Source: Paludibacteraceae bacterium (lineage in GTDB: Bacteria > Bacteroidota > Bacteroidia > Bacteroidales > Paludibacteraceae). From it: a stretch of 51,220 nucleotides of DNA. The notes under the pieces are model-generated. The model was not told where the DNA came from. It was given only the letters and a program-made list of their open reading frames with translations, and did not search any database. A program made the position numbers and the translations under genes. The stretch lies in assembly GCA_017962085.1 (NCBI GenBank), contig JAGCWA010000022.1, forward strand, positions 1 through 51,220. Direction: 5' to 3'. Positions 1 to 51,220 of this stretch are shown piece by piece (the first letter of the stretch is position 1; every line of letters starts with the position of its first letter).

Positions 1-325
1 TGTCGTCTGAAGGCACAAAAGTGTCAACGATCTTTTGATACATATACCGCCTTAGCGGCACTGCCCCCCTAGGGGGGCAACTAACCCCCTTAAATTACTC
101 TTCTAAGGAACATTAAAACATACTTTCTAAGGAACAAAAAAGTGTCAAGGATGTTCTGAGATATGATAACTACCTCCTAAAAAATGATTGATAACAATAT
201 TCACTTTTCATAAACACACATATTCAAATATACGTTTTATTATCTGAAAAGGCAAATTAATTTTACAAAAAACAAATCAACAATCCGTTCGCTATTCCAT
301 ACGAAGACTTGAGGATGACCTACAC
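1..325. other. Gene-free left edge with short repeats and hairpins
   Basis: No coding region is visible. There is a perfect 18-bp palindrome at 62-79 (TGCCCCCC and its complement) and a small hairpin at 47-58 (CCGC/GCGG). Two imperfect direct repeats sharing AAAAGTGTCAA lie near 17-40 and 134-160, and TTCTAAGGAACA occurs twice near 101 and 126. The repeats could be remains of a mobile element edge or an intergenic repeat family, but no transposase or clear terminal inverted repeat supports this. The palindrome could terminate the minus-strand gene that ends at 326, though it lacks an obvious T-run. Confidence 0.5.
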
Positions 326-1405
326 TTACTTAAATTGGATGGAGCTCAATAATTCATCAACATACGCAGTTGATTCTCCACCATCATAGGATGATAACAC
401 ACACGATTTGCCTGTTTCATTGTCGAACAAGAGATAGAATCTCCAGTACCATATACTCTCATCATTCTTTTCACTATATTTACAGATGCGATACAGACAT
501 TTGTTCCCATTTATGGATTGCACGCCTCGATCCACATCGGTCATAGCGACCTCTTTATGTTCCTTTTTTTCCCAAGCTTCCCAATGTCGGTCAAGATTTG
601 AGAGAGAACTATCTGCCTTGTATTCAGAGCACAAGGTGGCCATACTGAAGAAATTAACCTCGTCCGCAAGATCATAAGCATAAAGGTCTTTGCCTTCTAT
701 ATCATAAGCAAGACTTGGATCACAACTAAATTCTTTTGGAATGATGAATTTCACTTGTTCCGTTTCCGCATAATAGAGAGAATCTGCATCCGGATATATG
801 ATATTGGTCTCTATCTCTTGGGAACCTGTGGCATCCATCGCATTAAGTTGAGCCATTCCAATAACAAACAAGGCGATAGGAATCAATATGATAGCGGCCA
901 AAATGCCCCAGTCTAATTTGGAAACTTTTCTGAACGATTTGGGTATAATTTCTTGTACATGTTTTGAGAACGTCAGATATAAAAACCAAATCACACCCCA
1001 CATGATACTACAAATCAATCGATAGTTTTCATGGTCTAGCTTAAGTTTTTCGCCAATAAAATCGGCATCCGCATTCATATTCAGGATGAGGTTTAGGGAA
1101 TTTAATAGAATGGACAATATAATATAAGCCTTTGCCCAAAATACGGCGTTCCGTTTTCTGTTGAGAAAAGAATAGATAATAAAAATTGCCATACCTAAGA
1201 ATGACAAACTGATAAAAATGTCCACTGAGCCTAAACAAAGATTATTGCCATAATCCTCAGCATTATATTCTTTGATTTGATAGAGAAAGCTTCTTGCGCT
1301 TCCTACACCTACTGACAGCACCAGGAAGAGCGTAAGCCATCCTGTTATTTTCGTATTGGCTTTTAGCCATTCACTGGTGATGTTATTGTCTTCACTATTA
1401 TTCAT
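326..1405 (-). CDS. Multi-pass membrane protein, DUF2569-like N-terminal half with soluble C-terminal domain
   Basis: 359 residues. Five hydrophobic segments are readable at about residues 20-40, 57-81, 89-108, 128-146 and 165-187, followed by a soluble C-terminal domain of about 170 residues. The opening segment (ITGWLTLFLVLSVGVGS) and the spacing of the first four helices resemble the DUF2569 family of small membrane proteins; this is by eye. The C-terminal domain contains FIIPKEFSCD and aromatic-rich strands, and recalls the single domain of the upstream lipoprotein, which has a similar surface pattern (FVFPYGSVMIPGKW). It lies 19 bases downstream of that lipoprotein gene, so the two are probably co-transcribed and may act together at the envelope. 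Function unknown. Confidence 0.8.
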   Translation of the reverse strand: MNNSEDNNITSEWLKANTKITGWLTLFLVLSVGVGSARSFLYQIKEYNAEDYGNNLCLGSVDIFISLSFLGMAIFIIYSFLNRKRNAVFWAKAYIILSILLNSLNLILNMNADADFIGEKLKLDHENYRLICSIMWGVIWFLYLTFSKHVQEIIPKSFRKVSKLDWGILAAIILIPIALFVIGMAQLNAMDATGSQEIETNIIYPDADSLYYAETEQVKFIIPKEFSCDPSLAYDIEGKDLYAYDLADEVNFFSMATLCSEYKADSSLSNLDRHWEAWEKKEHKEVAMTDVDRGVQSINGNKCLYRICKYSEKNDESIWYWRFYLLFDNETGKSCVLSSYDGGESTAYVDELLSSIQFK

Positions 1406-1424
1406 GGCACAACACAGGCGACAT

Positions 1425-1994
1425 TTAAGGCTTCAACAATCCTCGTAAAAATTCCAAACGCCTCTCTTCCGTCCATTTCCCCGCTCGGGAGAGGGAAAAA
1501 TAGCTGACATCACCATTCTTTTCCCCCAATAGAAAATACGTATTAACGTTGGCCTTATCGGATGCGTCGTAAACCCTGAAAATCATATAATGTTTTTCCT
1601 TGTCCTCCTCGATGATCATATGTTTTAGACCATGTGTTTTCTCAAAGTAATCTGTCTCCCATTCGTAGCAGGCCTTCACAAAATCGTATCCTGTCTTTGC
1701 TCCATCCAGATTGAACTCATATTTGTTAAACCGAGAAAAAACGACAGAGAGGGTAACGGAGTCGCTATTCATGAAAAATTGTTGTCGGCTGACATTGTTG
1801 TACGATGTTTTCTTCCACTTGCCAGGTATCATCACGCTACCATAAGGGAATACAAAATAGGAGGTGCTATCTTTCGACGCCTCATACTCCCCACCCACAA
1901 TCGTAGAGCTATAGCGAGATGGAGAACTGGTTCGGCACCCAGCCAAAAAGACTATTGCCGATAACAATAGAGATAATTTTAAAATACGACTCAT
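1425..1994 (-). CDS. Lipoprotein of unknown function
   Basis: 189 residues. The N-terminus is a classic lipoprotein signal: hydrophobic LLLSAIVFLAGC with the lipobox cysteine at residue 20, so the mature protein should be lipidated and exported. The remainder is a soluble domain with alternating strands (YFVFPYGSVMIPGKWKK, FYLSR-type motifs) and no recognised catalytic motif. It is the first gene of a probable two-gene unit with the membrane protein that follows 19 bases later. A TAnnTTTG element on the same strand lies about 40 bases upstream of the ATG, supporting this start. Family not recognised. Confidence 0.8.
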   Translation of the reverse strand: MSRILKLSLLLSAIVFLAGCRTSSPSRYSSTIVGGEYEASKDSTSYFVFPYGSVMIPGKWKKTSYNNVSRQQFFMNSDSVTLSVVFSRFNKYEFNLDGAKTGYDFVKACYEWETDYFEKTHGLKHMIIEEDKEKHYMIFRVYDASDKANVNTYFLLGEKNGDVSYFSLSRAGKWTEERRLEFLRGLLKP

Positions 1995-2033
1995 GCTAAT
2001 CTATCTTGCATTTATAATTAATAATAAGATTCA

Positions 2034-2041
2034 CAAATATA
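2034..2041 (-). promoter_or_regulatory. Bacteroidetes -7 element TATATTTG
   Basis: Exact TAnnTTTG match on the minus strand, about 40 bases before the lipoprotein ATG at 1994. No good -33 TTG is present at the usual distance. Confidence 0.55.
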
Positions 2042-2095
2042 AACAAATTTCCCATGAAAAACCATCAGAGTTGCTGCGCTTTATACCCCGAAAAC

Positions 2096-2126
2096 TTGCA
2101 GACAAGATGATTGAGATATACCTTTG
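2096..2126 (+). promoter_or_regulatory. Promoter: -33 TTG and -7 TACCTTTG
   Basis: TTG at 2096-2098, then exactly 20 bases, then TACCTTTG at 2119-2126. This matches the Bacteroidetes primary sigma consensus (TTG, about 19-20 bases, TAnnTTTG). Transcription would begin near 2130, giving a leader of about 200 nt before the flavoprotein ATG at 2328. Confidence 0.7.
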
Positions 2127-2147
2127 TTGTATCAAGAGATTGTGAAT

Positions 2148-2211
2148 AGTTTTAATCATACTTAAAACTTTACCGAATTTTTGCAAAAGTTTTAATCGTA
2201 TTTAAAACTTT
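2148..2211. promoter_or_regulatory. Twin inverted-repeat operator or leader hairpins
   Basis: Copy 1 (2148-2169) has arms AGTTTTAA and TTAAAACT around a 6-base spacer. Copy 2 (2186-2211) has 10-base arms AAAGTTTTAA and TTAAAACTTT around a 6-base spacer. Their centres are 40 bases apart, close to four helical turns, and both sit just downstream of the predicted transcription start of the flavoprotein operon. This is the geometry of a dimeric repressor binding two sites on one DNA face, but hairpins in the leader RNA are also possible. No regulator gene is adjacent. Confidence 0.55.
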
Positions 2212-2327
2212 CAGGTCAAGACACGTCGTCACATGGAATGGCTTTGAAGGTAATACATACGAAGGAATTGAAGAACTATCCGCTCGTCAATTCTGTTTAA
2301 GAAAAGAATTCTAACAACAACGACAAC

Positions 2328-2900
2328 ATGAACATACTGATCATCAATGGCAGTCCCCGCAAGAAGGGACTTATATCACAGATGCTGGGCATCATGCAGG
2401 AAGAGGCGCTGGCGAACGACATGACGGTGGAGACGATCAACATCATGGACCTCGAAATGAAGCCCTGCATCGGCTGCATGGTCTGCCGAACCAAGGAGAA
2501 ATGCGTGCTGCCGGAGGATGACACACTGAAGGTGTTGGAGAAACTACGTTGGGCGGACACCCTCATCATGGGAGCGCCTTGCTACTGGGGTAACATCCCG
2601 GGACAGATGAAGGTGCTGTTCGACCGTCTGGTCTATGGCATGATGCGGGACACACACCGCTTTCCCGAACCCCTGATGAAGGGGAAAAATTGCATCCTCG
2701 TCAGCACCTGCACCACCCCTTGGCCATTCAACATCTGGTTCAAGCAATCACGGGGCGCCATCCGTGCCATGCGTGAGATTTGCCGCTACGCAGGCTTTAA
2801 GATCGTCAAGGAGATCGAACGGGGAGGAACGGTGATGAAGCCTCAACTGACGGACAAGGACAAGCAGAAATGCATCAAGGCAATCGGTAAAGTGAAGTGA
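2328..2900 (+). CDS. Flavodoxin-like FMN-dependent oxidoreductase with a Cys-rich loop
   Basis: 190 residues. The N-terminus MNILIINGSPRKKG is the beta-strand and FMN phosphate-binding loop of the NADPH-dependent FMN reductase / flavodoxin-like family. A Cys-rich stretch (CIGCMVC, around residues 48-54, with a further Cys in EKCVLPEDD) follows, and WADTLIMGAPCYWGNIPGQMK is the second flavin-contacting strand and loop. Proteins with this pattern are usually annotated as flavodoxin family protein or NAD(P)H oxidoreductase; the substrate cannot be inferred. It heads a tight plus-strand cluster with the solenoid protein (one base gap) and the CAT-like enzyme. Expression probably starts at the promoter at 2096-2126 and may be controlled through the twin inverted repeats. 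Confidence 0.85.
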   Translation: MNILIINGSPRKKGLISQMLGIMQEEALANDMTVETINIMDLEMKPCIGCMVCRTKEKCVLPEDDTLKVLEKLRWADTLIMGAPCYWGNIPGQMKVLFDRLVYGMMRDTHRFPEPLMKGKNCILVSTCTTPWPFNIWFKQSRGAIRAMREICRYAGFKIVKEIERGGTVMKPQLTDKDKQKCIKAIGKVK

Positions 2901-2901
2901 G

Positions 2902-3420
2902 ATGATGACGAACGAAAGGATAGAAGGCACCATCAGCGAGTTGGCGGCGCAAGAGGTATATCACGAGCTGAAGCAATCGAATGATTTTGTCGGGTTCGCA
3001 AGGCAATTCATCTTCAGCCCGGAGCACCGTGTGGCACGCAATGCCCTATGGGTGCTCACCAAGGCAAGCGACGAGGAGCTCTCGCAACTGCAGGGGATGC
3101 TGCACGAACTGACCGCCCTCGCCATGCGGACGGGCGACTCCGCAGTAAGGCGCCTCTCCCTGAATATTGTGCTGCGCCTCAAGATGGAGGAGGATGATCT
3201 TCGGACCGATTTCCTCGACTTCTGTCTGGAGCACATGGCGGACGTTCGGGAGTTCCCGGGCATCCAGTCTCTCTGCCTAAAGCTCGCCTTCCGCATGTGC
3301 CAGTTCTACCCCGAACTGATGGAGGAGCTGAAACGCACCTTGGAAGCGATGGAGATGGACTACTACACGCCTGCCATCAAATGCGTCAGAAACAAGATAT
3401 TAAGCGGGAAAATGAAATGA
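2902..3420 (+). CDS. Small alpha-solenoid (HEAT/ARM-like) protein
   Basis: 172 residues, almost entirely amphipathic helices. Segments such as SPEHRVARNALWVLTKAS and RTGDSAVRRLSLNIVLRL have the hallmarks of HEAT-like repeats (Arg-Asn-Ala, VRR, paired helices). No signal peptide or membrane segment, so cytoplasmic. It begins one base after the flavoprotein stop, and its own stop overlaps the start of the CAT-like gene (ATGA at 3417-3420), so the three are almost certainly translated from one mRNA. Such small solenoids usually serve protein-protein contact; the partner is unknown. ATG codons at 2902 and 2905 are both possible. Confidence 0.75.
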   Translation: MMTNERIEGTISELAAQEVYHELKQSNDFVGFARQFIFSPEHRVARNALWVLTKASDEELSQLQGMLHELTALAMRTGDSAVRRLSLNIVLRLKMEEDDLRTDFLDFCLEHMADVREFPGIQSLCLKLAFRMCQFYPELMEELKRTLEAMEMDYYTPAIKCVRNKILSGKMK

Positions 3421-4043
3421 CAATGAAACAGGAAATCAACCCACAAGAGACCAACCGGGCATACGCATTCGAGATGTGGATGAAGTCGCCCATGCCAATG
3501 GTGACGCTCACCAAGACCTTCAACGTGACCCGCCTCCTCAAGCTAAGCAAACGAAGAGGCTGGAAGTTCACCATGCTCCTATGCTGGTGTATCGGCAAGG
3601 TCGCAAGCCGCATAGAAGAGTTTCGGATGTTGCCCGAAGGAGACAAGCTCTACCGATACGACAAGCTCGCCATCGACGTGATCGTGAGCAATCGCAAGGG
3701 AGGCATCAACTCCTGCAGCATTCCCTACACGGAGGATCTGGAGCAGTTCAATGCGGAGTATCTCTCACGAACCCAGAAGGTGTGCGAATCCTGCGAAAGC
3801 ATCACCATAGAGGACGCCATGGTGATCGGCACCTCCGCCATGGTGGAGACGGAGCTCGACAGCATTGTCAATCAATACAGCGGAGTCTTCAACAACCCGA
3901 TGGTGATGTGGGGGAAATACCGCAAGGGATGGTTCAAGACCACCCTACCCATCTCGTTCCAGTTCCACCACACACAGATGGACGGCGGAGACGCCGCACG
4001 GTTTTTGGAGGAGTTGCAGGGGTGGTTTAATGGGAAGGGGTGA
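3417..4043 (+). CDS. Chloramphenicol acetyltransferase-like (CatA-type) acyltransferase
   Basis: 208 residues, the usual size of the type A chloramphenicol acetyltransferase family (PF00302). The C-terminal motif HHTQMDGGDAARFLEELQ around residue 184 matches the family signature HHxxxDGxHxxxF: the second His is the catalytic position and the Asp four residues later is the structural Asp. The upstream strand LPISFQFHH also fits. The start is taken at 3417 because it forms an ATGA overlap with the preceding stop; an in-frame ATG at 3423 is an alternative. Many family members in gut Bacteroidetes are not proven resistance enzymes, so a general acetyl-CoA-dependent acyltransferase is the safer call. 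It closes the three-gene operon begun by the flavoprotein. Confidence 0.85.
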   Translation: MTMKQEINPQETNRAYAFEMWMKSPMPMVTLTKTFNVTRLLKLSKRRGWKFTMLLCWCIGKVASRIEEFRMLPEGDKLYRYDKLAIDVIVSNRKGGINSCSIPYTEDLEQFNAEYLSRTQKVCESCESITIEDAMVIGTSAMVETELDSIVNQYSGVFNNPMVMWGKYRKGWFKTTLPISFQFHHTQMDGGDAARFLEELQGWFNGKG

Positions 4044-4124
4044 ATAGCCTATGATGAGGATTGGGAAGATAGACGAAAGAGCATAATAATCCATAGATGA
4101 CTATAAATCATGGACAAATTTGCA

Positions 4125-4132
4125 TATCTTTG
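4125..4132 (+). promoter_or_regulatory. -7 element TATCTTTG for the Fic gene
   Basis: Exact TAnnTTTG match 58 bases upstream of the Fic ATG at 4191, predicting a leader of roughly 50 nt and a transcript separate from the CAT-like operon. Confidence 0.6.
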
Positions 4133-4190
4133 TAAGAACATCATCCGACAAATACAAGCATGATGTCACGAATTCGTTTCTTTTACGAGT

Positions 4191-5243
4191 ATGACAAAAG
4201 ATACAGGGACCACATATATACCCCCATTTACGGTAAGCGCAGAAGCCATCAATCTGATAGCGGAGATTTCCGCACAGATAGAACGTTACGCAATCCGTCT
4301 TGAGCAAGAAGACAGCTTGAGATTACGCAAAGCCAACCGTATCAAGACCATTCATTCATCGTTGGCCATTGAGGGCAACACCTTAAGCGAGGACGAAGTA
4401 CGTGACATTCTCGACGGCAAGAACGTCGTGGCTCCCATCCGTCAAATACAGGAGGTGAAAAACGCTATTGCCACTTACGAACTCTACCCCAAGCTAGATG
4501 CATTCAAGGAAAAAGACCTACTACGGGCTCATGCCGTAATGATGCAAGCACTAGTTGATATCCCCGGACGATACAGAAGCGGCGGCGTAGGCGTATTCGG
4601 AGAAAAAGGGCTGGTACATATGGCACCACCAGCAGATAGAGTTCCCCAATTAATGTCCGACCTGTTCAGTTGGCTGAAAACTTCCAAAGACCACCTGCTC
4701 ATCCGCTCTTGCGTATTTCACTTCGAGTTCGAATTCATCCATCCTTTCATTGACGGCAATGGCAGGATGGGACGTCTATGGCAATCCTTAATCTTAGGCA
4801 AACTACACCCATTATTCGCGCATTTACCCGTAGAAAACATGGTCTATGCCAACCAACAAGCCTATTATGAAGCCATCTCCAAAAGTACAAAAGCAGGGCA
4901 ATCTGGACCATTCATCGATTTTATGCTAAAAGAAGTATTCAACACGTTGAAGGCTCACCAGGGAGAACCGCTTCTGAACAAAGGAGTTAATATAGATGAC
5001 GCATTTATAGAAATTTTCGGCCGTGAGTTCGGTGTAAAGTTCGGTGTAAAGTTCGGTGTAAATGAGAAGCGGGTGTTGTTGCTATTACATTCCAACCCAA
5101 CATTTTCCGCAACAGAGATAGCCGAAAAGACAGGTCTTAGCAAACGTGGCATAGAAAAACAGATCAAGAAATTCCGCGATCTAAACGTCATCTTCAGGGA
5201 AGGCAGTGACAAGAACGGGTTGTGGGTAATCAATAAAGGATAA
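4191..5243 (+). CDS. Fic domain protein (class II, N-terminal inhibitory helix) with C-terminal winged helix
   Basis: 350 residues. The Fic active-site motif HPFIDGNGRMGR is complete at about residue 181-192 (catalytic His, phosphate-binding GNGR), so the protein should transfer a nucleotide, usually AMP, onto a target side chain. Near the N-terminus SSLAIEGN fits the inhibitory-helix motif [S/T]xxxE[G/N], whose Glu blocks ATP in class II Fic proteins, implying self-restraint. The C-terminal FSATEIAEKTGLSKRGIEKQIKKF is a winged helix-turn-helix. The linker between the domains carries three in-frame copies of a 12-bp repeat (5028-5063) encoding FGVK units. A cytoplasmic regulator is expected; the target is unknown. 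The next gene begins 15 bases later. Confidence 0.9.
   Translation: MTKDTGTTYIPPFTVSAEAINLIAEISAQIERYAIRLEQEDSLRLRKANRIKTIHSSLAIEGNTLSEDEVRDILDGKNVVAPIRQIQEVKNAIATYELYPKLDAFKEKDLLRAHAVMMQALVDIPGRYRSGGVGVFGEKGLVHMAPPADRVPQLMSDLFSWLKTSKDHLLIRSCVFHFEFEFIHPFIDGNGRMGRLWQSLILGKLHPLFAHLPVENMVYANQQAYYEAISKSTKAGQSGPFIDFMLKEVFNTLKAHQGEPLLNKGVNIDDAFIEIFGREFGVKFGVKFGVNEKRVLLLLHSNPTFSATEIAEKTGLSKRGIEKQIKKFRDLNVIFREGSDKNGLWVINKG
5028..5063 (+). repeat. 12-bp tandem repeat, three copies, inside the Fic gene
   Basis: Three consecutive units of TTCGGTGTAAAG (the last ends in T). The unit length is a multiple of three, so slippage would change the linker between the Fic core and the winged helix by four residues at a time without a frameshift. 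Confidence 0.9.
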
Positions 5244-5258
5244 GCAACTTCTAATCAC

Positions 5259-5792
5259 ATGTATATACTAATCCTATCAGGAAGTCCACGGAAGGGTGGC
5301 AATACAGACCAATTGGTGGAGGCATTCGTCAAGGGTGCGTCGCAACGACATACGGTGGAGGTCGTCTCCGTCCACGACCACAAGGTGGCACCCTGCATGG
5401 GGTGCAACGCCTGTTTCAGGAACGAAGAGCATATCTGCGTGCAGAAGGACGACATGGCAACTCTCTACGAAAAGATGAAGCAAGCGGAGATGTTGGTGAT
5501 CGCCTCACCCGTCTATTTCTATGGATTAAGCGCACAGTTAAAGGCGGTCATTGACCGGTGCCACAATCCTATCCGTGACACCTTTGGCATCCAGCAGATG
5601 GCACTTCTCCTCGTCGGCGCTGCCACGCTTCCGGAGTTGTTCGATAGCATACTTGCCCAGTATCGACTTTGCCTCAACTTCTTCCAGTTGAAGGACAGGG
5701 GTCAGATATTGGTCCGCGGTGTGAAGGAGAAGGGAGACATCTCCTCGACTGACGCATTGCAGCGGGCTTATGAATTGGGAGTGGGATTGTAG
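5259..5792 (+). CDS. NADPH-dependent FMN reductase / flavodoxin-like protein
   Basis: 177 residues. MYILILSGSPRKGGNTDQLVEAF is the canonical FMN phosphate loop (GSPRKGGNT), followed by the Cys-containing MGCNACFRNEEHICVQKDD, and VIASPVYFYGLSAQLKAVIDR, the second flavin-binding loop typical of the iron-sulfur-flavoprotein / FMN reductase family. It is related to the flavoprotein at 2328-2900 but not a recent duplicate. It begins 15 bases after the Fic stop and has no promoter of its own that I can see, so it is probably co-transcribed with the Fic gene. Electron acceptor unknown. Confidence 0.85.
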   Translation: MYILILSGSPRKGGNTDQLVEAFVKGASQRHTVEVVSVHDHKVAPCMGCNACFRNEEHICVQKDDMATLYEKMKQAEMLVIASPVYFYGLSAQLKAVIDRCHNPIRDTFGIQQMALLLVGAATLPELFDSILAQYRLCLNFFQLKDRGQILVRGVKEKGDISSTDALQRAYELGVGL

Positions 5793-5845
5793 GTCCACGA
5801 TGTTACCACATTATGGTTGAACCGTTCAGGACCAGAGGATTTTGT

Positions 5846-6769
5846 TTATTTTAACGGTATGAAAAAATTGGGGAATCCGCCAGCATGGCCCCATATCTCA
5901 TGATTTTGATAGACCAAACGAACCCCTTTGCGGGTTATAAATGGACAATAGCGAGGAAGAGGAATATTATTTATATCTATGAAGTTTGGCAACTCATTTT
6001 TCAATTCTTCATCCGAAGTGATTCTAAGATAGGATTTTAACCCCTCTTTTAGCAGGGTATTTATTTCAGAGGTACTGTACTTGGAGAGCAAATCAAAGCC
6101 ATATTGAAACCCTCTTTTTTTGTTAAATGAAGCCGCTTCGTTGATACAAGTGCTATATGCCGCATCGTATAAGTAATAGTATGTTTGAATGCTCATTGTC
6201 ACGATTGAGTCGTTTTCGTAGATGGGGTGCGTCGTTATGGTCACCACCCAGTCTGCCTTCGGACAATTCTCGGTATTTTCGCAGAAATCTTTGATCTCTG
6301 ATACGAATTTGTCAAACTCTCGTTTGGCATAAAGGTTCATTGCCCGTTCGTCAGAGTAGCGCGTGTAATTGTATATATGTGCAGTGTCCCGATAGATGTA
6401 ATCACGAATTGACTCATGAACCTTCAATTCCGACTTCATGCAAGAGTATGATGAATATGGGAAAGTGCATTTGACAGTAAAAAAGAACCAATGGTTGCCT
6501 ATCCGCAAAGAATCTTTGTAGTCAAGCGTCTTATAGCATAATTTCAGCACATTGGAACGGCTAAACTCATATTCACATGAATCTTCCATAAAGTACATAG
6601 GCGGCAAGTCGGAAATATACCTATGACACGTGCAATCCACATTTATCGGTTCACTATTTGCATTGTTTTGTGCATCCGCAGAAGCGGACATAAGTAAAAA
6701 AGCGAGTACCGCACCGATGTGGCACAGATATTTACCTGAGCATTTATGATATATAAACAACCCCATCAT
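5846..6769 (-). CDS. Secreted protein of unknown function
   Basis: 307 residues from the chosen start. A signal peptide (hydrophobic HIGAVLAFLLMSASADAQ) is followed by a Cys-containing extracellular domain with RYISDLPPMYF and repeated aromatic strands; no enzyme motif is recognised. An upstream in-frame ATG at 6811 exists, but a TATATTTG promoter element lies at 6799-6806 on this strand, downstream of that ATG, so a transcript from it could only use the tandem ATGs at 6769 or 6766. It is last in a minus-strand run of five closely spaced genes, 80 bases after the preceding stop from the chosen start, and may be expressed both from its own promoter and by read-through. Confidence 0.65.
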   Translation of the reverse strand: MMGLFIYHKCSGKYLCHIGAVLAFLLMSASADAQNNANSEPINVDCTCHRYISDLPPMYFMEDSCEYEFSRSNVLKLCYKTLDYKDSLRIGNHWFFFTVKCTFPYSSYSCMKSELKVHESIRDYIYRDTAHIYNYTRYSDERAMNLYAKREFDKFVSEIKDFCENTENCPKADWVVTITTHPIYENDSIVTMSIQTYYYLYDAAYSTCINEAASFNKKRGFQYGFDLLSKYSTSEINTLLKEGLKSYLRITSDEELKNELPNFIDINNIPLPRYCPFITRKGVRLVYQNHEIWGHAGGFPNFFIPLK

Positions 6770-6798
6770 TCCTAAAATATTTTTTGATAAAAACTCAA

Positions 6799-6806
6799 CA
6801 AATATA
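6799..6806 (-). promoter_or_regulatory. -7 element TATATTTG that decides the start of the downstream secreted protein
   Basis: Exact TAnnTTTG match on the minus strand. It lies 30 bases before the ATG at 6769 but after the more upstream ATG at 6811. No -33 TTG at the ideal spacing. Confidence 0.5.
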
Positions 6807-6849
6807 GACAAAAACTAACGTAGGAGAACTCCCCACAAACATTTTCCAT

Positions 6850-7422
6850 CTATTGGTCCTCCTTGCATATGTTAAAGAGGGGCAATAAATGATCACCCGT
6901 TGCAGTTTTACGATGCACACTAATAGTTACAGAATCCATCACCGCATAGTCAAACGCAAAATCATCACAGGAAAAATATATCGTGTCATTGGAGATGCGA
7001 TACGACCCTTTTTTTTCTTCTATCCCGAAACATACGGATCTATCCACGAAACTGCCATCCTCCCTGAAATATAGTGTACTACCACATCCACCTCCCCCTT
7101 CATGAAAGGCCTTGAATTTAGTGGGCACCTCCTCCTCTTGCGGACCTCTGACAATCCCCAACGGATAAGCGACGATTAGGCAGAGCGTTGCAGCCATCAC
7201 TAAACATTCAATCCCATTCTGTTTCGTGCGATCCGACCCCTTTATCAATCGATAAACTTTCCTGACGAAACAGACGAAAAGGACAATCACGCAGATAAAC
7301 AACATCGAATAAATAAAAAAAGCAAGCGGGAAGAATACCAGCATTCTATCCGTCCAAAGGAACTGCGTGTTTACCGCCAGAAGCAACAGAATGGTGAATA
7401 TGAGCGTCTTGGATAGTTTCAT
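6850..7422 (-). CDS. Small membrane protein with extracytoplasmic C-terminal domain
   Basis: 190 residues. Hydrophobic segments at about residues 5-22, 28-54 and 73-92 (LECLVMAATLCLIVAYPLG region) are followed by about 90 soluble residues containing GGGGCGSTLYFREDGSF and FGIEEKKGSYRISNDTIYFSC, a beta-rich pattern often seen in small lipocalin-like or copper-resistance-like folds that report a comparison (G-Y-x-x-x-D-T-I). No family is assigned. It begins 7 bases after the stop of the preceding secreted protein, so translation is probably coupled. Confidence 0.7.
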   Translation of the reverse strand: MKLSKTLIFTILLLLAVNTQFLWTDRMLVFFPLAFFIYSMLFICVIVLFVCFVRKVYRLIKGSDRTKQNGIECLVMAATLCLIVAYPLGIVRGPQEEEVPTKFKAFHEGGGGCGSTLYFREDGSFVDRSVCFGIEEKKGSYRISNDTIYFSCDDFAFDYAVMDSVTISVHRKTATGDHLLPLFNICKEDQ

Positions 7423-7429
7423 AATACCT

Positions 7430-7849
7430 CTATTTCTTTTCTTTGTTATCAGGTTCTGTGACAGGCGATTCGGAAGCGGCCTTTATGGAGTCTCTCTTCG
7501 CTTTCTTCCGACGCAACTCTTTCTGTTTCATATATGGATCGGAACTATCACGACCAATTGTTTTTATCACATGAATCGTATCTGCATGGGGGTCATACTT
7601 TTCAACGTATAACTTGTAAGGATATCCCTCTTCATAATAGAAATTACTGAATTCACCACAAAAGGGGTCCCATTTTATGGTATCTTTTCTGCTATATCTT
7701 TTTTTTATCAAATAGCAACGTTTATCATCGACCGTGACCCGTTCGGCTGCCACTTGCATAAATTCTCCCTCCAAGTTCTGGGCAAAACCACTTACGGTGC
7801 TCAGTAGCAACGTGGTGAAGAAGAGGATTATGTTGCAGATATGTTTCAT
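7430..7849 (-). CDS. Small secreted protein of unknown function
   Basis: 139 residues from the chosen ATG. MKHICNIILFFTTLLLSTVSGFAQ is a clear signal peptide with cleavage expected after FAQ. The mature part has DTIKWDPFCGEFSNFYYEEGYPYKLYVEKYDP, then a highly charged Lys/Arg/Glu tail from about residue 105. The FYYEEGYPYKLYVEKYDP stretch resembles the DUF4377 domain (a small beta-fold often found in Bacteroidetes envelope proteins), tentative. An ATG at 7861 would add four residues. It lies between the GNAT gene and the membrane protein in one tight minus-strand run. Confidence 0.65.
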   Translation of the reverse strand: MKHICNIILFFTTLLLSTVSGFAQNLEGEFMQVAAERVTVDDKRCYLIKKRYSRKDTIKWDPFCGEFSNFYYEEGYPYKLYVEKYDPHADTIHVIKTIGRDSSDPYMKQKELRRKKAKRDSIKAASESPVTEPDNKEKK

Positions 7850-7878
7850 GATATTACCCATTTTAATTATTGTTCACC

Positions 7879-8379
7879 TTACCTCACCACCCCATACCTT
7901 AGCACTGTATAGACTTTCCCATTCTTGATGGCTCCCTTACGTATTGTAGCTTCCAGCTCGTATCCGTTCTTCTCCAGCACCTTGGCTGAGGCGATGTTGG
8001 GAGCGAATACATGTGCGGTGATGCGTTGGATGTCAAGCAGTTCGAAGGCCAAACGACTAATCTGTGCCACTGTCTGCGTCATGATGCCTTGCGACCAATG
8101 GTCCGTCTGCAGCATATAGCCCAACTCACCATCTATGCGGTATACATCCTCCTTCCGTTCCACCGAGATGCTGCCCACCACCTGATTGTCTACTACCACG
8201 GCACGGAACAGACCGGTCTTACCCTCCGCCTCCGTCACCATGTTCAGCCACCATTCCGCATCGGAATCGGTGTAGGGGGATGGCAAGCGGTCGGAGAGGT
8301 ATTGTCTGTCGACAGCATTGCACAATGCTTTCAAACTATCTTTATCGGACAAGGTCCATTTACGAAGTAGGATATTCAT
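7879..8379 (-). CDS. GNAT family N-acetyltransferase (RimJ/RimL-type)
   Basis: 166 residues. The start is set at the internal ATG (8379), where MNILLRKWTLSDKDSLKAL matches the usual opening of RimJ/RimL-like acetyltransferases; the longer frame adds 22 residues with no family match. The acetyl-CoA region is visible as ELGYMLQTDHWSQGIMTQTV, and the family ending NIASAKVLEKNGYELEATIRKG is well preserved. A protein N-terminal or small-molecule amine is the likely acceptor, unresolved. It begins 19 bases after the hydrolase stop and is probably co-transcribed with it. Confidence 0.85.
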   Translation of the reverse strand: MNILLRKWTLSDKDSLKALCNAVDRQYLSDRLPSPYTDSDAEWWLNMVTEAEGKTGLFRAVVVDNQVVGSISVERKEDVYRIDGELGYMLQTDHWSQGIMTQTVAQISRLAFELLDIQRITAHVFAPNIASAKVLEKNGYELEATIRKGAIKNGKVYTVLRYGVVR

Positions 8380-8398
8380 ATTGCTTATAATTAATCGT

Positions 8399-9133
8399 TT
8401 ACGCCATACCAAGAACCCTCTTGGCCACATCTTCCGGATGGTCAACCAATAGTTGTCCGTGATTCATACCGGGGAAGACCTCGACGTGTGTATCCGGGTG
8501 GATTTCGCACAGGTGCTTTGCCTGTGGTTTCGCCACGAAAGCCTCTTTGGTGCCATACCAGAAATGGACATCCGCCCCATGGATCGATTCTAGCTTATGG
8601 GTATAGACATCTTTGTAGCCGTCGCGCACCGATTTGCCCTTCCCATAGGGCCACACCTTCTTGCATTCGTCCAACAACACGTCGAAATAGTGGGAATGAA
8701 AGATGAACTTCCAAAAGCCCGTGCAGTGGTAGCAAGTCCACACGTTGAAACTCTGGTAGTACCGAAGAGGATCCACGCACCACTTAGGGAGAGGCAACAG
8801 TGGCGCCGCATCCAGGATGGCATGGTCGATCACTATCTCGTTCCGTTCCATGATGCGGGACAGAATCTTTCCTCCCAAGGAGAGACCGTAGGCGACGTCC
8901 AGATGTCCGTCCAAGTTCTCTCGAACATACCGAGCCGCCTGCATGGCCTGGTCATCGACAGAGGTGTATTGAGACGTCTGACCCAGCAGGAATCCATCGA
9001 TTCCAACTGCAACAATGTAGAAGTTATCCTTCAGCAAATCTATCAGTGGCAGGAATATCTCATGAGACACTCCCAATCCGTGGATCAGCAGCAGACTACG
9101 TTTCTCTTTATTTCCGTATGTGTGGAATAGCAT
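8399..9133 (-). CDS. Alpha/beta hydrolase
   Basis: 244 residues, a typical length for the fold. LLLIHGLGVSHEIF is the oxyanion-hole strand, AYGLSLGGKIL contains the nucleophile elbow G-x-S-x-G (Ser around residue 102), and GMNHGQLLVDHP carries the C-terminal catalytic His (around residue 225). The acid is probably in the FWYGTKE region. No signal peptide, so cytoplasmic. The substrate is not predictable. It is the first gene of the minus-strand run continuing through 5846. Confidence 0.85.
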   Translation of the reverse strand: MLFHTYGNKEKRSLLLIHGLGVSHEIFLPLIDLLKDNFYIVAVGIDGFLLGQTSQYTSVDDQAMQAARYVRENLDGHLDVAYGLSLGGKILSRIMERNEIVIDHAILDAAPLLPLPKWCVDPLRYYQSFNVWTCYHCTGFWKFIFHSHYFDVLLDECKKVWPYGKGKSVRDGYKDVYTHKLESIHGADVHFWYGTKEAFVAKPQAKHLCEIHPDTHVEVFPGMNHGQLLVDHPEDVAKRVLGMA

Positions 9134-9283
9134 AGGACTAGAATCAAAATACAGCTTACTAAATGCAAATCTATATAAATCGCTTCATTTTATATCCTAT
9201 CGCATATAAAAAATATACGACCCTGCGATTTTACATTTGATCGAATATAATTGCTATGTTGTTGGAGACTGAAGCGACTGGTA

Positions 9284-9916
9284 TCACTCCTGTCTTATAA
9301 CCCGAACCGCCCCCGCACTATGAATCCGTACGATTGGATTCGCATCGTTTTCGGCCAGCCATTGCAAGCGTTCCAGATAGGGTTTGACCATCATCGGGCG
9401 ACGTTTGCCCATCACACGGAACATCTCTGGAGCCTCCATCCGTACCTTGTCGTCGTTGTCACTCAACAAGTTGGCGAACAGGGGCATGTGCGCCTCGTAC
9501 GGGTCCGGCGTATTGGTGGCGATGTTCTCCGACGCCCAGATGAAACTCAGCCGGACTTGAGGGATACTATCCGAAGCCAAGCCAAACATCTTTTCCCAAT
9601 AGGGCTGTACGAGTTCGAATCGAGCCCGTCCGATTCTGCCCAACGCATTCAAAGCCCGTTCACGAAAGAGGTCATTGGTCGCATCCATGAACGAAGCAAT
9701 CTTACCGACGTATGGCGCAATCGTCTCCGGATATTGCAGCCCCATCTCCCCCAAGAGCCAAAGCGCCTTGGCTGTAATCTTGGACGATTGGTTTTCAAGC
9801 AGGGAACCAACATAGGGGATGCTTTCCTGCCAAACGGTTTTGTCCTTGGTCAGGGCTGACAGTTTGCTGTACAAGGTCTTTTCGGAGGAGTTATTTGGGG
9901 TGTTTGTGGGGGTCAT
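9284..9916 (-). CDS. HEAT-repeat protein
   Basis: 210 residues from the chosen ATG. Five or so helical pairs with HEAT character are visible: SSKITAKALWLLGEMG, NDLFRERALNALGRIG, DSIPQVRLSFIWASENIA, DNDDKVRMEAPEMFRVMG and NPIVRIHSAGAVRVI. The frame is open further upstream to 10018, but the added 34 residues overlap an AT-rich promoter-like region and contain no repeat, so the ATG at 9916 (MTPTNTPNNSSEK) is preferred. Cytoplasmic scaffold or adaptor; partner unknown. It stands alone between the hydrolase run and the divergent AT-rich gene. Confidence 0.8.
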   Translation of the reverse strand: MTPTNTPNNSSEKTLYSKLSALTKDKTVWQESIPYVGSLLENQSSKITAKALWLLGEMGLQYPETIAPYVGKIASFMDATNDLFRERALNALGRIGRARFELVQPYWEKMFGLASDSIPQVRLSFIWASENIATNTPDPYEAHMPLFANLLSDNDDKVRMEAPEMFRVMGKRRPMMVKPYLERLQWLAENDANPIVRIHSAGAVRVIRQE

Positions 9917-10232
9917 AACTTGAGTTATCTGTCTTCTACAATTTGGTTCAACAAAATTAAGAAATAGGGTGCAAAAAAAGGACATAATTTGGGGGAGGAT
10001 GAAAAAAGTTTTTTCCACTTTTTCTTTCTTTCAACGCATAAAAACAGGATGGAAAATGTCTTGCAATTAGAATATAATTCTATTTAAAAATCACATATAA
10101 AATATTATAAATCAATATAATAACTATTCGAAAAGTTTTAACCGAATTTAACAAAAAATTTTTGGCATAGTCGATTGGATGGTACAATTTTGCAGCCGAA
10201 AGTTGATTTTATGAATTTAAACATGTACAATT
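9917..10232. other. AT-rich intergenic region
   Basis: Very AT-rich 316 bases separating two divergent genes. GTACAATTTTGCAGCC at about 10182-10197 is one base away from a TAnnTTTG element placed 40 bases before the ATG at 10233. A 36-base mini-frame (ATG at 10211, stop at 10244-10246) overlaps the start of the downstream gene in another frame; it might be a leader peptide but has no further support. No other gene is seen. Confidence 0.45.
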
Positions 10233-10874
10233 ATGTGCCAGTATGATTTTATCTCAAAAGCGCAATTTACTTCAAAAAATGAGTTTTTAGAAGAATCTAA
10301 GGATATTGCGGAAGACTTATTTAAAAAATATTGTATCAATTGCAATGGGAAAGAGTTTTATTTCGCTGAAATAGAGTTCTATTATTACAATGATAATAGT
10401 GAGGAGTTAAAGGTAAAATGGAATGAAAACACATATCCAAGAGAATGTCAAGCTGGCGATATTTTTTATCATCTCAGTGGCATGGATATTTGTTTTAATA
10501 GTAAATTGCCCCAAAACTTCAAAGAAAAGGAAGATTGCTATGGTGGTGGAATATTAATTAGAAGCATTGTGGAAATAGATACAAACGGTAATAAAATCGT
10601 AACAGTTGGTCCTTTGACTTGTGCTAACAAAATGTTGAATGCATGTAAGGGGAAATGCATGCCAAAATTACGCATTTCTAAGAAGCTCAATTACACTCCC
10701 AATCCTCAAAAGACATTTCGCTATCTTGGGAAAACAGATTTTGATTTGATAGAAAAGGGGGAAAATAGAGATGGAAATCTCAAATTGGCATTTTATGATT
10801 CAGGAATCAATAAGGATTCTTGGAATAAAGCTAGATCATCATATTATGAAAAACGTATTATGCGTGTTAAATGA
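10233..10874 (+). CDS. AT-rich gene; faint resemblance to 3-methyladenine DNA glycosylase (AAG) fold
   Basis: 213 residues, conspicuously AT-rich and Lys/Asn/Tyr-rich compared with its neighbours, so probably acquired. The order of motifs recalls AAG-type glycosylases: an early IAEDLFKKYC..NGKEFYFAEIEFYYY segment in the place of the family strand with the catalytic Glu (E-x-E-x-Y), then FYHLSGMDICFNS, then GGGILIRSI in the position of the family AVLIRA strand, then VGPLTCANKMLNA. The similarity is by eye and low; the protein could instead be an unrelated unknown. No signal peptide. It stands 23 bases before the agmatine deiminase ATG. Confidence 0.55.
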   Translation: MCQYDFISKAQFTSKNEFLEESKDIAEDLFKKYCINCNGKEFYFAEIEFYYYNDNSEELKVKWNENTYPRECQAGDIFYHLSGMDICFNSKLPQNFKEKEDCYGGGILIRSIVEIDTNGNKIVTVGPLTCANKMLNACKGKCMPKLRISKKLNYTPNPQKTFRYLGKTDFDLIEKGENRDGNLKLAFYDSGINKDSWNKARSSYYEKRIMRVK

Positions 10875-10897
10875 AATAATTAGTGCACTCAAAACTT

Positions 10898-11728
10898 ATG
10901 ATTACCGACCCACAAACCACCACCGTCTATTTCTCCGACCTTCTCCCCGAGAAGTGCCCTGCACTCTATCAGAGCCTTGACGCTATTCTGAGGGAGAGGC
11001 AAGTAGCGCATCATCTGTTGCCCAACACAAGGGACATTTGGTGCCGTGACTACATGCCTATCCAGACGGATGAGAAACGATTCGTGTATTATAAATACAA
11101 CCCCGATTATTTGCAGAAGCCTCATCTTAAGCGAACGATTACCGATGTGATGCAGATGGGCGATGTGGATTGTCTGCGGCAAGTTGAAATGGTCAACTTG
11201 GACTTGGTGGTTGACGGAGGCAATGTGGTGAAGTGTGGCGACAAAATCGTGATGACAGAAAAGGTCTTTTCCGAGAACAAGGATAAATCGAGGGATGAAG
11301 TTCAACGATTACTCGAAGAGGCTTTTCTGTGCGATATAGTTTTCTTGCCATGGGACACAAATGAGGAATACGGCCATAGCGACGGTATTATCCACTATGC
11401 GGGAGGCAACCGTGTGCTGATGACCAACTATGCAGATTCCGATGCTGTTATGGCTCGGAAATTCACGAGGATTTTGGACAAACATTTCGAGGTCATTCAT
11501 CTGAAATACAATGTGAAACGCAAACATGCACGCAGTTGGTCGTATATCAATTACTTGCAGATTGGTGATTTGGTGCTTGTCCCACAATTGGGCATCCCAG
11601 AAGACGAGCAGGCGGTGCAACAGATCGCCCAAGCGCTGCCACAATGCGAAGTGGTAGGCGTACATGCATTGGAGGCTGTACGGAAAGGGGGTGCGCTCAA
11701 CTGCATATCGTGGAATGTGAGGGAGTGA
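10898..11728 (+). CDS. Agmatine deiminase / peptidyl-arginine deiminase family protein
   Basis: 276 residues, a little shorter than the usual 340-370 of agmatine deiminases. WCRDYMPIQ (family DxWxRDxGP-like), DGGNVV, GHSDGIIHYAGGNRVL (catalytic Glu/His-Asp region) and the C-terminal GGALNCISW with the nucleophilic Cys are all present and match the PAD_porph family. Known members convert agmatine to N-carbamoylputrescine. The second His of the usual GGxHCxT motif is Asn here (GALNC), as in several Bacteroidetes sequences. The start is the ATG at 10898; a GTG at 10883 would add five residues. A cytoplasmic enzyme, no signal peptide. Confidence 0.85.
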   Translation: MITDPQTTTVYFSDLLPEKCPALYQSLDAILRERQVAHHLLPNTRDIWCRDYMPIQTDEKRFVYYKYNPDYLQKPHLKRTITDVMQMGDVDCLRQVEMVNLDLVVDGGNVVKCGDKIVMTEKVFSENKDKSRDEVQRLLEEAFLCDIVFLPWDTNEEYGHSDGIIHYAGGNRVLMTNYADSDAVMARKFTRILDKHFEVIHLKYNVKRKHARSWSYINYLQIGDLVLVPQLGIPEDEQAVQQIAQALPQCEVVGVHALEAVRKGGALNCISWNVRE

Positions 11729-11783
11729 GGCACATTCCTGAATATTTTTCCAGTATTAGCTTGCCTAATTTATGAGTGAATAG

Positions 11784-12107
11784 CTATTGCACAGAAAAAC
11801 TGATTCTACGTCCTAATCCTTGAAAAATCTTGAATAGGGTTGACAATTGTATATCTGCGTGGCCGTTTTCGATACGCGAAATGTAACTTTTCTTAGTACC
11901 GATTTTCTGGGCAAGTTGTTCCTGGGTCAATCCAGCTTTTTGTCTCTCTGCTCTAAGTTTTTCGCCCAATATAAAAGCATCTACACCAGTTTCAAACTCG
12001 GTTCTTGAAGGAGTGCCTAATTCGCCGAAATCCTCGGTAATGAGATCCTCTATCGGTGTTAAATTCAGACGATTCATTTCTTCGCGTGTCATAAATCCTT
12101 TAAACAT
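11784..12107 (-). CDS. HigA-like XRE antitoxin without an adjacent toxin
   Basis: 107 residues. The C-terminal half LRAERQKAGLTQEQLAQKIGTKKSYISRIENG is a helix-turn-helix XRE domain, and the order (GTPSRTEFETGVDAFILGEKLR before it, FKIFQGLGRRISFSV after it) is that of HigA-type antitoxins from Bacteroidetes. Such genes normally follow a RelE/HigB toxin gene, but no toxin-like frame is found in the 60 bases downstream or the sequence upstream, where the next gene is divergent. It may be a stand-alone regulator or a relic. A TATCTTTG element and a short inverted repeat lie just upstream, consistent with autoregulation. Confidence 0.85.
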   Translation of the reverse strand: MFKGFMTREEMNRLNLTPIEDLITEDFGELGTPSRTEFETGVDAFILGEKLRAERQKAGLTQEQLAQKIGTKKSYISRIENGHADIQLSTLFKIFQGLGRRISFSVQ

Positions 12108-12125
12108 ATTGATAAATTTTCATGG

Positions 12126-12173
12126 CAAAGATAACCAATTAGTTAACCTGATGCAAAATATTTCATATCTTTG
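12126..12173. promoter_or_regulatory. Divergent promoter region with candidate XRE operator
   Basis: TATCTTTG on the minus strand at 12126-12133 serves the HigA-like gene; TATCTTTG on the plus strand at 12166-12173 serves the DUF3781-glycosyltransferase pair. Between them, TAACCAATTAGTTA (12132-12145) is an inverted repeat with TAAC/GTTA arms, overlapping the minus-strand element, and GGTTA is directly repeated. This is the expected position for autorepression by the XRE protein, which might also affect the divergent pair. Confidence 0.6.
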
Positions 12174-12198
12174 TTACATGAACATATAATCACCCAAT

Positions 12199-12474
12199 AT
12201 GATGGATTTAGAATCATCTCATTCGCCTCGCCAAACCCTTCTTCAATTCCTCCCCCGAATCCACACCACCCCCATGGGCGTCGAACGGATAAAGAGGAAC
12301 CTACACCTGCAAGAGAAGGATGTGGAGACCTATTGCAAGGAGAAAATCGCTTCCCAAAATTGTGAAATCACTAGACAGGGGAAGAACTACTATTGCCGAA
12401 TAGATGATATCATCATCACAGTCAATGCGTTTAGTTTCACCATCATAACGGCTCACATAAACAAACAGATATGA
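12199..12474 (+). CDS. DUF3781-like small protein
   Basis: 91 residues. The core from IHTTPMGVERIKRNLHL through KNYYCRIDDIIITVNAFSFTIITAH matches the pattern of the DUF3781 family (small cytoplasmic proteins with a conserved I-T-V-N-x-x-S-x-T-I-I-T-A strand pair). Function is unknown for the family. Its stop overlaps the glycosyltransferase start (ATGA at 12471-12474), so the two should be translationally coupled. The start is the ATG at 12199, 26 bases after the promoter element; the neighbouring ATG at 12202 is an alternative. Confidence 0.75.
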   Translation: MMDLESSHSPRQTLLQFLPRIHTTPMGVERIKRNLHLQEKDVETYCKEKIASQNCEITRQGKNYYCRIDDIIITVNAFSFTIITAHINKQI

Positions 12475-13616
12475 GAGTATTAATCGTTCCAATGGCAGCC
12501 ATGGCACCGACGGCTGGTCCGTCATATCGAACTCGGTGCATCGCAAGAGAAATGCAAAAAGAGGGTCTGGTGGTTGCTACCTGCCAAGCGCAAGATGTTA
12601 ATTATAAGCCAATTGAAGGCATCGACAATTATTACCTGACGGTACCCTCGCCTATGGGTATGCCCTCGTTCGTCGGCACGCATATATTCCCTATCGTACA
12701 AAAGCTGGGCGTAAACCGTTTCAGGAGCGTCGATAGCTTCGATGAGGTGCTCCACCTGACGGGAAACACCGACTACGCCTACCTCAAACAGAGCGTGGAG
12801 GATATCCGCAAGGCTATCAAGGCGTTTCAGCCCGACATCGTCTATTCCGAGTTCAACATCTCTGCCATGCTGGCGGCAAAGCTGGAGAAGGTGACCTTGT
12901 ACATCTCCGCCAGTTACCCGACGCAACACCAATACAGTCATAACCCGAAATATGCTAAGGGCTTAAACAAACTACTTCGTGAATATGGCTTGCCACCATT
13001 AACCTCATGTCTCGAACTGTTTGATTTGGCGGAGAAGAAATTCATACCGAGTTGCAAAGAGTTGGAGCCGATGGAGGATCCGAAGGCCTTGTTCTGTGGC
13101 ACATTCAAGGGCAATATCAAGGCCAATTCCGCCGTCCGCGACAAGGTACTCGTTTACATGGGCAATGGAACCATCTCGCAGCGTAAGATGGTGAAGGAGG
13201 TCTCTCGGTCGTTTGAAAACACTGAATACCAGGTCTATATCGCAGGGCAAGGATTAAAAGAGCAAATCTTCAACAACATACATATCGCACCGTTCTTCAA
13301 CTTCGACGCATACCTGCCGGAGTCTGTGTTGTTCATCAACCACGGGGGACAAAACAGCATTGCGGACGGACTGGTCTATGGTGTTCCGCTCCTCGTTTGC
13401 GCAGGCAAGGTGTTCGAGCGGAAGTACAACGCACAGAGCATTGTGAAAGCGGGAGCGGGAGAAGAATTGACCGTTGCGGAGTTCACCTCGGAGGAGATTA
13501 GACGTGTAGCTTTACAAATCATTAATAATCCTGATTATCAAATGAATGCGTGTAGGATTGGGCAAGAACTGACTTCATTGGGAGGGGTGTCGGTCATTAC
13601 TTCATCCATGCGTTAG
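12471..13616 (+). CDS. GT-B fold glycosyltransferase (MGT/UGT family 1-like)
   Basis: 381 residues. The N-terminal half opens with VLIVPMAAMAPTAGPSYRTRCIA, a Rossmann strand and loop. The donor-binding C-terminal half carries MGNGTISQ and, around residues 285-320, INHGGQNSIADGLVYGVPLLV, the family 1 signature in which HGG contacts the nucleotide sugar. No signal peptide, so it acts in the cytoplasm. The acceptor could be a small molecule, lipid or natural product; nothing nearby decides this. It overlaps the DUF3781 gene by four bases and is convergent with the MATE exporter, 79 bases away. A link between the glycosyltransferase product and the exporter is only a guess. Confidence 0.85.
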   Translation: MRVLIVPMAAMAPTAGPSYRTRCIAREMQKEGLVVATCQAQDVNYKPIEGIDNYYLTVPSPMGMPSFVGTHIFPIVQKLGVNRFRSVDSFDEVLHLTGNTDYAYLKQSVEDIRKAIKAFQPDIVYSEFNISAMLAAKLEKVTLYISASYPTQHQYSHNPKYAKGLNKLLREYGLPPLTSCLELFDLAEKKFIPSCKELEPMEDPKALFCGTFKGNIKANSAVRDKVLVYMGNGTISQRKMVKEVSRSFENTEYQVYIAGQGLKEQIFNNIHIAPFFNFDAYLPESVLFINHGGQNSIADGLVYGVPLLVCAGKVFERKYNAQSIVKAGAGEELTVAEFTSEEIRRVALQIINNPDYQMNACRIGQELTSLGGVSVITSSMR

Positions 13617-13694
13617 CGGGCAACCGTTCCGACATGACGGTCACCGACAAACAGTATCTTCCCTCCCCAGAAAATGTGAAGGCGGAGTCTTCCT

Positions 13695-14996
13695 TCAATA
13701 CTTTATCAGCCCCTTCTGCTTGGTTTTGAAATAGATGAATTGAACGATTCCCCGCATGGAGAGATAGGCGAGGAAGGCAATCCATAGGCCATCGTTTCCA
13801 ATCCTTCCGATGAGAAGATTGTACAACAGGAAGAACAGGATCGTGGCACAGACCATGGCTGTGACCATTCCCTTCGCCATGGTTGCCCCCACCATGATAC
13901 CATCCCAAAGGAAGGCGGAAAAGCCGCAAATAGGTATGGCGACAACCCATATCAGGTAGTCTTCAGCGGCAACGATCGTCGCGTCCTCATTGGTGAGCAC
14001 GTGCAGGAAATCAATGGAGAAGAATTTATACGCGAAGGTGAACACGACGACCAGCCCCAATCCCCACAGGAATATGTACCGAATGGATTTACTCAGGTTG
14101 GCAGGGTCTTTCGCCCCGATATACCTGCCAGTCAGGGCTTCTCCCGCATACGCGAAACCATCCGTGAAGTAGGAGAAGATCGAGAAGAACTGTATCAGCA
14201 ACGTATTGACAGCTAACAATGTAGTACCCTGCTTGGCACCCGCCAGCGTGAAGAAGGTGGTGACCGCCGTAAGACAGACCGTTCGGATGGCGATGCTTCC
14301 ATTGAGGGAGACAATGCGTTTCAGCTTAGACGTATCAAGGACCTCCTGCTTGCTGATCAACGGCACCAGGTCGCCATACTTATGTTTCCAGAGGAAGAAG
14401 GCCAAGGCCAGTCCGCTGTACTGGGCGACGAGCGTACCCATCGCGATACTGGTGATTCCTAAATCAAGGCCAATCACGAAAAGCAAGCTGCAAAGAATGT
14501 TGATGACATTGATGGAGATAGCGATGATCATCGGGTAAACAGAGTTCTGCATGCCTATGAACCAGCCTTTTATGCTATACATGCACATCACCGCAGGGGC
14601 ACCGAACACGCATAGGTTGAAGTAATAAGACGCGGCCTCCTCCACCTCGGGAGCGGTGTTCATATAGGCGAAAGCATACTTCTGGATGACGCCCTTCATC
14701 AAAAAGATTAACAGGCAGGCCGACAATGCGATAAGGATGGAGCGAAGCAGAAGATGAATCGATTCCGAGTGATTTTTCGCACCGAAGGATTGGGCGGTCA
14801 GTCCGCTGGTACTCATGCGGATGAAGCCGAATGTCCAATAAAGCATATTGATCAACGTGCCCCCAACAGAGATAGCACAAATATACACGACGCTGCCCAA
14901 ATGTCCCGCAATAGCCAAGTCGACCAAGCTAAGCAAAGGAACCGTGATATTGGTCGCAATGGCAGGAACAGCAATTTTTAGAATTCTCTTGTTCAT
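13695..14996 (-). CDS. MATE family efflux transporter
   Basis: 433 residues, the usual size. MNKRILKIAVPAIATNITVPLLSLVDLAIAGHLG is a clear MatE opening (P-A-I, V-D, A-G-H-L-G). Twelve hydrophobic segments are readable, with the domain duplication around GTLVAQYSGLALAFFLW at the middle. These proteins export cationic drugs or metabolites using a sodium or proton gradient. The protein resembles the DinF-like subgroup common in Bacteroidetes. It is convergent with the glycosyltransferase. No adjacent regulator is seen. Confidence 0.9.
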   Translation of the reverse strand: MNKRILKIAVPAIATNITVPLLSLVDLAIAGHLGSVVYICAISVGGTLINMLYWTFGFIRMSTSGLTAQSFGAKNHSESIHLLLRSILIALSACLLIFLMKGVIQKYAFAYMNTAPEVEEAASYYFNLCVFGAPAVMCMYSIKGWFIGMQNSVYPMIIAISINVINILCSLLFVIGLDLGITSIAMGTLVAQYSGLALAFFLWKHKYGDLVPLISKQEVLDTSKLKRIVSLNGSIAIRTVCLTAVTTFFTLAGAKQGTTLLAVNTLLIQFFSIFSYFTDGFAYAGEALTGRYIGAKDPANLSKSIRYIFLWGLGLVVVFTFAYKFFSIDFLHVLTNEDATIVAAEDYLIWVVAIPICGFSAFLWDGIMVGATMAKGMVTAMVCATILFFLLYNLLIGRIGNDGLWIAFLAYLSMRGIVQFIYFKTKQKGLIKY

Positions 14997-15358
14997 CCGA
15001 AAAACTCCTCATTTCCATAAGGTTAGAACATCATAGCACAGGGCCAATCATCCTTTTCAACCTTACATTTTTCTCGGCTCAAAGATACTGCACTTCTTGG
15101 ATTCCCACAAGAGAAGAAATACCCGAACAATGGCAATCACAATTAACTTTCACAATTCATAGATTTTTCATTTAGACGAGGCAGAGGGCAACAAATCCTC
15201 ACGCAGGAAAGAGTTCACGGAGTTTGATACGAATTTATCGCATCAGCACTGATTGTAAATAGTAAAATGTAAATGGTTAAATAGTAAATTATACTACCTT
15301 TGTGTCAATCAACATTCGGAAGAGCCCCTTCCGTGTTGCGGAATTAAAAAGAAGACTT
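14997..15358. other. Intergenic region between divergent MATE and TfoX-N genes
   Basis: About 360 bases. The only feature I can support is the plus-strand promoter element at 15295-15302. Short direct repeats of TAGTAAA occur at about 15260-15290 just upstream of it. No gene is seen. Confidence 0.5.
15295..15302 (+). promoter_or_regulatory. -7 element TACCTTTG for the TfoX-N gene
   Basis: Exact TAnnTTTG match. The G at 15302 is also the first base of an in-frame GTG, which therefore cannot be the translation start; the first usable start is the ATG at 15359. Confidence 0.6.
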
Positions 15359-15679
15359 ATGCCAACCTCAAAATCCTACGCGGACTTCATCCTTGAGCAA
15401 CTCTCAGGGTTGCCAGAAATCGCTTCCCGTCAGATGATGGGCGAATACATTCTGTACTACCGTGACAAAGTCATCGGGGGCATCTACGACGACCGTTTCC
15501 TCGTGAAGCCAGTGAAGGCGGCACGTGAAAGGATGCCCGAGGCGCCCTACCAACTACCTTACGAAGGGGCGAAAGAGATGCTGCTGGTGGACAATGTGGA
15601 CAACCGTGATTTCCTTGCGGATCTGATCACGTCCATGTACGATGAACTGCCGGAGGTGAAGAAAAAGAAGAAAGCATGA
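15359..15679 (+). CDS. TfoX/Sxy N-terminal domain protein
   Basis: 106 residues. MPTSKSYADFILEQLSGLPEIASRQMMGEYILYYRDKVIGGIYDDRFLVKP follows the TfoX N-terminal domain closely (the R-x-M-x-G-E-Y strand and G-x-x-x-D-x-x-x-L-K). Stand-alone TfoX-N proteins are common in Bacteroidetes; the link to competence known for full-length Sxy in Proteobacteria cannot be assumed. A Lys-rich tail ends the protein. The start is fixed by the promoter element at 15295-15302 and the family alignment. Cytoplasmic; next gene 139 bases away has its own promoter. Confidence 0.85.
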   Translation: MPTSKSYADFILEQLSGLPEIASRQMMGEYILYYRDKVIGGIYDDRFLVKPVKAARERMPEAPYQLPYEGAKEMLLVDNVDNRDFLADLITSMYDELPEVKKKKKA

Positions 15680-15788
15680 CCTTCCATTCCCTCTGGTTCA
15701 ACGACTTGCAGATGAAGGCGGGCGGGGAATCGGAGCATCATTCCCCTAAAAAATAGCAAGCAAGAAACCACTGATTAGAATTAATTTT

Positions 15789-15796
15789 TATCTTTG
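15789..15796 (+). promoter_or_regulatory. -7 element TATCTTTG for the metallopeptidase gene
   Basis: Exact TAnnTTTG match 22 bases before the ATG at 15819. Confidence 0.65.
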
Positions 15797-15818
15797 CGAA
15801 ACTTTAAAACTAAACGAC

Positions 15819-16685
15819 ATGAGATTAAACGGAAGAAGAGAAAGTTCAAATGTGGACGACCGCAGAAGAAGTGGTGCGGGGAAAGCAGGTTTAGGTATAG
15901 GTGGCGCTCTATTGATCGCAGCCATCACCTACTTCACGACAGGAAACTTGGGTCAGGCGATCAGCACCGGTTTCCAAGTAGTACAATCATCAGGCTCCGG
16001 CACAAACAGCTCATACGAGCCAACAGCGGAAGAGAACGAGTTGGCCAAATTCACTAGCCAAATCTTAGCAGGAACAGAGGACATCTGGACGGAGCAATTC
16101 CAGAAGATGGGCAAGACCTATCATGCGCCACACCTCGTCATGTTCCACGGAGCAGTCAACTCAGGTTGTGGTTCAGCTAGTTCATCCACAGGTCCGTTCT
16201 ACTGTTCCGCAGACCAAACCGTATACATTGACTTACAATTCTTCACGACGATGAAGTCGCAATTCGGAACAGCGGGCGACTTCGCATACGCATACGTCAT
16301 CGCACACGAGGTGGGCCACCATGTGCAGAACGAGTTAGGCATCCTCGGCCAGGTTCACCAGAAGATGAGCCAGGTATCCAAGACAGAATCCAACCAATAC
16401 AGCGTGCGTCTCGAGTTGCAGGCAGACTTCCTTGCGGGAGTTTGGGCATACAACGACCACAAGAAATTCCAGTCGTTGGAGGATGGAGACATCGAAGAGG
16501 GTTTGAACATCGCCTCAAGAATTGGAGACGACTATTTGCAGAAACAGGCTCAAGGCTACACCGTACCAGAGTCCTTCAACCACGGAACCTCCGCACAGCG
16601 TTCCCGTTGGCTGAAAAAGGGTGCTACCGGAGCTGATATTTCAGAAGGAAACAAGTTATTCCAACTCCCTTATAGCGAGCTATAA
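15819..16685 (+). CDS. ypfJ: Neutral zinc metallopeptidase, YpfJ family
   Basis: 288 residues, normal for the family (PF04228). MRLNGRRESSNVDDRRRSGAG is the family's characteristic Arg-rich opening, followed by one transmembrane helix (about residues 27-48: GKAGLGIGGALLIAAITYF region). AYVIAHEVGHHVQNELG holds the zinc-binding HExxH motif around residue 165. ELQADFLAGVWA supplies the third ligand region, and NHGTSAQRSRWLKKG is the conserved C-terminal stretch. It should be anchored in the inner membrane with the protease domain on one side, probably the periplasm. The physiological substrate is unknown. Confidence 0.92.
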   Translation: MRLNGRRESSNVDDRRRSGAGKAGLGIGGALLIAAITYFTTGNLGQAISTGFQVVQSSGSGTNSSYEPTAEENELAKFTSQILAGTEDIWTEQFQKMGKTYHAPHLVMFHGAVNSGCGSASSSTGPFYCSADQTVYIDLQFFTTMKSQFGTAGDFAYAYVIAHEVGHHVQNELGILGQVHQKMSQVSKTESNQYSVRLELQADFLAGVWAYNDHKKFQSLEDGDIEEGLNIASRIGDDYLQKQAQGYTVPESFNHGTSAQRSRWLKKGATGADISEGNKLFQLPYSEL

Positions 16686-16709
16686 TCGAGCGGATAAAGA
16701 CAAAAAGTG

Positions 16710-16739
16710 GGGGTTGTTCAGTGGGAACTGGACAACCCC
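16710..16739 (+). terminator. Hairpin after the metallopeptidase gene
   Basis: 13-bp stem (GGGGTTGTTCAGT with ACTGGACAACCCC, one G-U pair) and loop GGGA, 24 bases after the stop. It lacks a full T-run, so terminator function is likely but not certain. Confidence 0.55.
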
Positions 16740-16974
16740 TGTTCTATTTAGAGAAACCCCGATTGGGCAACTCCTTTGCGTTTTTTATTCAATTCTTCGT
16801 CTAATAGAGCACCGTCGAGAATCATCCGGCAGGCCCCTTTTGGTCATATGATATAGTCCATTCGCGTTTCGTTCAGTAGAAAACCCGCAACCCAATCGGC
16901 AAGAAATACGACCTCATGAATTGAAGGAGAATATTCGGGAAGGCAGGCGACATAGAGAAGTCACCTGCGCTCAA

Positions 16975-17811
16975 TTATTCATAATAGACGATCTCACGTC
17001 TTGTGATAAAGCGCACTTGGTCTTTCTTGACATCGAAAATCGTCTCCGTCACCCAATTGCCATGGTCGTCATACTCATACACACACTTCGCCTCCGCCAA
17101 GAGTTTGTCTTCGTACGGGATCGTCAAGGAAGAGACGAGCAAGCCCTTATCATCGTATTCGAACAGGACCTTATAGCTGAGCATACCTCTATGGTAATGA
17201 CCAGACTCGACAATTTGTCCATCCGCATTGTAGACAGAGACCTTCTTCGAGAACTCCTCATTCTTCTCGTTGTAATCGATCTCAGCGACCAAATTCCCTG
17301 ATTTATTATATTCATAGACACGGCGGAACACCAGTTCGCCATTCGCCCGAGTATGTTTGTACTCGCACTGGCGACCATTCCGATCATACTCGTAAGAGTA
17401 GAGGTCTGACACATTACCGTTCTCGTCATGGCGCACCTCCTCCTTCTTGTTACCGTTACCATCATAGACGTTCACATTGACGCCAGAGACCTCGCCCTCC
17501 TGGTTGAAGTTAGTCTCCTTCACACAGATACCATTCTCGTACTTATGCACGCTACGGCTGCTCAAACGATTGTCAATGTCATAGGATCGTTGCTCGGTAA
17601 GACCACCATTACGGTTAAAGTTGTAGAACTCATTCCAAATACGTTCCTCCATCACGTTATCAAACACAACGCTCGCGTCGTAGGTCTGAGAGTGGAGTGA
17701 CTTAACATTTCCTTTCAAGCCCAACGCATTAGGTACATTTTTCTGCTCCTCTTGACATTCCGTCAAAACAAACAAGGCCAATATGCCCCAAAACAATAAT
17801 CTTTTTTTCAT
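16975..17811 (-). CDS. Exported YD-repeat-like protein, probable lipoprotein
   Basis: 278 residues. The N-terminus is a signal peptide ending FVLTEC; Cys 19 could be lipidated, but the Glu just before it is unusual for a lipobox. The mature protein is a string of about 9 short beta units of the form YEYDxxGxxxxExxY (VNVYDGNGNKKEEVRHDENGN, YEYDRNGRQCEY, YEYNKSGNLVAEIDY, FEYDDKGLLVS, YEYDDHGNWVTETIF). These resemble RHS/YD repeats and the antitoxin-like repeat proteins of Bacteroidetes, without the toxin or core regions of true RHS proteins. Probably located at the cell surface or periplasm. Its 5-prime region has three 9-bp direct repeats. Confidence 0.8.
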   Translation of the reverse strand: MKKRLLFWGILALFVLTECQEEQKNVPNALGLKGNVKSLHSQTYDASVVFDNVMEERIWNEFYNFNRNGGLTEQRSYDIDNRLSSRSVHKYENGICVKETNFNQEGEVSGVNVNVYDGNGNKKEEVRHDENGNVSDLYSYEYDRNGRQCEYKHTRANGELVFRRVYEYNKSGNLVAEIDYNEKNEEFSKKVSVYNADGQIVESGHYHRGMLSYKVLFEYDDKGLLVSSLTIPYEDKLLAEAKCVYEYDDHGNWVTETIFDVKKDQVRFITRREIVYYE

Positions 17812-17825
17812 GCGATTCCTTTTTA

Positions 17826-17861
17826 AAACACCTTTTAAACACCTTATTACGTAAACACCTT
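17826..17861. repeat. Three direct repeats of AAACACCTT upstream of the YD-repeat gene
   Basis: Exact 9-bp copies at 17826-17834, 17837-17845 and 17853-17861 (starts 11 and 16 bases apart), immediately before the ATG at 17811. The first two are one helical turn apart. They could be regulator-binding half-sites or translation-region repeats; on the coding strand each reads AAGGTGTTT, whose AAGG part is purine-rich. Confidence 0.55.
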
Positions 17862-18000
17862 ACAAACATGTATCCGTAAATATATAAATAAAATTTTGGA
17901 AAAACCAACATTTGAGAAGATAAATTTCTCGGTGGATAGGGCAAAAAATGACGAAAAAAGGATTAAAAGCGCTGACCCTTAGCCCTTTGCGTCCCGCGAT

Positions 18001-21000
18001 TTAATCTGACGTTTTCATGCCTATATGCACGATTCCACATTCCGTCCCCACCCGGACTATATATATTCCAGGGAAAGGGATAACAATATCCACCGCATCA
18101 TCAGTTGCCGTTTCCTTGGCGACCATGGTTCCCACCGCGGAAAAGACCTCAACCAGTCCACCCTTCTCCACATTCCGCAGGGATATTGTTTTGTCATACA
18201 CATAGATCTGCGTCTTAGATTCATCGTCCATTGCCTCCTCCACAGAGACCGTTTCGCACGTCAGGCTACCATTAGGAGAGAGCGGCGTCGCAGTGAACAC
18301 TGTATCCCCGTCAGCGCCCTCACAGATTCCGAAGAGGGTCATCTCGGAGCGTCCGTCCCCTACACGACCGAACGACTCATTCGTTCCGTGAGACTCAAAA
18401 GCGATTGAATCCAAAAGAATCTCTTCTCCTCGATAGAAACCAGTTAGCGTGACGGTTTCCGCAGCGGACACGCCCAGCTTAAAATTCAGATGCAACGGGC
18501 CTTTCTCAGGCGCCTTATCCGCCCACAGCAGTTTATATCCATGAGCAGGCACAACCGTCTCCGTGAACCCTTTAGGGATGGTGCACTGCACCGCCTTCGT
18601 CACGTTTTCGACGACCATTCCAGCCAAATCGACATTTCTATCGCCAGCATTGTACACCTCTATCCAGTCAGGGAAATCACCCTTCTCATCAGCAAGGGTC
18701 GTGTTGGAGGCACAGACCTCGTTCAGGTAGAGATCCGTCGGCGCTACATAATCAGGGTCATGCTCAAAGAACATCGTGATCTTCAACTCATTACCCTTCG
18801 CATAGGCAGTCAACGCACCACCAAGGTACTTGCTGTTGTCATCGCTCCTGACCACCGTGTCGTTGATGTTCCATCTTAATATTCTATAGCCCACAGGAAC
18901 AATCGGCTCCACCTTCACCCGTGCCCCGGAATAGCGCCAAGTATTGTATTTCAAAGAATTAACCTCCCTCTTATTTAGAAGGAACTTAAAATTAGGCGCC
19001 TCATCATCAGGAAATACGGTTCTAATCTTCACAACCACAGAATCATCTCCCAAGCTGAACCGTTCCTTCAGTTGGTCCACAACGTATGCCTTTCGATCCT
19101 TAGCGAAGGAACGCATCTGCTCGACCGCCTCATCAAAAGCGGCCGGGTTGCCGGGAGCATCCAAGAAGGCTGAGTTTTTGATCGTCGCACACATGTCGAG
19201 CCTCGTCAAATCCCAGATAGAATCGAGCTTCGTATCAATCCGCTCGTCAGTGAACTGATTTTCCAGCCTATCAAGATACTGGTCCAAGAACTGCCAGCGG
19301 AAGTCCTCGTTTCGGAGACAAGACCTGAGCAACACCCACATCGCCTCGACACCCTTCTCCTCCGTGGCGAACTTAATCATGTTCTTATCCACAGAGGTCG
19401 CCTTGGACAACCCAAAATCCGTGTCATAAAGAATCCAACGGAACCTGCCACCATCGTGTTTCCGCCACATCTTAATGTTATTAGAGACCCAATCGGTATT
19501 GCCAACGTATTGTTCAATAATCTGATAGTCAATATATTCATCAATATCCATCATGGTCGATAACCGATCATAGAAATCATCACGCTCATAGCTCTTGCTC
19601 ACGTAGTCAATCATCACATTGTAGGCATCCTTCGTACCCGCCTCACACGAATAGCCCACACCCAAGAAATCGATCTCATCCTCGTCAAGTCCATAATTAT
19701 GGTAGACGTAATCCTCGTTGGTACGCTCCGTCAGGATCATCATGCCATAGAAGATACCATTCAGGTAGAACGCCACGGGCTGGGCCATCTGTCTGTCCAG
19801 GTTCATACCATCGCCTAGGCTTTGGATAAACATATCCCTCCATCGTGGCTGAACGTACGAGTAACCATTTCCACCATTGCGCAAGGCAAGGCTCTTGTAT
19901 TTCTTGTAATCACGCGCAGGGAAGAAGTTGTCGTATTGCATTTTAGACTTTCCCGACCGTTTATTCGCCTTGATCTTCAAGCTCTTCGCCACATGTATCC
20001 TTGTGCATCCACCATAGACACCGATTTCAACCTCCTGATTATTGACCACTTCTCCGTCCAGGATATACTCGAAATTGGCCGAGCGCATCCATTCTCGGTT
20101 ATAGTTAGCAGGGAAATCATAGCAACCGGAGATGATACCATTAGTACCCTCCACATACATGCCAAGACTATCGCCAAAGACATCTTCGTTATTAGCGGAG
20201 AGGGAAACAATAGGGAGCCTACTCCCCTCATCGCCGCAAGCCTCATAATACTTATAAGGGAGAATGAAGGTGCCCGTTAGGATCTCGCTGAACAGCATAT
20301 CCTCCTTATAAGCCCTCGCGCGCACAACGGCAGTCTGCGCGACCGGGAAGGCGCCCTCGTACCTCGTTCCGTTCTCAGGAGTAGGCACATCGCCATTCAG
20401 GGTATAATAGATCTGCGCGCCCTCCGTTTCGCAATCCAGTTCAACGTTCAACGCACCATCATACAATCCTGGCTTTCCGCTCTTGAATAGGGGTTTCGCC
20501 ACCCTATTAGAGATCGACGTCACCAATTCGTCATTCGGTTCGCCAGGCGTAGGAATCATGAAACCATCCTCGCAATAGGCGATGTGCGGATATTGTTTCG
20601 GGTAAGGCAGTTCCAGCGTCTCGCCACCATTAGAAAAAGAAATCATTCCCTTATCCGTAGAGAGTTTATGCCCCACGCTACCAACGTAACGAGGATGAAC
20701 ACGCATGGCAGAGGCACTACCCGACTCCACCTTGCCGAAGAACAGCAAGGAATAGCCGTTGGGTATGACATGGGAAGAGTCCAGCACCACGCTCCAATCC
20801 GTCTGCCCCTCCTTCTCGTTGACCACGGTCCAGCCTTTCAGGTCGACAGCAGGTCCATCGTTATAGAACTCCACATAACCGTCATAGTTATATTGATCAC
20901 TGACAACCGTAGCGACATTGTTCGTCATGATCTCCGTGATGCTCACTTTCGCATCCACCGTCATAACGCACAGCGACAATAGCAATATTTGAAACAGTAC

Positions 21001-21012
21001 AACTTTCCTCAT
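18001..21012 (-). CDS. CotH kinase family protein with two lamin-tail domains and a T9SS-like C-terminal domain
   Basis: 1003 residues. A signal peptide (MRKVVLFQILLLSLCVMTVDA) is followed by a lamin-tail domain (about 25-150, ITEIMTNN..YDGYVEFYNDGPAVDLKGW), a chitobiase/HEX C-terminal-like domain (about 175-250, QIYYTLNGDVPTPENG), and a CotH-type kinase domain (about 260-650, with KSLKIKANKRSGKSK, LALRNGGNGYSY, YLNGIFYGMMILTER and WILYDTDFG). A second lamin-tail domain follows (about 760-880, LNEVCASN..FPDWIEVYNAG). The last 70 residues (VEVFSAVGTMVAKE ... GIYIVRVGTECGIVHIG) look like the sorting domain of type IX secretion cargo. The start is the ATG at 21012; the frame also opens with a TTG nine bases earlier. 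A secreted, possibly surface-attached protein; CotH proteins elsewhere phosphorylate spore-coat or exported proteins. Confidence 0.9.
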   Translation of the reverse strand: MRKVVLFQILLLSLCVMTVDAKVSITEIMTNNVATVVSDQYNYDGYVEFYNDGPAVDLKGWTVVNEKEGQTDWSVVLDSSHVIPNGYSLLFFGKVESGSASAMRVHPRYVGSVGHKLSTDKGMISFSNGGETLELPYPKQYPHIAYCEDGFMIPTPGEPNDELVTSISNRVAKPLFKSGKPGLYDGALNVELDCETEGAQIYYTLNGDVPTPENGTRYEGAFPVAQTAVVRARAYKEDMLFSEILTGTFILPYKYYEACGDEGSRLPIVSLSANNEDVFGDSLGMYVEGTNGIISGCYDFPANYNREWMRSANFEYILDGEVVNNQEVEIGVYGGCTRIHVAKSLKIKANKRSGKSKMQYDNFFPARDYKKYKSLALRNGGNGYSYVQPRWRDMFIQSLGDGMNLDRQMAQPVAFYLNGIFYGMMILTERTNEDYVYHNYGLDEDEIDFLGVGYSCEAGTKDAYNVMIDYVSKSYERDDFYDRLSTMMDIDEYIDYQIIEQYVGNTDWVSNNIKMWRKHDGGRFRWILYDTDFGLSKATSVDKNMIKFATEEKGVEAMWVLLRSCLRNEDFRWQFLDQYLDRLENQFTDERIDTKLDSIWDLTRLDMCATIKNSAFLDAPGNPAAFDEAVEQMRSFAKDRKAYVVDQLKERFSLGDDSVVVKIRTVFPDDEAPNFKFLLNKREVNSLKYNTWRYSGARVKVEPIVPVGYRILRWNINDTVVRSDDNSKYLGGALTAYAKGNELKITMFFEHDPDYVAPTDLYLNEVCASNTTLADEKGDFPDWIEVYNAGDRNVDLAGMVVENVTKAVQCTIPKGFTETVVPAHGYKLLWADKAPEKGPLHLNFKLGVSAAETVTLTGFYRGEEILLDSIAFESHGTNESFGRVGDGRSEMTLFGICEGADGDTVFTATPLSPNGSLTCETVSVEEAMDDESKTQIYVYDKTISLRNVEKGGLVEVFSAVGTMVAKETATDDAVDIVIPFPGIYIVRVGTECGIVHIGMKTSD

Positions 21013-21037
21013 ATTGTCCAAATTAACTAATTATCCG

Positions 21038-21045
21038 CAAAGCTA
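21038..21045 (-). promoter_or_regulatory. -7 element TAGCTTTG for the CotH gene
   Basis: TAnnTTTG match on the minus strand, 25 bases before the ATG at 21012. Confidence 0.6.
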
Positions 21046-21075
21046 CAAACTTTCCGCGACAGAAATCATCGTCTC

Positions 21076-21414
21076 CTACCACCATCCCCACGGATCATGA
21101 ATTATTTCGTAAACCATCCCAAAAAGACACACGAGGAAAGTCGCCAACAATGCCAGACAAATTTTCCATTTTTTCCGAAAGATCGACAACAAGAGGGTTA
21201 TCACACCAATCCCCCAAAACAGCAGACTAGCAACGCACATAATGCGAGGAAGAGGCTGATATGCGATACAATAGTCCACCCCCTCCCTTATGCCTAATTT
21301 CAGCATGACAATGCCACCTATCCGACAAGAAACCAACGCCACAGGAATCACCCACCAATAACGCAGCACCCTATCTATTCCAGCCATCACGTTGTCTATT
21401 CCGAAATTCCTCAT
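21076..21414 (-). CDS. Small membrane protein
   Basis: 112 residues from the chosen ATG. Three hydrophobic segments are seen (VLRYWWVIPVALVSCRIGGIVML, IMCVASLLFWGIGVITLLLSI and WKICLALLATFLVCLFGMVYEI). A longer frame starts at 21513 but adds 33 hydrophilic, Cys-rich residues with no likely role, so MRNFGIDNVMAGIDRVLRYW is preferred. No family recognised. It sits 31 bases upstream of the CotH promoter element, on the same strand, and is divergent from the HTCS gene. Confidence 0.55.
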   Translation of the reverse strand: MRNFGIDNVMAGIDRVLRYWWVIPVALVSCRIGGIVMLKLGIREGVDYCIAYQPLPRIMCVASLLFWGIGVITLLLSIFRKKWKICLALLATFLVCLFGMVYEIIHDPWGWW

Positions 21415-21633
21415 TTGACAATGTTTATTATAGATTCCGCAAGATTTCAAAAAATGGCAAAATCGGCGTGTAATGTTATTTTCACAAAAATAATCCTTTT
21501 GTCCAATTGTCAATAAATATCTGAGCTATATTTTTCTACGGGACAAGTAATGATCCGATAAGGTTCATCGCTTCCGAATGCCCCCTCCCTCACAAAAAAG
21601 AGAAGTTCAGCAATATATTCCAACGAAAAAGAG

Positions 21634-21641
21634 TATATTTG
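21634..21641 (+). promoter_or_regulatory. -7 element TATATTTG for the HTCS gene
   Basis: Exact TAnnTTTG match 29 bases before the ATG at 21671. It lies downstream of the more upstream in-frame ATG at 21578, ruling that start out for transcripts from this promoter. Confidence 0.65.
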
Positions 21642-21670
21642 CACCGCTAAAACCGAAAAACACAGAACCA

Positions 21671-24600
21671 ATGATTGTCAAGAAGTCATTCGCGCACATA
21701 TTGGCAACCCTCGTCGCCATCATGCTCTGCATGCCTGAACTATGGGCAGGCACCAGCCAGCGCATGGAGCGGATGGAGCGTTACTCGGCGGCGGAAGGAC
21801 TATCGTCCAACATGACGCACGGCATGACGGAAGACTCCCTTGGCCATATCTGGGTTTGCACGGACTATGGGCTTTCCCGTTTCGACGGAAGCCGCTTCAA
21901 ACGGTTCGAGAAGGGAGAATACCCCTCCATCCTCCGCAACGACTTCTTCTGCGCCACCACACAAAAGGATGGTTCCGTGCTCATCGGAAGCTACCTCGGC
22001 GTAGCGCTGAAATACGACGCGAACAAGGACACCTTCCTCTATGTCGCCCCAAAAGAGTTCGAGAACACCTACTACAAACAGATCTCGGGATTCTGCTCCA
22101 ACGACAAGGGAGATACCTACATGTGGACATCCGGCGGTATCTACCTCTACAACAAGGAGACAGGCCGTTTCTCCTCCGAGACACCCATATATGAAATGAC
22201 CAAGGACACGTTCATCTGCTCCATGTACGTGGACCCGACCAACCGCATCTGGGTATGCACCTACAACTCGCTGAAAATCATACAACCCGACGGAAAACTA
22301 CTTCGGAGGGACAAACTTGACTTGGGAGAGATGTATGCCAGCAAGGTCATCGCCCTCGACAAAAAGCATATCCTCATCACCTGTTTCTCCAACAACCTGA
22401 TCGAATATGTCCTGTCAGACGATGGGCAAATCATCAACTCCAAGAAAATCAGGCTTCCTTTCTCCAACATCACCAGCGTGCTGAAGGACAGGTCCGGCAG
22501 AATATGGTTCACCACGGACGGGAACGGACTGTGGTACACGGACGAGGAGCTGACGGAGACGACCAACTACGTGAACATCAGGCCGGCAGGATACCCAAGC
22601 GATGCCATCAGCAAACTCTACTGCATCCAAGAGACAAAAGACGGCGACCTATGGATCGGCACCCAAAACACGGGTATATGGAGGTACAAAAAGAATAGAA
22701 GCAACCTGATCATGTCGTCGCAAGACATCCCCTTCCCTGAAAAGATGTGCTCCGACTTCATCGAGACCGAAGATGGGTCCATCTACGCCGTATCCGACGG
22801 TGGCGGACTATCATGGATCAGCAACGACCTCAAAACATTCGAACAGATACCAGGCAAAGCGGGCGAAAACAACCAAAACGCCCTCAGCATCGCACAAGAC
22901 GCAGAGGGCAAGATATGGATAGCCACCTGGGGCGGCGGTGTCCAAATATACGACCCTGCAAGCAAGAGTTTTAAACAAGAGAAATTCGAGGAGCTTAAAT
23001 CCACTCTCAGCTGTTTCTTCTCCGTCAACATCATGAAAAACAATGAGATATGGATCTGCACGGGAGGAGACGGACTCTATGTACGGAGAACGGACGGACA
23101 CTGGGAGAAGTTCCTGCTACCTTTCGGCGGCAACGAATACGACATGTGGACCTACGGTGTCACGGAGGGAACCAACGGGACCCGCTGGATCATCACCACA
23201 CGCTCCATCTGGAGAGTCAACGGAACCAACCGGAAGCCTCTGATCGCGGACATATCCAAGCAGAAAACGCACGACCCGATCTGCATCAACGACGCCGCAT
23301 GCGACAAAGCGGGGAACCTCTACGTGGGGTGCGACCAAATCATCCTGAAGTTCTCGGAAAACGGAGAGCACTGCGACACGCTAAACTTCGTCCCGAAAGA
23401 CAACTACTTCTCCCTCGAGCTATTGGACAACGGGGAGATCATAGCCAGAGGGAACAAGGGCATCTACAGAATTGACCTTAAAGGAGAACAATACACCATC
23501 TATCCGTACGAGTTCCACGCCAGCGGAACAGGACGTTTCCGCATCCACGGCTCCATCGTCCTGAGAGACGGAAGGATACTCTTCGGCACCAAGGAGGGAT
23601 TCATCGTCGTCAACCTCAACCAAAAGGGGGAAGGCGCCAAGACCCACCACTTCGGTGTGACCTGCGAGACCGTCAACAGCATTCCATACAGGGAGACAAA
23701 CATCCAACAAGTGACCGACGAGAATGGCTCCATCAAAGAGATGACGGTCAAATACGGGCAAACGGACCTGACCTTCCGTGTGGACCTTGTGAACTACTTC
23801 CCGAAAGAGATCATCTGCGAATATCAGTTGGAAGGATTATCGGACAAATGGACGGAGGTGAACAGTGACCGAGGCATCAACTTCTCCTTCATACCATCCG
23901 GCAGCTACGTCCTGCACGTGCGCAACTACCTGTCCGGCGAAGAAGAATCCGCAGAGGTGAGGGATGTACAAATCACCGTATTACCGCCATGGTGGCAGAC
24001 CATCTGGTTCAAGATCGGCACCTCCCTCCTACTCGCCCTCCTGATAGGCACCATCCTCAACCTGCGCATCAGACGATTGAAGAAAGAGCAGATCGAGTTG
24101 CAGGAGAAGGTGAAGGAGCGCACCCACGAGTTGGACGAGAAGAATGCCGAGCTACGATTAGTGCTGCAAGACAAAGACCGACTCATATCCGTCATCGCCC
24201 ATGACCTGAAAAACCCGATGTTCGCCATCGTGGGCACATTGGAACAGTTGAACAACAAGGAGATCGAGGCGGACAGCGAATACAAAAGGACGCTGAGGGA
24301 CGTGCACCAATCCGCGGAGACACTACAGAACGAGATGGTACGACTCCTCGAATGGGCGAAAGCCAAGAAAGAGGAGATCGAGTGCAAGCACGAGGACGTC
24401 AACGTGGGCAACACGCTGCAGAACTTAGGACTGCTCTTAGGCGGACTCATCCGCAGCAAGGAGCAGACGCTCGACATCACCTCACACACTGAGAACTGCG
24501 CATACGTCGACTCCAGGATGTTCAACACCATCATCCGCAACCTCATCACCAACGCTGTCAAGTTCACCCCGAAGGGTGGACGCATCGCCCTGTCGGCATG

Positions 24601-25699
24601 GCAAAGCGCAGGAAAGATATACGTCAGTGTCGAAGACAACGGTGTCGGCATGAGCCAAGAGACGTTGGAGCAGCTCCGCAACAACGGACACGTGCAGAGC
24701 ACCTTAGGAACACAGGAAGAGAAAGGCTCCGGTCTCGGATTAGGGCTCTGCAAGGATTACCTCAAACGCATCAACGGTGAGATGGAGATCACAAGCAGGC
24801 TCGGACAAGGCACCAAAATCACCATCTCCGTACCAGCATCCGAGCGCAAGGCAGAAGACGCCATCCTGCACAAGGAGGAGAGCGGAGACGAGCATCTGAT
24901 AGACAAAGAACTGCTGGGAGGCAACACCGCCCTGATTGTGGAAGACGACCCACTCATCCGGAAGAACATCCAACACACGTTAGAGCGGCATATGACCGTC
25001 CTTCCGGCCAGCAACGGAGCCGAGGCCCTCGAAATAGCCAAGGAGAACGAACTGGACATCATCCTGAGCGACGTCGAAATGCCAGAGATGAACGGAATAG
25101 AGATGAGCCGCGAGATGGCCAAGATGGACAACCTCTACGGTGTGCCACTCCTCTTCCTGTCCGCCAAGACAGACGAGTCAGACCGACTGATGGGGCTCTT
25201 GACCGGTGCGGTGGACTATATTCCTAAACCATTCAGTTCGAACGAGTTACTCATCAAGATCAATAATATCCTAAGCAACCGCAGAAAGCAACAGATACGC
25301 ATCCTGCAGCAGAATATCAGCACATTATCCACGGGAGGCGAGAATGGTGAGACAAGCAAGGAAGAGGATAAAGAGGAGAAGATGAATCCATTCCTGCAAA
25401 GGATGGTGGACGAGATAGCCAAGAACTACAAGGAGAGCAACTTCTCCATCGAGACCTTGGCAGAGACGCTCAACGTGAGCCAATCAACATTAGCCAGAAA
25501 GATAAAATCCATCACGGGGAAGACCCCGATCGAGATACTCGTCGAGTACAGGTTGAACGCCGCGCTTTCGTTGCTGAAATCAAACGAAGAAGGACTGCAA
25601 ATCAACGAGATAGCCTACGAATGCGGATTCACCGACCCAGCCTATTTCACCCGCAAATTCAAGGAATTCTTCGGTTACACGCCACGCACCGTGAAATAG
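21671..25699 (+). CDS. Hybrid two-component system (HTCS) sensor and AraC-type regulator
   Basis: 1342 residues. The order is that of Bacteroidetes HTCS proteins. A signal peptide is followed by a periplasmic two-component-regulator propeller to about 700 (repeated DSLGHIWVCTDYGLSRF, DRSGRIWFTTDGNGLW, DGDLWIGTQNTGIW), a Y_Y_Y domain (about 700-765) and a transmembrane helix (about 777-797). The cytoplasmic part has a HisKA region with VIAHDLKNP (His near 843), a HATPase (N box RNLITNAVKFTP near 955, GSGLGLGL near 1018), a receiver domain (VEDDP near 1090, phospho-acceptor Asp in LSDVEMP near 1133, Lys near 1185), and an AraC helix-turn-helix (about 1240-1342). Such proteins sense a sugar breakdown product and switch on a neighbouring polysaccharide locus, but no SusC/D or glycosidase gene is adjacent here. 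Confidence 0.95.
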   Translation: MIVKKSFAHILATLVAIMLCMPELWAGTSQRMERMERYSAAEGLSSNMTHGMTEDSLGHIWVCTDYGLSRFDGSRFKRFEKGEYPSILRNDFFCATTQKDGSVLIGSYLGVALKYDANKDTFLYVAPKEFENTYYKQISGFCSNDKGDTYMWTSGGIYLYNKETGRFSSETPIYEMTKDTFICSMYVDPTNRIWVCTYNSLKIIQPDGKLLRRDKLDLGEMYASKVIALDKKHILITCFSNNLIEYVLSDDGQIINSKKIRLPFSNITSVLKDRSGRIWFTTDGNGLWYTDEELTETTNYVNIRPAGYPSDAISKLYCIQETKDGDLWIGTQNTGIWRYKKNRSNLIMSSQDIPFPEKMCSDFIETEDGSIYAVSDGGGLSWISNDLKTFEQIPGKAGENNQNALSIAQDAEGKIWIATWGGGVQIYDPASKSFKQEKFEELKSTLSCFFSVNIMKNNEIWICTGGDGLYVRRTDGHWEKFLLPFGGNEYDMWTYGVTEGTNGTRWIITTRSIWRVNGTNRKPLIADISKQKTHDPICINDAACDKAGNLYVGCDQIILKFSENGEHCDTLNFVPKDNYFSLELLDNGEIIARGNKGIYRIDLKGEQYTIYPYEFHASGTGRFRIHGSIVLRDGRILFGTKEGFIVVNLNQKGEGAKTHHFGVTCETVNSIPYRETNIQQVTDENGSIKEMTVKYGQTDLTFRVDLVNYFPKEIICEYQLEGLSDKWTEVNSDRGINFSFIPSGSYVLHVRNYLSGEEESAEVRDVQITVLPPWWQTIWFKIGTSLLLALLIGTILNLRIRRLKKEQIELQEKVKERTHELDEKNAELRLVLQDKDRLISVIAHDLKNPMFAIVGTLEQLNNKEIEADSEYKRTLRDVHQSAETLQNEMVRLLEWAKAKKEEIECKHEDVNVGNTLQNLGLLLGGLIRSKEQTLDITSHTENCAYVDSRMFNTIIRNLITNAVKFTPKGGRIALSAWQSAGKIYVSVEDNGVGMSQETLEQLRNNGHVQSTLGTQEEKGSGLGLGLCKDYLKRINGEMEITSRLGQGTKITISVPASERKAEDAILHKEESGDEHLIDKELLGGNTALIVEDDPLIRKNIQHTLERHMTVLPASNGAEALEIAKENELDIILSDVEMPEMNGIEMSREMAKMDNLYGVPLLFLSAKTDESDRLMGLLTGAVDYIPKPFSSNELLIKINNILSNRRKQQIRILQQNISTLSTGGENGETSKEEDKEEKMNPFLQRMVDEIAKNYKESNFSIETLAETLNVSQSTLARKIKSITGKTPIEILVEYRLNAALSLLKSNEEGLQINEIAYECGFTDPAYFTRKFKEFFGYTPRTVK

Positions 25700-25791
25700 C
25701 GGTCGAGGCGAGAGCGGGGAGCCATCATGGAAGGGCTAAAAAATCCATGAAATCAATCATCATAAACCACCCTATTTACGACAAAAATTCG

Positions 25792-25799
25792 TAAATTCG
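25792..25799 (+). promoter_or_regulatory. Near-consensus -7 element TAAATTCG for ruvX
   Basis: One mismatch to TAnnTTTG, seven bases before the ATG at 25807. If used, the ruvX mRNA would have a very short leader. Confidence 0.4.
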
Positions 25800-25806
25800 C
25801 GGACGT

Positions 25807-26229
25807 ATGGGTAGGATAATGGCCATAGATTACGGAAGGAAGAGAGTGGGCGTCGCGGTGACCGACCCCTGTCAGATCATTGCGAACGGTTTATGCACCG
25901 TTCCCGCCAACGACATACTCCGTTTCATCGAGGAATACACAAAGAAAGAGACAGTCGAGCTCATCGTGGTGGGGCAACCCAAGACCATGAAAAACGAGCC
26001 GTCAGAGTCGATGAGGTACATCACCCCCTTCGTCAACGCGTTGAAGAAAAGATTGCCGCAGATACCCATCACCATGTACGACGAGCGGTTCACCTCCGTA
26101 TTAGCCCACAAGACCATGCTCGACGGAGGGCTGAAGAAGAAGGACCGGCAAGACAAAGCCCTGGTGGACGAGATAAGCGCCACCATCATCCTGCAATCCT
26201 ACATGGAGAGCAGAAAATTCACAATGTGA
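25807..26229 (+). CDS. ruvX: Putative pre-16S rRNA nuclease / Holliday junction resolvase-like RuvX (YqgF)
   Basis: 140 residues, the normal length. MGRIMAIDYGRKRVGVAVTD contains the catalytic Asp in the family DYGxKRxGVA motif. VVGQPKTMKNEPSE is the second conserved loop (G-x-P), YDERFTSVLA provides the conserved Glu, and DEISATIILQSYM the C-terminal catalytic Asp. The protein has an RNase H-like fold and matures the 5-prime end of 16S rRNA in other bacteria. It precedes def by 24 bases; the two are probably co-transcribed, as in other Bacteroidales. Confidence 0.92.
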   Translation: MGRIMAIDYGRKRVGVAVTDPCQIIANGLCTVPANDILRFIEEYTKKETVELIVVGQPKTMKNEPSESMRYITPFVNALKKRLPQIPITMYDERFTSVLAHKTMLDGGLKKKDRQDKALVDEISATIILQSYMESRKFTM

Positions 26230-26253
26230 GAATAAACAAAACATTATAAAAAA

Positions 26254-26808
26254 ATGATATATCCCATAGTCGTATACGGTTGTCCCGTGTTAAGAGAAGA
26301 GGCGAAAGACATCACGCCGGACTACCCTAACATCAAGCAATTAGCGGAAGATATGTTCGCCACAATGTACAATGCGGAAGGCATTGGGCTTGCGGCGCCA
26401 CAGATCGGTTTATCCATCCGTATGTTCGTCATAGACTTGGAAGTGTTGGCGGAGGACGACCCTCAATTCAAAGGATTCAAGAAAGTGTTCATCAACCCTC
26501 AGATCGTCGAATACGGAGAGGAGATGGAGACGTGCGACGAAGGGTGCCTCAGCCTGCCAGGCATCAGCGAGAGCGTGAAGCGTCCGACCAAGATACGCAT
26601 CCAGTACCTTGACGAGGATATGCAACCGCACGATGAAGTGTACGAGAAATACAAAGCGAGAGTGATTCAGCACGAATACGACCACCTGGAGGGGAAAGTA
26701 TTCATCGACAGGATATCACCCATCAGGCGCCAAATGAACCGAGGCAAGCTGACCAGCATGGTCAACGGTAAGATCAGATGTAGATACAGAATCAAAACAG
26801 TCAAATGA
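26254..26808 (+). CDS. def: Peptide deformylase
   Basis: 184 residues. All three family motifs are present: GIGLAAPQIG (about 45-54), EGCLSLPG with the metal-binding Cys (about 96-103) and QHEYDHLEG with the two metal-binding His and catalytic Glu (about 137-145). It removes the formyl group from new proteins in the cytoplasm. It is 24 bases after ruvX, and its stop overlaps the TPR gene start (ATGA at 26805-26808). Confidence 0.97.
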   Translation: MIYPIVVYGCPVLREEAKDITPDYPNIKQLAEDMFATMYNAEGIGLAAPQIGLSIRMFVIDLEVLAEDDPQFKGFKKVFINPQIVEYGEEMETCDEGCLSLPGISESVKRPTKIRIQYLDEDMQPHDEVYEKYKARVIQHEYDHLEGKVFIDRISPIRRQMNRGKLTSMVNGKIRCRYRIKTVK

Positions 26809-27077
26809 TGCGTTTAGCCGAAATAAAACAGCTCATCATGGAGGAGCGATTCGCAGATGCGGAGGCGCTACTGAAGCAGCACATCGACGAGAACCCGCAC
26901 GATGAGGCCGCACACTTCCTCATGGGCAACCTCTACCGAAAGAGGGAAGACTGGCAAGGTGCGCTGAACGAGTATCAAGCGGCAATAGACATCAACCCCG
27001 AATCGCCCGCCCGCATGGCCTACGACGCCATCCAAGAGGTGCTGGCATTCTACAACAAGGACATGTTTAACCAGTAG
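26805..27077 (+). CDS. Short TPR protein
   Basis: 90 residues. Two tetratricopeptide-like helical pairs are visible: ERFADAEALLKQHIDENPHDEAAHFLMGNLYRKREDWQGALNEYQAAIDINPES, with the A-G-x-x-Y and N-P spacing of TPRs. Translationally coupled to def through a four-base overlap, a pairing also seen in other Bacteroidales. No signal peptide. Role unknown; possibly a helper or scaffold in early protein maturation, which is only inference from the neighbourhood. Confidence 0.8.
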   Translation: MMRLAEIKQLIMEERFADAEALLKQHIDENPHDEAAHFLMGNLYRKREDWQGALNEYQAAIDINPESPARMAYDAIQEVLAFYNKDMFNQ

Positions 27078-27185
27078 TTAAGAGTTAAGAGTTGATAATT
27101 AATTTTTGGCTTGAAGCGGGGCATGCAATAAAGATGATTTAACATTTTTTCCGAAGAGAGACAAGGATATTAATCTCCAAAGGGG

Positions 27186-27193
27186 TAAATTTG
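27186..27193 (+). promoter_or_regulatory. -7 element TAAATTTG that sets the DUF1599 start
   Basis: Exact TAnnTTTG match. It includes the TTG at 27191 that opens the frame, so that TTG is promoter, not start codon. Transcription would begin near 27197, and the first plausible start is the GTG at 27221, preceded by an AG-rich stretch. Confidence 0.6.
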
Positions 27194-27220
27194 CCAAGAC
27201 AAAAGAAAAAAGAGAATAGC

Positions 27221-27760
27221 GTGGAAACAAAAGAGCAATTCGAGACGGTAATCGCTGTATGCAAAGACATCTACAGCAAGAAGTTGCAGGACTACGGCGC
27301 CGCTTGGCGCATCATGCGTCCGGCATCCATCACCGACCAGATATTCATCAAGGCGAACCGAATCCGCACCCTGGAAGTAAAGGGAGAGGCGAAGGTGAAC
27401 GAAGGCATACGTCCGGAGCTCATCGGTATCGTGAACTACGGCATTATGGGAATGATCCAGTTGGAGAAGGGGTATTCGGAGTCATCGGACCTCACGCCAC
27501 AGGAGGCCATCACTCTCTACGACAAGTACATGAAGAAGACCGTCGACTTGATGCTGGCGAAGAACCATGACTACGACGAGGCATGGCGCTCCATGCGCAC
27601 CACCTCCTACACGGACCTCATCCTCATGAAGCTCTACCGCACCAAGCAAATAGAAGACAACCAGAACCAAACGCTCATATCCGAAGGGATAGAGGCGAAC
27701 TACATGGACATGGTGAACTATGCTTTGTTCGGTCTGATAAAAATAGATTTTAAAGACTAA
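27221..27760 (+). CDS. DUF1599 protein
   Basis: 179 residues from the GTG. The protein contains two copies of the DUF1599 unit: CKDIYSKKLQDYGAAWRIMRPASITDQIFIKANRIRTLE and MLAKNHDYDEAWRSMRTTSYTDLILMKLYRTKQIE, each with the D-Y-x-x-A-W-R-x-M-R core. DUF1599 is a Bacteroidetes family of unknown biochemical role; its helical pattern has been noted as similar to all-alpha nucleotide pyrophosphatases, which is a possibility only. It lies just before the DoxX-like and tpiA genes, an order I recognise from other Bacteroidales. GTG start inferred from promoter placement; moderate certainty. Confidence 0.85.
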   Translation: METKEQFETVIAVCKDIYSKKLQDYGAAWRIMRPASITDQIFIKANRIRTLEVKGEAKVNEGIRPELIGIVNYGIMGMIQLEKGYSESSDLTPQEAITLYDKYMKKTVDLMLAKNHDYDEAWRSMRTTSYTDLILMKLYRTKQIEDNQNQTLISEGIEANYMDMVNYALFGLIKIDFKD

Positions 27761-27777
27761 GGGAATAAATATTTTAG

Positions 27778-27785
27778 TAATTTTG
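27778..27785 (+). promoter_or_regulatory. -7 element TAATTTTG five bases before the DoxX-like ATG
   Basis: TAATTTTG at 27778-27785, then GAAGC, then ATG at 27791. The spacing is the same as in the J-protein array and predicts a leaderless or nearly leaderless mRNA. Confidence 0.6.
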
Positions 27786-27790
27786 GAAGC

Positions 27791-29065
27791 ATGAAAGATA
27801 GTGTAAAAAGCAAAATAGTTGTTGCGGCGAGAATCCTATTAGGATTAGTTTTCGTCTTCTCCGGATACGTGAAAGCAGTGGATCCGCTTGGATCGACCTA
27901 CAAAATACAAGACTACATGGCAGCGATGGGCTTGGACTTCTTCGCTCCGATCGCCTTGGTCATCGGTATCGCTTTGGCCGCCTTCGAGTTTCTGATCGGT
28001 GTATGCCTGGTATTAGGCACTAACCTCAAATCCACCTCCATCTTAGCCTTCGTCATGATGTGCTTCATGACCCCGCTCACGCTCTGGATCGCCATAGCGG
28101 ACCCTGTGACGGACTGCGGATGCTTCGGCGACGCATTGGTCATCAGCAATTGGCAGACATTCTGGAAAAACATCGTGCTGCTGGCACTCACCATCTTAGT
28201 CTACAAATGGAAAGAATATAGTCCGAAACTCTTCTCGAACCGCACGGAGTGGTTGATAGCCATCTGCGCCGGCACATTCTCCATACTGCTCTCCATCTAC
28301 TGCTACTTCAACCTGCCGATCATCGACTTCCGCCCTTACAAGAACGGAACCGACATCATAAAGGCAATGGAAGTACCGGAAGGTGCAGAGGAAGATGAAT
28401 TCGAGACAATACTGGTGTACGAGAAGGATGGCGAACAGAAAGAATTCTCCTTGGATAACTATCCGAAAGACGACAACTCATGGACCTTCGTAGACTCGAA
28501 GCACAAATTGATCAAGAAGGGATTCGAACCGCCTATCCATGACTTCACCATGGAACACCCAGACGACGGAGACATCACAGAGGAAGTGTTGAACAAGAAA
28601 GGCTACACCTTCTTGATGGTATGCTACAGGGTAGAGAAAGCGTTGACCAACAAACGGAAGGAGATCAACAACATCTACCAATATGCGCAACAGAACGGAT
28701 ACGACTTCTACTGCATGACCGCCACAGGATTGGAGACCGACGAGATGAAGGAATTCAAGACTGAGATGGGTTACAGCGCAGAGGGTGGCTACCCGATCGT
28801 CAACACGGACGAGATCACGCTGAAGACCATCGTACGGTCCAATCCGGGCTTGGTGTTGTTGAAGGACGGTGTGGTTGTGAACAAATGGAGCAACAAGAAC
28901 TTGCCGAAGTTCGAAAAGTCATTGGATCAATCCGAGATGGGGAAGGTGCAAGAGCCTAACGAATGGGGAATGGTGACGATGTCAGTCTTAGGATTCCTCG
29001 CGGTCCTCGCCCTCGTATTCGCCATAGATTGGATCATATCACGCATCAGCGGAAAAAAGAAATAA
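27791..29065 (+). CDS. DoxX-like membrane protein with thioredoxin-like domain (BT_3928 family)
   Basis: 424 residues. The first 150 residues form a four-helix DoxX-type domain (RILLGLVFVFSGYVKAVDPLGS, with DPVTDCGCFGDAL carrying two adjacent Cys). A further helix at about 153-177 precedes a soluble domain of about 200 residues with a thioredoxin-like pattern (YTFLMVCYRVEKAL ... YPIVNTDEITLKTIVRSNPGLVLLKDGVVVNKW) but no CxxC. The C-terminus is another transmembrane helix (VTMSVLGFLAVLALVFAIDWII). The same protein adjoins tpiA in other Bacteroidales. A role in membrane redox chemistry is a reasonable guess from the paired cysteines and fold. Confidence 0.88.
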   Translation: MKDSVKSKIVVAARILLGLVFVFSGYVKAVDPLGSTYKIQDYMAAMGLDFFAPIALVIGIALAAFEFLIGVCLVLGTNLKSTSILAFVMMCFMTPLTLWIAIADPVTDCGCFGDALVISNWQTFWKNIVLLALTILVYKWKEYSPKLFSNRTEWLIAICAGTFSILLSIYCYFNLPIIDFRPYKNGTDIIKAMEVPEGAEEDEFETILVYEKDGEQKEFSLDNYPKDDNSWTFVDSKHKLIKKGFEPPIHDFTMEHPDDGDITEEVLNKKGYTFLMVCYRVEKALTNKRKEINNIYQYAQQNGYDFYCMTATGLETDEMKEFKTEMGYSAEGGYPIVNTDEITLKTIVRSNPGLVLLKDGVVVNKWSNKNLPKFEKSLDQSEMGKVQEPNEWGMVTMSVLGFLAVLALVFAIDWIISRISGKKK

Positions 29066-29099
29066 TACAACATTAACATAATCATTTAAATTCATTACA

Positions 29100-29855
29100 A
29101 TGAGAAAGAATATCGTTGCAGGAAACTGGAAAATGAACAAGACACTCCAAGAGGGTCTTGAGTTGGCAAAGGGCTTGGACGCCGCTTTGAAGGGTAAGAA
29201 ACTGAATTGCGATGTCATCATCGGCACTCCATTCATCCACTTGGCAAGCGTAGCCGCAGCCATCGACACCAAGGTGATCGCGGTTTCCGCTGAGAACTGT
29301 GCAGACAAAGAGTCTGGCGCATTCACTGGTGAGGTTTCCGCCGCTATGGTTAAGTCAACAGGTGCTGAGTACGTTATCTTGGGACACTCAGAGCGTCGTG
29401 AGTACTACCACGAGACTCCAGAGATCTTGAAGGAGAAAGTCCTCTTGGCTTTGAAGAACGGTTTGAAGGTTATCTTCTGCATCGGCGAGAGCTTGGCAGA
29501 GCGTGAGGCTAACAAGCAAAACGCAGTCGTTAAGGCTGAGTTGGAGGGTTCTGTATTCAACTTGTCAGCTGAGGATTTCGCTAAGATCACTATCGCATAC
29601 GAGCCAATCTGGGCCATCGGAACAGGCAAGACCGCTACGGCTGACCAAGCTGAGGAGATCCACGCTTACATCCGTTCTTGCGTAGCTGACAAATATGGCA
29701 AGGAAGTTGCTGAGAACACTTCTATCCTTTACGGTGGTTCTTGCAAGGCTTCTAACGCTCCTGAGTTGTTCGCTAAGCCAGACATCGACGGTGGTTTGAT
29801 CGGTGGCGCTTCTTTGAAGGTTGAGGATTTCTGCGGCATCATCAACGCATTCTGA
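29100..29855 (+). CDS. tpiA: Triose-phosphate isomerase
   Basis: 251 residues. [15 protein letters not shown] carries the substrate-binding Asn and Lys, LGHSERR the catalytic His (about residue 95), [15 protein letters not shown] the catalytic Glu and loop 6 (about 167-177), and [12 protein letters not shown] and [10 protein letters not shown] the phosphate-binding loops. It interconverts dihydroxyacetone phosphate and glyceraldehyde 3-phosphate in glycolysis. Codon use is markedly biased towards a few highly expressed codons. It lies 34 bases after the DoxX-like gene and is followed by a strong terminator. Confidence 0.98.
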
Positions 29856-29883
29856 TTCTAACCTATCAAATGATCATAACGGG

Positions 29884-29913
29884 AAAGGGTGGACATATTG
29901 TCCGCCCTTTTTT
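29884..29913 (+). terminator. Intrinsic terminator of tpiA
   Basis: Stem GGGTGGACA with TGTCCGCCC (one G-T pair), loop TAT, then six T. It is about 28 bases after the tpiA stop. Confidence 0.85.
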
Positions 29914-30007
29914 CGTCATAATTTCCATAGGGCGTTGCCCTAGGCTATATATGTTATGCCCTTTCAGGGCTGGAATGTGCGCATCGTGCATAGATACGCT
30001 CTCCTCA

Positions 30008-30036
30008 ATCGATTTCGTCGAACTATCGGTTCATTA
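30008..30036. repeat. Dispersed short repeat, diverged copy
   Basis: Resembles the consensus AATTGACnnCGTCGAACT with nnCGTTTC following; here TTTCGTCGAACTATCGGTTC. The flanking 29920-30060 resembles other non-coding repeat-rich spacers (GGGCGTTGCCCTAGG, GCCCTTTCAGGGC). Confidence 0.5.
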
Positions 30037-30074
30037 CCCACAACTGTATTCCCACGAACACCACCCTAATTCTT

Positions 30075-30106
30075 AATTGACTTCGTCGAACTGACGTTTC
30101 AAAATT
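30075..30106. repeat. Dispersed short repeat copy
   Basis: Good copy: AATTGACTTCGTCGAACT then GACGTTTCAAAATT. It adjoins the stop of the BspA-like gene. The closest relatives in the window are at 50539-50570 and 50750-50780. Confidence 0.65.
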
Positions 30107-30107
30107 C

Positions 30108-32216
30108 TTAATTCTTAATTCTCCAACCCTCCGGCACCCCGCTCATCCCCTCATCATCCGGGAGCGTCTCAGGGCAGACGAAGGTGCCCTCCTCCCCCAC
30201 ACCATCCAACCAACCGCTCGTGGCGGCAGAAAAGGTGGGGTCCAACCAACTATTGAAATGAACCTTCAGGTACTTTAGGCTGGTACAACCACGGAACATT
30301 CCCTTGTAGCAATCCTCCGCCAAGGAGACGGCTAGCAACTCAGGCGCCCGCTCCAATGCGACACACCCCGCAAACATACCCACACAGCAACCCGTGTTCA
30401 CCTTTTCGGCAGGAATCGAGGGCGCAACGGAAAGACGCACGCACCCATCGAACATATTCGCATAGCAATAAGGTCTCAGAACCTTGGCAGGAAGAGCTGG
30501 AGCCTCCGTCAGCGACACACAGCCCCGGAATAGGCTACTATAGCATCCATCCGCCAGTTCCATCGCTGGCAACAACGGAGCGCGATGCAACGACTCACAC
30601 CCTTCAAACATGCCCTGGTAGCACCGATCCCGCATCACGGTGGCAGGCAAGACAGGCGCCTCCTCCAAACCCGGACACTCAGAGAACATAAAGGCATAGC
30701 AACCAGGGGACAAGTTCCGCACAGGCAGTGAAGCGACCCGTTTTATCGAACGACACTTTGAGAACATATATTGATAACAATCCTCCGCCAAGGTCCTGGC
30801 AGGAAGTTCAGGCACCTCGGTCAAACCCGAACCCGAGAACATCCCGGCATAGCAACGCTCCACCAACGTGTCGGCAGGCAGCGCAGGCGCACGCTTCAAC
30901 TGCGTACAGGAGCGAAACATATACGCATAACAGTCATTCGCCAATGTCATGGCAGGAAGTTCTGGCGCCTCGGTCAGACCCGACCCCGAGAACATCCCAG
31001 CATAGCAACGCTCCGCCAACGCGACGGCATGCAAGACAGGCGCACGCTTCAAACGCATACATGAGCGAAACATATCCGCATAGCAGGCATCCGCCAATGT
31101 CTTGGCAGGAAGTTCAGGCGCCTCGATCAAACCCGAACCCGAGAACATCTCAGCATAGCAACGCTCCGCCAGCGTATCGGCAGGCAAGATAGGTGCACGC
31201 TTCAAACGTGTACAATCGTCGAACATCTTTGCATAGCATTCATCCGCCAAACGGACAGAAGGCAAGGAAGGTGCCTTCCGCAAGCTATGGCACATCGAGA
31301 ACATGGAATTGTAGCACCCCTTCGCCATCGTCTCGGCAGGGAGATTCCCCACCCTCTTCAGGCGGAAACATCCGGTGAACATATCCCCATAGCAATAGGA
31401 GGCCAAAGAGCGTGCGGGAAGATCGGGAGTCCTCTTCAGCGACGAGCACCCGGCGAACATACGGTAATAGCAATAGTCCGCCATCCTCTCCGCCGGCAAG
31501 CGTGGCGCTCGTCGCAACCCCTTGCAGCCGAAGAACATATCCATGTAGCACCCCACGCCCAACTCGGTGGCCGGCAGTGCGGGAGGCTCGGACAAACCCA
31601 CACAATCCTTGAACATATTCGCATAACAACCGTCAGTCACGTTCAGCGCAGGCAATGCGGGGGCTTTGGTCAACTCCTTGCAGCCAAAGAACATGTGAGA
31701 GTAGCATCCTTTGGTCAACGTCGTGGCAGGCAAGCGTGGCGCACGGCGCAAGCCTTCGCAATGGTCGAATAGGCGGTAAAAGCAATATTCGGAAGGAATC
31801 TCCGCACAGGCGGCATCCCCACACAGCAGGCTCATCACGTCTCCGTCCGCATAGACCCTCCCCTCTATCACGAAAGCGGTATAACGGTTCTCCCGATCAC
31901 CCCTATCACTCTTCAGGACAAAGGAGAGCCCCTTCGGATTATTCCCCTTGAAGCAGACCGATTCACCCGCATGCTGCAGTTCGATCAGCTCCGACATAAC
32001 ATTCACCGTATCCCCGTCCTCCTTCGGATGGAAGCGCAGAGGCGACCATGAGGCTCCCCCGTCACGGGAGTACTCCAAGGAGGTATGATTGCCCGCACAG
32101 GCGGCGACAGAGATCATCACCCCATCCTCCACAGCCGTAAGGCGAAGAGGCTCCGCCGCCCTGCCCATCGAAGCAAGGAGTGAGAGAAGAAGGAGGAAGA
32201 AAGAGAAACGTTTCAT
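30108..32216 (-). CDS. Secreted BspA-like repeat protein with 20 CY..MF..C units
   Basis: 702 residues. Signal peptide MKRFSFFLLLLSLLASMGRAA, then an N-terminal domain of about 120 residues, then 20 tandem units of 25-26 residues following C-Y-x-x-M-F-x-x-C-x-x-L-x-x-A-P-x-L-P-A-x-x-L-A, ending with a short C-terminal tail (FVCPETLPDDEGMSGVPEGWRIKN). The unit is a BspA-like leucine-rich repeat of the kind with the MF..C.L.. core. Units 9-14 are a younger expansion that alternates 25- and 26-residue types. It starts 23 bases after the stop of the last J-domain gene and has no clear promoter, so is probably co-transcribed with it. Expected to be surface-exposed and adhesive or protein-binding. 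Confidence 0.88.
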   Translation of the reverse strand: MKRFSFFLLLLSLLASMGRAAEPLRLTAVEDGVMISVAACAGNHTSLEYSRDGGASWSPLRFHPKEDGDTVNVMSELIELQHAGESVCFKGNNPKGLSFVLKSDRGDRENRYTAFVIEGRVYADGDVMSLLCGDAACAEIPSEYCFYRLFDHCEGLRRAPRLPATTLTKGCYSHMFFGCKELTKAPALPALNVTDGCYANMFKDCVGLSEPPALPATELGVGCYMDMFFGCKGLRRAPRLPAERMADYCYYRMFAGCSSLKRTPDLPARSLASYCYGDMFTGCFRLKRVGNLPAETMAKGCYNSMFSMCHSLRKAPSLPSVRLADECYAKMFDDCTRLKRAPILPADTLAERCYAEMFSGSGLIEAPELPAKTLADACYADMFRSCMRLKRAPVLHAVALAERCYAGMFSGSGLTEAPELPAMTLANDCYAYMFRSCTQLKRAPALPADTLVERCYAGMFSGSGLTEVPELPARTLAEDCYQYMFSKCRSIKRVASLPVRNLSPGCYAFMFSECPGLEEAPVLPATVMRDRCYQGMFEGCESLHRAPLLPAMELADGCYSSLFRGCVSLTEAPALPAKVLRPYCYANMFDGCVRLSVAPSIPAEKVNTGCCVGMFAGCVALERAPELLAVSLAEDCYKGMFRGCTSLKYLKVHFNSWLDPTFSAATSGWLDGVGEEGTFVCPETLPDDEGMSGVPEGWRIKN

Positions 32217-32239
32217 ATAGACAATTTAAATTAAGACGA

Positions 32240-33511
32240 TCACCTCGCCACGCTAACCGGCTCGGCGCACAACTCCGCACACAAAAAATCGTACGCCTCC
32301 GTGATCGTGCGGAAACGGATCGTGGCCTCCTCCCTTTCTCCATCCGTGGCGGTAGGCGGCAGGGTGTCGGGGTGGCAACTCTTCACCTGTTTGCGGTAAG
32401 CGCTCTTAACCTCCTCCAACGAGGCCTCCGTGCTCACGCCCAGCAGGTTGCAGGCCTCACGCTTGCGGCTGGAGCAGACGGATTGGAACCGTTCACGCTG
32501 TTTCGCACGCTGCGCATCCTCGGCGTTCTCTTTTTTCTCCGTTTGCTCCGCTTGTTTCCGTTGCTCATTCGCCTGTTTTTCCGACTCAAATCGGTACTTC
32601 AAGGAGAGGAAGTCCCACTCCTTGATGACAAAGTAAAAAGCGATTTTGGAGAGGAAATCCAATTCCCGCTCGTCCACCATGTCATCCCCCGCATACATGC
32701 ACTCGAAGAAATGGGAAAGCAATTCCAGGCGCTTCGCATACGACCAACTTTCGCTCCGCATAAGTTTAAGACACATATTCAGACATTCATTCATGCACTT
32801 CTTCTTCGTGTCTTCCCTATATTTCCCCAACCAATAAGAAAGCCTTTCAGAGAGATAAGGGGCTTTGTATCCCAAATCACTAAGTTCCTTCACCTTGAGC
32901 ATACAACGCACCGCACATTGACGTTCTTTTTCATATGCTTCGCAAAAGGATTTATTCCGCAGCAGCAGCCTAGCGAAGAACTTCGCCCTCAGTTCGACCT
33001 CTTTGTTCTCCACTTTGTTTTGGAACAATTCAGGAAAGCAAGACAACAAGAACTGTCGATTACGTGAATTATCATCCAATTCAATACTATCATCGGTAGA
33101 ATGGAAATATAACATGATCTTCTTGCGATAACGATTCGTTCTCTCATCATATTCCAACCTCACAATACTTTTCAAATCAGAATACAAGATTTTTTTTGCA
33201 TTCAATCCGAAAGTGTTTTCTGTCACAAGACAATCCCTAAACCAGTATTGACGGGCGCAATCCGTCCAGCACATGTGAAAGAAATAAAAGAGGACAACTA
33301 TAGTCCAAATACAAAGGAATGGAGTAGCCTGGCCATCAGCATCACGGCTGTCTATGAATCCGAGGAGAGACAAGAACAACAAAATTAACATAGACAATAT
33401 CCAACAAACCGAATGGATCCAAGTATCGCCCATACGGAAAGCCCCGTCCTTCGTCAGCAATCCACCACTCTTCAAGTCCTTGAATACACTATTTATCTTT
33501 TCCTTGTCCAT
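32240..33511 (-). CDS. Membrane-anchored TerB-J domain protein, array member A
   Basis: 423 residues. Opens with MDKEKINSVFKDLKSGGLLTKDGAF, the conserved N-terminal motif of the array. Two transmembrane helices follow (about 33-55 and 63-84), then a possible PH-like stretch (YWFRDCLVTENTFGLNAKKILYSDLKSI), a helical region, a TerB-like segment around 262-320 (LLSHFFECMYAGDDMVDERELDFLSKIA), a charged Lys/Gln/Glu linker longer than in its siblings, and a J domain with HPD near 379. J domains stimulate Hsp70 ATPase; TM-TerB-J is the order of DjlA. Most like member D (MDKxKIxSVFxDLKS). Last of the array; its stop is 23 bases before the BspA-like gene. Confidence 0.85.
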   Translation of the reverse strand: MDKEKINSVFKDLKSGGLLTKDGAFRMGDTWIHSVCWILSMLILLFLSLLGFIDSRDADGQATPFLCIWTIVVLFYFFHMCWTDCARQYWFRDCLVTENTFGLNAKKILYSDLKSIVRLEYDERTNRYRKKIMLYFHSTDDSIELDDNSRNRQFLLSCFPELFQNKVENKEVELRAKFFARLLLRNKSFCEAYEKERQCAVRCMLKVKELSDLGYKAPYLSERLSYWLGKYREDTKKKCMNECLNMCLKLMRSESWSYAKRLELLSHFFECMYAGDDMVDERELDFLSKIAFYFVIKEWDFLSLKYRFESEKQANEQRKQAEQTEKKENAEDAQRAKQRERFQSVCSSRKREACNLLGVSTEASLEEVKSAYRKQVKSCHPDTLPPTATDGEREEATIRFRTITEAYDFLCAELCAEPVSVAR

Positions 33512-33516
33512 AGTTT

Positions 33517-33524
33517 CAAAATTA
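33517..33524 (-). promoter_or_regulatory. Array promoter, member A (TAATTTTG, five bases from ATG)
   Basis: TAATTTTG then AAACT then ATG. TTG lies 19 bases upstream of the element on the same strand (in CCATTGC), completing the -33 / -7 pair. Predicts a leader of about 0-2 nt. Confidence 0.7.
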
Positions 33525-33578
33525 GCACAATTTCATGAGACAGCAATGGAGCATGGCATTGATAAAAAAAGAACCGTG

Positions 33579-34775
33579 TCATTTTGCCACGCTAACCGGC
33601 TCCGCACTCAGCTCCGCACACAAGAAATCGTAGGCCTCCGTGATCGTACGGAAACGTTGTGAAGCCTCCTCCCGCTCCGCTACTGTGGCAGTGGAAGGCA
33701 GCGTATCCGGGTGGCAGGTCTTCACCTGCGTGCGGTAGGCGCTCTTCACCTCCTCCAACGGGGCATCCGCTTTCAGGCCCAGCAGGTTGTAGGCCTCACG
33801 CTTACGGTTGGAACAAACAGATTGGTAACGTTCCCGTTGTTGGGTGTTCTCCGAACCCTTCTGTTGATCCTTCGACTGTTTCTCCGCCTCGAAACGGTAC
33901 TTCAGCGAGAGGAAGTCCCATTCCTTGATGCGCAAGTAGAATGCAATGCGGGAGAGACGTTCCAACTCCGACTCATCCACCATGCCATCGCTCGCATACA
34001 TGCATTCGAAGAGATGCGACAGAAGATCCAACCGATCGGCATAGTCCACACTCTTGTTCTTCACAATGGACAAACAAATATTCATATACCCCTCACCCCC
34101 AGGGAGACGTTGCGCCGACTTGTACATGTTGAAACGGTGGATTGCCTGGGAAAGATCATGATAATAATTCAGGTCACGGTACTTCGACTCTTCAAAGTAC
34201 TTTTGGGCACTTTTAAACTCCACATTCTGGTAATCGGAGTCACTCTTCATGGCTATCACATCCGCAAAAAGCCGAATTATATCCGCATAAAATAATTTAT
34301 TGACAAAGACGGGTTTAAAGCAGGTGTTAAAGAGTTGCAATAGCGCCCTTTTCTCTTCCTGCGACAAATGGTACAACTTCACATCAATTGTCTGTTCATC
34401 AAAGTGAAGCATGAGATGTTTGCCCTTCTGCTCCTTCTCATCCACACAACAATAATCGACCCGGTTCAACGTGTTATAATAATATTTCCGATTACCATAC
34501 TCCATGAATTTCGTACGGAAATAGAGAGAAGGGGGTATCAGACGGGGAATCATGGCGAACAAAAAGCCCAAAAAAGGGAGAAAAAACAAGTCACCAAACA
34601 GGTCAAAATATATAATAATAAGAAAGGGAACGAGTGAAAATGCTAATATTTTGAAGATATGCCGCCAACTGAACAGAGTCACAACCAATGCCCCCAACCT
34701 GAGAAAGGGTTTCTCCTCCCAGCTCTTAAATAAAAGTTCTATCTTCGTTTCGTCCACATTCCACTTTTCGTCCAT
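33579..34775 (-). CDS. Membrane-anchored TerB-J domain protein, array member B
   Basis: 398 residues from the ATG (a GTG three codons earlier is possible). MDEKWNVDETKIELLFKSWEEKPFLRLGAL is a longer variant of the array motif. Two hydrophobic segments (about 36-85), YCCVDEKEQKGKHLMLHF in the PH-like position, LLSHLFECMYASDGMVDESELERLSRIA in the TerB-like domain and RTQVKTCHPDTLPSTA with HPD near 355 follow. It is one of two intact members lacking the array promoter; instead it begins 26 bases after the stop of member C and is therefore probably translated from C's mRNA. Confidence 0.83.
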   Translation of the reverse strand: MDEKWNVDETKIELLFKSWEEKPFLRLGALVVTLFSWRHIFKILAFSLVPFLIIIYFDLFGDLFFLPFLGFLFAMIPRLIPPSLYFRTKFMEYGNRKYYYNTLNRVDYCCVDEKEQKGKHLMLHFDEQTIDVKLYHLSQEEKRALLQLFNTCFKPVFVNKLFYADIIRLFADVIAMKSDSDYQNVEFKSAQKYFEESKYRDLNYYHDLSQAIHRFNMYKSAQRLPGGEGYMNICLSIVKNKSVDYADRLDLLSHLFECMYASDGMVDESELERLSRIAFYLRIKEWDFLSLKYRFEAEKQSKDQQKGSENTQQRERYQSVCSNRKREAYNLLGLKADAPLEEVKSAYRTQVKTCHPDTLPSTATVAEREEASQRFRTITEAYDFLCAELSAEPVSVAK

Positions 34776-34801
34776 AATCCACACGTTAACTTATTAAAAC
34801 A

Positions 34802-36001
34802 TCATGATACAACAACTCGTTCCATATTTAGCTCCAAACTCAGGAAATCATACGCCTCCGTGATTGTGCGGAAACGTATCGTAGCCTCCTCCCGCTCCGA
34901 CGCCATGGCGGTAGGCGGCAGGGTATCCGGGTGGCAGGTCTTCACCTGCGTGCGGTAGGCCGCCTTCACCTCCTCCAGCGTGGCATTCTCCTTCAGCTCC
35001 AATATCTTGTAAGCCTCCCGCAAACGGCTGGAATAGGCGGCTTGGCAACGTTCACGTTGTTGGGCGTCCTCCGTGCCTTTCCGCTGATTTTTGGTCTGTT
35101 GCTCCGACTCGAAACGGTACTTCAGCGAGAGGAAGTCCCATTCCTTGACACAGAAGTAATAGGCGATATGGGAAAGGCATTCCAGCTCCTCGTCATCCAC
35201 CTTGCCATCACTCGCATAGGCACATTCGAAAAGGGCTGAGAGCAAATCCAGCCGGTCGGCATAGCACACGCCCTTATTCTGCAAAATGTCGAGGCAAATA
35301 CTGATATACCCATAATCAGCAGGAAGTGTGTTCGTCCGTCTATAGGCATTGTATCGATTCTTTTGAGAGACAAAGGCATTTGGGGCAGAACTATTTTTAC
35401 ACACCTCCGACAAATATTTCAGCGCACATTGGGACTCCTCTTTCTGATACTGAGGGTCATCCTTTAACGTCACCACATACGCAAAGAGTTTTCCCATCTG
35501 CTCCTCATACATCTTATTGACAAACAAAGACCTAAAGCAAGAAAACAGTTGCGTCAAACAATCGAACCTCGTTTTTGACGAAAATTCAGACCCCATATAA
35601 AAAGACCAATCCTTGAACGAAACGGAAAGAGTCTTCACCCACCTATTCGAATTACTGTCGTAATAATTGTCATGGACAATTTTGTTTAGATCAGTATAAT
35701 AATGCCTGCGTTTTATGAGTCCCCATAGGTAAAACAACTCCACACGGTCCTTATAGAAATGTTTGACGGAAAACAATTGGACAAATAAGAGGAAGGAAGC
35801 CACCCCGCAGGCGATAGGGATAGAGAAATGGACGTCGAGTTCGGCCATCATTCCGCATGTGATGCCAAAAATGAAAAATCCGAGAGGGACTCCAATGAGA
35901 AAAGGGGCCATACTACGCCCCACTTTCAACGACCCCCTCCTCGTCAACAAGTCTTTTTTCTTCCAACTTGCGAATAAGCTATCTAATCTCTCCTTGTCCA
36001 T
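34802..36001 (-). CDS. Membrane-anchored TerB-J domain protein, array member C
   Basis: 399 residues. MDKERLDSLFASWKKKDLLTRRGSL opens the protein. Two transmembrane helices (about 30-75), HFYKDRVELFYLWGLIKRRHYYTDLNKIV as PH-like stretch, LLSALFECAYASDGKVDDEELECLSHIA as TerB-like domain and HPD near 357 follow. It ends EAYDFLSLELNMERVVVS, unlike the AEPVSVAR ending of most siblings, so its last codons escaped homogenisation. Closest to members E and I (LFASWKKK, YKDRxExF). Leads a two-gene unit with B. Confidence 0.85.
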   Translation of the reverse strand: MDKERLDSLFASWKKKDLLTRRGSLKVGRSMAPFLIGVPLGFFIFGITCGMMAELDVHFSIPIACGVASFLLFVQLFSVKHFYKDRVELFYLWGLIKRRHYYTDLNKIVHDNYYDSNSNRWVKTLSVSFKDWSFYMGSEFSSKTRFDCLTQLFSCFRSLFVNKMYEEQMGKLFAYVVTLKDDPQYQKEESQCALKYLSEVCKNSSAPNAFVSQKNRYNAYRRTNTLPADYGYISICLDILQNKGVCYADRLDLLSALFECAYASDGKVDDEELECLSHIAYYFCVKEWDFLSLKYRFESEQQTKNQRKGTEDAQQRERCQAAYSSRLREAYKILELKENATLEEVKAAYRTQVKTCHPDTLPPTAMASEREEATIRFRTITEAYDFLSLELNMERVVVS

Positions 36002-36006
36002 AGTTT

Positions 36007-36014
36007 CAAAATTA
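36007..36014 (-). promoter_or_regulatory. Array promoter, member C (TAATTTTG)
   Basis: Same TAATTTTG-AAACT-ATG layout. The further upstream spacer is of the class that holds a perfect 24-bp palindrome. Confidence 0.65.
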
Positions 36015-36180
36015 GCACTTTTTTTTGAAATATAGAATGATGGAATAGAAAACCCCTAACGGGATATTTTCGCGTGTTGAATCATATCTGTTCTATTAAG
36101 AGAAAGCCTCTACGGGCAAAGAACATGCGAGGATTGGCACGCAACAAAAGAACGGTAACGGCCACACATTCGTTGTTGGC

Positions 36181-36204
36181 AGAGACGATGTGCACATCGT
36201 CTCT
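36181..36204. repeat. 24-bp palindromic repeat, copy 1
   Basis: AGAGACGATGTG and its reverse complement, with no mismatch. It lies in the spacer between members C and D, embedded in about 80 bases shared with the spacers at 41589 and 47257. Confidence 0.85.
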
Positions 36205-36216
36205 ACGAGGGAACAA

Positions 36217-37467
36217 TCATCTCACCACGCTGACCGGCTCCTTGCTCAGTTCCGCACACAAAAAATCGTATGCCTCCGTGACCGAGCGGAAACGGATGAT
36301 GGCCTCTTCTCGCTCCTTGATCGTGGCGGTAGGCGGCAAGGTGTCCGGGTGGCAGCTCTTCACCAATGTGCGATAGGCACGCTTCACCTCCTCCAACGTG
36401 ACGCCCTGCTTCAGCTCCAGCAGGGAATAGGCCTCCTGCTTACGGTTAGAACAAACCTGTTGATAGCGCTTCTGCTGTCGGGTATTCTCCTCCCCCTTCT
36501 GCTTGGACTCCTCCTGTTTTTTCCCTTCAAAACGATGCTTCAAGGAAACGAAGTCCCAAGATCTGATTTCGAGGCTAATGGCGATTTGAGAGAGAAGTTC
36601 CAGCTCCCACTCATCCACCAGACCATCCTCCACATAGGTACATTCGAAGAAATAGGTAAGCAACGCCAGGCGTTCCTCATAAACCATGCTTTTAGATTTC
36701 ATGATCTCACGGCCCAGTGTGCGACAATCCTCCACACATTTCTCCTTCGTGTCACGTTTGCATTGCTTCAACCAATAAGTAAGACGATTTGTAAAGTAAC
36801 GCTCTTCATCCCCCCGACCACGATACGTCTTTAAACTAGTGAAATAACGCACCGCACATTGACGTTCCTTCACATACGGACGGCACTCGGTTGCATCCCT
36901 TTTAAGCACTCTGGCAAAGAGTTTCATCCTCAAATCATACTCATCATCATGCACATCGCACTCTTGTTCGGAAAAGATATCGCCAAAACAAGAGCGAAAG
37001 AATTCGCACGCACGTGGATCATCATCTATCGAGATAGTATCCATACCACGTTTGCGGAAGGATATGTCTATAGTTATTTCATACTTCTTCGTTTTCTCGT
37101 CATATTTCGGATATCTTTTAATTTCACTGATATCGGAATAACTATACTCGTGCACATTAGTTCCGAAGGAATTTTTTGTCACAAGACGGTCTCTATACCA
37201 ATATAGACGAGCAGGCAACAACCAAAGACCCCACAGAGCCAAAAGGGCGAATGGAGAAAAAAACATCATTCCCAATATTTTACTCCATCCATCCAATATC
37301 CATAAAAAGAAGATTCCTAAGCCAAAAACAGCCAAAAAGAACAGAGCACGGAGGAATGTTTCTATCATGCCGGCGACTGAATCCCCCATATAAAAAGCCC
37401 CGTCTTTCTTCAGCATATTCTTGCTCTTTAGGTCTTCGAACACACTATCTATCTTTCCCTTGTCCAT
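36217..37467 (-). CDS. Membrane-anchored TerB-J domain protein, array member D
   Basis: 416 residues. MDKGKIDSVFEDLKSKNMLKKDGAFYMGDS is almost the opening of member A. Two long hydrophobic segments (about 35-80), LYWYRDRLVTKNSFGTNVHEYSYSDISEI in the PH-like position, LLTYFFECTYVEDGLVDEWELELLSQIA in the TerB-like domain and RTLVKSCHPDTLPPTA with HPD near 373 follow. A and D share a region with RQCAVR and a Cys-rich helix (KEKCVEDCRTLG / KKKCMNECLNMC) missing in the others, so form one subfamily separated by B and C. Confidence 0.85.
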   Translation of the reverse strand: MDKGKIDSVFEDLKSKNMLKKDGAFYMGDSVAGMIETFLRALFFLAVFGLGIFFLWILDGWSKILGMMFFSPFALLALWGLWLLPARLYWYRDRLVTKNSFGTNVHEYSYSDISEIKRYPKYDEKTKKYEITIDISFRKRGMDTISIDDDPRACEFFRSCFGDIFSEQECDVHDDEYDLRMKLFARVLKRDATECRPYVKERQCAVRYFTSLKTYRGRGDEERYFTNRLTYWLKQCKRDTKEKCVEDCRTLGREIMKSKSMVYEERLALLTYFFECTYVEDGLVDEWELELLSQIAISLEIRSWDFVSLKHRFEGKKQEESKQKGEENTRQQKRYQQVCSNRKQEAYSLLELKQGVTLEEVKRAYRTLVKSCHPDTLPPTATIKEREEAIIRFRSVTEAYDFLCAELSKEPVSVVR

Positions 37468-37472
37468 AGTTT

Positions 37473-37480
37473 CAAAATTA
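37473..37480 (-). promoter_or_regulatory. Array promoter, member D (TAATTTTG)
   Basis: Same layout, five bases before the ATG. The spacer is of the class also found before A and E, with TTG at the -33 position. Confidence 0.68.
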
Positions 37481-37533
37481 GCACAATTTTATGGGAACGC
37501 AATGGAGCATGACATTGATAAAAAAGAACCGTA

Positions 37534-38748
37534 TCATTTCGCCACACTAACCGGCTCCGCGCTCAGCTCCGCACACAAGAAATCGTAGGCCTCCGTGATC
37601 GTGCGGAAACGTATCGTAGCCTCCTCCCGCTCCGACGTTAGGGCGGTAGGCGGCAGGGTATCCGGGTGGCAGGTCTTCACCTGCGTGCGGTAGGCGGTTT
37701 TCACCTCCTCCATCGTGGCTTTCTCATTCAATCCTAATATCTTATAAGCCTCCTTCAGGCGGTTGGAATAGGCGGATTGGCAACGCTCACGTTGCTGGGC
37801 GTTCTCCGTGCCATTCCGTTGTTTTTTGGTCTGGCTTTCCGTCTCGAAGCGATACTTCAGTGAGAGAAAGTCCCACTCATTGATACGGAAGTAGAAGGCG
37901 ATGCGGGAGAGGCGGTCCAGCTCCACATCGTCCACCATACCGTCACTCGCATAGGTACATTCGAAAAGAGCAGACAACAATTCCAACCGGTCCGCATAGC
38001 ACACGCCCTTGTTGTGCAGAATATCGAGGCATACAGAGACATACCCCAATTCCGCAGGAAGTTTGTCTTCCTCCTGCCTATACGCATTGTATAGTTTTAT
38101 TCCAGAGGCAAGTTTTTCCCCATAATCCGTAGAACTATTTCCACACACCTCCGCGAGATACCTCACCGCGAACTGAGTCTCCTCATACTGATATTGAGGA
38201 TCACTCTTTAGCGTTATCATATACGCAAGGAGATTTACCATCTGCTTATAATAGAACTCATTGACAAACAGAGGTTTGTAGCAAGAAAATAATTGCAACA
38301 AACAATCAAAGTTTTTATCAGTGAAAAAGCCACGATCCACTCGGCACAGCATCTTTTTGGACGAAATGACAAGAGCCGTCTCCCAAGAGTCCGATTTAAA
38401 ATCATAAAAAGAAGAATAGACTATTTTCTTCAAATCCGCATAATAAACCTTACGTTTTACAAGCCCCCACAAACGAAACACCTCGATACGATCCTTGTAA
38501 AAATGTTTGACGGGAAACATTTGGACAAATAGGAGGAAGGAAACCGCTCCACATGCGATGGAGATGGGGGAATGGGGGGAGGAGAATATCGATTCGGTCA
38601 CCGCGATTGCATACCCAGAAAAGACCATTCCGACAAGGGGGCCGAATACATAAGGGATCCAACTACGCCCCATAACCAACGCACCGTTCGTCAACAAATT
38701 CTTTTTCTTCCAGCTTGCGAATAAACTATCTAATCTTTTCGTATCCAT
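37534..38748 (-). CDS. Membrane-anchored TerB-J domain protein, array member E
   Basis: 404 residues. MDTKRLDSLFASWKKKNLLTNGALVMGRS, two transmembrane helices (about 30-75), HFYKDRIEVFRLWGLVKRKVYYADLKKIV, LLSALFECTYASDGMVDDVELDRLSRIA and RTQVKTCHPDTLPPTA (HPD near 361). It is the nearest relative of member C over the whole length, including the membrane and PH-like parts, pointing to a fairly recent duplication of one unit across D. Ends AEPVSVAK. Confidence 0.85.
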   Translation of the reverse strand: MDTKRLDSLFASWKKKNLLTNGALVMGRSWIPYVFGPLVGMVFSGYAIAVTESIFSSPHSPISIACGAVSFLLFVQMFPVKHFYKDRIEVFRLWGLVKRKVYYADLKKIVYSSFYDFKSDSWETALVISSKKMLCRVDRGFFTDKNFDCLLQLFSCYKPLFVNEFYYKQMVNLLAYMITLKSDPQYQYEETQFAVRYLAEVCGNSSTDYGEKLASGIKLYNAYRQEEDKLPAELGYVSVCLDILHNKGVCYADRLELLSALFECTYASDGMVDDVELDRLSRIAFYFRINEWDFLSLKYRFETESQTKKQRNGTENAQQRERCQSAYSNRLKEAYKILGLNEKATMEEVKTAYRTQVKTCHPDTLPPTALTSEREEATIRFRTITEAYDFLCAELSAEPVSVAK

Positions 38749-38753
38749 AGTTT

Positions 38754-38761
38754 CAAAATTA
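38754..38761 (-). promoter_or_regulatory. Array promoter, member E (TAATTTTG)
   Basis: TAATTTTG-AAACT-ATG, with TTG 19 bases upstream of the element (CCATTGCGTTCC context), a complete -33 / -7 pair. Confidence 0.7.
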
Positions 38762-38814
38762 GCACAATTTTATGGGAACGCAATGGAGCATGGCATTGAT
38801 AAAAAAGAACCGCA

Positions 38815-40068
38815 TCATCTCGCCACGCTAACCGGCTCGGCGGCCAACTCCGCACATAGGAAATCGTATGCCTCCGTGATCATACGGAAACGTATCGACG
38901 CCTCCTCCCGCTCGCTATCCTTGGCATTAGGCGGCAGGGTATCCGGGTGGCAAGCCTTCACCAATTTACGGTAGGCGCTCTTCACCTCCTCCAGAGAGGC
39001 TTTCTCCCTCAATCCCAACATTTTATAAGCCTCCCGCATACGGTTGGAGCAAACAGTCTGATAGCGTTCACGCTGTTGGGCGTCCTCTGTCTTTTTCTGT
39101 TCTGCCTCAGCCTGTTTTTCCGCCTCGAAATGATACTTCAGCGAGAGGAAGTCCCAATCCTTGATGCAAAGCCAATAGGCGATGCGGGAAAGCCTTTTCA
39201 GCTCCACATTGTCCACCATGTTGTCGCTCGCATAGGCACATTCGAAGAGATGCGCCAGAAGATCCAAACGGTCAGCGTAATCCACGCCTGGGGCTTTCAT
39301 GATACGGTAGCAATAATCCTCATAATTATAATACGATCGAGTTCTAATTTTTCGGCCGCCCCTAATTTCATAACACAGCAGGTCATCCAAGCAGGAATCA
39401 AGTTGTTTCTCATAATCAAAACGACTATATTTCGACTCTGAGAAGTACTTCAGGGCAGCCGTCCGTGCAACCGAATAATCAGGTTCGGGTTTCTTCAACA
39501 CAATCAAATTAGCGAAGAGGGCAACCATATATTCAAAGAAAACTTGATTAACAAAAATCGGTTTGAAGCACGAAGTAAAGAAACGAGACAGACGTCCAAA
39601 CTGACTCTTCATCACGGAATCCCCATCTATCACAAAAGTTTTCTCGCCAACTTTGATATTGAGACTCATGAAATGATCGACAGAACCAGACTTGTTTTTG
39701 TATGTAATTTGTTTGCAGGTTATCTCCTCCAAGTCAGTATATTGGTAAGATTTCTTAAATAATCCAAAGAATTTGGATTCAACCATGCGATCTTTATAAA
39801 AATAAAGAGTGGGCCAAAGAATTGAGAGGCCCAGAACAATGGACAACACCCACACCACACCAATGATCTTCAAAATGAAAACGAGCGACTCACGGGGGAA
39901 TAGATCAATAAAGCAATATACAAAAATAATAACAAGTATGGTTGTCGACAAAAACAACGCGGATCCACTTCCATCGGACCTCAACCTACACTTGTAGGCA
40001 CCCATCCTCGTCAAATAGGATTTGCTTTGCCATTCCTTGAATATGTTCTCTATCTTTGCCGTGTCCAT
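38815..40068 (-). CDS. Membrane-anchored TerB-J domain protein, array member F
   Basis: 417 residues from the ATG at 40068. The frame stays open upstream through the promoter element into the preceding gene's 3-prime end, but the conserved MDTAKIENIFKEWQSKSYLTRMGAY fixes the start. Two transmembrane helices (about 35-90), LYFYKDRMVESKFFGLFKKSYQYTDLEEI, a Lys/Arg-rich insert (YEIRGGRKIRTRSYYNYEDY), LLAHLFECAYASDNMVDNVELKRLSRIA and RKLVKACHPDTLPPNA (HPD near 374) follow. Its N-terminal 20 residues match K and L, while its central part matches neither, suggesting a mosaic. Confidence 0.85.
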   Translation of the reverse strand: MDTAKIENIFKEWQSKSYLTRMGAYKCRLRSDGSGSALFLSTTILVIIFVYCFIDLFPRESLVFILKIIGVVWVLSIVLGLSILWPTLYFYKDRMVESKFFGLFKKSYQYTDLEEITCKQITYKNKSGSVDHFMSLNIKVGEKTFVIDGDSVMKSQFGRLSRFFTSCFKPIFVNQVFFEYMVALFANLIVLKKPEPDYSVARTAALKYFSESKYSRFDYEKQLDSCLDDLLCYEIRGGRKIRTRSYYNYEDYCYRIMKAPGVDYADRLDLLAHLFECAYASDNMVDNVELKRLSRIAYWLCIKDWDFLSLKYHFEAEKQAEAEQKKTEDAQQRERYQTVCSNRMREAYKMLGLREKASLEEVKSAYRKLVKACHPDTLPPNAKDSEREEASIRFRMITEAYDFLCAELAAEPVSVAR

Positions 40069-40073
40069 AGTTT

Positions 40074-40081
40074 CAAAATTA
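40074..40081 (-). promoter_or_regulatory. Array promoter, member F (TAATTTTG)
   Basis: Same layout. This is the short spacer class in which the preceding gene ends only about 50 bases before the ATG; no TTG at -33. Confidence 0.62.
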
Positions 40082-40120
40082 GCATATTTTTTTACAAATA
40101 CCGCACGCACCCGTAGGCAA

Positions 40121-41470
40121 TCACCTCGCCACGCTAACCGGTTCAGCGCATAATTCCGCGCACAAAAAATCATATGCCTCCGTGATCGTACGGAAACGTA
40201 CCGTGGCCTCCTCCCGTTCGCTATCCTGGGCGGTAGGCGGCAGGGTGTCCGGGTGGCAAGCCTTCACCAGCGCACGGTAGGCGGACTTCACCTCCTCCAA
40301 CGTGGCGCCCTGTTTCAAGCCCAGCAAATTATAGGCCTCACGCATGCGGCTGGAACAAACGGATTGGTAGTGCTCGCTTTGTCGGGCGTTCTCCGTGCCC
40401 TCCCGTTGCCCTTTTTGTCGCTTCTCGGTTTCGAAATTATACTTCAGCGAGAGGAAATCCCACTCCTTGATACGGAAGTAGTATGCGATGCGGGAGAGAC
40501 GGTCCAACTCCACCACGTCCACCAGACCATCGTTCGCATAGGCGCATTCGAAGAGGTGGGAAAGAAGCTCCAGACGGTCCGCATATTCCACCCCCGGGTT
40601 CCGCAGAATAGAGGAGCTCCTAGAGACATAATCCTCACTTATAGGCAGGCGGTTACGTGCCCTATATTGATTAAACAAAACAACCTGTTCCGCAAGCTGG
40701 CGAGGATAGTCATAGCCATCGAACTTCGGAGCGGAAAAATAGAGAGAGGCGATTTGCAATCCCTTAGACTGGTTCTCCGGAACCCTACTCATGGTTATCA
40801 TATCCGCGAAAAGCCTCAACGAATCCTCGCAAAGAGATTCATTGACGAAGATAGGCTTAAAGGCAGTGTCGAACAGATAGAGCAGATGGCCTATCACAAG
40901 TTCCCCCTCCACCGCTATGGGTCGATCCATTCCCTTGAATAACATATGGGCACGGAAATCCTTTCCCTTCGAAGAGGTGCACACGACCCTCTCCATGTCA
41001 GAATAATTGTATGTTCTATCATGTCCGATACAGCCAGAGGAGACCACCACACGATCTTCGTAAAAGTGGAGAATTGGTTTATGCTTTGAGAAAAGGGAAC
41101 ACAACGGATCAATAAAGAAGTAAAATATCGGGTTCCATACAGCGTATAAACGATACACGGACAGACTAAGGAAAGATTTGAAAAGCGTTGAGAAAAGCCT
41201 CATCAACAAGTAGGCGAATGCAAGGACAGCTACAGGAGAGATCACCATAGCACATACACGATTGTATGCGTCCAACCATTTAATAGCCAAGAAAAAAGCA
41301 CCCACGCAACCGACAATCAGGGACAAAACCAATAACAGAAACAAAATGTTAGACACGATGATCATGAGGTAATACGCGAAATTCGGCACAGCTCTCAGAG
41401 CACCCTTCTTCGTCAGCAGAGATTTCTCCCGCCATATCTTGAATATCCTATCTATTTTTCCCTTGTCCAT
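40121..41470 (-). CDS. Membrane-anchored TerB-J domain protein, array member G
   Basis: 449 residues. MDKGKIDRIFKIWREKSLLTKKGALRAVPNF is followed by a longer hydrophobic part than in most siblings (three or four segments over about 35-135), then ILHFYEDRVVVSSGCIGHDRTYNYSDMERVV, LLSHLFECAYANDGLVDVVELDRLSRIA and RALVKACHPDTLPPTA (HPD near 406). It groups with K and L by the long membrane part and the VVSxGxIG strand. Confidence 0.85.
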   Translation of the reverse strand: MDKGKIDRIFKIWREKSLLTKKGALRAVPNFAYYLMIIVSNILFLLLVLSLIVGCVGAFFLAIKWLDAYNRVCAMVISPVAVLAFAYLLMRLFSTLFKSFLSLSVYRLYAVWNPIFYFFIDPLCSLFSKHKPILHFYEDRVVVSSGCIGHDRTYNYSDMERVVCTSSKGKDFRAHMLFKGMDRPIAVEGELVIGHLLYLFDTAFKPIFVNESLCEDSLRLFADMITMSRVPENQSKGLQIASLYFSAPKFDGYDYPRQLAEQVVLFNQYRARNRLPISEDYVSRSSSILRNPGVEYADRLELLSHLFECAYANDGLVDVVELDRLSRIAYYFRIKEWDFLSLKYNFETEKRQKGQREGTENARQSEHYQSVCSSRMREAYNLLGLKQGATLEEVKSAYRALVKACHPDTLPPTAQDSEREEATVRFRTITEAYDFLCAELCAEPVSVAR

Positions 41471-41475
41471 AGTTT

Positions 41476-41483
41476 CAAAATTA
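41476..41483 (-). promoter_or_regulatory. Array promoter, member G (TAATTTTG)
   Basis: Same layout; the upstream spacer is of the palindrome-bearing class. Confidence 0.65.
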
Positions 41484-41588
41484 GCACATTTTTTTGAAAT
41501 ATATTATTATGAAACAGAAAACCTCTAACGGGGTATTCCCTCATGTTGTCACCCATAAACGGTAACGGCCCCACATCCAATGTCGGTT

Positions 41589-41610
41589 GAGACGATATGC
41601 ACATTGTCTC
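41589..41610. repeat. Palindromic repeat, copy 2 (decayed)
   Basis: GAGACGATATG with CACATTGTCTC: two mismatches to perfect symmetry. It sits in the spacer between member G and the remnant H. Confidence 0.75.
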
Positions 41611-41684
41611 TACGATGGAACGCACCCGTACACCGTATATGTTTTCTAATGGAAATCAACAAGATAGATCCATCCATAAAGCAA

Positions 41685-41869
41685 TCATCTCGCCACGCTA
41701 ACCGATTCCGCACTCAGCTCAGAGCACATAAATTCGTAGGCCTCCGAATCGTACGGAAACGTAGGACAGCCTCCTCCTTCTCCTTGTCCGTGGCGCCCTT
41801 CCTAGTCAGCAATGAGTCCTTCTTCCACTCCTGAAACAACAGTTCTATTTTTTTCTTATCCACAGCCAT
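41685..41869 (-). pseudogene. Remnant H of a TerB-J array gene (internal deletion plus frameshift)
   Basis: Translating from the ATG at 41869 gives MAVDKKKIELLFQEWKKDSL then LTRKGA, the N-terminal motif of the array. It then jumps directly into TDKEKEEAVLRFRTI, the last helix of the J domain. About 1 kb encoding the membrane, PH-like, TerB-like and HPD parts is missing. One base is also lost (ATCACG of the siblings reads ATTCG), so the reading frame leaves the family ending, although EAYEFMCSELSAESVSVAR can still be read in the old frame to 41685. The remnant starts 16 bases after the stop of member I, the same tight arrangement as B after C. Confidence 0.88.
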
Positions 41870-41885
41870 ACATCCACGTATTAAA

Positions 41886-43088
41886 TCACCTCGCCACGTT
41901 GACAGGCTCAGCGCTCAACTCCGCGCACAAGAAATCATAGGCCTCCGTAATGGCACGGAAGCGTTGCGTCACCTCCTCCCGTTCCGCCAACGTGGCAGTG
42001 GACGGCAGAGTATCCGGGTGGCAGGTCTTCACCAGCATGCGATAAGCGCTCTTCACCTCCTCTAACGTGGCATCCGTCTTCAGATCCAGCAAATTGTAGG
42101 CCTCCCGTTTGCGGCTGGAATAGACGGAACGGTAACGTTCACGCTGCTTCGCATATGCGTCGTTCTCGGACTGACCGCTAGACTGCTCCTGCTTCAACGC
42201 CTCGTACTGATACTTCAGCGAGAGGAGGTCCCAATCCTTGATGCAGAGGTAATAGGCGATGCGGGAGAGATAGTCCAACTCCTCATCGTCCACCGTGCCA
42301 TCGCTCGCATAGGCGCACTCGAAAAGGCGAGACAGGAGCTCCAGGCGGTCGGCATAATCCACAGCCTTATCCTGCATGATGGCCAAACAAACATTGATAT
42401 ACCCCATATTCGCGGGGAGTGTGTTCGCCTGCCGATGTTTATTATACAAACCAATCTGTTCGGAGATGTCTTTTTTGCAATTATACACACCGTATTTCGA
42501 CTCCGTGAGATACTTCAACGCGCATTGGGTCTCCGCCGACTGATACTGGGGATCCGACTTCAACGAGATCACATTCGCGAAGAGTTGTATCATCTTCTCA
42601 TAATACAATTCATTGATGAATAACGGTTTAAAACCCGAACAAAACAACCGGTTCAGACATTCGAACTTTTTATTAACGCCACTAGTTTCATTAAAGGAGA
42701 CTTCACTCTTCTTAAAGTAGATGCGCAACGTCCTGACCCAAACCTTATCTTTCTTTTTGTATTGCAGGGTATGCGTAACCTTCTCCAAGTCAGAATAATA
42801 TACCTTACGATTAAAAAGACCGAACAAGTAGGAATAATCCATACGATCCTTGTGAAATTTCTTGGAAGGGAAAAGCACCACAAACACGAGAAGAATAAAT
42901 GCCAGCAAAGCAACCGCCAACATAAGATTTCCCAATTGCTCCTTGACATAAAAAAAAGTGGTCGCGGCAATAAACAAGGCAGAGGTTATCGTCCTAAAAC
43001 TGTTACCCATGCACAATGCGCCCTTACTCGACAGCAATTTCTTCTTCTTCCAACTCTCAAATAAACTTTCAATCTTCGCACTATCCAT
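41886..43088 (-). CDS. Membrane-anchored TerB-J domain protein, array member I
   Basis: 400 residues. MDSAKIESLFESWKKKKLLSSKGALCMGNS, two transmembrane helices (about 31-70), KFHKDRMDYSYLFGLFNRKVYYSDLEKVTH, LLSRLFECAYASDGTVDDEELDYLSRIA and RMLVKTCHPDTLPSTA (HPD near 357) follow. It resembles members C and E. It lacks the array promoter: the 130-base spacer to member J is unique, with only TATATTTA as a weak -7 candidate. It probably once led a two-gene unit with the now deleted H. Confidence 0.85.
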   Translation of the reverse strand: MDSAKIESLFESWKKKKLLSSKGALCMGNSFRTITSALFIAATTFFYVKEQLGNLMLAVALLAFILLVFVVLFPSKKFHKDRMDYSYLFGLFNRKVYYSDLEKVTHTLQYKKKDKVWVRTLRIYFKKSEVSFNETSGVNKKFECLNRLFCSGFKPLFINELYYEKMIQLFANVISLKSDPQYQSAETQCALKYLTESKYGVYNCKKDISEQIGLYNKHRQANTLPANMGYINVCLAIMQDKAVDYADRLELLSRLFECAYASDGTVDDEELDYLSRIAYYLCIKDWDLLSLKYQYEALKQEQSSGQSENDAYAKQRERYRSVYSSRKREAYNLLDLKTDATLEEVKSAYRMLVKTCHPDTLPSTATLAEREEVTQRFRAITEAYDFLCAELSAEPVNVAR

Positions 43089-43218
43089 AATAATAATTCT
43101 TTACTCGAAAAATCAAGTAAATATAACAAAACGGAACGAATTCAGGAAATAAAAATAGGGAAATACGAAGCATTCAGGGAACATATTCTTTTGCCTCTCC
43201 GGGGGCGTACCGCCCACA

Positions 43219-44370
43219 TCATTTTGCCTCAACGATCGGTTCGGCGCTCAACTCCGCACACAAAAAATCATACGCCTCCGTAAGTGTGCGGAAGCGCAGG
43301 GTTGCCTCCGCCTTCTCTTTTTCCGTAGCGGTAGGCGGCAGGGTGTCTGGGTGGCAGGTCTTCACCTGCGTTCGATAAGCAATCTTCACCTCCTCCAATG
43401 TGGCATTCTCCTTCAGTCCCAGCAGGTTGCAGGCCTCCTGCAGGCAGTTCGAGTAAACAGACTGGCGACGTTCCTGTCGCTTCGAGTTTTCCGTATTTTC
43501 CCGTCGGTCCTTCGCCTGACCCTTCGTTTCGAAACGATACTTCAGCGAGAGGAAGTCCCATTTCTCGATATACAAGCGGGAAGCTATTTGCGCCAGGGAC
43601 ACCAACTCCTCTTCATCCACCATGTCATCGCTCGCATAAGCGCACGCAAAAAGATGGTACAATATGGTCATGCGCTCTTCATAGGAGGAATTACCAGCCA
43701 TGATAGACGAACAGATGTATTTGTAGTCTTCCTCTTCCGGAATGCTATCCTGCAACTTATATTCGTTGAAATAGTCCACCATATCAGTAAGTTTGTCAGG
43801 ATAACCATTAGAATGGAACTTCGGATCGGAAAAATAATTCAGGGCAGATTTCAGGCCTTCCGATTGATACTGCACATCATCTCTCAGGGTGATCACATCC
43901 GCAAAGAGCCTCAACGCATTATCACACAGAGGCTGATTGAGATATTCCGATTCGAAACATGTACGGAAGAAAGGAAACAATTTTTCGCTCACAGAGATAG
44001 AACGATTGTCCTTAAATTCAAGACGCATATGGTTGTTCGGCAACTCCCTCACACAAACCAAATCGGAATAGTAGAAACATTGCACATTCTCTTCCCAAGG
44101 CTGATGTTTTTCAATACGATCCTTGTAAACGAGCGTAACAGGGTGGATTCCCATCCATGAAAACAAGAGCGCCATACCAGACAACAACGCCAGGATCTTA
44201 AAAATCAACAAAGTGGGGACTGCCCCAACAACTATAATAGCCAACAAGAAAAGATAGAGGAGTCTCCATTCTGAAATGAACTTCGGAACAATCTTCATCG
44301 CTCCGTCCTTCGTCAAATCATTCTCCCTTGAAAAATTATCAAAGTATATGTCTATCCGTTTTTTGTTCAT
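43219..44370 (-). CDS. Membrane-anchored TerB-J domain protein, array member J
   Basis: 383 residues from the ATG at 44370, the shortest intact member. MNKKRIDIYFDNFSRENDLTKDGAMKIVPKF is the most divergent version of the N-terminal motif. Two transmembrane helices (about 37-75), LVYKDRIEKHQPWEENVQCFYYSDLVCV, LYHLFACAYASDDMVDEEELVSLAQIA and RTQVKTCHPDTLPPTA (HPD near 340) follow. The ending AEPIVEAK also differs from AEPVSVAR. Confidence 0.84.
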   Translation of the reverse strand: MNKKRIDIYFDNFSRENDLTKDGAMKIVPKFISEWRLLYLFLLAIIVVGAVPTLLIFKILALLSGMALLFSWMGIHPVTLVYKDRIEKHQPWEENVQCFYYSDLVCVRELPNNHMRLEFKDNRSISVSEKLFPFFRTCFESEYLNQPLCDNALRLFADVITLRDDVQYQSEGLKSALNYFSDPKFHSNGYPDKLTDMVDYFNEYKLQDSIPEEEDYKYICSSIMAGNSSYEERMTILYHLFACAYASDDMVDEEELVSLAQIASRLYIEKWDFLSLKYRFETKGQAKDRRENTENSKRQERRQSVYSNCLQEACNLLGLKENATLEEVKIAYRTQVKTCHPDTLPPTATEKEKAEATLRFRTLTEAYDFLCAELSAEPIVEAK

Positions 44371-44375
44371 GGTTT

Positions 44376-44383
44376 CAAAATTA
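44376..44383 (-). promoter_or_regulatory. Array promoter, member J (TAATTTTG)
   Basis: TAATTTTG-AAACC-ATG; short spacer class. Confidence 0.62.
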
Positions 44384-44421
44384 GCATATTTTTTACAAAT
44401 TCCGCACACACCCGTAGGTGA

Positions 44422-45813
44422 TCACCTCGCCACGCTAACCGGTTCGGCGCACAATTCCGCACACAAAAAATCGTAGGCCTCCGTGATCGTACGGAAACGG
44501 ATGGCGGCTTCCTCCCGCTCGCTATCCTTGGCATTAGGCGACAGGGTGTCCGGGTGGCAGGTCTTCACCAATTTACGGTAGGCGCTCTTCACCTCCTCCA
44601 GCGAGGCCTTCTCCTTCAATTCCAACACCTTATAGGCCTCCCGCAAACGGTTGGAATAGGCGGATTGGTAACGTTCGCTTTGCTGGGAGTTCTCCTTGCC
44701 ATTCCTCCTGCTCCGTTGTTGTTTCATGGCTTCGAAACTATACTTCAGCGAGAGGAAGTCCCAATCCCTGATACAGATGTAGTAAGCGATGTGGGAGAGG
44801 CGGTCCAGCTCCACCACGTCCACCATCTCCTCGCTCGCATAGGCGCATTCGAAGAGGTGCGACAGGAGATCCAGGCGAGCGTCGTAATCCACCCCTTTGT
44901 TCTTCAGGATAGACAAACATCTGCTGATGTAATCCTCGCTTGTAGGCATACGTTTCTGTGCCCTGTACTGATTGAACGTGTCAACCAGTTCCGAGAGCCT
45001 TCGAGTGTAATCATAGTCTTTGTACTTCGGCTCCGAGAAGTATTTCATGGCGCATTGCAGTCCATCCTGTTGGCTCTTGGGGTCACGTCCCAAGGTGATC
45101 ATGCCCGCATAGAGCCGCAACATATCCTCACACAAAGGCTCATTGACAAAGATTGGTTGAAAGGCGGAACCGAGCAGATGTAACACATCGCCCAACTTCG
45201 GAGAGTCTTTCAGCTCAACAGGCTTTTCCCTACCCTTAAACAGGATCCTTAGGCGGAACTCTTTCTTATCCAAATATGAGCACGTAATACTTTTTATGTC
45301 AGAATAAAAGCATTTTTCCTTAGGTCCAATCCAACCGGTAGAAACCACCAGATGATCCTTATGGAACAAATGGATAGGCTTATAAAACAAGAAAGGAAGA
45401 GCCGACGGTTCCCAACAGAAGTATAATATCGTCTCGGAGATGGTGGAACATTTAATCAGCACAGAATAGAGGAATCCAAGTATTCTTGAAAGCCTTCCAT
45501 TTCTGAAAACAAAATAGAGAAGAATGCATGTCGCAGATAAAAAGAGGAAAAAGAAATTGGATTCTGCACTTCTTCCCCAATGCATGAGGTCTAACAACCA
45601 GGAAGCACATAAGTATGGACCACCAAATATGACGAAAAGAAGGGCAACAAGGAGTAACAGGTAAAGTACTCCCACCACAAAAGCACCTGGCATACCAAGT
45701 AACATTCTAGCAACAGACACAAAATTCGGGTCCGCCCGCAGCGCACCCTTCTTCGTCAACATAGCCTTCTTTTGCCATTCCTTGAATATGTTCTCTATCT
45801 TTACCGTGTCCAT
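44422..45813 (-). CDS. Membrane-anchored TerB-J domain protein, array member K
   Basis: 463 residues from the ATG at 45813, the longest member. MDTVKIENIFKEWQKKAMLTKKGALRADPNF is followed by four hydrophobic segments over about 35-140, LFHKDHLVVSTGWIGPKEKCFYSDIKSI in the PH-like position, LLSHLFECAYASEEMVDVVELDRLSHIA and RKLVKTCHPDTLSPNA (HPD near 420). From about residue 155 to the end it is nearly identical to member L, while the membrane parts differ strongly. Confidence 0.86.
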   Translation of the reverse strand: MDTVKIENIFKEWQKKAMLTKKGALRADPNFVSVARMLLGMPGAFVVGVLYLLLLVALLFVIFGGPYLCASWLLDLMHWGRSAESNFFFLFLSATCILLYFVFRNGRLSRILGFLYSVLIKCSTISETILYFCWEPSALPFLFYKPIHLFHKDHLVVSTGWIGPKEKCFYSDIKSITCSYLDKKEFRLRILFKGREKPVELKDSPKLGDVLHLLGSAFQPIFVNEPLCEDMLRLYAGMITLGRDPKSQQDGLQCAMKYFSEPKYKDYDYTRRLSELVDTFNQYRAQKRMPTSEDYISRCLSILKNKGVDYDARLDLLSHLFECAYASEEMVDVVELDRLSHIAYYICIRDWDFLSLKYSFEAMKQQRSRRNGKENSQQSERYQSAYSNRLREAYKVLELKEKASLEEVKSAYRKLVKTCHPDTLSPNAKDSEREEAAIRFRTITEAYDFLCAELCAEPVSVAR

Positions 45814-45818
45814 GGGGT

Positions 45819-45826
45819 CAAAATTA
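45819..45826 (-). promoter_or_regulatory. Array promoter, member K (TAATTTTG)
   Basis: TAATTTTG-ACCCC-ATG: the element and spacing are kept although the five bases differ from the siblings; short spacer class. Confidence 0.62.
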
Positions 45827-45868
45827 GCATAAAATTTTTTTACAAATTCCGCACGCACCCGTAGGCAA

Positions 45869-47158
45869 TCACCTCGTCACGCTAACCGGTTCGGCGCACA
45901 ATTCCGCACACAAAAAATCATACGCCTCCGTGATTGTTCGGAAACGGATGGTGGCCTCCTCCCGCTCCTTATCCTTGGCGGTAGGCGGCAAGGTGTCCGG
46001 GTGGCAGCTCTTCACCAATTTGCGGTAGGCGCTCTTCACCTCCTCCAGCGAGGCTTTCTCCTTCAATTCCAGTATTTTATAAGCCTCCCGCAGACGGTTG
46101 GAATAGGCGGATTGGTAACGCTCGCTCTGCTGGGCGTTCTCCTTGCCATTCCTCCTGCTCCGTTGTTGTTTCATGGCTTCGAAACTATACTTCAACGAGA
46201 GGAAGTCCCACTCCCTGATACGGAAGTAGTAAGAGATGTGGGAGAGGCGGTCCAGCTCCACCACGTCCACCATCTCCTCGCTCGCATAGGCGCATTCGAA
46301 GAGGTGCGACAGGAGATCCAGGCGAGCGTCGTAATCCACCCCTTTGTTCTGTAGGACGGACAAACATCTGTTGACGTAATCCTCGCTTCCAGGCATACGC
46401 TTCTGTGCCCTGTACTGATTGAACGTGTCAACCAGTTCCGTGAGCCTTCGAGTGTAATCATAGTCTTTGTACTTCGGCTCCGAGAAGTATTTCATGGCGC
46501 ATCGCAGTCCATCCTGTTGGCTCTTGGGGTCACGTCCCAAGGTGATCATGTCCGCATAGAGCCGCAACATATCCTCACACAGAGGCTCATTGACAAAGAT
46601 TGGTTGAAAGGCGGAACCGAGCAGATGCAACACATCACCCAACTTCGGCGCAATCTCTACCTCAATAGGTTTTTTCCTCCCCTTAAACAGGATCCGTAGG
46701 AGGAATGCCTTCTTACTCAGACGTGAACATGTGATTTTTTCCATGTCAGAATAAAAACATTTTTCCTTAGGTCCAATCCAACCGGTAGAAACCACCAGAT
46801 GATCCTTATGGAACAGAAGAATAGGTTTAAAACACAAAACAGGGAGAAACAGAGGTTCAACAAGGGGGTAAAGTATCTTCTTGAAAGCATCTGAAGTTTT
46901 GGACAGCATTGAAAAGAATCGATCGAGGATATCTTTCTGCTTTCTCTTTCGGAGGTCCCAGTACAATGAAAAAAAATAAAGAGTCACGAGGAAAAACGGA
47001 ACAAAGATGATTAGCGACAGACAATATCCGCCCCCTCTGAGAAATACACTTCTAATGATAGACAGAAAAATCGGATCCACTTGTAGCGCACCTTTCTTCG
47101 TCAGCATAGATTTGTCTTGCCATTCCTTGAATATGTTCTCTATTTTTGCTGTGTCCAT
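45869..47158 (-). CDS. Membrane-anchored TerB-J domain protein, array member L
   Basis: 429 residues. MDTAKIENIFKEWQDKSMLTKKGALQVDPIF, a hydrophobic segment at about 41-65 and weaker ones to about 115, LFHKDHLVVSTGWIGPKEKCFYSDMEKI, LLSHLFECAYASEEMVDVVELDRLSHIS and RKLVKSCHPDTLPPTA (HPD near 386). First gene of the array in transcription order; the divergent Sel1 gene starts about 300 bases away. Confidence 0.86.
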   Translation of the reverse strand: MDTAKIENIFKEWQDKSMLTKKGALQVDPIFLSIIRSVFLRGGGYCLSLIIFVPFFLVTLYFFSLYWDLRKRKQKDILDRFFSMLSKTSDAFKKILYPLVEPLFLPVLCFKPILLFHKDHLVVSTGWIGPKEKCFYSDMEKITCSRLSKKAFLLRILFKGRKKPIEVEIAPKLGDVLHLLGSAFQPIFVNEPLCEDMLRLYADMITLGRDPKSQQDGLRCAMKYFSEPKYKDYDYTRRLTELVDTFNQYRAQKRMPGSEDYVNRCLSVLQNKGVDYDARLDLLSHLFECAYASEEMVDVVELDRLSHISYYFRIREWDFLSLKYSFEAMKQQRSRRNGKENAQQSERYQSAYSNRLREAYKILELKEKASLEEVKSAYRKLVKSCHPDTLPPTAKDKEREEATIRFRTITEAYDFLCAELCAEPVSVTR

Positions 47159-47163
47159 CGTTT

Positions 47164-47171
47164 CAAAATTA
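47164..47171 (-). promoter_or_regulatory. Array promoter, member L (TAATTTTG)
   Basis: TAATTTTG-AAACG-ATG; upstream spacer of the palindrome-bearing class. Confidence 0.65.
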
Positions 47172-47256
47172 GCATATTTTTTTGAAATATATTGTCATGG
47201 AACAGAAATGCAACAATCCTAAAAACAGTAACAATCCCAGGTCCGACATTTGCGCG

Positions 47257-47278
47257 GAGACGATGTGCACATCGTCTC
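47257..47278. repeat. Palindromic repeat, copy 3
   Basis: Perfect 22-bp palindrome (GAGACGATGTG and its complement) between member L and the divergent Sel1 gene. Confidence 0.85.
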
Positions 47279-47415
47279 TACGATGGCACGCACCTACCCC
47301 ACCCACAAAATTCAATACAACACACAATCCCTAAAAAAAGGCATAATTCATCGACAATAATAGGGCATTCACCTAAAGATTCAATCATAATATTTTGGCA
47401 TTCAATCGATTTAAT

Positions 47416-47423
47416 TAATTTTG
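47416..47423 (+). promoter_or_regulatory. -7 element TAATTTTG for the Sel1 gene
   Basis: TAnnTTTG match 33 bases before the ATG at 47457. A TTG at 47395-47397 lies 18 bases upstream, near the usual -33 spacing. Confidence 0.65.
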
Positions 47424-47456
47424 CGGTGAATTTTAACCAAACACACACCAAGTATC

Positions 47457-49226
47457 ATGGAATGCACTTTTCACAGGAAACACATCTTAGTAGTACTAAG
47501 CTTCTTTGCCTGTTGTGTTTGTGGAAATGCGAATGACCAAGAGGGTTCGGCACCCGGCGCTGTGATTCCGTCGGCGGAAGAGCTCTTCCAAAAAGGGGAC
47601 TCATTGTATCAGCAGAAGGTATACGACACCGCATTCTTCCAATTCGGAGAGGCGGCGAAACTAGGACATATCCAAGCCCAATACCGCTACGGTTCTTGCC
47701 TGCAACAGGGAAAAGGCACCCCAGCCGACAGCAAGGAGGCCCTCGTATGGTACAAGAAGGCGGCAGAGCAAGGCTTGGTGGAGGCGCAACACAAAGTCGC
47801 CCTCTGTCTGGAAGGTGGAATAGGTTCCGAGAAGGACACGACGGAGGCCCTGCAATGGTACAAGAAAGCGGCGCAACAGCAACATAGCCAATCACAGAAG
47901 ATATTGGGAGACCGCTACGCGGAAGGGAAAGGCGTGGCGCAAGACCTCAAGGAGGCTCTCAACTGGTACACCCAAGCGGCGGAACAAGGCCTTGCGGAGG
48001 CGCAATACAAATTGGGCGATTGCTTCATGTACGGACGAGGCACCGTCAGGAATACGGAAGAGGGTGCGCATTGGTACCGCAAAGCAGCCGACCAAGGATA
48101 TGCGCAGGCGCAATGCGCGCTCGGCAACTGCTACAAAGAGGGTGTCGGCACAGACCCTAACCCTCGCCTCGCCTTCCGTTGGATCCGCATGGCGGCGGAG
48201 CAAGGCCTGACCAAGGCGCAGAACGACCTAGGCGTATGCTACGAGCAAGCCATCGGAACAGACAAGAACGAACGGGAGGCGGCCAACCTCTACACCAAGG
48301 CGGCACAGAAAGGATATGCGGAGGCGCAATGCAACCTCGGCGCCTGCTACGAGAAGGGTCATGGCGTCACCAAGAACTATGCGGAGGCGATCGCCTGGTA
48401 CAAGAAAGCGGCCGAGCAAGGCAACGCCCAAGCGCAATGCCAAATAGCGATGTGCTACAAGAACGGCAACGGCGTGACCAAGAGCACCGCCGAGATGATC
48501 AATTGGTACAAAAAGGCGGCCGAGCAAGGCAACGCCCAAGCGCAATGCAACCTCGGCAACTGCTACGAACGTGGAGACGGTGTGTTCAAGAACTACTCGG
48601 AGGCGGCTTTCTGGTACAGGAAAGCGGCGCAACAGGAATACGCGGAGGCGCAATTCCACCTCGGCAACCTATGCTACAACGGCTTGGGCATGGAAAAGGA
48701 CGTAGAGGAGGCAGTCAACTGGTACCAGAAGGCGGCGGAACGAGGCTATGCGACCGCACAATTCAACTTAGGCTCCTGCTACTACAACGGAATCGGCACA
48801 GAGAAAGATATCCCTACAGCGATCAACTGGTTCAAGAAGGCGGCGGAACAGAACGACGCCATGGCGCAATCCTTCCTCGGCTACTGCTACGAAAACGGAT
48901 TCGGGGTGGAAATGGACGAGACGGAGGTAGCCAAATGGTACGGCAAGGCGGCAAGGCAAGGTGACGCGAAAGCGCAGTACAAGTTAGGCGTATGCTACTA
49001 CAAAGGGAATGGTATCCAACAGAACTACGAGGAGGCCGTCAACTGGTTCAGGAAAGCGGCCGAGCAGGGCTACGTCAGCGCACAACACAACCTCGGTGTC
49101 TGCTACGACAACGGATATGGCACGGAGCAAGACCACAAGGAGGCGGTCGTTTGGTACAAAAAGGCCGCTAAGCAGGGCGACGTCTCTTCGCAAAGGGTGC
49201 TGAGGAATAAGGGGATCAGTTGGTAG
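47457..49226 (+). CDS. Exported Sel1-repeat protein
   Basis: 589 residues. The N-terminus is a signal peptide (HILVVLSFFACCVCGNA); the cysteines make lipidation possible but no ideal lipobox is present. The rest is 14 consecutive Sel1 units, nearly all exactly 36 residues, following AAEQGxAxAQxxLGxCYxxGxGVxKDxxEAxxWYKK, then a partial unit. Sel1 repeats are TPR-like alpha-solenoids that bind proteins. It diverges from the first J-domain gene of the array; a working link (both are protein-interaction systems) is plausible but unproven. A bidirectional terminator follows. Confidence 0.92.
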   Translation: MECTFHRKHILVVLSFFACCVCGNANDQEGSAPGAVIPSAEELFQKGDSLYQQKVYDTAFFQFGEAAKLGHIQAQYRYGSCLQQGKGTPADSKEALVWYKKAAEQGLVEAQHKVALCLEGGIGSEKDTTEALQWYKKAAQQQHSQSQKILGDRYAEGKGVAQDLKEALNWYTQAAEQGLAEAQYKLGDCFMYGRGTVRNTEEGAHWYRKAADQGYAQAQCALGNCYKEGVGTDPNPRLAFRWIRMAAEQGLTKAQNDLGVCYEQAIGTDKNEREAANLYTKAAQKGYAEAQCNLGACYEKGHGVTKNYAEAIAWYKKAAEQGNAQAQCQIAMCYKNGNGVTKSTAEMINWYKKAAEQGNAQAQCNLGNCYERGDGVFKNYSEAAFWYRKAAQQEYAEAQFHLGNLCYNGLGMEKDVEEAVNWYQKAAERGYATAQFNLGSCYYNGIGTEKDIPTAINWFKKAAEQNDAMAQSFLGYCYENGFGVEMDETEVAKWYGKAARQGDAKAQYKLGVCYYKGNGIQQNYEEAVNWFRKAAEQGYVSAQHNLGVCYDNGYGTEQDHKEAVVWYKKAAKQGDVSSQRVLRNKGISW

Positions 49227-49292
49227 GAGACAATTTTGAATTAAGAATTTTGAATTAAGAATTAAGAATCAGATTGTCATCCTGTTACGGTA

Positions 49293-49314
49293 GAGACGAT
49301 GTGCACATCGTCTC
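49293..49314. repeat. Palindromic repeat, copy 4
   Basis: Perfect 22-bp palindrome, same sequence as at 47257-47278, here between the Sel1 gene and its terminator. Confidence 0.85.
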
Positions 49315-49321
49315 CACAAAA

Positions 49322-49359
49322 GAAGCGGAGATGCTCCAAGGGTAGAGCATCCCCGCTTC
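49322..49359. terminator. Bidirectional terminator between Sel1 and GH16 genes
   Basis: Stem GAAGCGG-A-GATGCTC with GAGCATC-C-CCGCTTC (one mismatch), 8-base loop. CTTTATCTTT follows on the plus strand and TTTTG on the minus strand. It serves two convergent genes. Confidence 0.8.
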
Positions 49360-49412
49360 CTTTATCTTTCAATAATCCATGGGCCACGCAAAGCCGATGG
49401 ATCTTAAATAGC

Positions 49413-50252
49413 TTATTTAGGTTCCTTTGTGAGTTTCAACTGCAGGTTGCCACCCTCGACCACCACATTCGCCACCTTCTCCGTCACGAGGTCCATGCTC
49501 CAATTGCCACGGCCCCAACGGGAAGAATCAAACGAATCGAAATCGTCCGTCCACAGCACCGAGAATGTCTGAGCCTCTTCGTCATACGAATAAACCTTCA
49601 CGTAATCAATGAATTGGGTAATCGGAATATTCACAGAATTCATCTGTCCCACCCAACTTGTTTCCTTGCTCGCCCACAAGTTGAAACGAAGGCTTTGCTC
49701 CTCCACCAAAGAGGCGATCTGGTCTTTCGAATCGCCCGTCTCGGTACGTCTCACCTCATTGCCGTCGACCATCCAAGCCACGTAATCAGGCGTCCACTCC
49801 ATCACATATACATGGTAATCCTCGTCAACCGGGTAAGAGAGGGAGTGTTTTTGCTCCGAAGTCACCTTTCTCGAAGAGGTACCTGTGATGATATTGGACT
49901 GGAAACCCAGTTGGTCCTTACCGATCACCTCGATATCCAACTCGTTCCAATTTTTGCCGTTGCCCATGTAGGAATCATTGTAGTAGAGGAACATAGAGCT
50001 GATGCAGCCAGGAGCATATGCCATCTTCATCTTCGCCTCGAAACGTCCATACTTGAAAGACTCCCTCGTGTAGATCTCCGCGCCGTAATAGTTATACTCT
50101 GTTTTATCCTCCTGCTGATCCTTCTGATCCTTCTGACCTTCCTGTTCTTTCTTAGGGGTGTTGTTCTCCGGCTCATCCTCATCGTGCGAGCAGGCAAGCA
50201 TACCCAACAACAAGCCCATACTCAATAATTTCAATAAATTAGAATGCTTCAT
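49413..50252 (-). CDS. GH16-type glycoside hydrolase lipoprotein
   Basis: 279 residues. MKHSNLLKLLSMGLLLGMLAC is a lipoprotein signal with lipobox Cys at 21, followed by an acidic and Gln/Lys-rich tether (DEDEPENN, QEGQKDQKDQQEDK) to about residue 55. The catalytic domain has NELDIEVIG around 102-110, the family 16 E-x-D-x-E motif with nucleophile and acid/base Glu. It also has FGRFEAKMKMAYAPG-type and VMEWTPDYVAWMVDGNEVRR strands. Substrates of GH16 are beta-1,3/1,4-glucans, agar, carrageenan or similar; not resolvable here. Surface-exposed lipoprotein expected. The frame begins ten residues earlier, but the signal peptide starts at the ATG at 50252. Confidence 0.9.
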   Translation of the reverse strand: MKHSNLLKLLSMGLLLGMLACSHDEDEPENNTPKKEQEGQKDQKDQQEDKTEYNYYGAEIYTRESFKYGRFEAKMKMAYAPGCISSMFLYYNDSYMGNGKNWNELDIEVIGKDQLGFQSNIITGTSSRKVTSEQKHSLSYPVDEDYHVYVMEWTPDYVAWMVDGNEVRRTETGDSKDQIASLVEEQSLRFNLWASKETSWVGQMNSVNIPITQFIDYVKVYSYDEEAQTFSVLWTDDFDSFDSSRWGRGNWSMDLVTEKVANVVVEGGNLQLKLTKEPK

Positions 50253-50312
50253 CTTAATACAATTAGTTAAAAAACAGTTCATTTATCGCTCCCTTAGCAA
50301 GGTCGCCAATTG

Positions 50313-50320
50313 CAAAGATA
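50313..50320 (-). promoter_or_regulatory. -7 element TATCTTTG for the GH16 gene
   Basis: Exact TAnnTTTG match on the minus strand, 60 bases before the ATG. It lies downstream of the small RNA candidate's terminator, so the enzyme has its own start. Confidence 0.6.
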
Positions 50321-50369
50321 AAATAAATAAGCATTCCACACCGAACAGATTCCACAAAAAACGACCCAT

Positions 50370-50450
50370 AAAAAAGGTGGAGACCACTTGTCTCAAGCAA
50401 TCTCCACCTGTAACATCAATTGTAAATTTACATCAGTGTAATGTGAATAT
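50370..50450 (-). ncRNA. Candidate small RNA 1 (about 80 nt) with own promoter and terminator
   Basis: On the minus strand, TTTG (50482-50485), 20 bases, TATATTAG (50454-50461) predicts a start near 50450. The RNA would hold a 12-bp palindrome (TGTAAATTTACA) and end in a hairpin with 8-bp stem GGTGGAGA / TCTCCACC, an inner CTTG/CAAG stem and six U. A second copy with the same parts is at 51042-51120. No coding frame of interest. It could also act as an upstream attenuated leader for the GH16 gene, but that gene has its own downstream promoter element. Confidence 0.55.
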
Positions 50451-50538
50451 GTACTAATATAGATAAAACAATCGAGAATTCCAAATATATCAACGGATTT
50501 TTTTAGACATTAGACGTTAGACACTAGTTTTAGTTCTT

Positions 50539-50570
50539 AATTGACAACGTCGAACTAACGTTTCAAAATT
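50539..50570. repeat. Dispersed short repeat copy
   Basis: AATTGACAACGTCGAACT then AACGTTTCAAAATT: matches the copy at 30075-30106 with few changes. Confidence 0.65.
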
Positions 50571-50721
50571 ATCTTGTGTCGCCCCTTCAGGGTTCATGGA
50601 TTGAAAAATGTTTCGTCGCACAGGGGTTTACACCCCTGCCTGTGTTATATTCATCCCTTCGGGATTTGGGTGTGCTCTGTTCGTGGAGACATCTAAATGT
50701 AGTGCATTGTGTCTAAATCAT

Positions 50722-50749
50722 AATTGATGACATCGAACTGCCGTTTCAT
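50722..50749. repeat. Dispersed short repeat, diverged copy
   Basis: AATTGATGACATCGAACT then GCCGTTTCA, directly followed by another copy. Confidence 0.5.
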
Positions 50750-50780
50750 AATTGACTACGTCGAACTAACGTTTCTTAAT
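50750..50780. repeat. Dispersed short repeat copy
   Basis: AATTGACTACGTCGAACT then AACGTTTCTTAATTC, head-to-tail with the preceding copy. Confidence 0.6.
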
Positions 50781-51041
50781 TCTTAATTCACCATGCCCCT
50801 GCCTGTGTTATATCATCCCTTCGGGATTCTCTGTTCGTAAAGAATAGCCCTAACATCTAAAGCCTAACTAATGTCTAGCGTCTAATTTCCCCATTAGGGG
50901 ATAATACGCTCAACTTCCGATTTCAGGGGATTAGGACTGCGATTCAGTCCTAAGGGGTTGCCGGTTGCCCGGGCGCATCGTAAAGGCTTTTCAGCCTGAT
51001 GACCTTGCGGCCATGTCATATATAACACTTAAAGTATTCTT

Positions 51042-51120
51042 AAAAAGGGGAGACCACTTGTCCCAAGCAGTCTCACCCCAGACATACTTTGTAAGTTTAC
51101 ATTCAGTGTTAATGTGTAAT
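51042..51120 (-). ncRNA. Candidate small RNA 2, paralogue of the one at 50370
   Basis: Same layout on the minus strand: TTTG (51152-51155), 20 bases, TATATTCA (51124-51131), predicted start near 51120. A TGTAA/TTACA palindrome and a terminal hairpin (GGGG, bulge, GAGAC paired to GTCTCCCC, inner CTTG/CAAG) followed by five U complete it. Stem bases differ from copy 1 while pairing is largely kept and the inner CTTG..CAAG is identical. More than 500 non-coding bases follow downstream, which argues against a simple leader role. Confidence 0.5.
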
Positions 51121-51220
51121 ACTTGAATATAGCAAAAACAATTGGATTCCGCAAATTTTCAGCGCGATTTTTTCACTCTAGCGGACAAATTCATCCTCCC
51201 CATCCAACAAGGGGCAGAAA

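Follow-up and report, generated by a model that had tools for sequence, protein, structure and literature searches.

Among described systems, the closest comparisons for the proteins reported here are DjlA and the bacterial PH/YcxB-like proteins. DjlA, a membrane-tied protein of Proteobacteria present in one copy, carries a single N-terminal helix, a TerB-like part and then a C-terminal J domain with an HPD motif. YcxB-like proteins, for their part, place a membrane hairpin beside a PH domain, giving a combination of membrane helices and PH-like sandwich that is also suggested by the models here. A more distant case is PG1108 of Porphyromonas gingivalis (PDB 2h5n), which differs in being a 123-residue chain without other parts, at 12% identity, and which is absent among the 50 matches listed for our second structural model. 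The sharing of few Hsp70s by many J proteins is familiar from eukaryotes, yeast having 22 J proteins and human 49 by the counts quoted in PMC13254874.

In the window (the whole stretch of 51,220 nucleotides analysed, from a Paludibacteraceae bacterium), eleven intact minus-strand paralogues and one remnant span positions 32240-47158 with no unrelated gene in between, a layout claimed in an earlier note on this DNA and confirmed by the open reading frames (Table 1). Counted from conserved ATG starts, the eleven proteins are 383-463 residues long. The remnant retains a J-tail end, SEAYEFMCSELSAESVSVAR in frame 1, with stops upstream. The literature searched contains no description of such arrays, although the Barriot 2020 survey of bacterial J proteins may mention them. 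The NCBIfam DjlA model matches all seven members scanned, of the eleven, at 45.1-57.7 bits, far under its equivalog cut-off of 162 bits, and eleven tandem copies stand here against the one of DjlA.

Table 1. Features of the array and its surroundings, with positions in the window.
Feature	Position	Strand	Description
DoxX/MauE gene	27791-29065		precedes the 29100..29855 gene; used as divergence control
Left anchor outside array	29100..29855	(+)	presumably triosephosphate isomerase; used as divergence control
Repeat protein adjoining array	30108..32216	(-)	702 aa; presumably LRR-like; no Pfam match at E 0.01
Array member 1	32240..33511	(-)	423 aa, front type F
Array member 2	33579..34775	(-)	398 aa
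Array member 3	34802..36001	(-)	399 aa, AlphaFold model 1
Perfect palindrome AGAGACGATGTG/CACATCGTCTCT	36181..36204	.	12 bases past member 4 stop
Array member 4	36217..37467	(-)	416 aa, front type B
Array member 5	37534..38748	(-)	404 aa, front type C
Array member 6	38815..40068	(-)	417 aa from conserved start; ORF extends to 40173
Array member 7	40121..41470	(-)	449 aa
Remnant of member	about 41682..41870	(-)	J-tail end close behind start-like piece; not an intact gene
Array member 8	41886..43088	(-)	400 aa; top Pfam TerB score among ten scanned
Array member 9	43219..44370	(-)	383 aa
Array member 10	44422..45813	(-)	463 aa, AlphaFold model 2
Array member 11	45869..47158	(-)	429 aa; closest member to Sel1 gene
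Right anchor, Sel1-repeat protein	47457..49226	(+)	14 repeats; divergent from array

The C-terminal J domain with HPD that the earlier note had proposed is borne out by profile searches. PF00226 scores above its curated cut-off in all ten window members put through the Pfam scan and in all eleven in the genome search, which includes member 11 (scanned with NCBIfam), and the HPD motif is intact in 11/11. Across the analysed genomes HPD is present in 60/60 complete members, a figure that is partly built into how they were selected, and at least three K/R residues precede it in 57/58, as in a basic helix II. For TerB the picture is more mixed: PF05099 is above cut-off in two of the ten window members and below it in eight, and the genome search, with slightly different scoring, places four above and two more below. 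At E 0.001, a J domain is found in 54/54 sequences of set A5 and PF05099 in 17/54. A TerB-type helical bundle was found, the helical segment of model 1 being similar to a TerB-like structure. Neither of the structural outcomes that the earlier note named as refuting it, an HPD region other than a J domain or a helical segment unlike TerB, was obtained.

Structural models can be used to place the remaining parts. Model 1 (member 3, AlphaFold, pLDDT 91.9) has a split PH-like domain, helices at residues 32-52 and 60-75, a TerB-like part at 157-299 and the J domain at 313-394, and model 2 (member 10, AlphaFold, pLDDT 85.7) has an insert of three long helices separating PH strands 1 and 2. In both members the predicted order thus starts with a PH-like domain, interrupted after strand 1 by membrane helices and resumed at strand 2, and continues with the TerB-like part and J. 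This is not the simple TM-TerB-J order of DjlA, as had been claimed, because the split PH-like domain surrounds the membrane helices; in the two modelled members it replaces, with two or three such helices, DjlA's single N-terminal one. It also departs from bacterial PH/YcxB-like proteins, both in the position of the helices and in the fusion to TerB and J. A PH-like nature had been suggested for the strand-rich stretch, and its fold appears PH-like, with bacterial PH structures 3dcx, 3hsa and 3b77 among the structure matches of the models; in Pfam, neither bPH nor YcxB matches at E 1 in the ten members scanned. With Foldseek by itself, no PDB entry matched at E 0.001 or below, and a PDB profile search with A4 gave J-region matches only among the best 60 listed. 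As for the two to four hydrophobic segments counted earlier, a hydropathy scan gives 1-3 per window member at its threshold, and the models show two membrane helices (34802-36001) and three long helices (44422-45813).

The bacterium belongs to a group found in animal guts. In the 3.4 Mb genome, 27 J domains stand against one full-length DnaK, a ratio that sets this bacterium apart from the eukaryotic repertoires. Two further J-protein arrays, of nine genes on contig C52 and three on contig C25, are present in the same genome, as is a separate TM-TerB-J singleton of 271 residues (L008, contig C52). Nine or more J domains occur in 3/33 genera sampled in the family, which agrees with the lineage-specific expansion suggested earlier, and within these three genera the number goes up to at least 27-29. 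Counts in such rich genomes are lower bounds, up to 29 candidates per genome having been scored in the family survey, 10 in the genus and 15 in the phylum; this genome, for instance, shows at least 15 J domains in the phylum survey against 27, and at least 10 of the eleven window members in the genus survey. In the phylum-wide sample, 391 other genomes have seven or fewer each. Three genera of one family exceed the usual small bacterial set, put at six or fewer J proteins in 90% of 1709 genomes in the figures given by PMC13254874. Within the genus, 7/16 genomes have arrays of this type, tied to the same neighbour genes; the Sel1 gene adjoins array members in 6/7 array-bearing species, the exception being the G009 contig. 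The nearest relative has no array at that locus.

Some members are nearly identical between species while flanking genes mostly differ by 7-24%; for example, a nearly identical copy of member 1 is present in another species, G005. Some member pairs agree over the first 60% and then diverge at the rear, and repertoires differ between species. By pattern, then, the genes behave like exchangeable cassettes. The apparent exchange of these genes between related species suggests a variable set of sensors in the membrane or of adaptors for quality control. Strict concerted evolution of the J end within genomes found no support, permutation giving p 0.75-0.94 for this array and 0.056 for the C52 type, neither significant. 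These mosaic and clustering analyses, like the rate analysis, covered ATG-started ORFs of 58 of the 60 complete members, leaving aside two members that lack HPDTL and array genes cut by contig ends.

Tentatively, we favour a recombining repertoire of membrane-anchored class C J-protein adaptors that would link membrane targets to the single DnaK, possibly driven by conflict. As predicted from sequence and models, each protein would open with a helix and first strand that are conserved, followed by the variable insert of membrane helices between PH-like strands 1 and 2 and by a TerB-like bundle, and would end in a J domain carrying HPD and a basic helix II. The N terminus and the whole tail would lie in the cytosol; the insert, with the PH-like face, may bind or sense a bilayer target, to which DnaK would be brought by the tail for unfolding, extraction or remodelling. 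In the observed pattern, crossovers fall between the variable front and the J end, and some members recur almost unchanged in different species. The pressure could come from recurrent conflict, with membrane proteins of phage or toxin origin, or from membrane clients that change fast, and in either case keeping and trading a varied set would pay. Candidate roles named earlier are envelope stress handling, defence and quality control for particular clients. A bolder form, which we consider unlikely, is a locus resembling innate recognition inside the bilayer: a hypervariable insert on a constant PH-TerB-J scaffold would recognise membrane proteins of foreign origin (lysis or exclusion proteins of phages, toxins delivered by contact) and hand them to the single DnaK. 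Each species would keep its own selection from at least 21 front types, and these would be traded in recombination events in which the conserved J end is used again. A result described in PMC11709261 argues against a membrane part that chooses the target and makes the favoured reading somewhat less probable: DjlA, the closest relative studied, could still activate Rcs when given the membrane helices of MalF, so what counted there was being anchored, whatever the sequence of the anchor. Also weighing against the favoured reading are the pN/pS values and the control TM gene described below, the lack of significant J-end homogenisation within genomes, and the outcomes of the Foldseek, PADLOC, phage and plasmid searches.

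Alternatively, each member could guide DnaK to one resident, fast-evolving family of membrane or exported proteins, as quality control specific to a client and with no conflict involved. Such a role would suit J proteins in general, described in PMC8215388 as Hsp70 targeting factors, and DjlA, whose action on Rcs is reported in PMC11709261 to require the J domain and membrane attachment. In G001, G003, G005 and G013 alike, front type D sits beside Sel1, as would be expected of a resident gene; other alleles common to several species, such as front type C, sit at differing array positions, which is less expected for a fixed resident client, and three species of the genus (G002, G008 and G014) manage with 3-4 J proteins each. 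On balance this reading is rather unlikely.

The rates of change bear on a further possibility, largely neutral amplification, in which unequal crossing-over in a repeat-rich locus would spread copies and the insert would drift, nearly any hydrophobic hairpin sufficing. Between the 58 members, J domains have a mean pairwise identity of 0.72 and membrane inserts, the fastest-changing part, one of 0.14. The earlier idea of one output coupled to many diversified membrane/PH-like inputs is thus kept for the conserved J end and shifted, on the input side, from the PH domain to the insert. In the membrane part, pooled pN/pS is below 1, and 4/15 pairs exceed 1, with the weight of type C coming from 4 replacements and almost no silent change; pairs had at least 8 differences and at most 20% difference, and cluster J, for which no boundary could be set, was omitted. 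Membrane helices tolerate hydrophobic swaps, and a control TM gene shows 1.4-4.3 times as much replacement in its TM segments as outside them; some of the gradient from insert to J is therefore expected. This high TM replacement, present in weaker form in the control, fits neutral spread, as do the tandem same-strand copies, the differing repertoires and a remnant with most of its gene gone. Against it, TerB2 and J are strongly constrained (pN/pS 0.17), HPD is kept throughout the complete members, a single remnant was noticed in the window, and TAnnTTTG is retained ahead of 40/58 starts, members 2 and 8 being without it; neutral amplification is accordingly improbable. Least probable of all is a decoy defence, in which membrane J domains would compete for or guard phage-required DnaK/DnaJ with the J tail as active part: phage sensing by bNACHT25 is mediated by host DnaJ, as stated in PMC12169576, and 13 loci on viral contigs match the J region only, but variation in a decoy would be expected at the site bound by the phage protein, and here the J end is conserved and the insert variable.

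With a conserved J tail and a membrane insert that is variable and passes from species to species, the array is a natural set of variants in which to ask whether the Hsp70 client can be chosen by a membrane segment, a question that also concerns DjlA-type co-chaperones, and whether Hsp70 recruitment serves bacterial conflict.

Further searches gave the following. Among the 7/11 members scanned, PADLOC 2023 gave a single match, a weak one to PDC-S26 (E 0.0044, 14.1 bits), and phage- or plasmid-borne copies were not found in phage and plasmid collections with one member as query. Pfam matches in the flanks include MauE/DoxX, Sel1 and GH16, and no mobile-element family appears by Pfam name among 13 flanking window genes (3 at E 0.01, 10 at E 0.0001). 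Foreign base composition was rejected, GC being 0.46-0.51 around the array and 0.45-0.51 in the rest of the window. The sigma-70 promoter type does not suit this bacterial group, and a sigma-70 and terminator scan, whose matches exceed those in shuffles, was set aside for that reason. Promoter inversion was likewise rejected, inverted repeats in the three gaps examined being short palindromes or chance-like. The perfect palindrome belongs to a dispersed repeat; other copies lie at 41590 (2 mismatches), 47258 and 49294, and the genome has 12 sites when 2 mismatches are allowed in its 20-base core.

The tandem array of eleven intact paralogues and one remnant described in the earlier note is real, and its minus-strand genes encode proteins that open with a common conserved N-terminal motif, have hydrophobic segments in their first part and close with a J domain. 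The C-terminal J domain was likewise borne out, as the HPD motif is intact in all eleven and the domain scores above the Pfam cut-off in every window member scanned (10/10). The TerB-like part proposed in the same note was recovered unevenly: Pfam TerB exceeds its cut-off in two of the ten scanned, falling below it in the other eight, and in four window members in the genome search. Across a broader collection of 54 proteins, an E value of 0.001 gave J domains in all 54 and TerB in 17. The array proteins belong to class C of the J proteins and include a TerB-like part. The motif TAnnTTTG, the Bacteroidetes -7 consensus, can be seen by eye just upstream of 9/11 window starts and lies no more than 20 bases from 40 of 58 member starts, suggesting that members probably have promoters of their own very near the start codon.

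Coordinates of the features discussed
Feature	Sequence	Position	Strand	Remark
Fic/DOC family gene	window	4191-5243		
Hybrid two-component regulator gene	window	21578-25699		
LRR-like gene	window	30108-32216	-	
J-protein array	window	32240-47158	-	eleven intact genes
Member with a near-identical front in G005	window	32240-33511	-	
Array remnant	window	about 41682-41870		one, beside the intact genes
Palindrome copies	window	36183, 41590, 47258, 49294		three within or beside the array
Further J-protein array, window's genome	L005	4470-16445		nine genes
Further J-protein array, window's genome	L006	3879-6785		three genes

The window's genome (G000) holds 27 J domains and one full-length Hsp70; a second frame of 341 residues matches the Hsp70 model at positions 135-242 alone. 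Besides the 11 in the array, the J proteins comprise a nine-gene array on contig C52, a three-gene array on contig C25 and four singletons, including DnaJ. Counts range from 3 to 27 within the genus (16 genomes), and in the family sample (200 genomes, 33 genera) at least 9 were counted only in genera g1, g5 and g20, the highest elsewhere being 8. Several genomes of g5 and g20 have about 20-29 J domains. In a phylum sample of 392 genomes at ≥90% completeness, with up to 15 candidates scored per genome, the 391 besides the window's own have at most seven. A review gives six or fewer J proteins for 90% of 1709 bacterial genomes (PMC13254874).

The theme of membrane J-protein arrays is wider than the window locus, as two further cases indicate. 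The C52-type array (TM, TerB, J) is strongly matched in the seven species of the genus that bear the window-type array and weakly in three more of the 16, and its 38 members repeat the pattern of a variable front and a conserved rear (mean nucleotide identity 0.42, 0.59 and 0.81). Another genome of the genus, G007, carries several separate arrays (L092-L095) of a different membrane J-protein subfamily, in which the four proteins scanned have membrane segments and a J domain and no Pfam TerB. By eye, the neighbours of the L092 array include a putative DNA adenine methylase gene and a putative restriction enzyme gene.

Full-length single matches to a J-less profile were obtained in 7/16 genomes of the genus and in none of the remaining genomes of the 200. 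In G133, a g20 genome, the profile matched in two pieces of one frame, together 8-320 of 329, other matches being partial; that genome may therefore contain a remoter relative laid out in the same way. The LRR-like gene lies beside the array in six of the seven array-bearing species; TIM and DoxX come next where fetched, except in G003, in which DoxX lies further along. Sel1 and GH16 also lie beside the array in six of seven. Unlike in the other species, Sel1/GH16 in G006 (L054) divide the array members into groups of two and seven, and DoxX is on a different contig. Sel1 is absent from the array contig of G009, where GH16 was looked for and not found, and the array is divided between two contigs in G005 and G013. 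In G012, the nearest relative without the array, TIM is followed by a single 279-residue gene and then Sel1; its DoxX identity is 77%, against 89-97% in array-bearing species. The 58 members analysed form 21 groups at 60% front-part identity. Subsets and orders of these front types differ among species, and type D keeps its position beside Sel1 in four, order across contig gaps being assumed in both cases. The LRR-like gene of the window encodes a 702-residue repeat protein with a signal-peptide-like start, CYxxMFxGCxxL-like repeats (by eye) and no Pfam match.

Change is concentrated towards the front. In 44 close pairs, which are not independent, dN/dS was 0.75 for the N-terminal and membrane part, 0.37 for PH, 0.21 and 0.14 for the TerB halves and 0.20 for J. 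Fifteen non-overlapping pairs gave pN/pS of 0.64 for the front/membrane part, 0.33 for PH plus TerB1 and 0.17 for TerB2 plus J (front versus rear, p 1e-22). Replacements reach 0.22-0.24 in both membrane helices and the intervening loop, compared with 0.12 in PH, 0.10 in TerB1, 0.11 in J (inflated by swapped J ends), 0.08 in the N motif and 0.04 in TerB2. Part of this gradient is ordinary, since in a DoxX control from four of the species the TM segments (0.13-0.29) also change faster than the rest (0.03-0.13). The membrane part exceeds a pN/pS of 1 in 4/15 pairs, which is suggestive of positive selection, not proof of it.

Members also appear as mosaics across species. For instance, the gene at 32240-33511 differs from a G005 gene at 1/771 bases in front and 7/498 behind, with 81/81 four-fold sites identical in front; between the same two species, four-fold identity is 0.63-0.74 for DoxX, Sel1, GH16 and the LRR-like gene and 0.83 for the very conserved TIM. 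One type common to G001, G003 and G013 shows 1-2/735 differences in the front and 35-56/468 in the rear (p 5e-14 to 5e-23), although the rear is generally the more conserved part. A shared assembly error is unlikely, as these three genomes match records of different isolate series (UBA, RUG, RUI), an argument that covers them and not the window's genome. The opposite mosaic occurs too (front 0.59-0.88, rear 0.94-1.0), and in the C52-type array a G000 and a G003 gene differ at 9/816 positions before the J domain and 53/213 within it. Front-nearest and rear-nearest neighbours coincide for only 26/58 members, and divergence is unremarkable in many other pairs of members from different species. 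Strict homogenisation of J ends within each genome was tested and not supported.

Three features fit conflict somewhat better than housekeeping: exchange between species, rapid change of the portion in the bilayer, and the lack of the array in close relatives. Among the members scanned, defence models gave no good match. The best explanation is that the proteins act as membrane adaptors to DnaK: the conserved tail would probably recruit DnaK, and the anchor and variable insert would probably position it at chosen membrane targets. DjlA is a precedent, its action on Rcs signalling requiring both J domain and membrane attachment (PMC11709261); by NCBIfam score and by layout alike, the array proteins fall outside DjlA. 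According to the same paper, DjlA with MalF membrane helices still functions on Rcs, so its target is not chosen by its own helix. Because of this result, the adaptor explanation moves from an even chance to slightly under one. Recognition, by the insert and within the bilayer, of foreign membrane proteins was already doubtful and becomes marginally more so. Client-specific quality control gains a little, and neutral amplification a shade less.

A dispersed GTAGAGACGATGTGCACATCGTCTCTAC-like palindrome, possibly a REP-like element, has 12 sites in the genome at ≤2 mismatches in a 20-base core, four of them in the window. Elsewhere in the window, one gene encodes a hybrid two-component regulator of 1373 residues that combines propeller, kinase, receiver and AraC-type domains, and another encodes a member of the Fic/DOC family that carries a helix-turn-helix domain.
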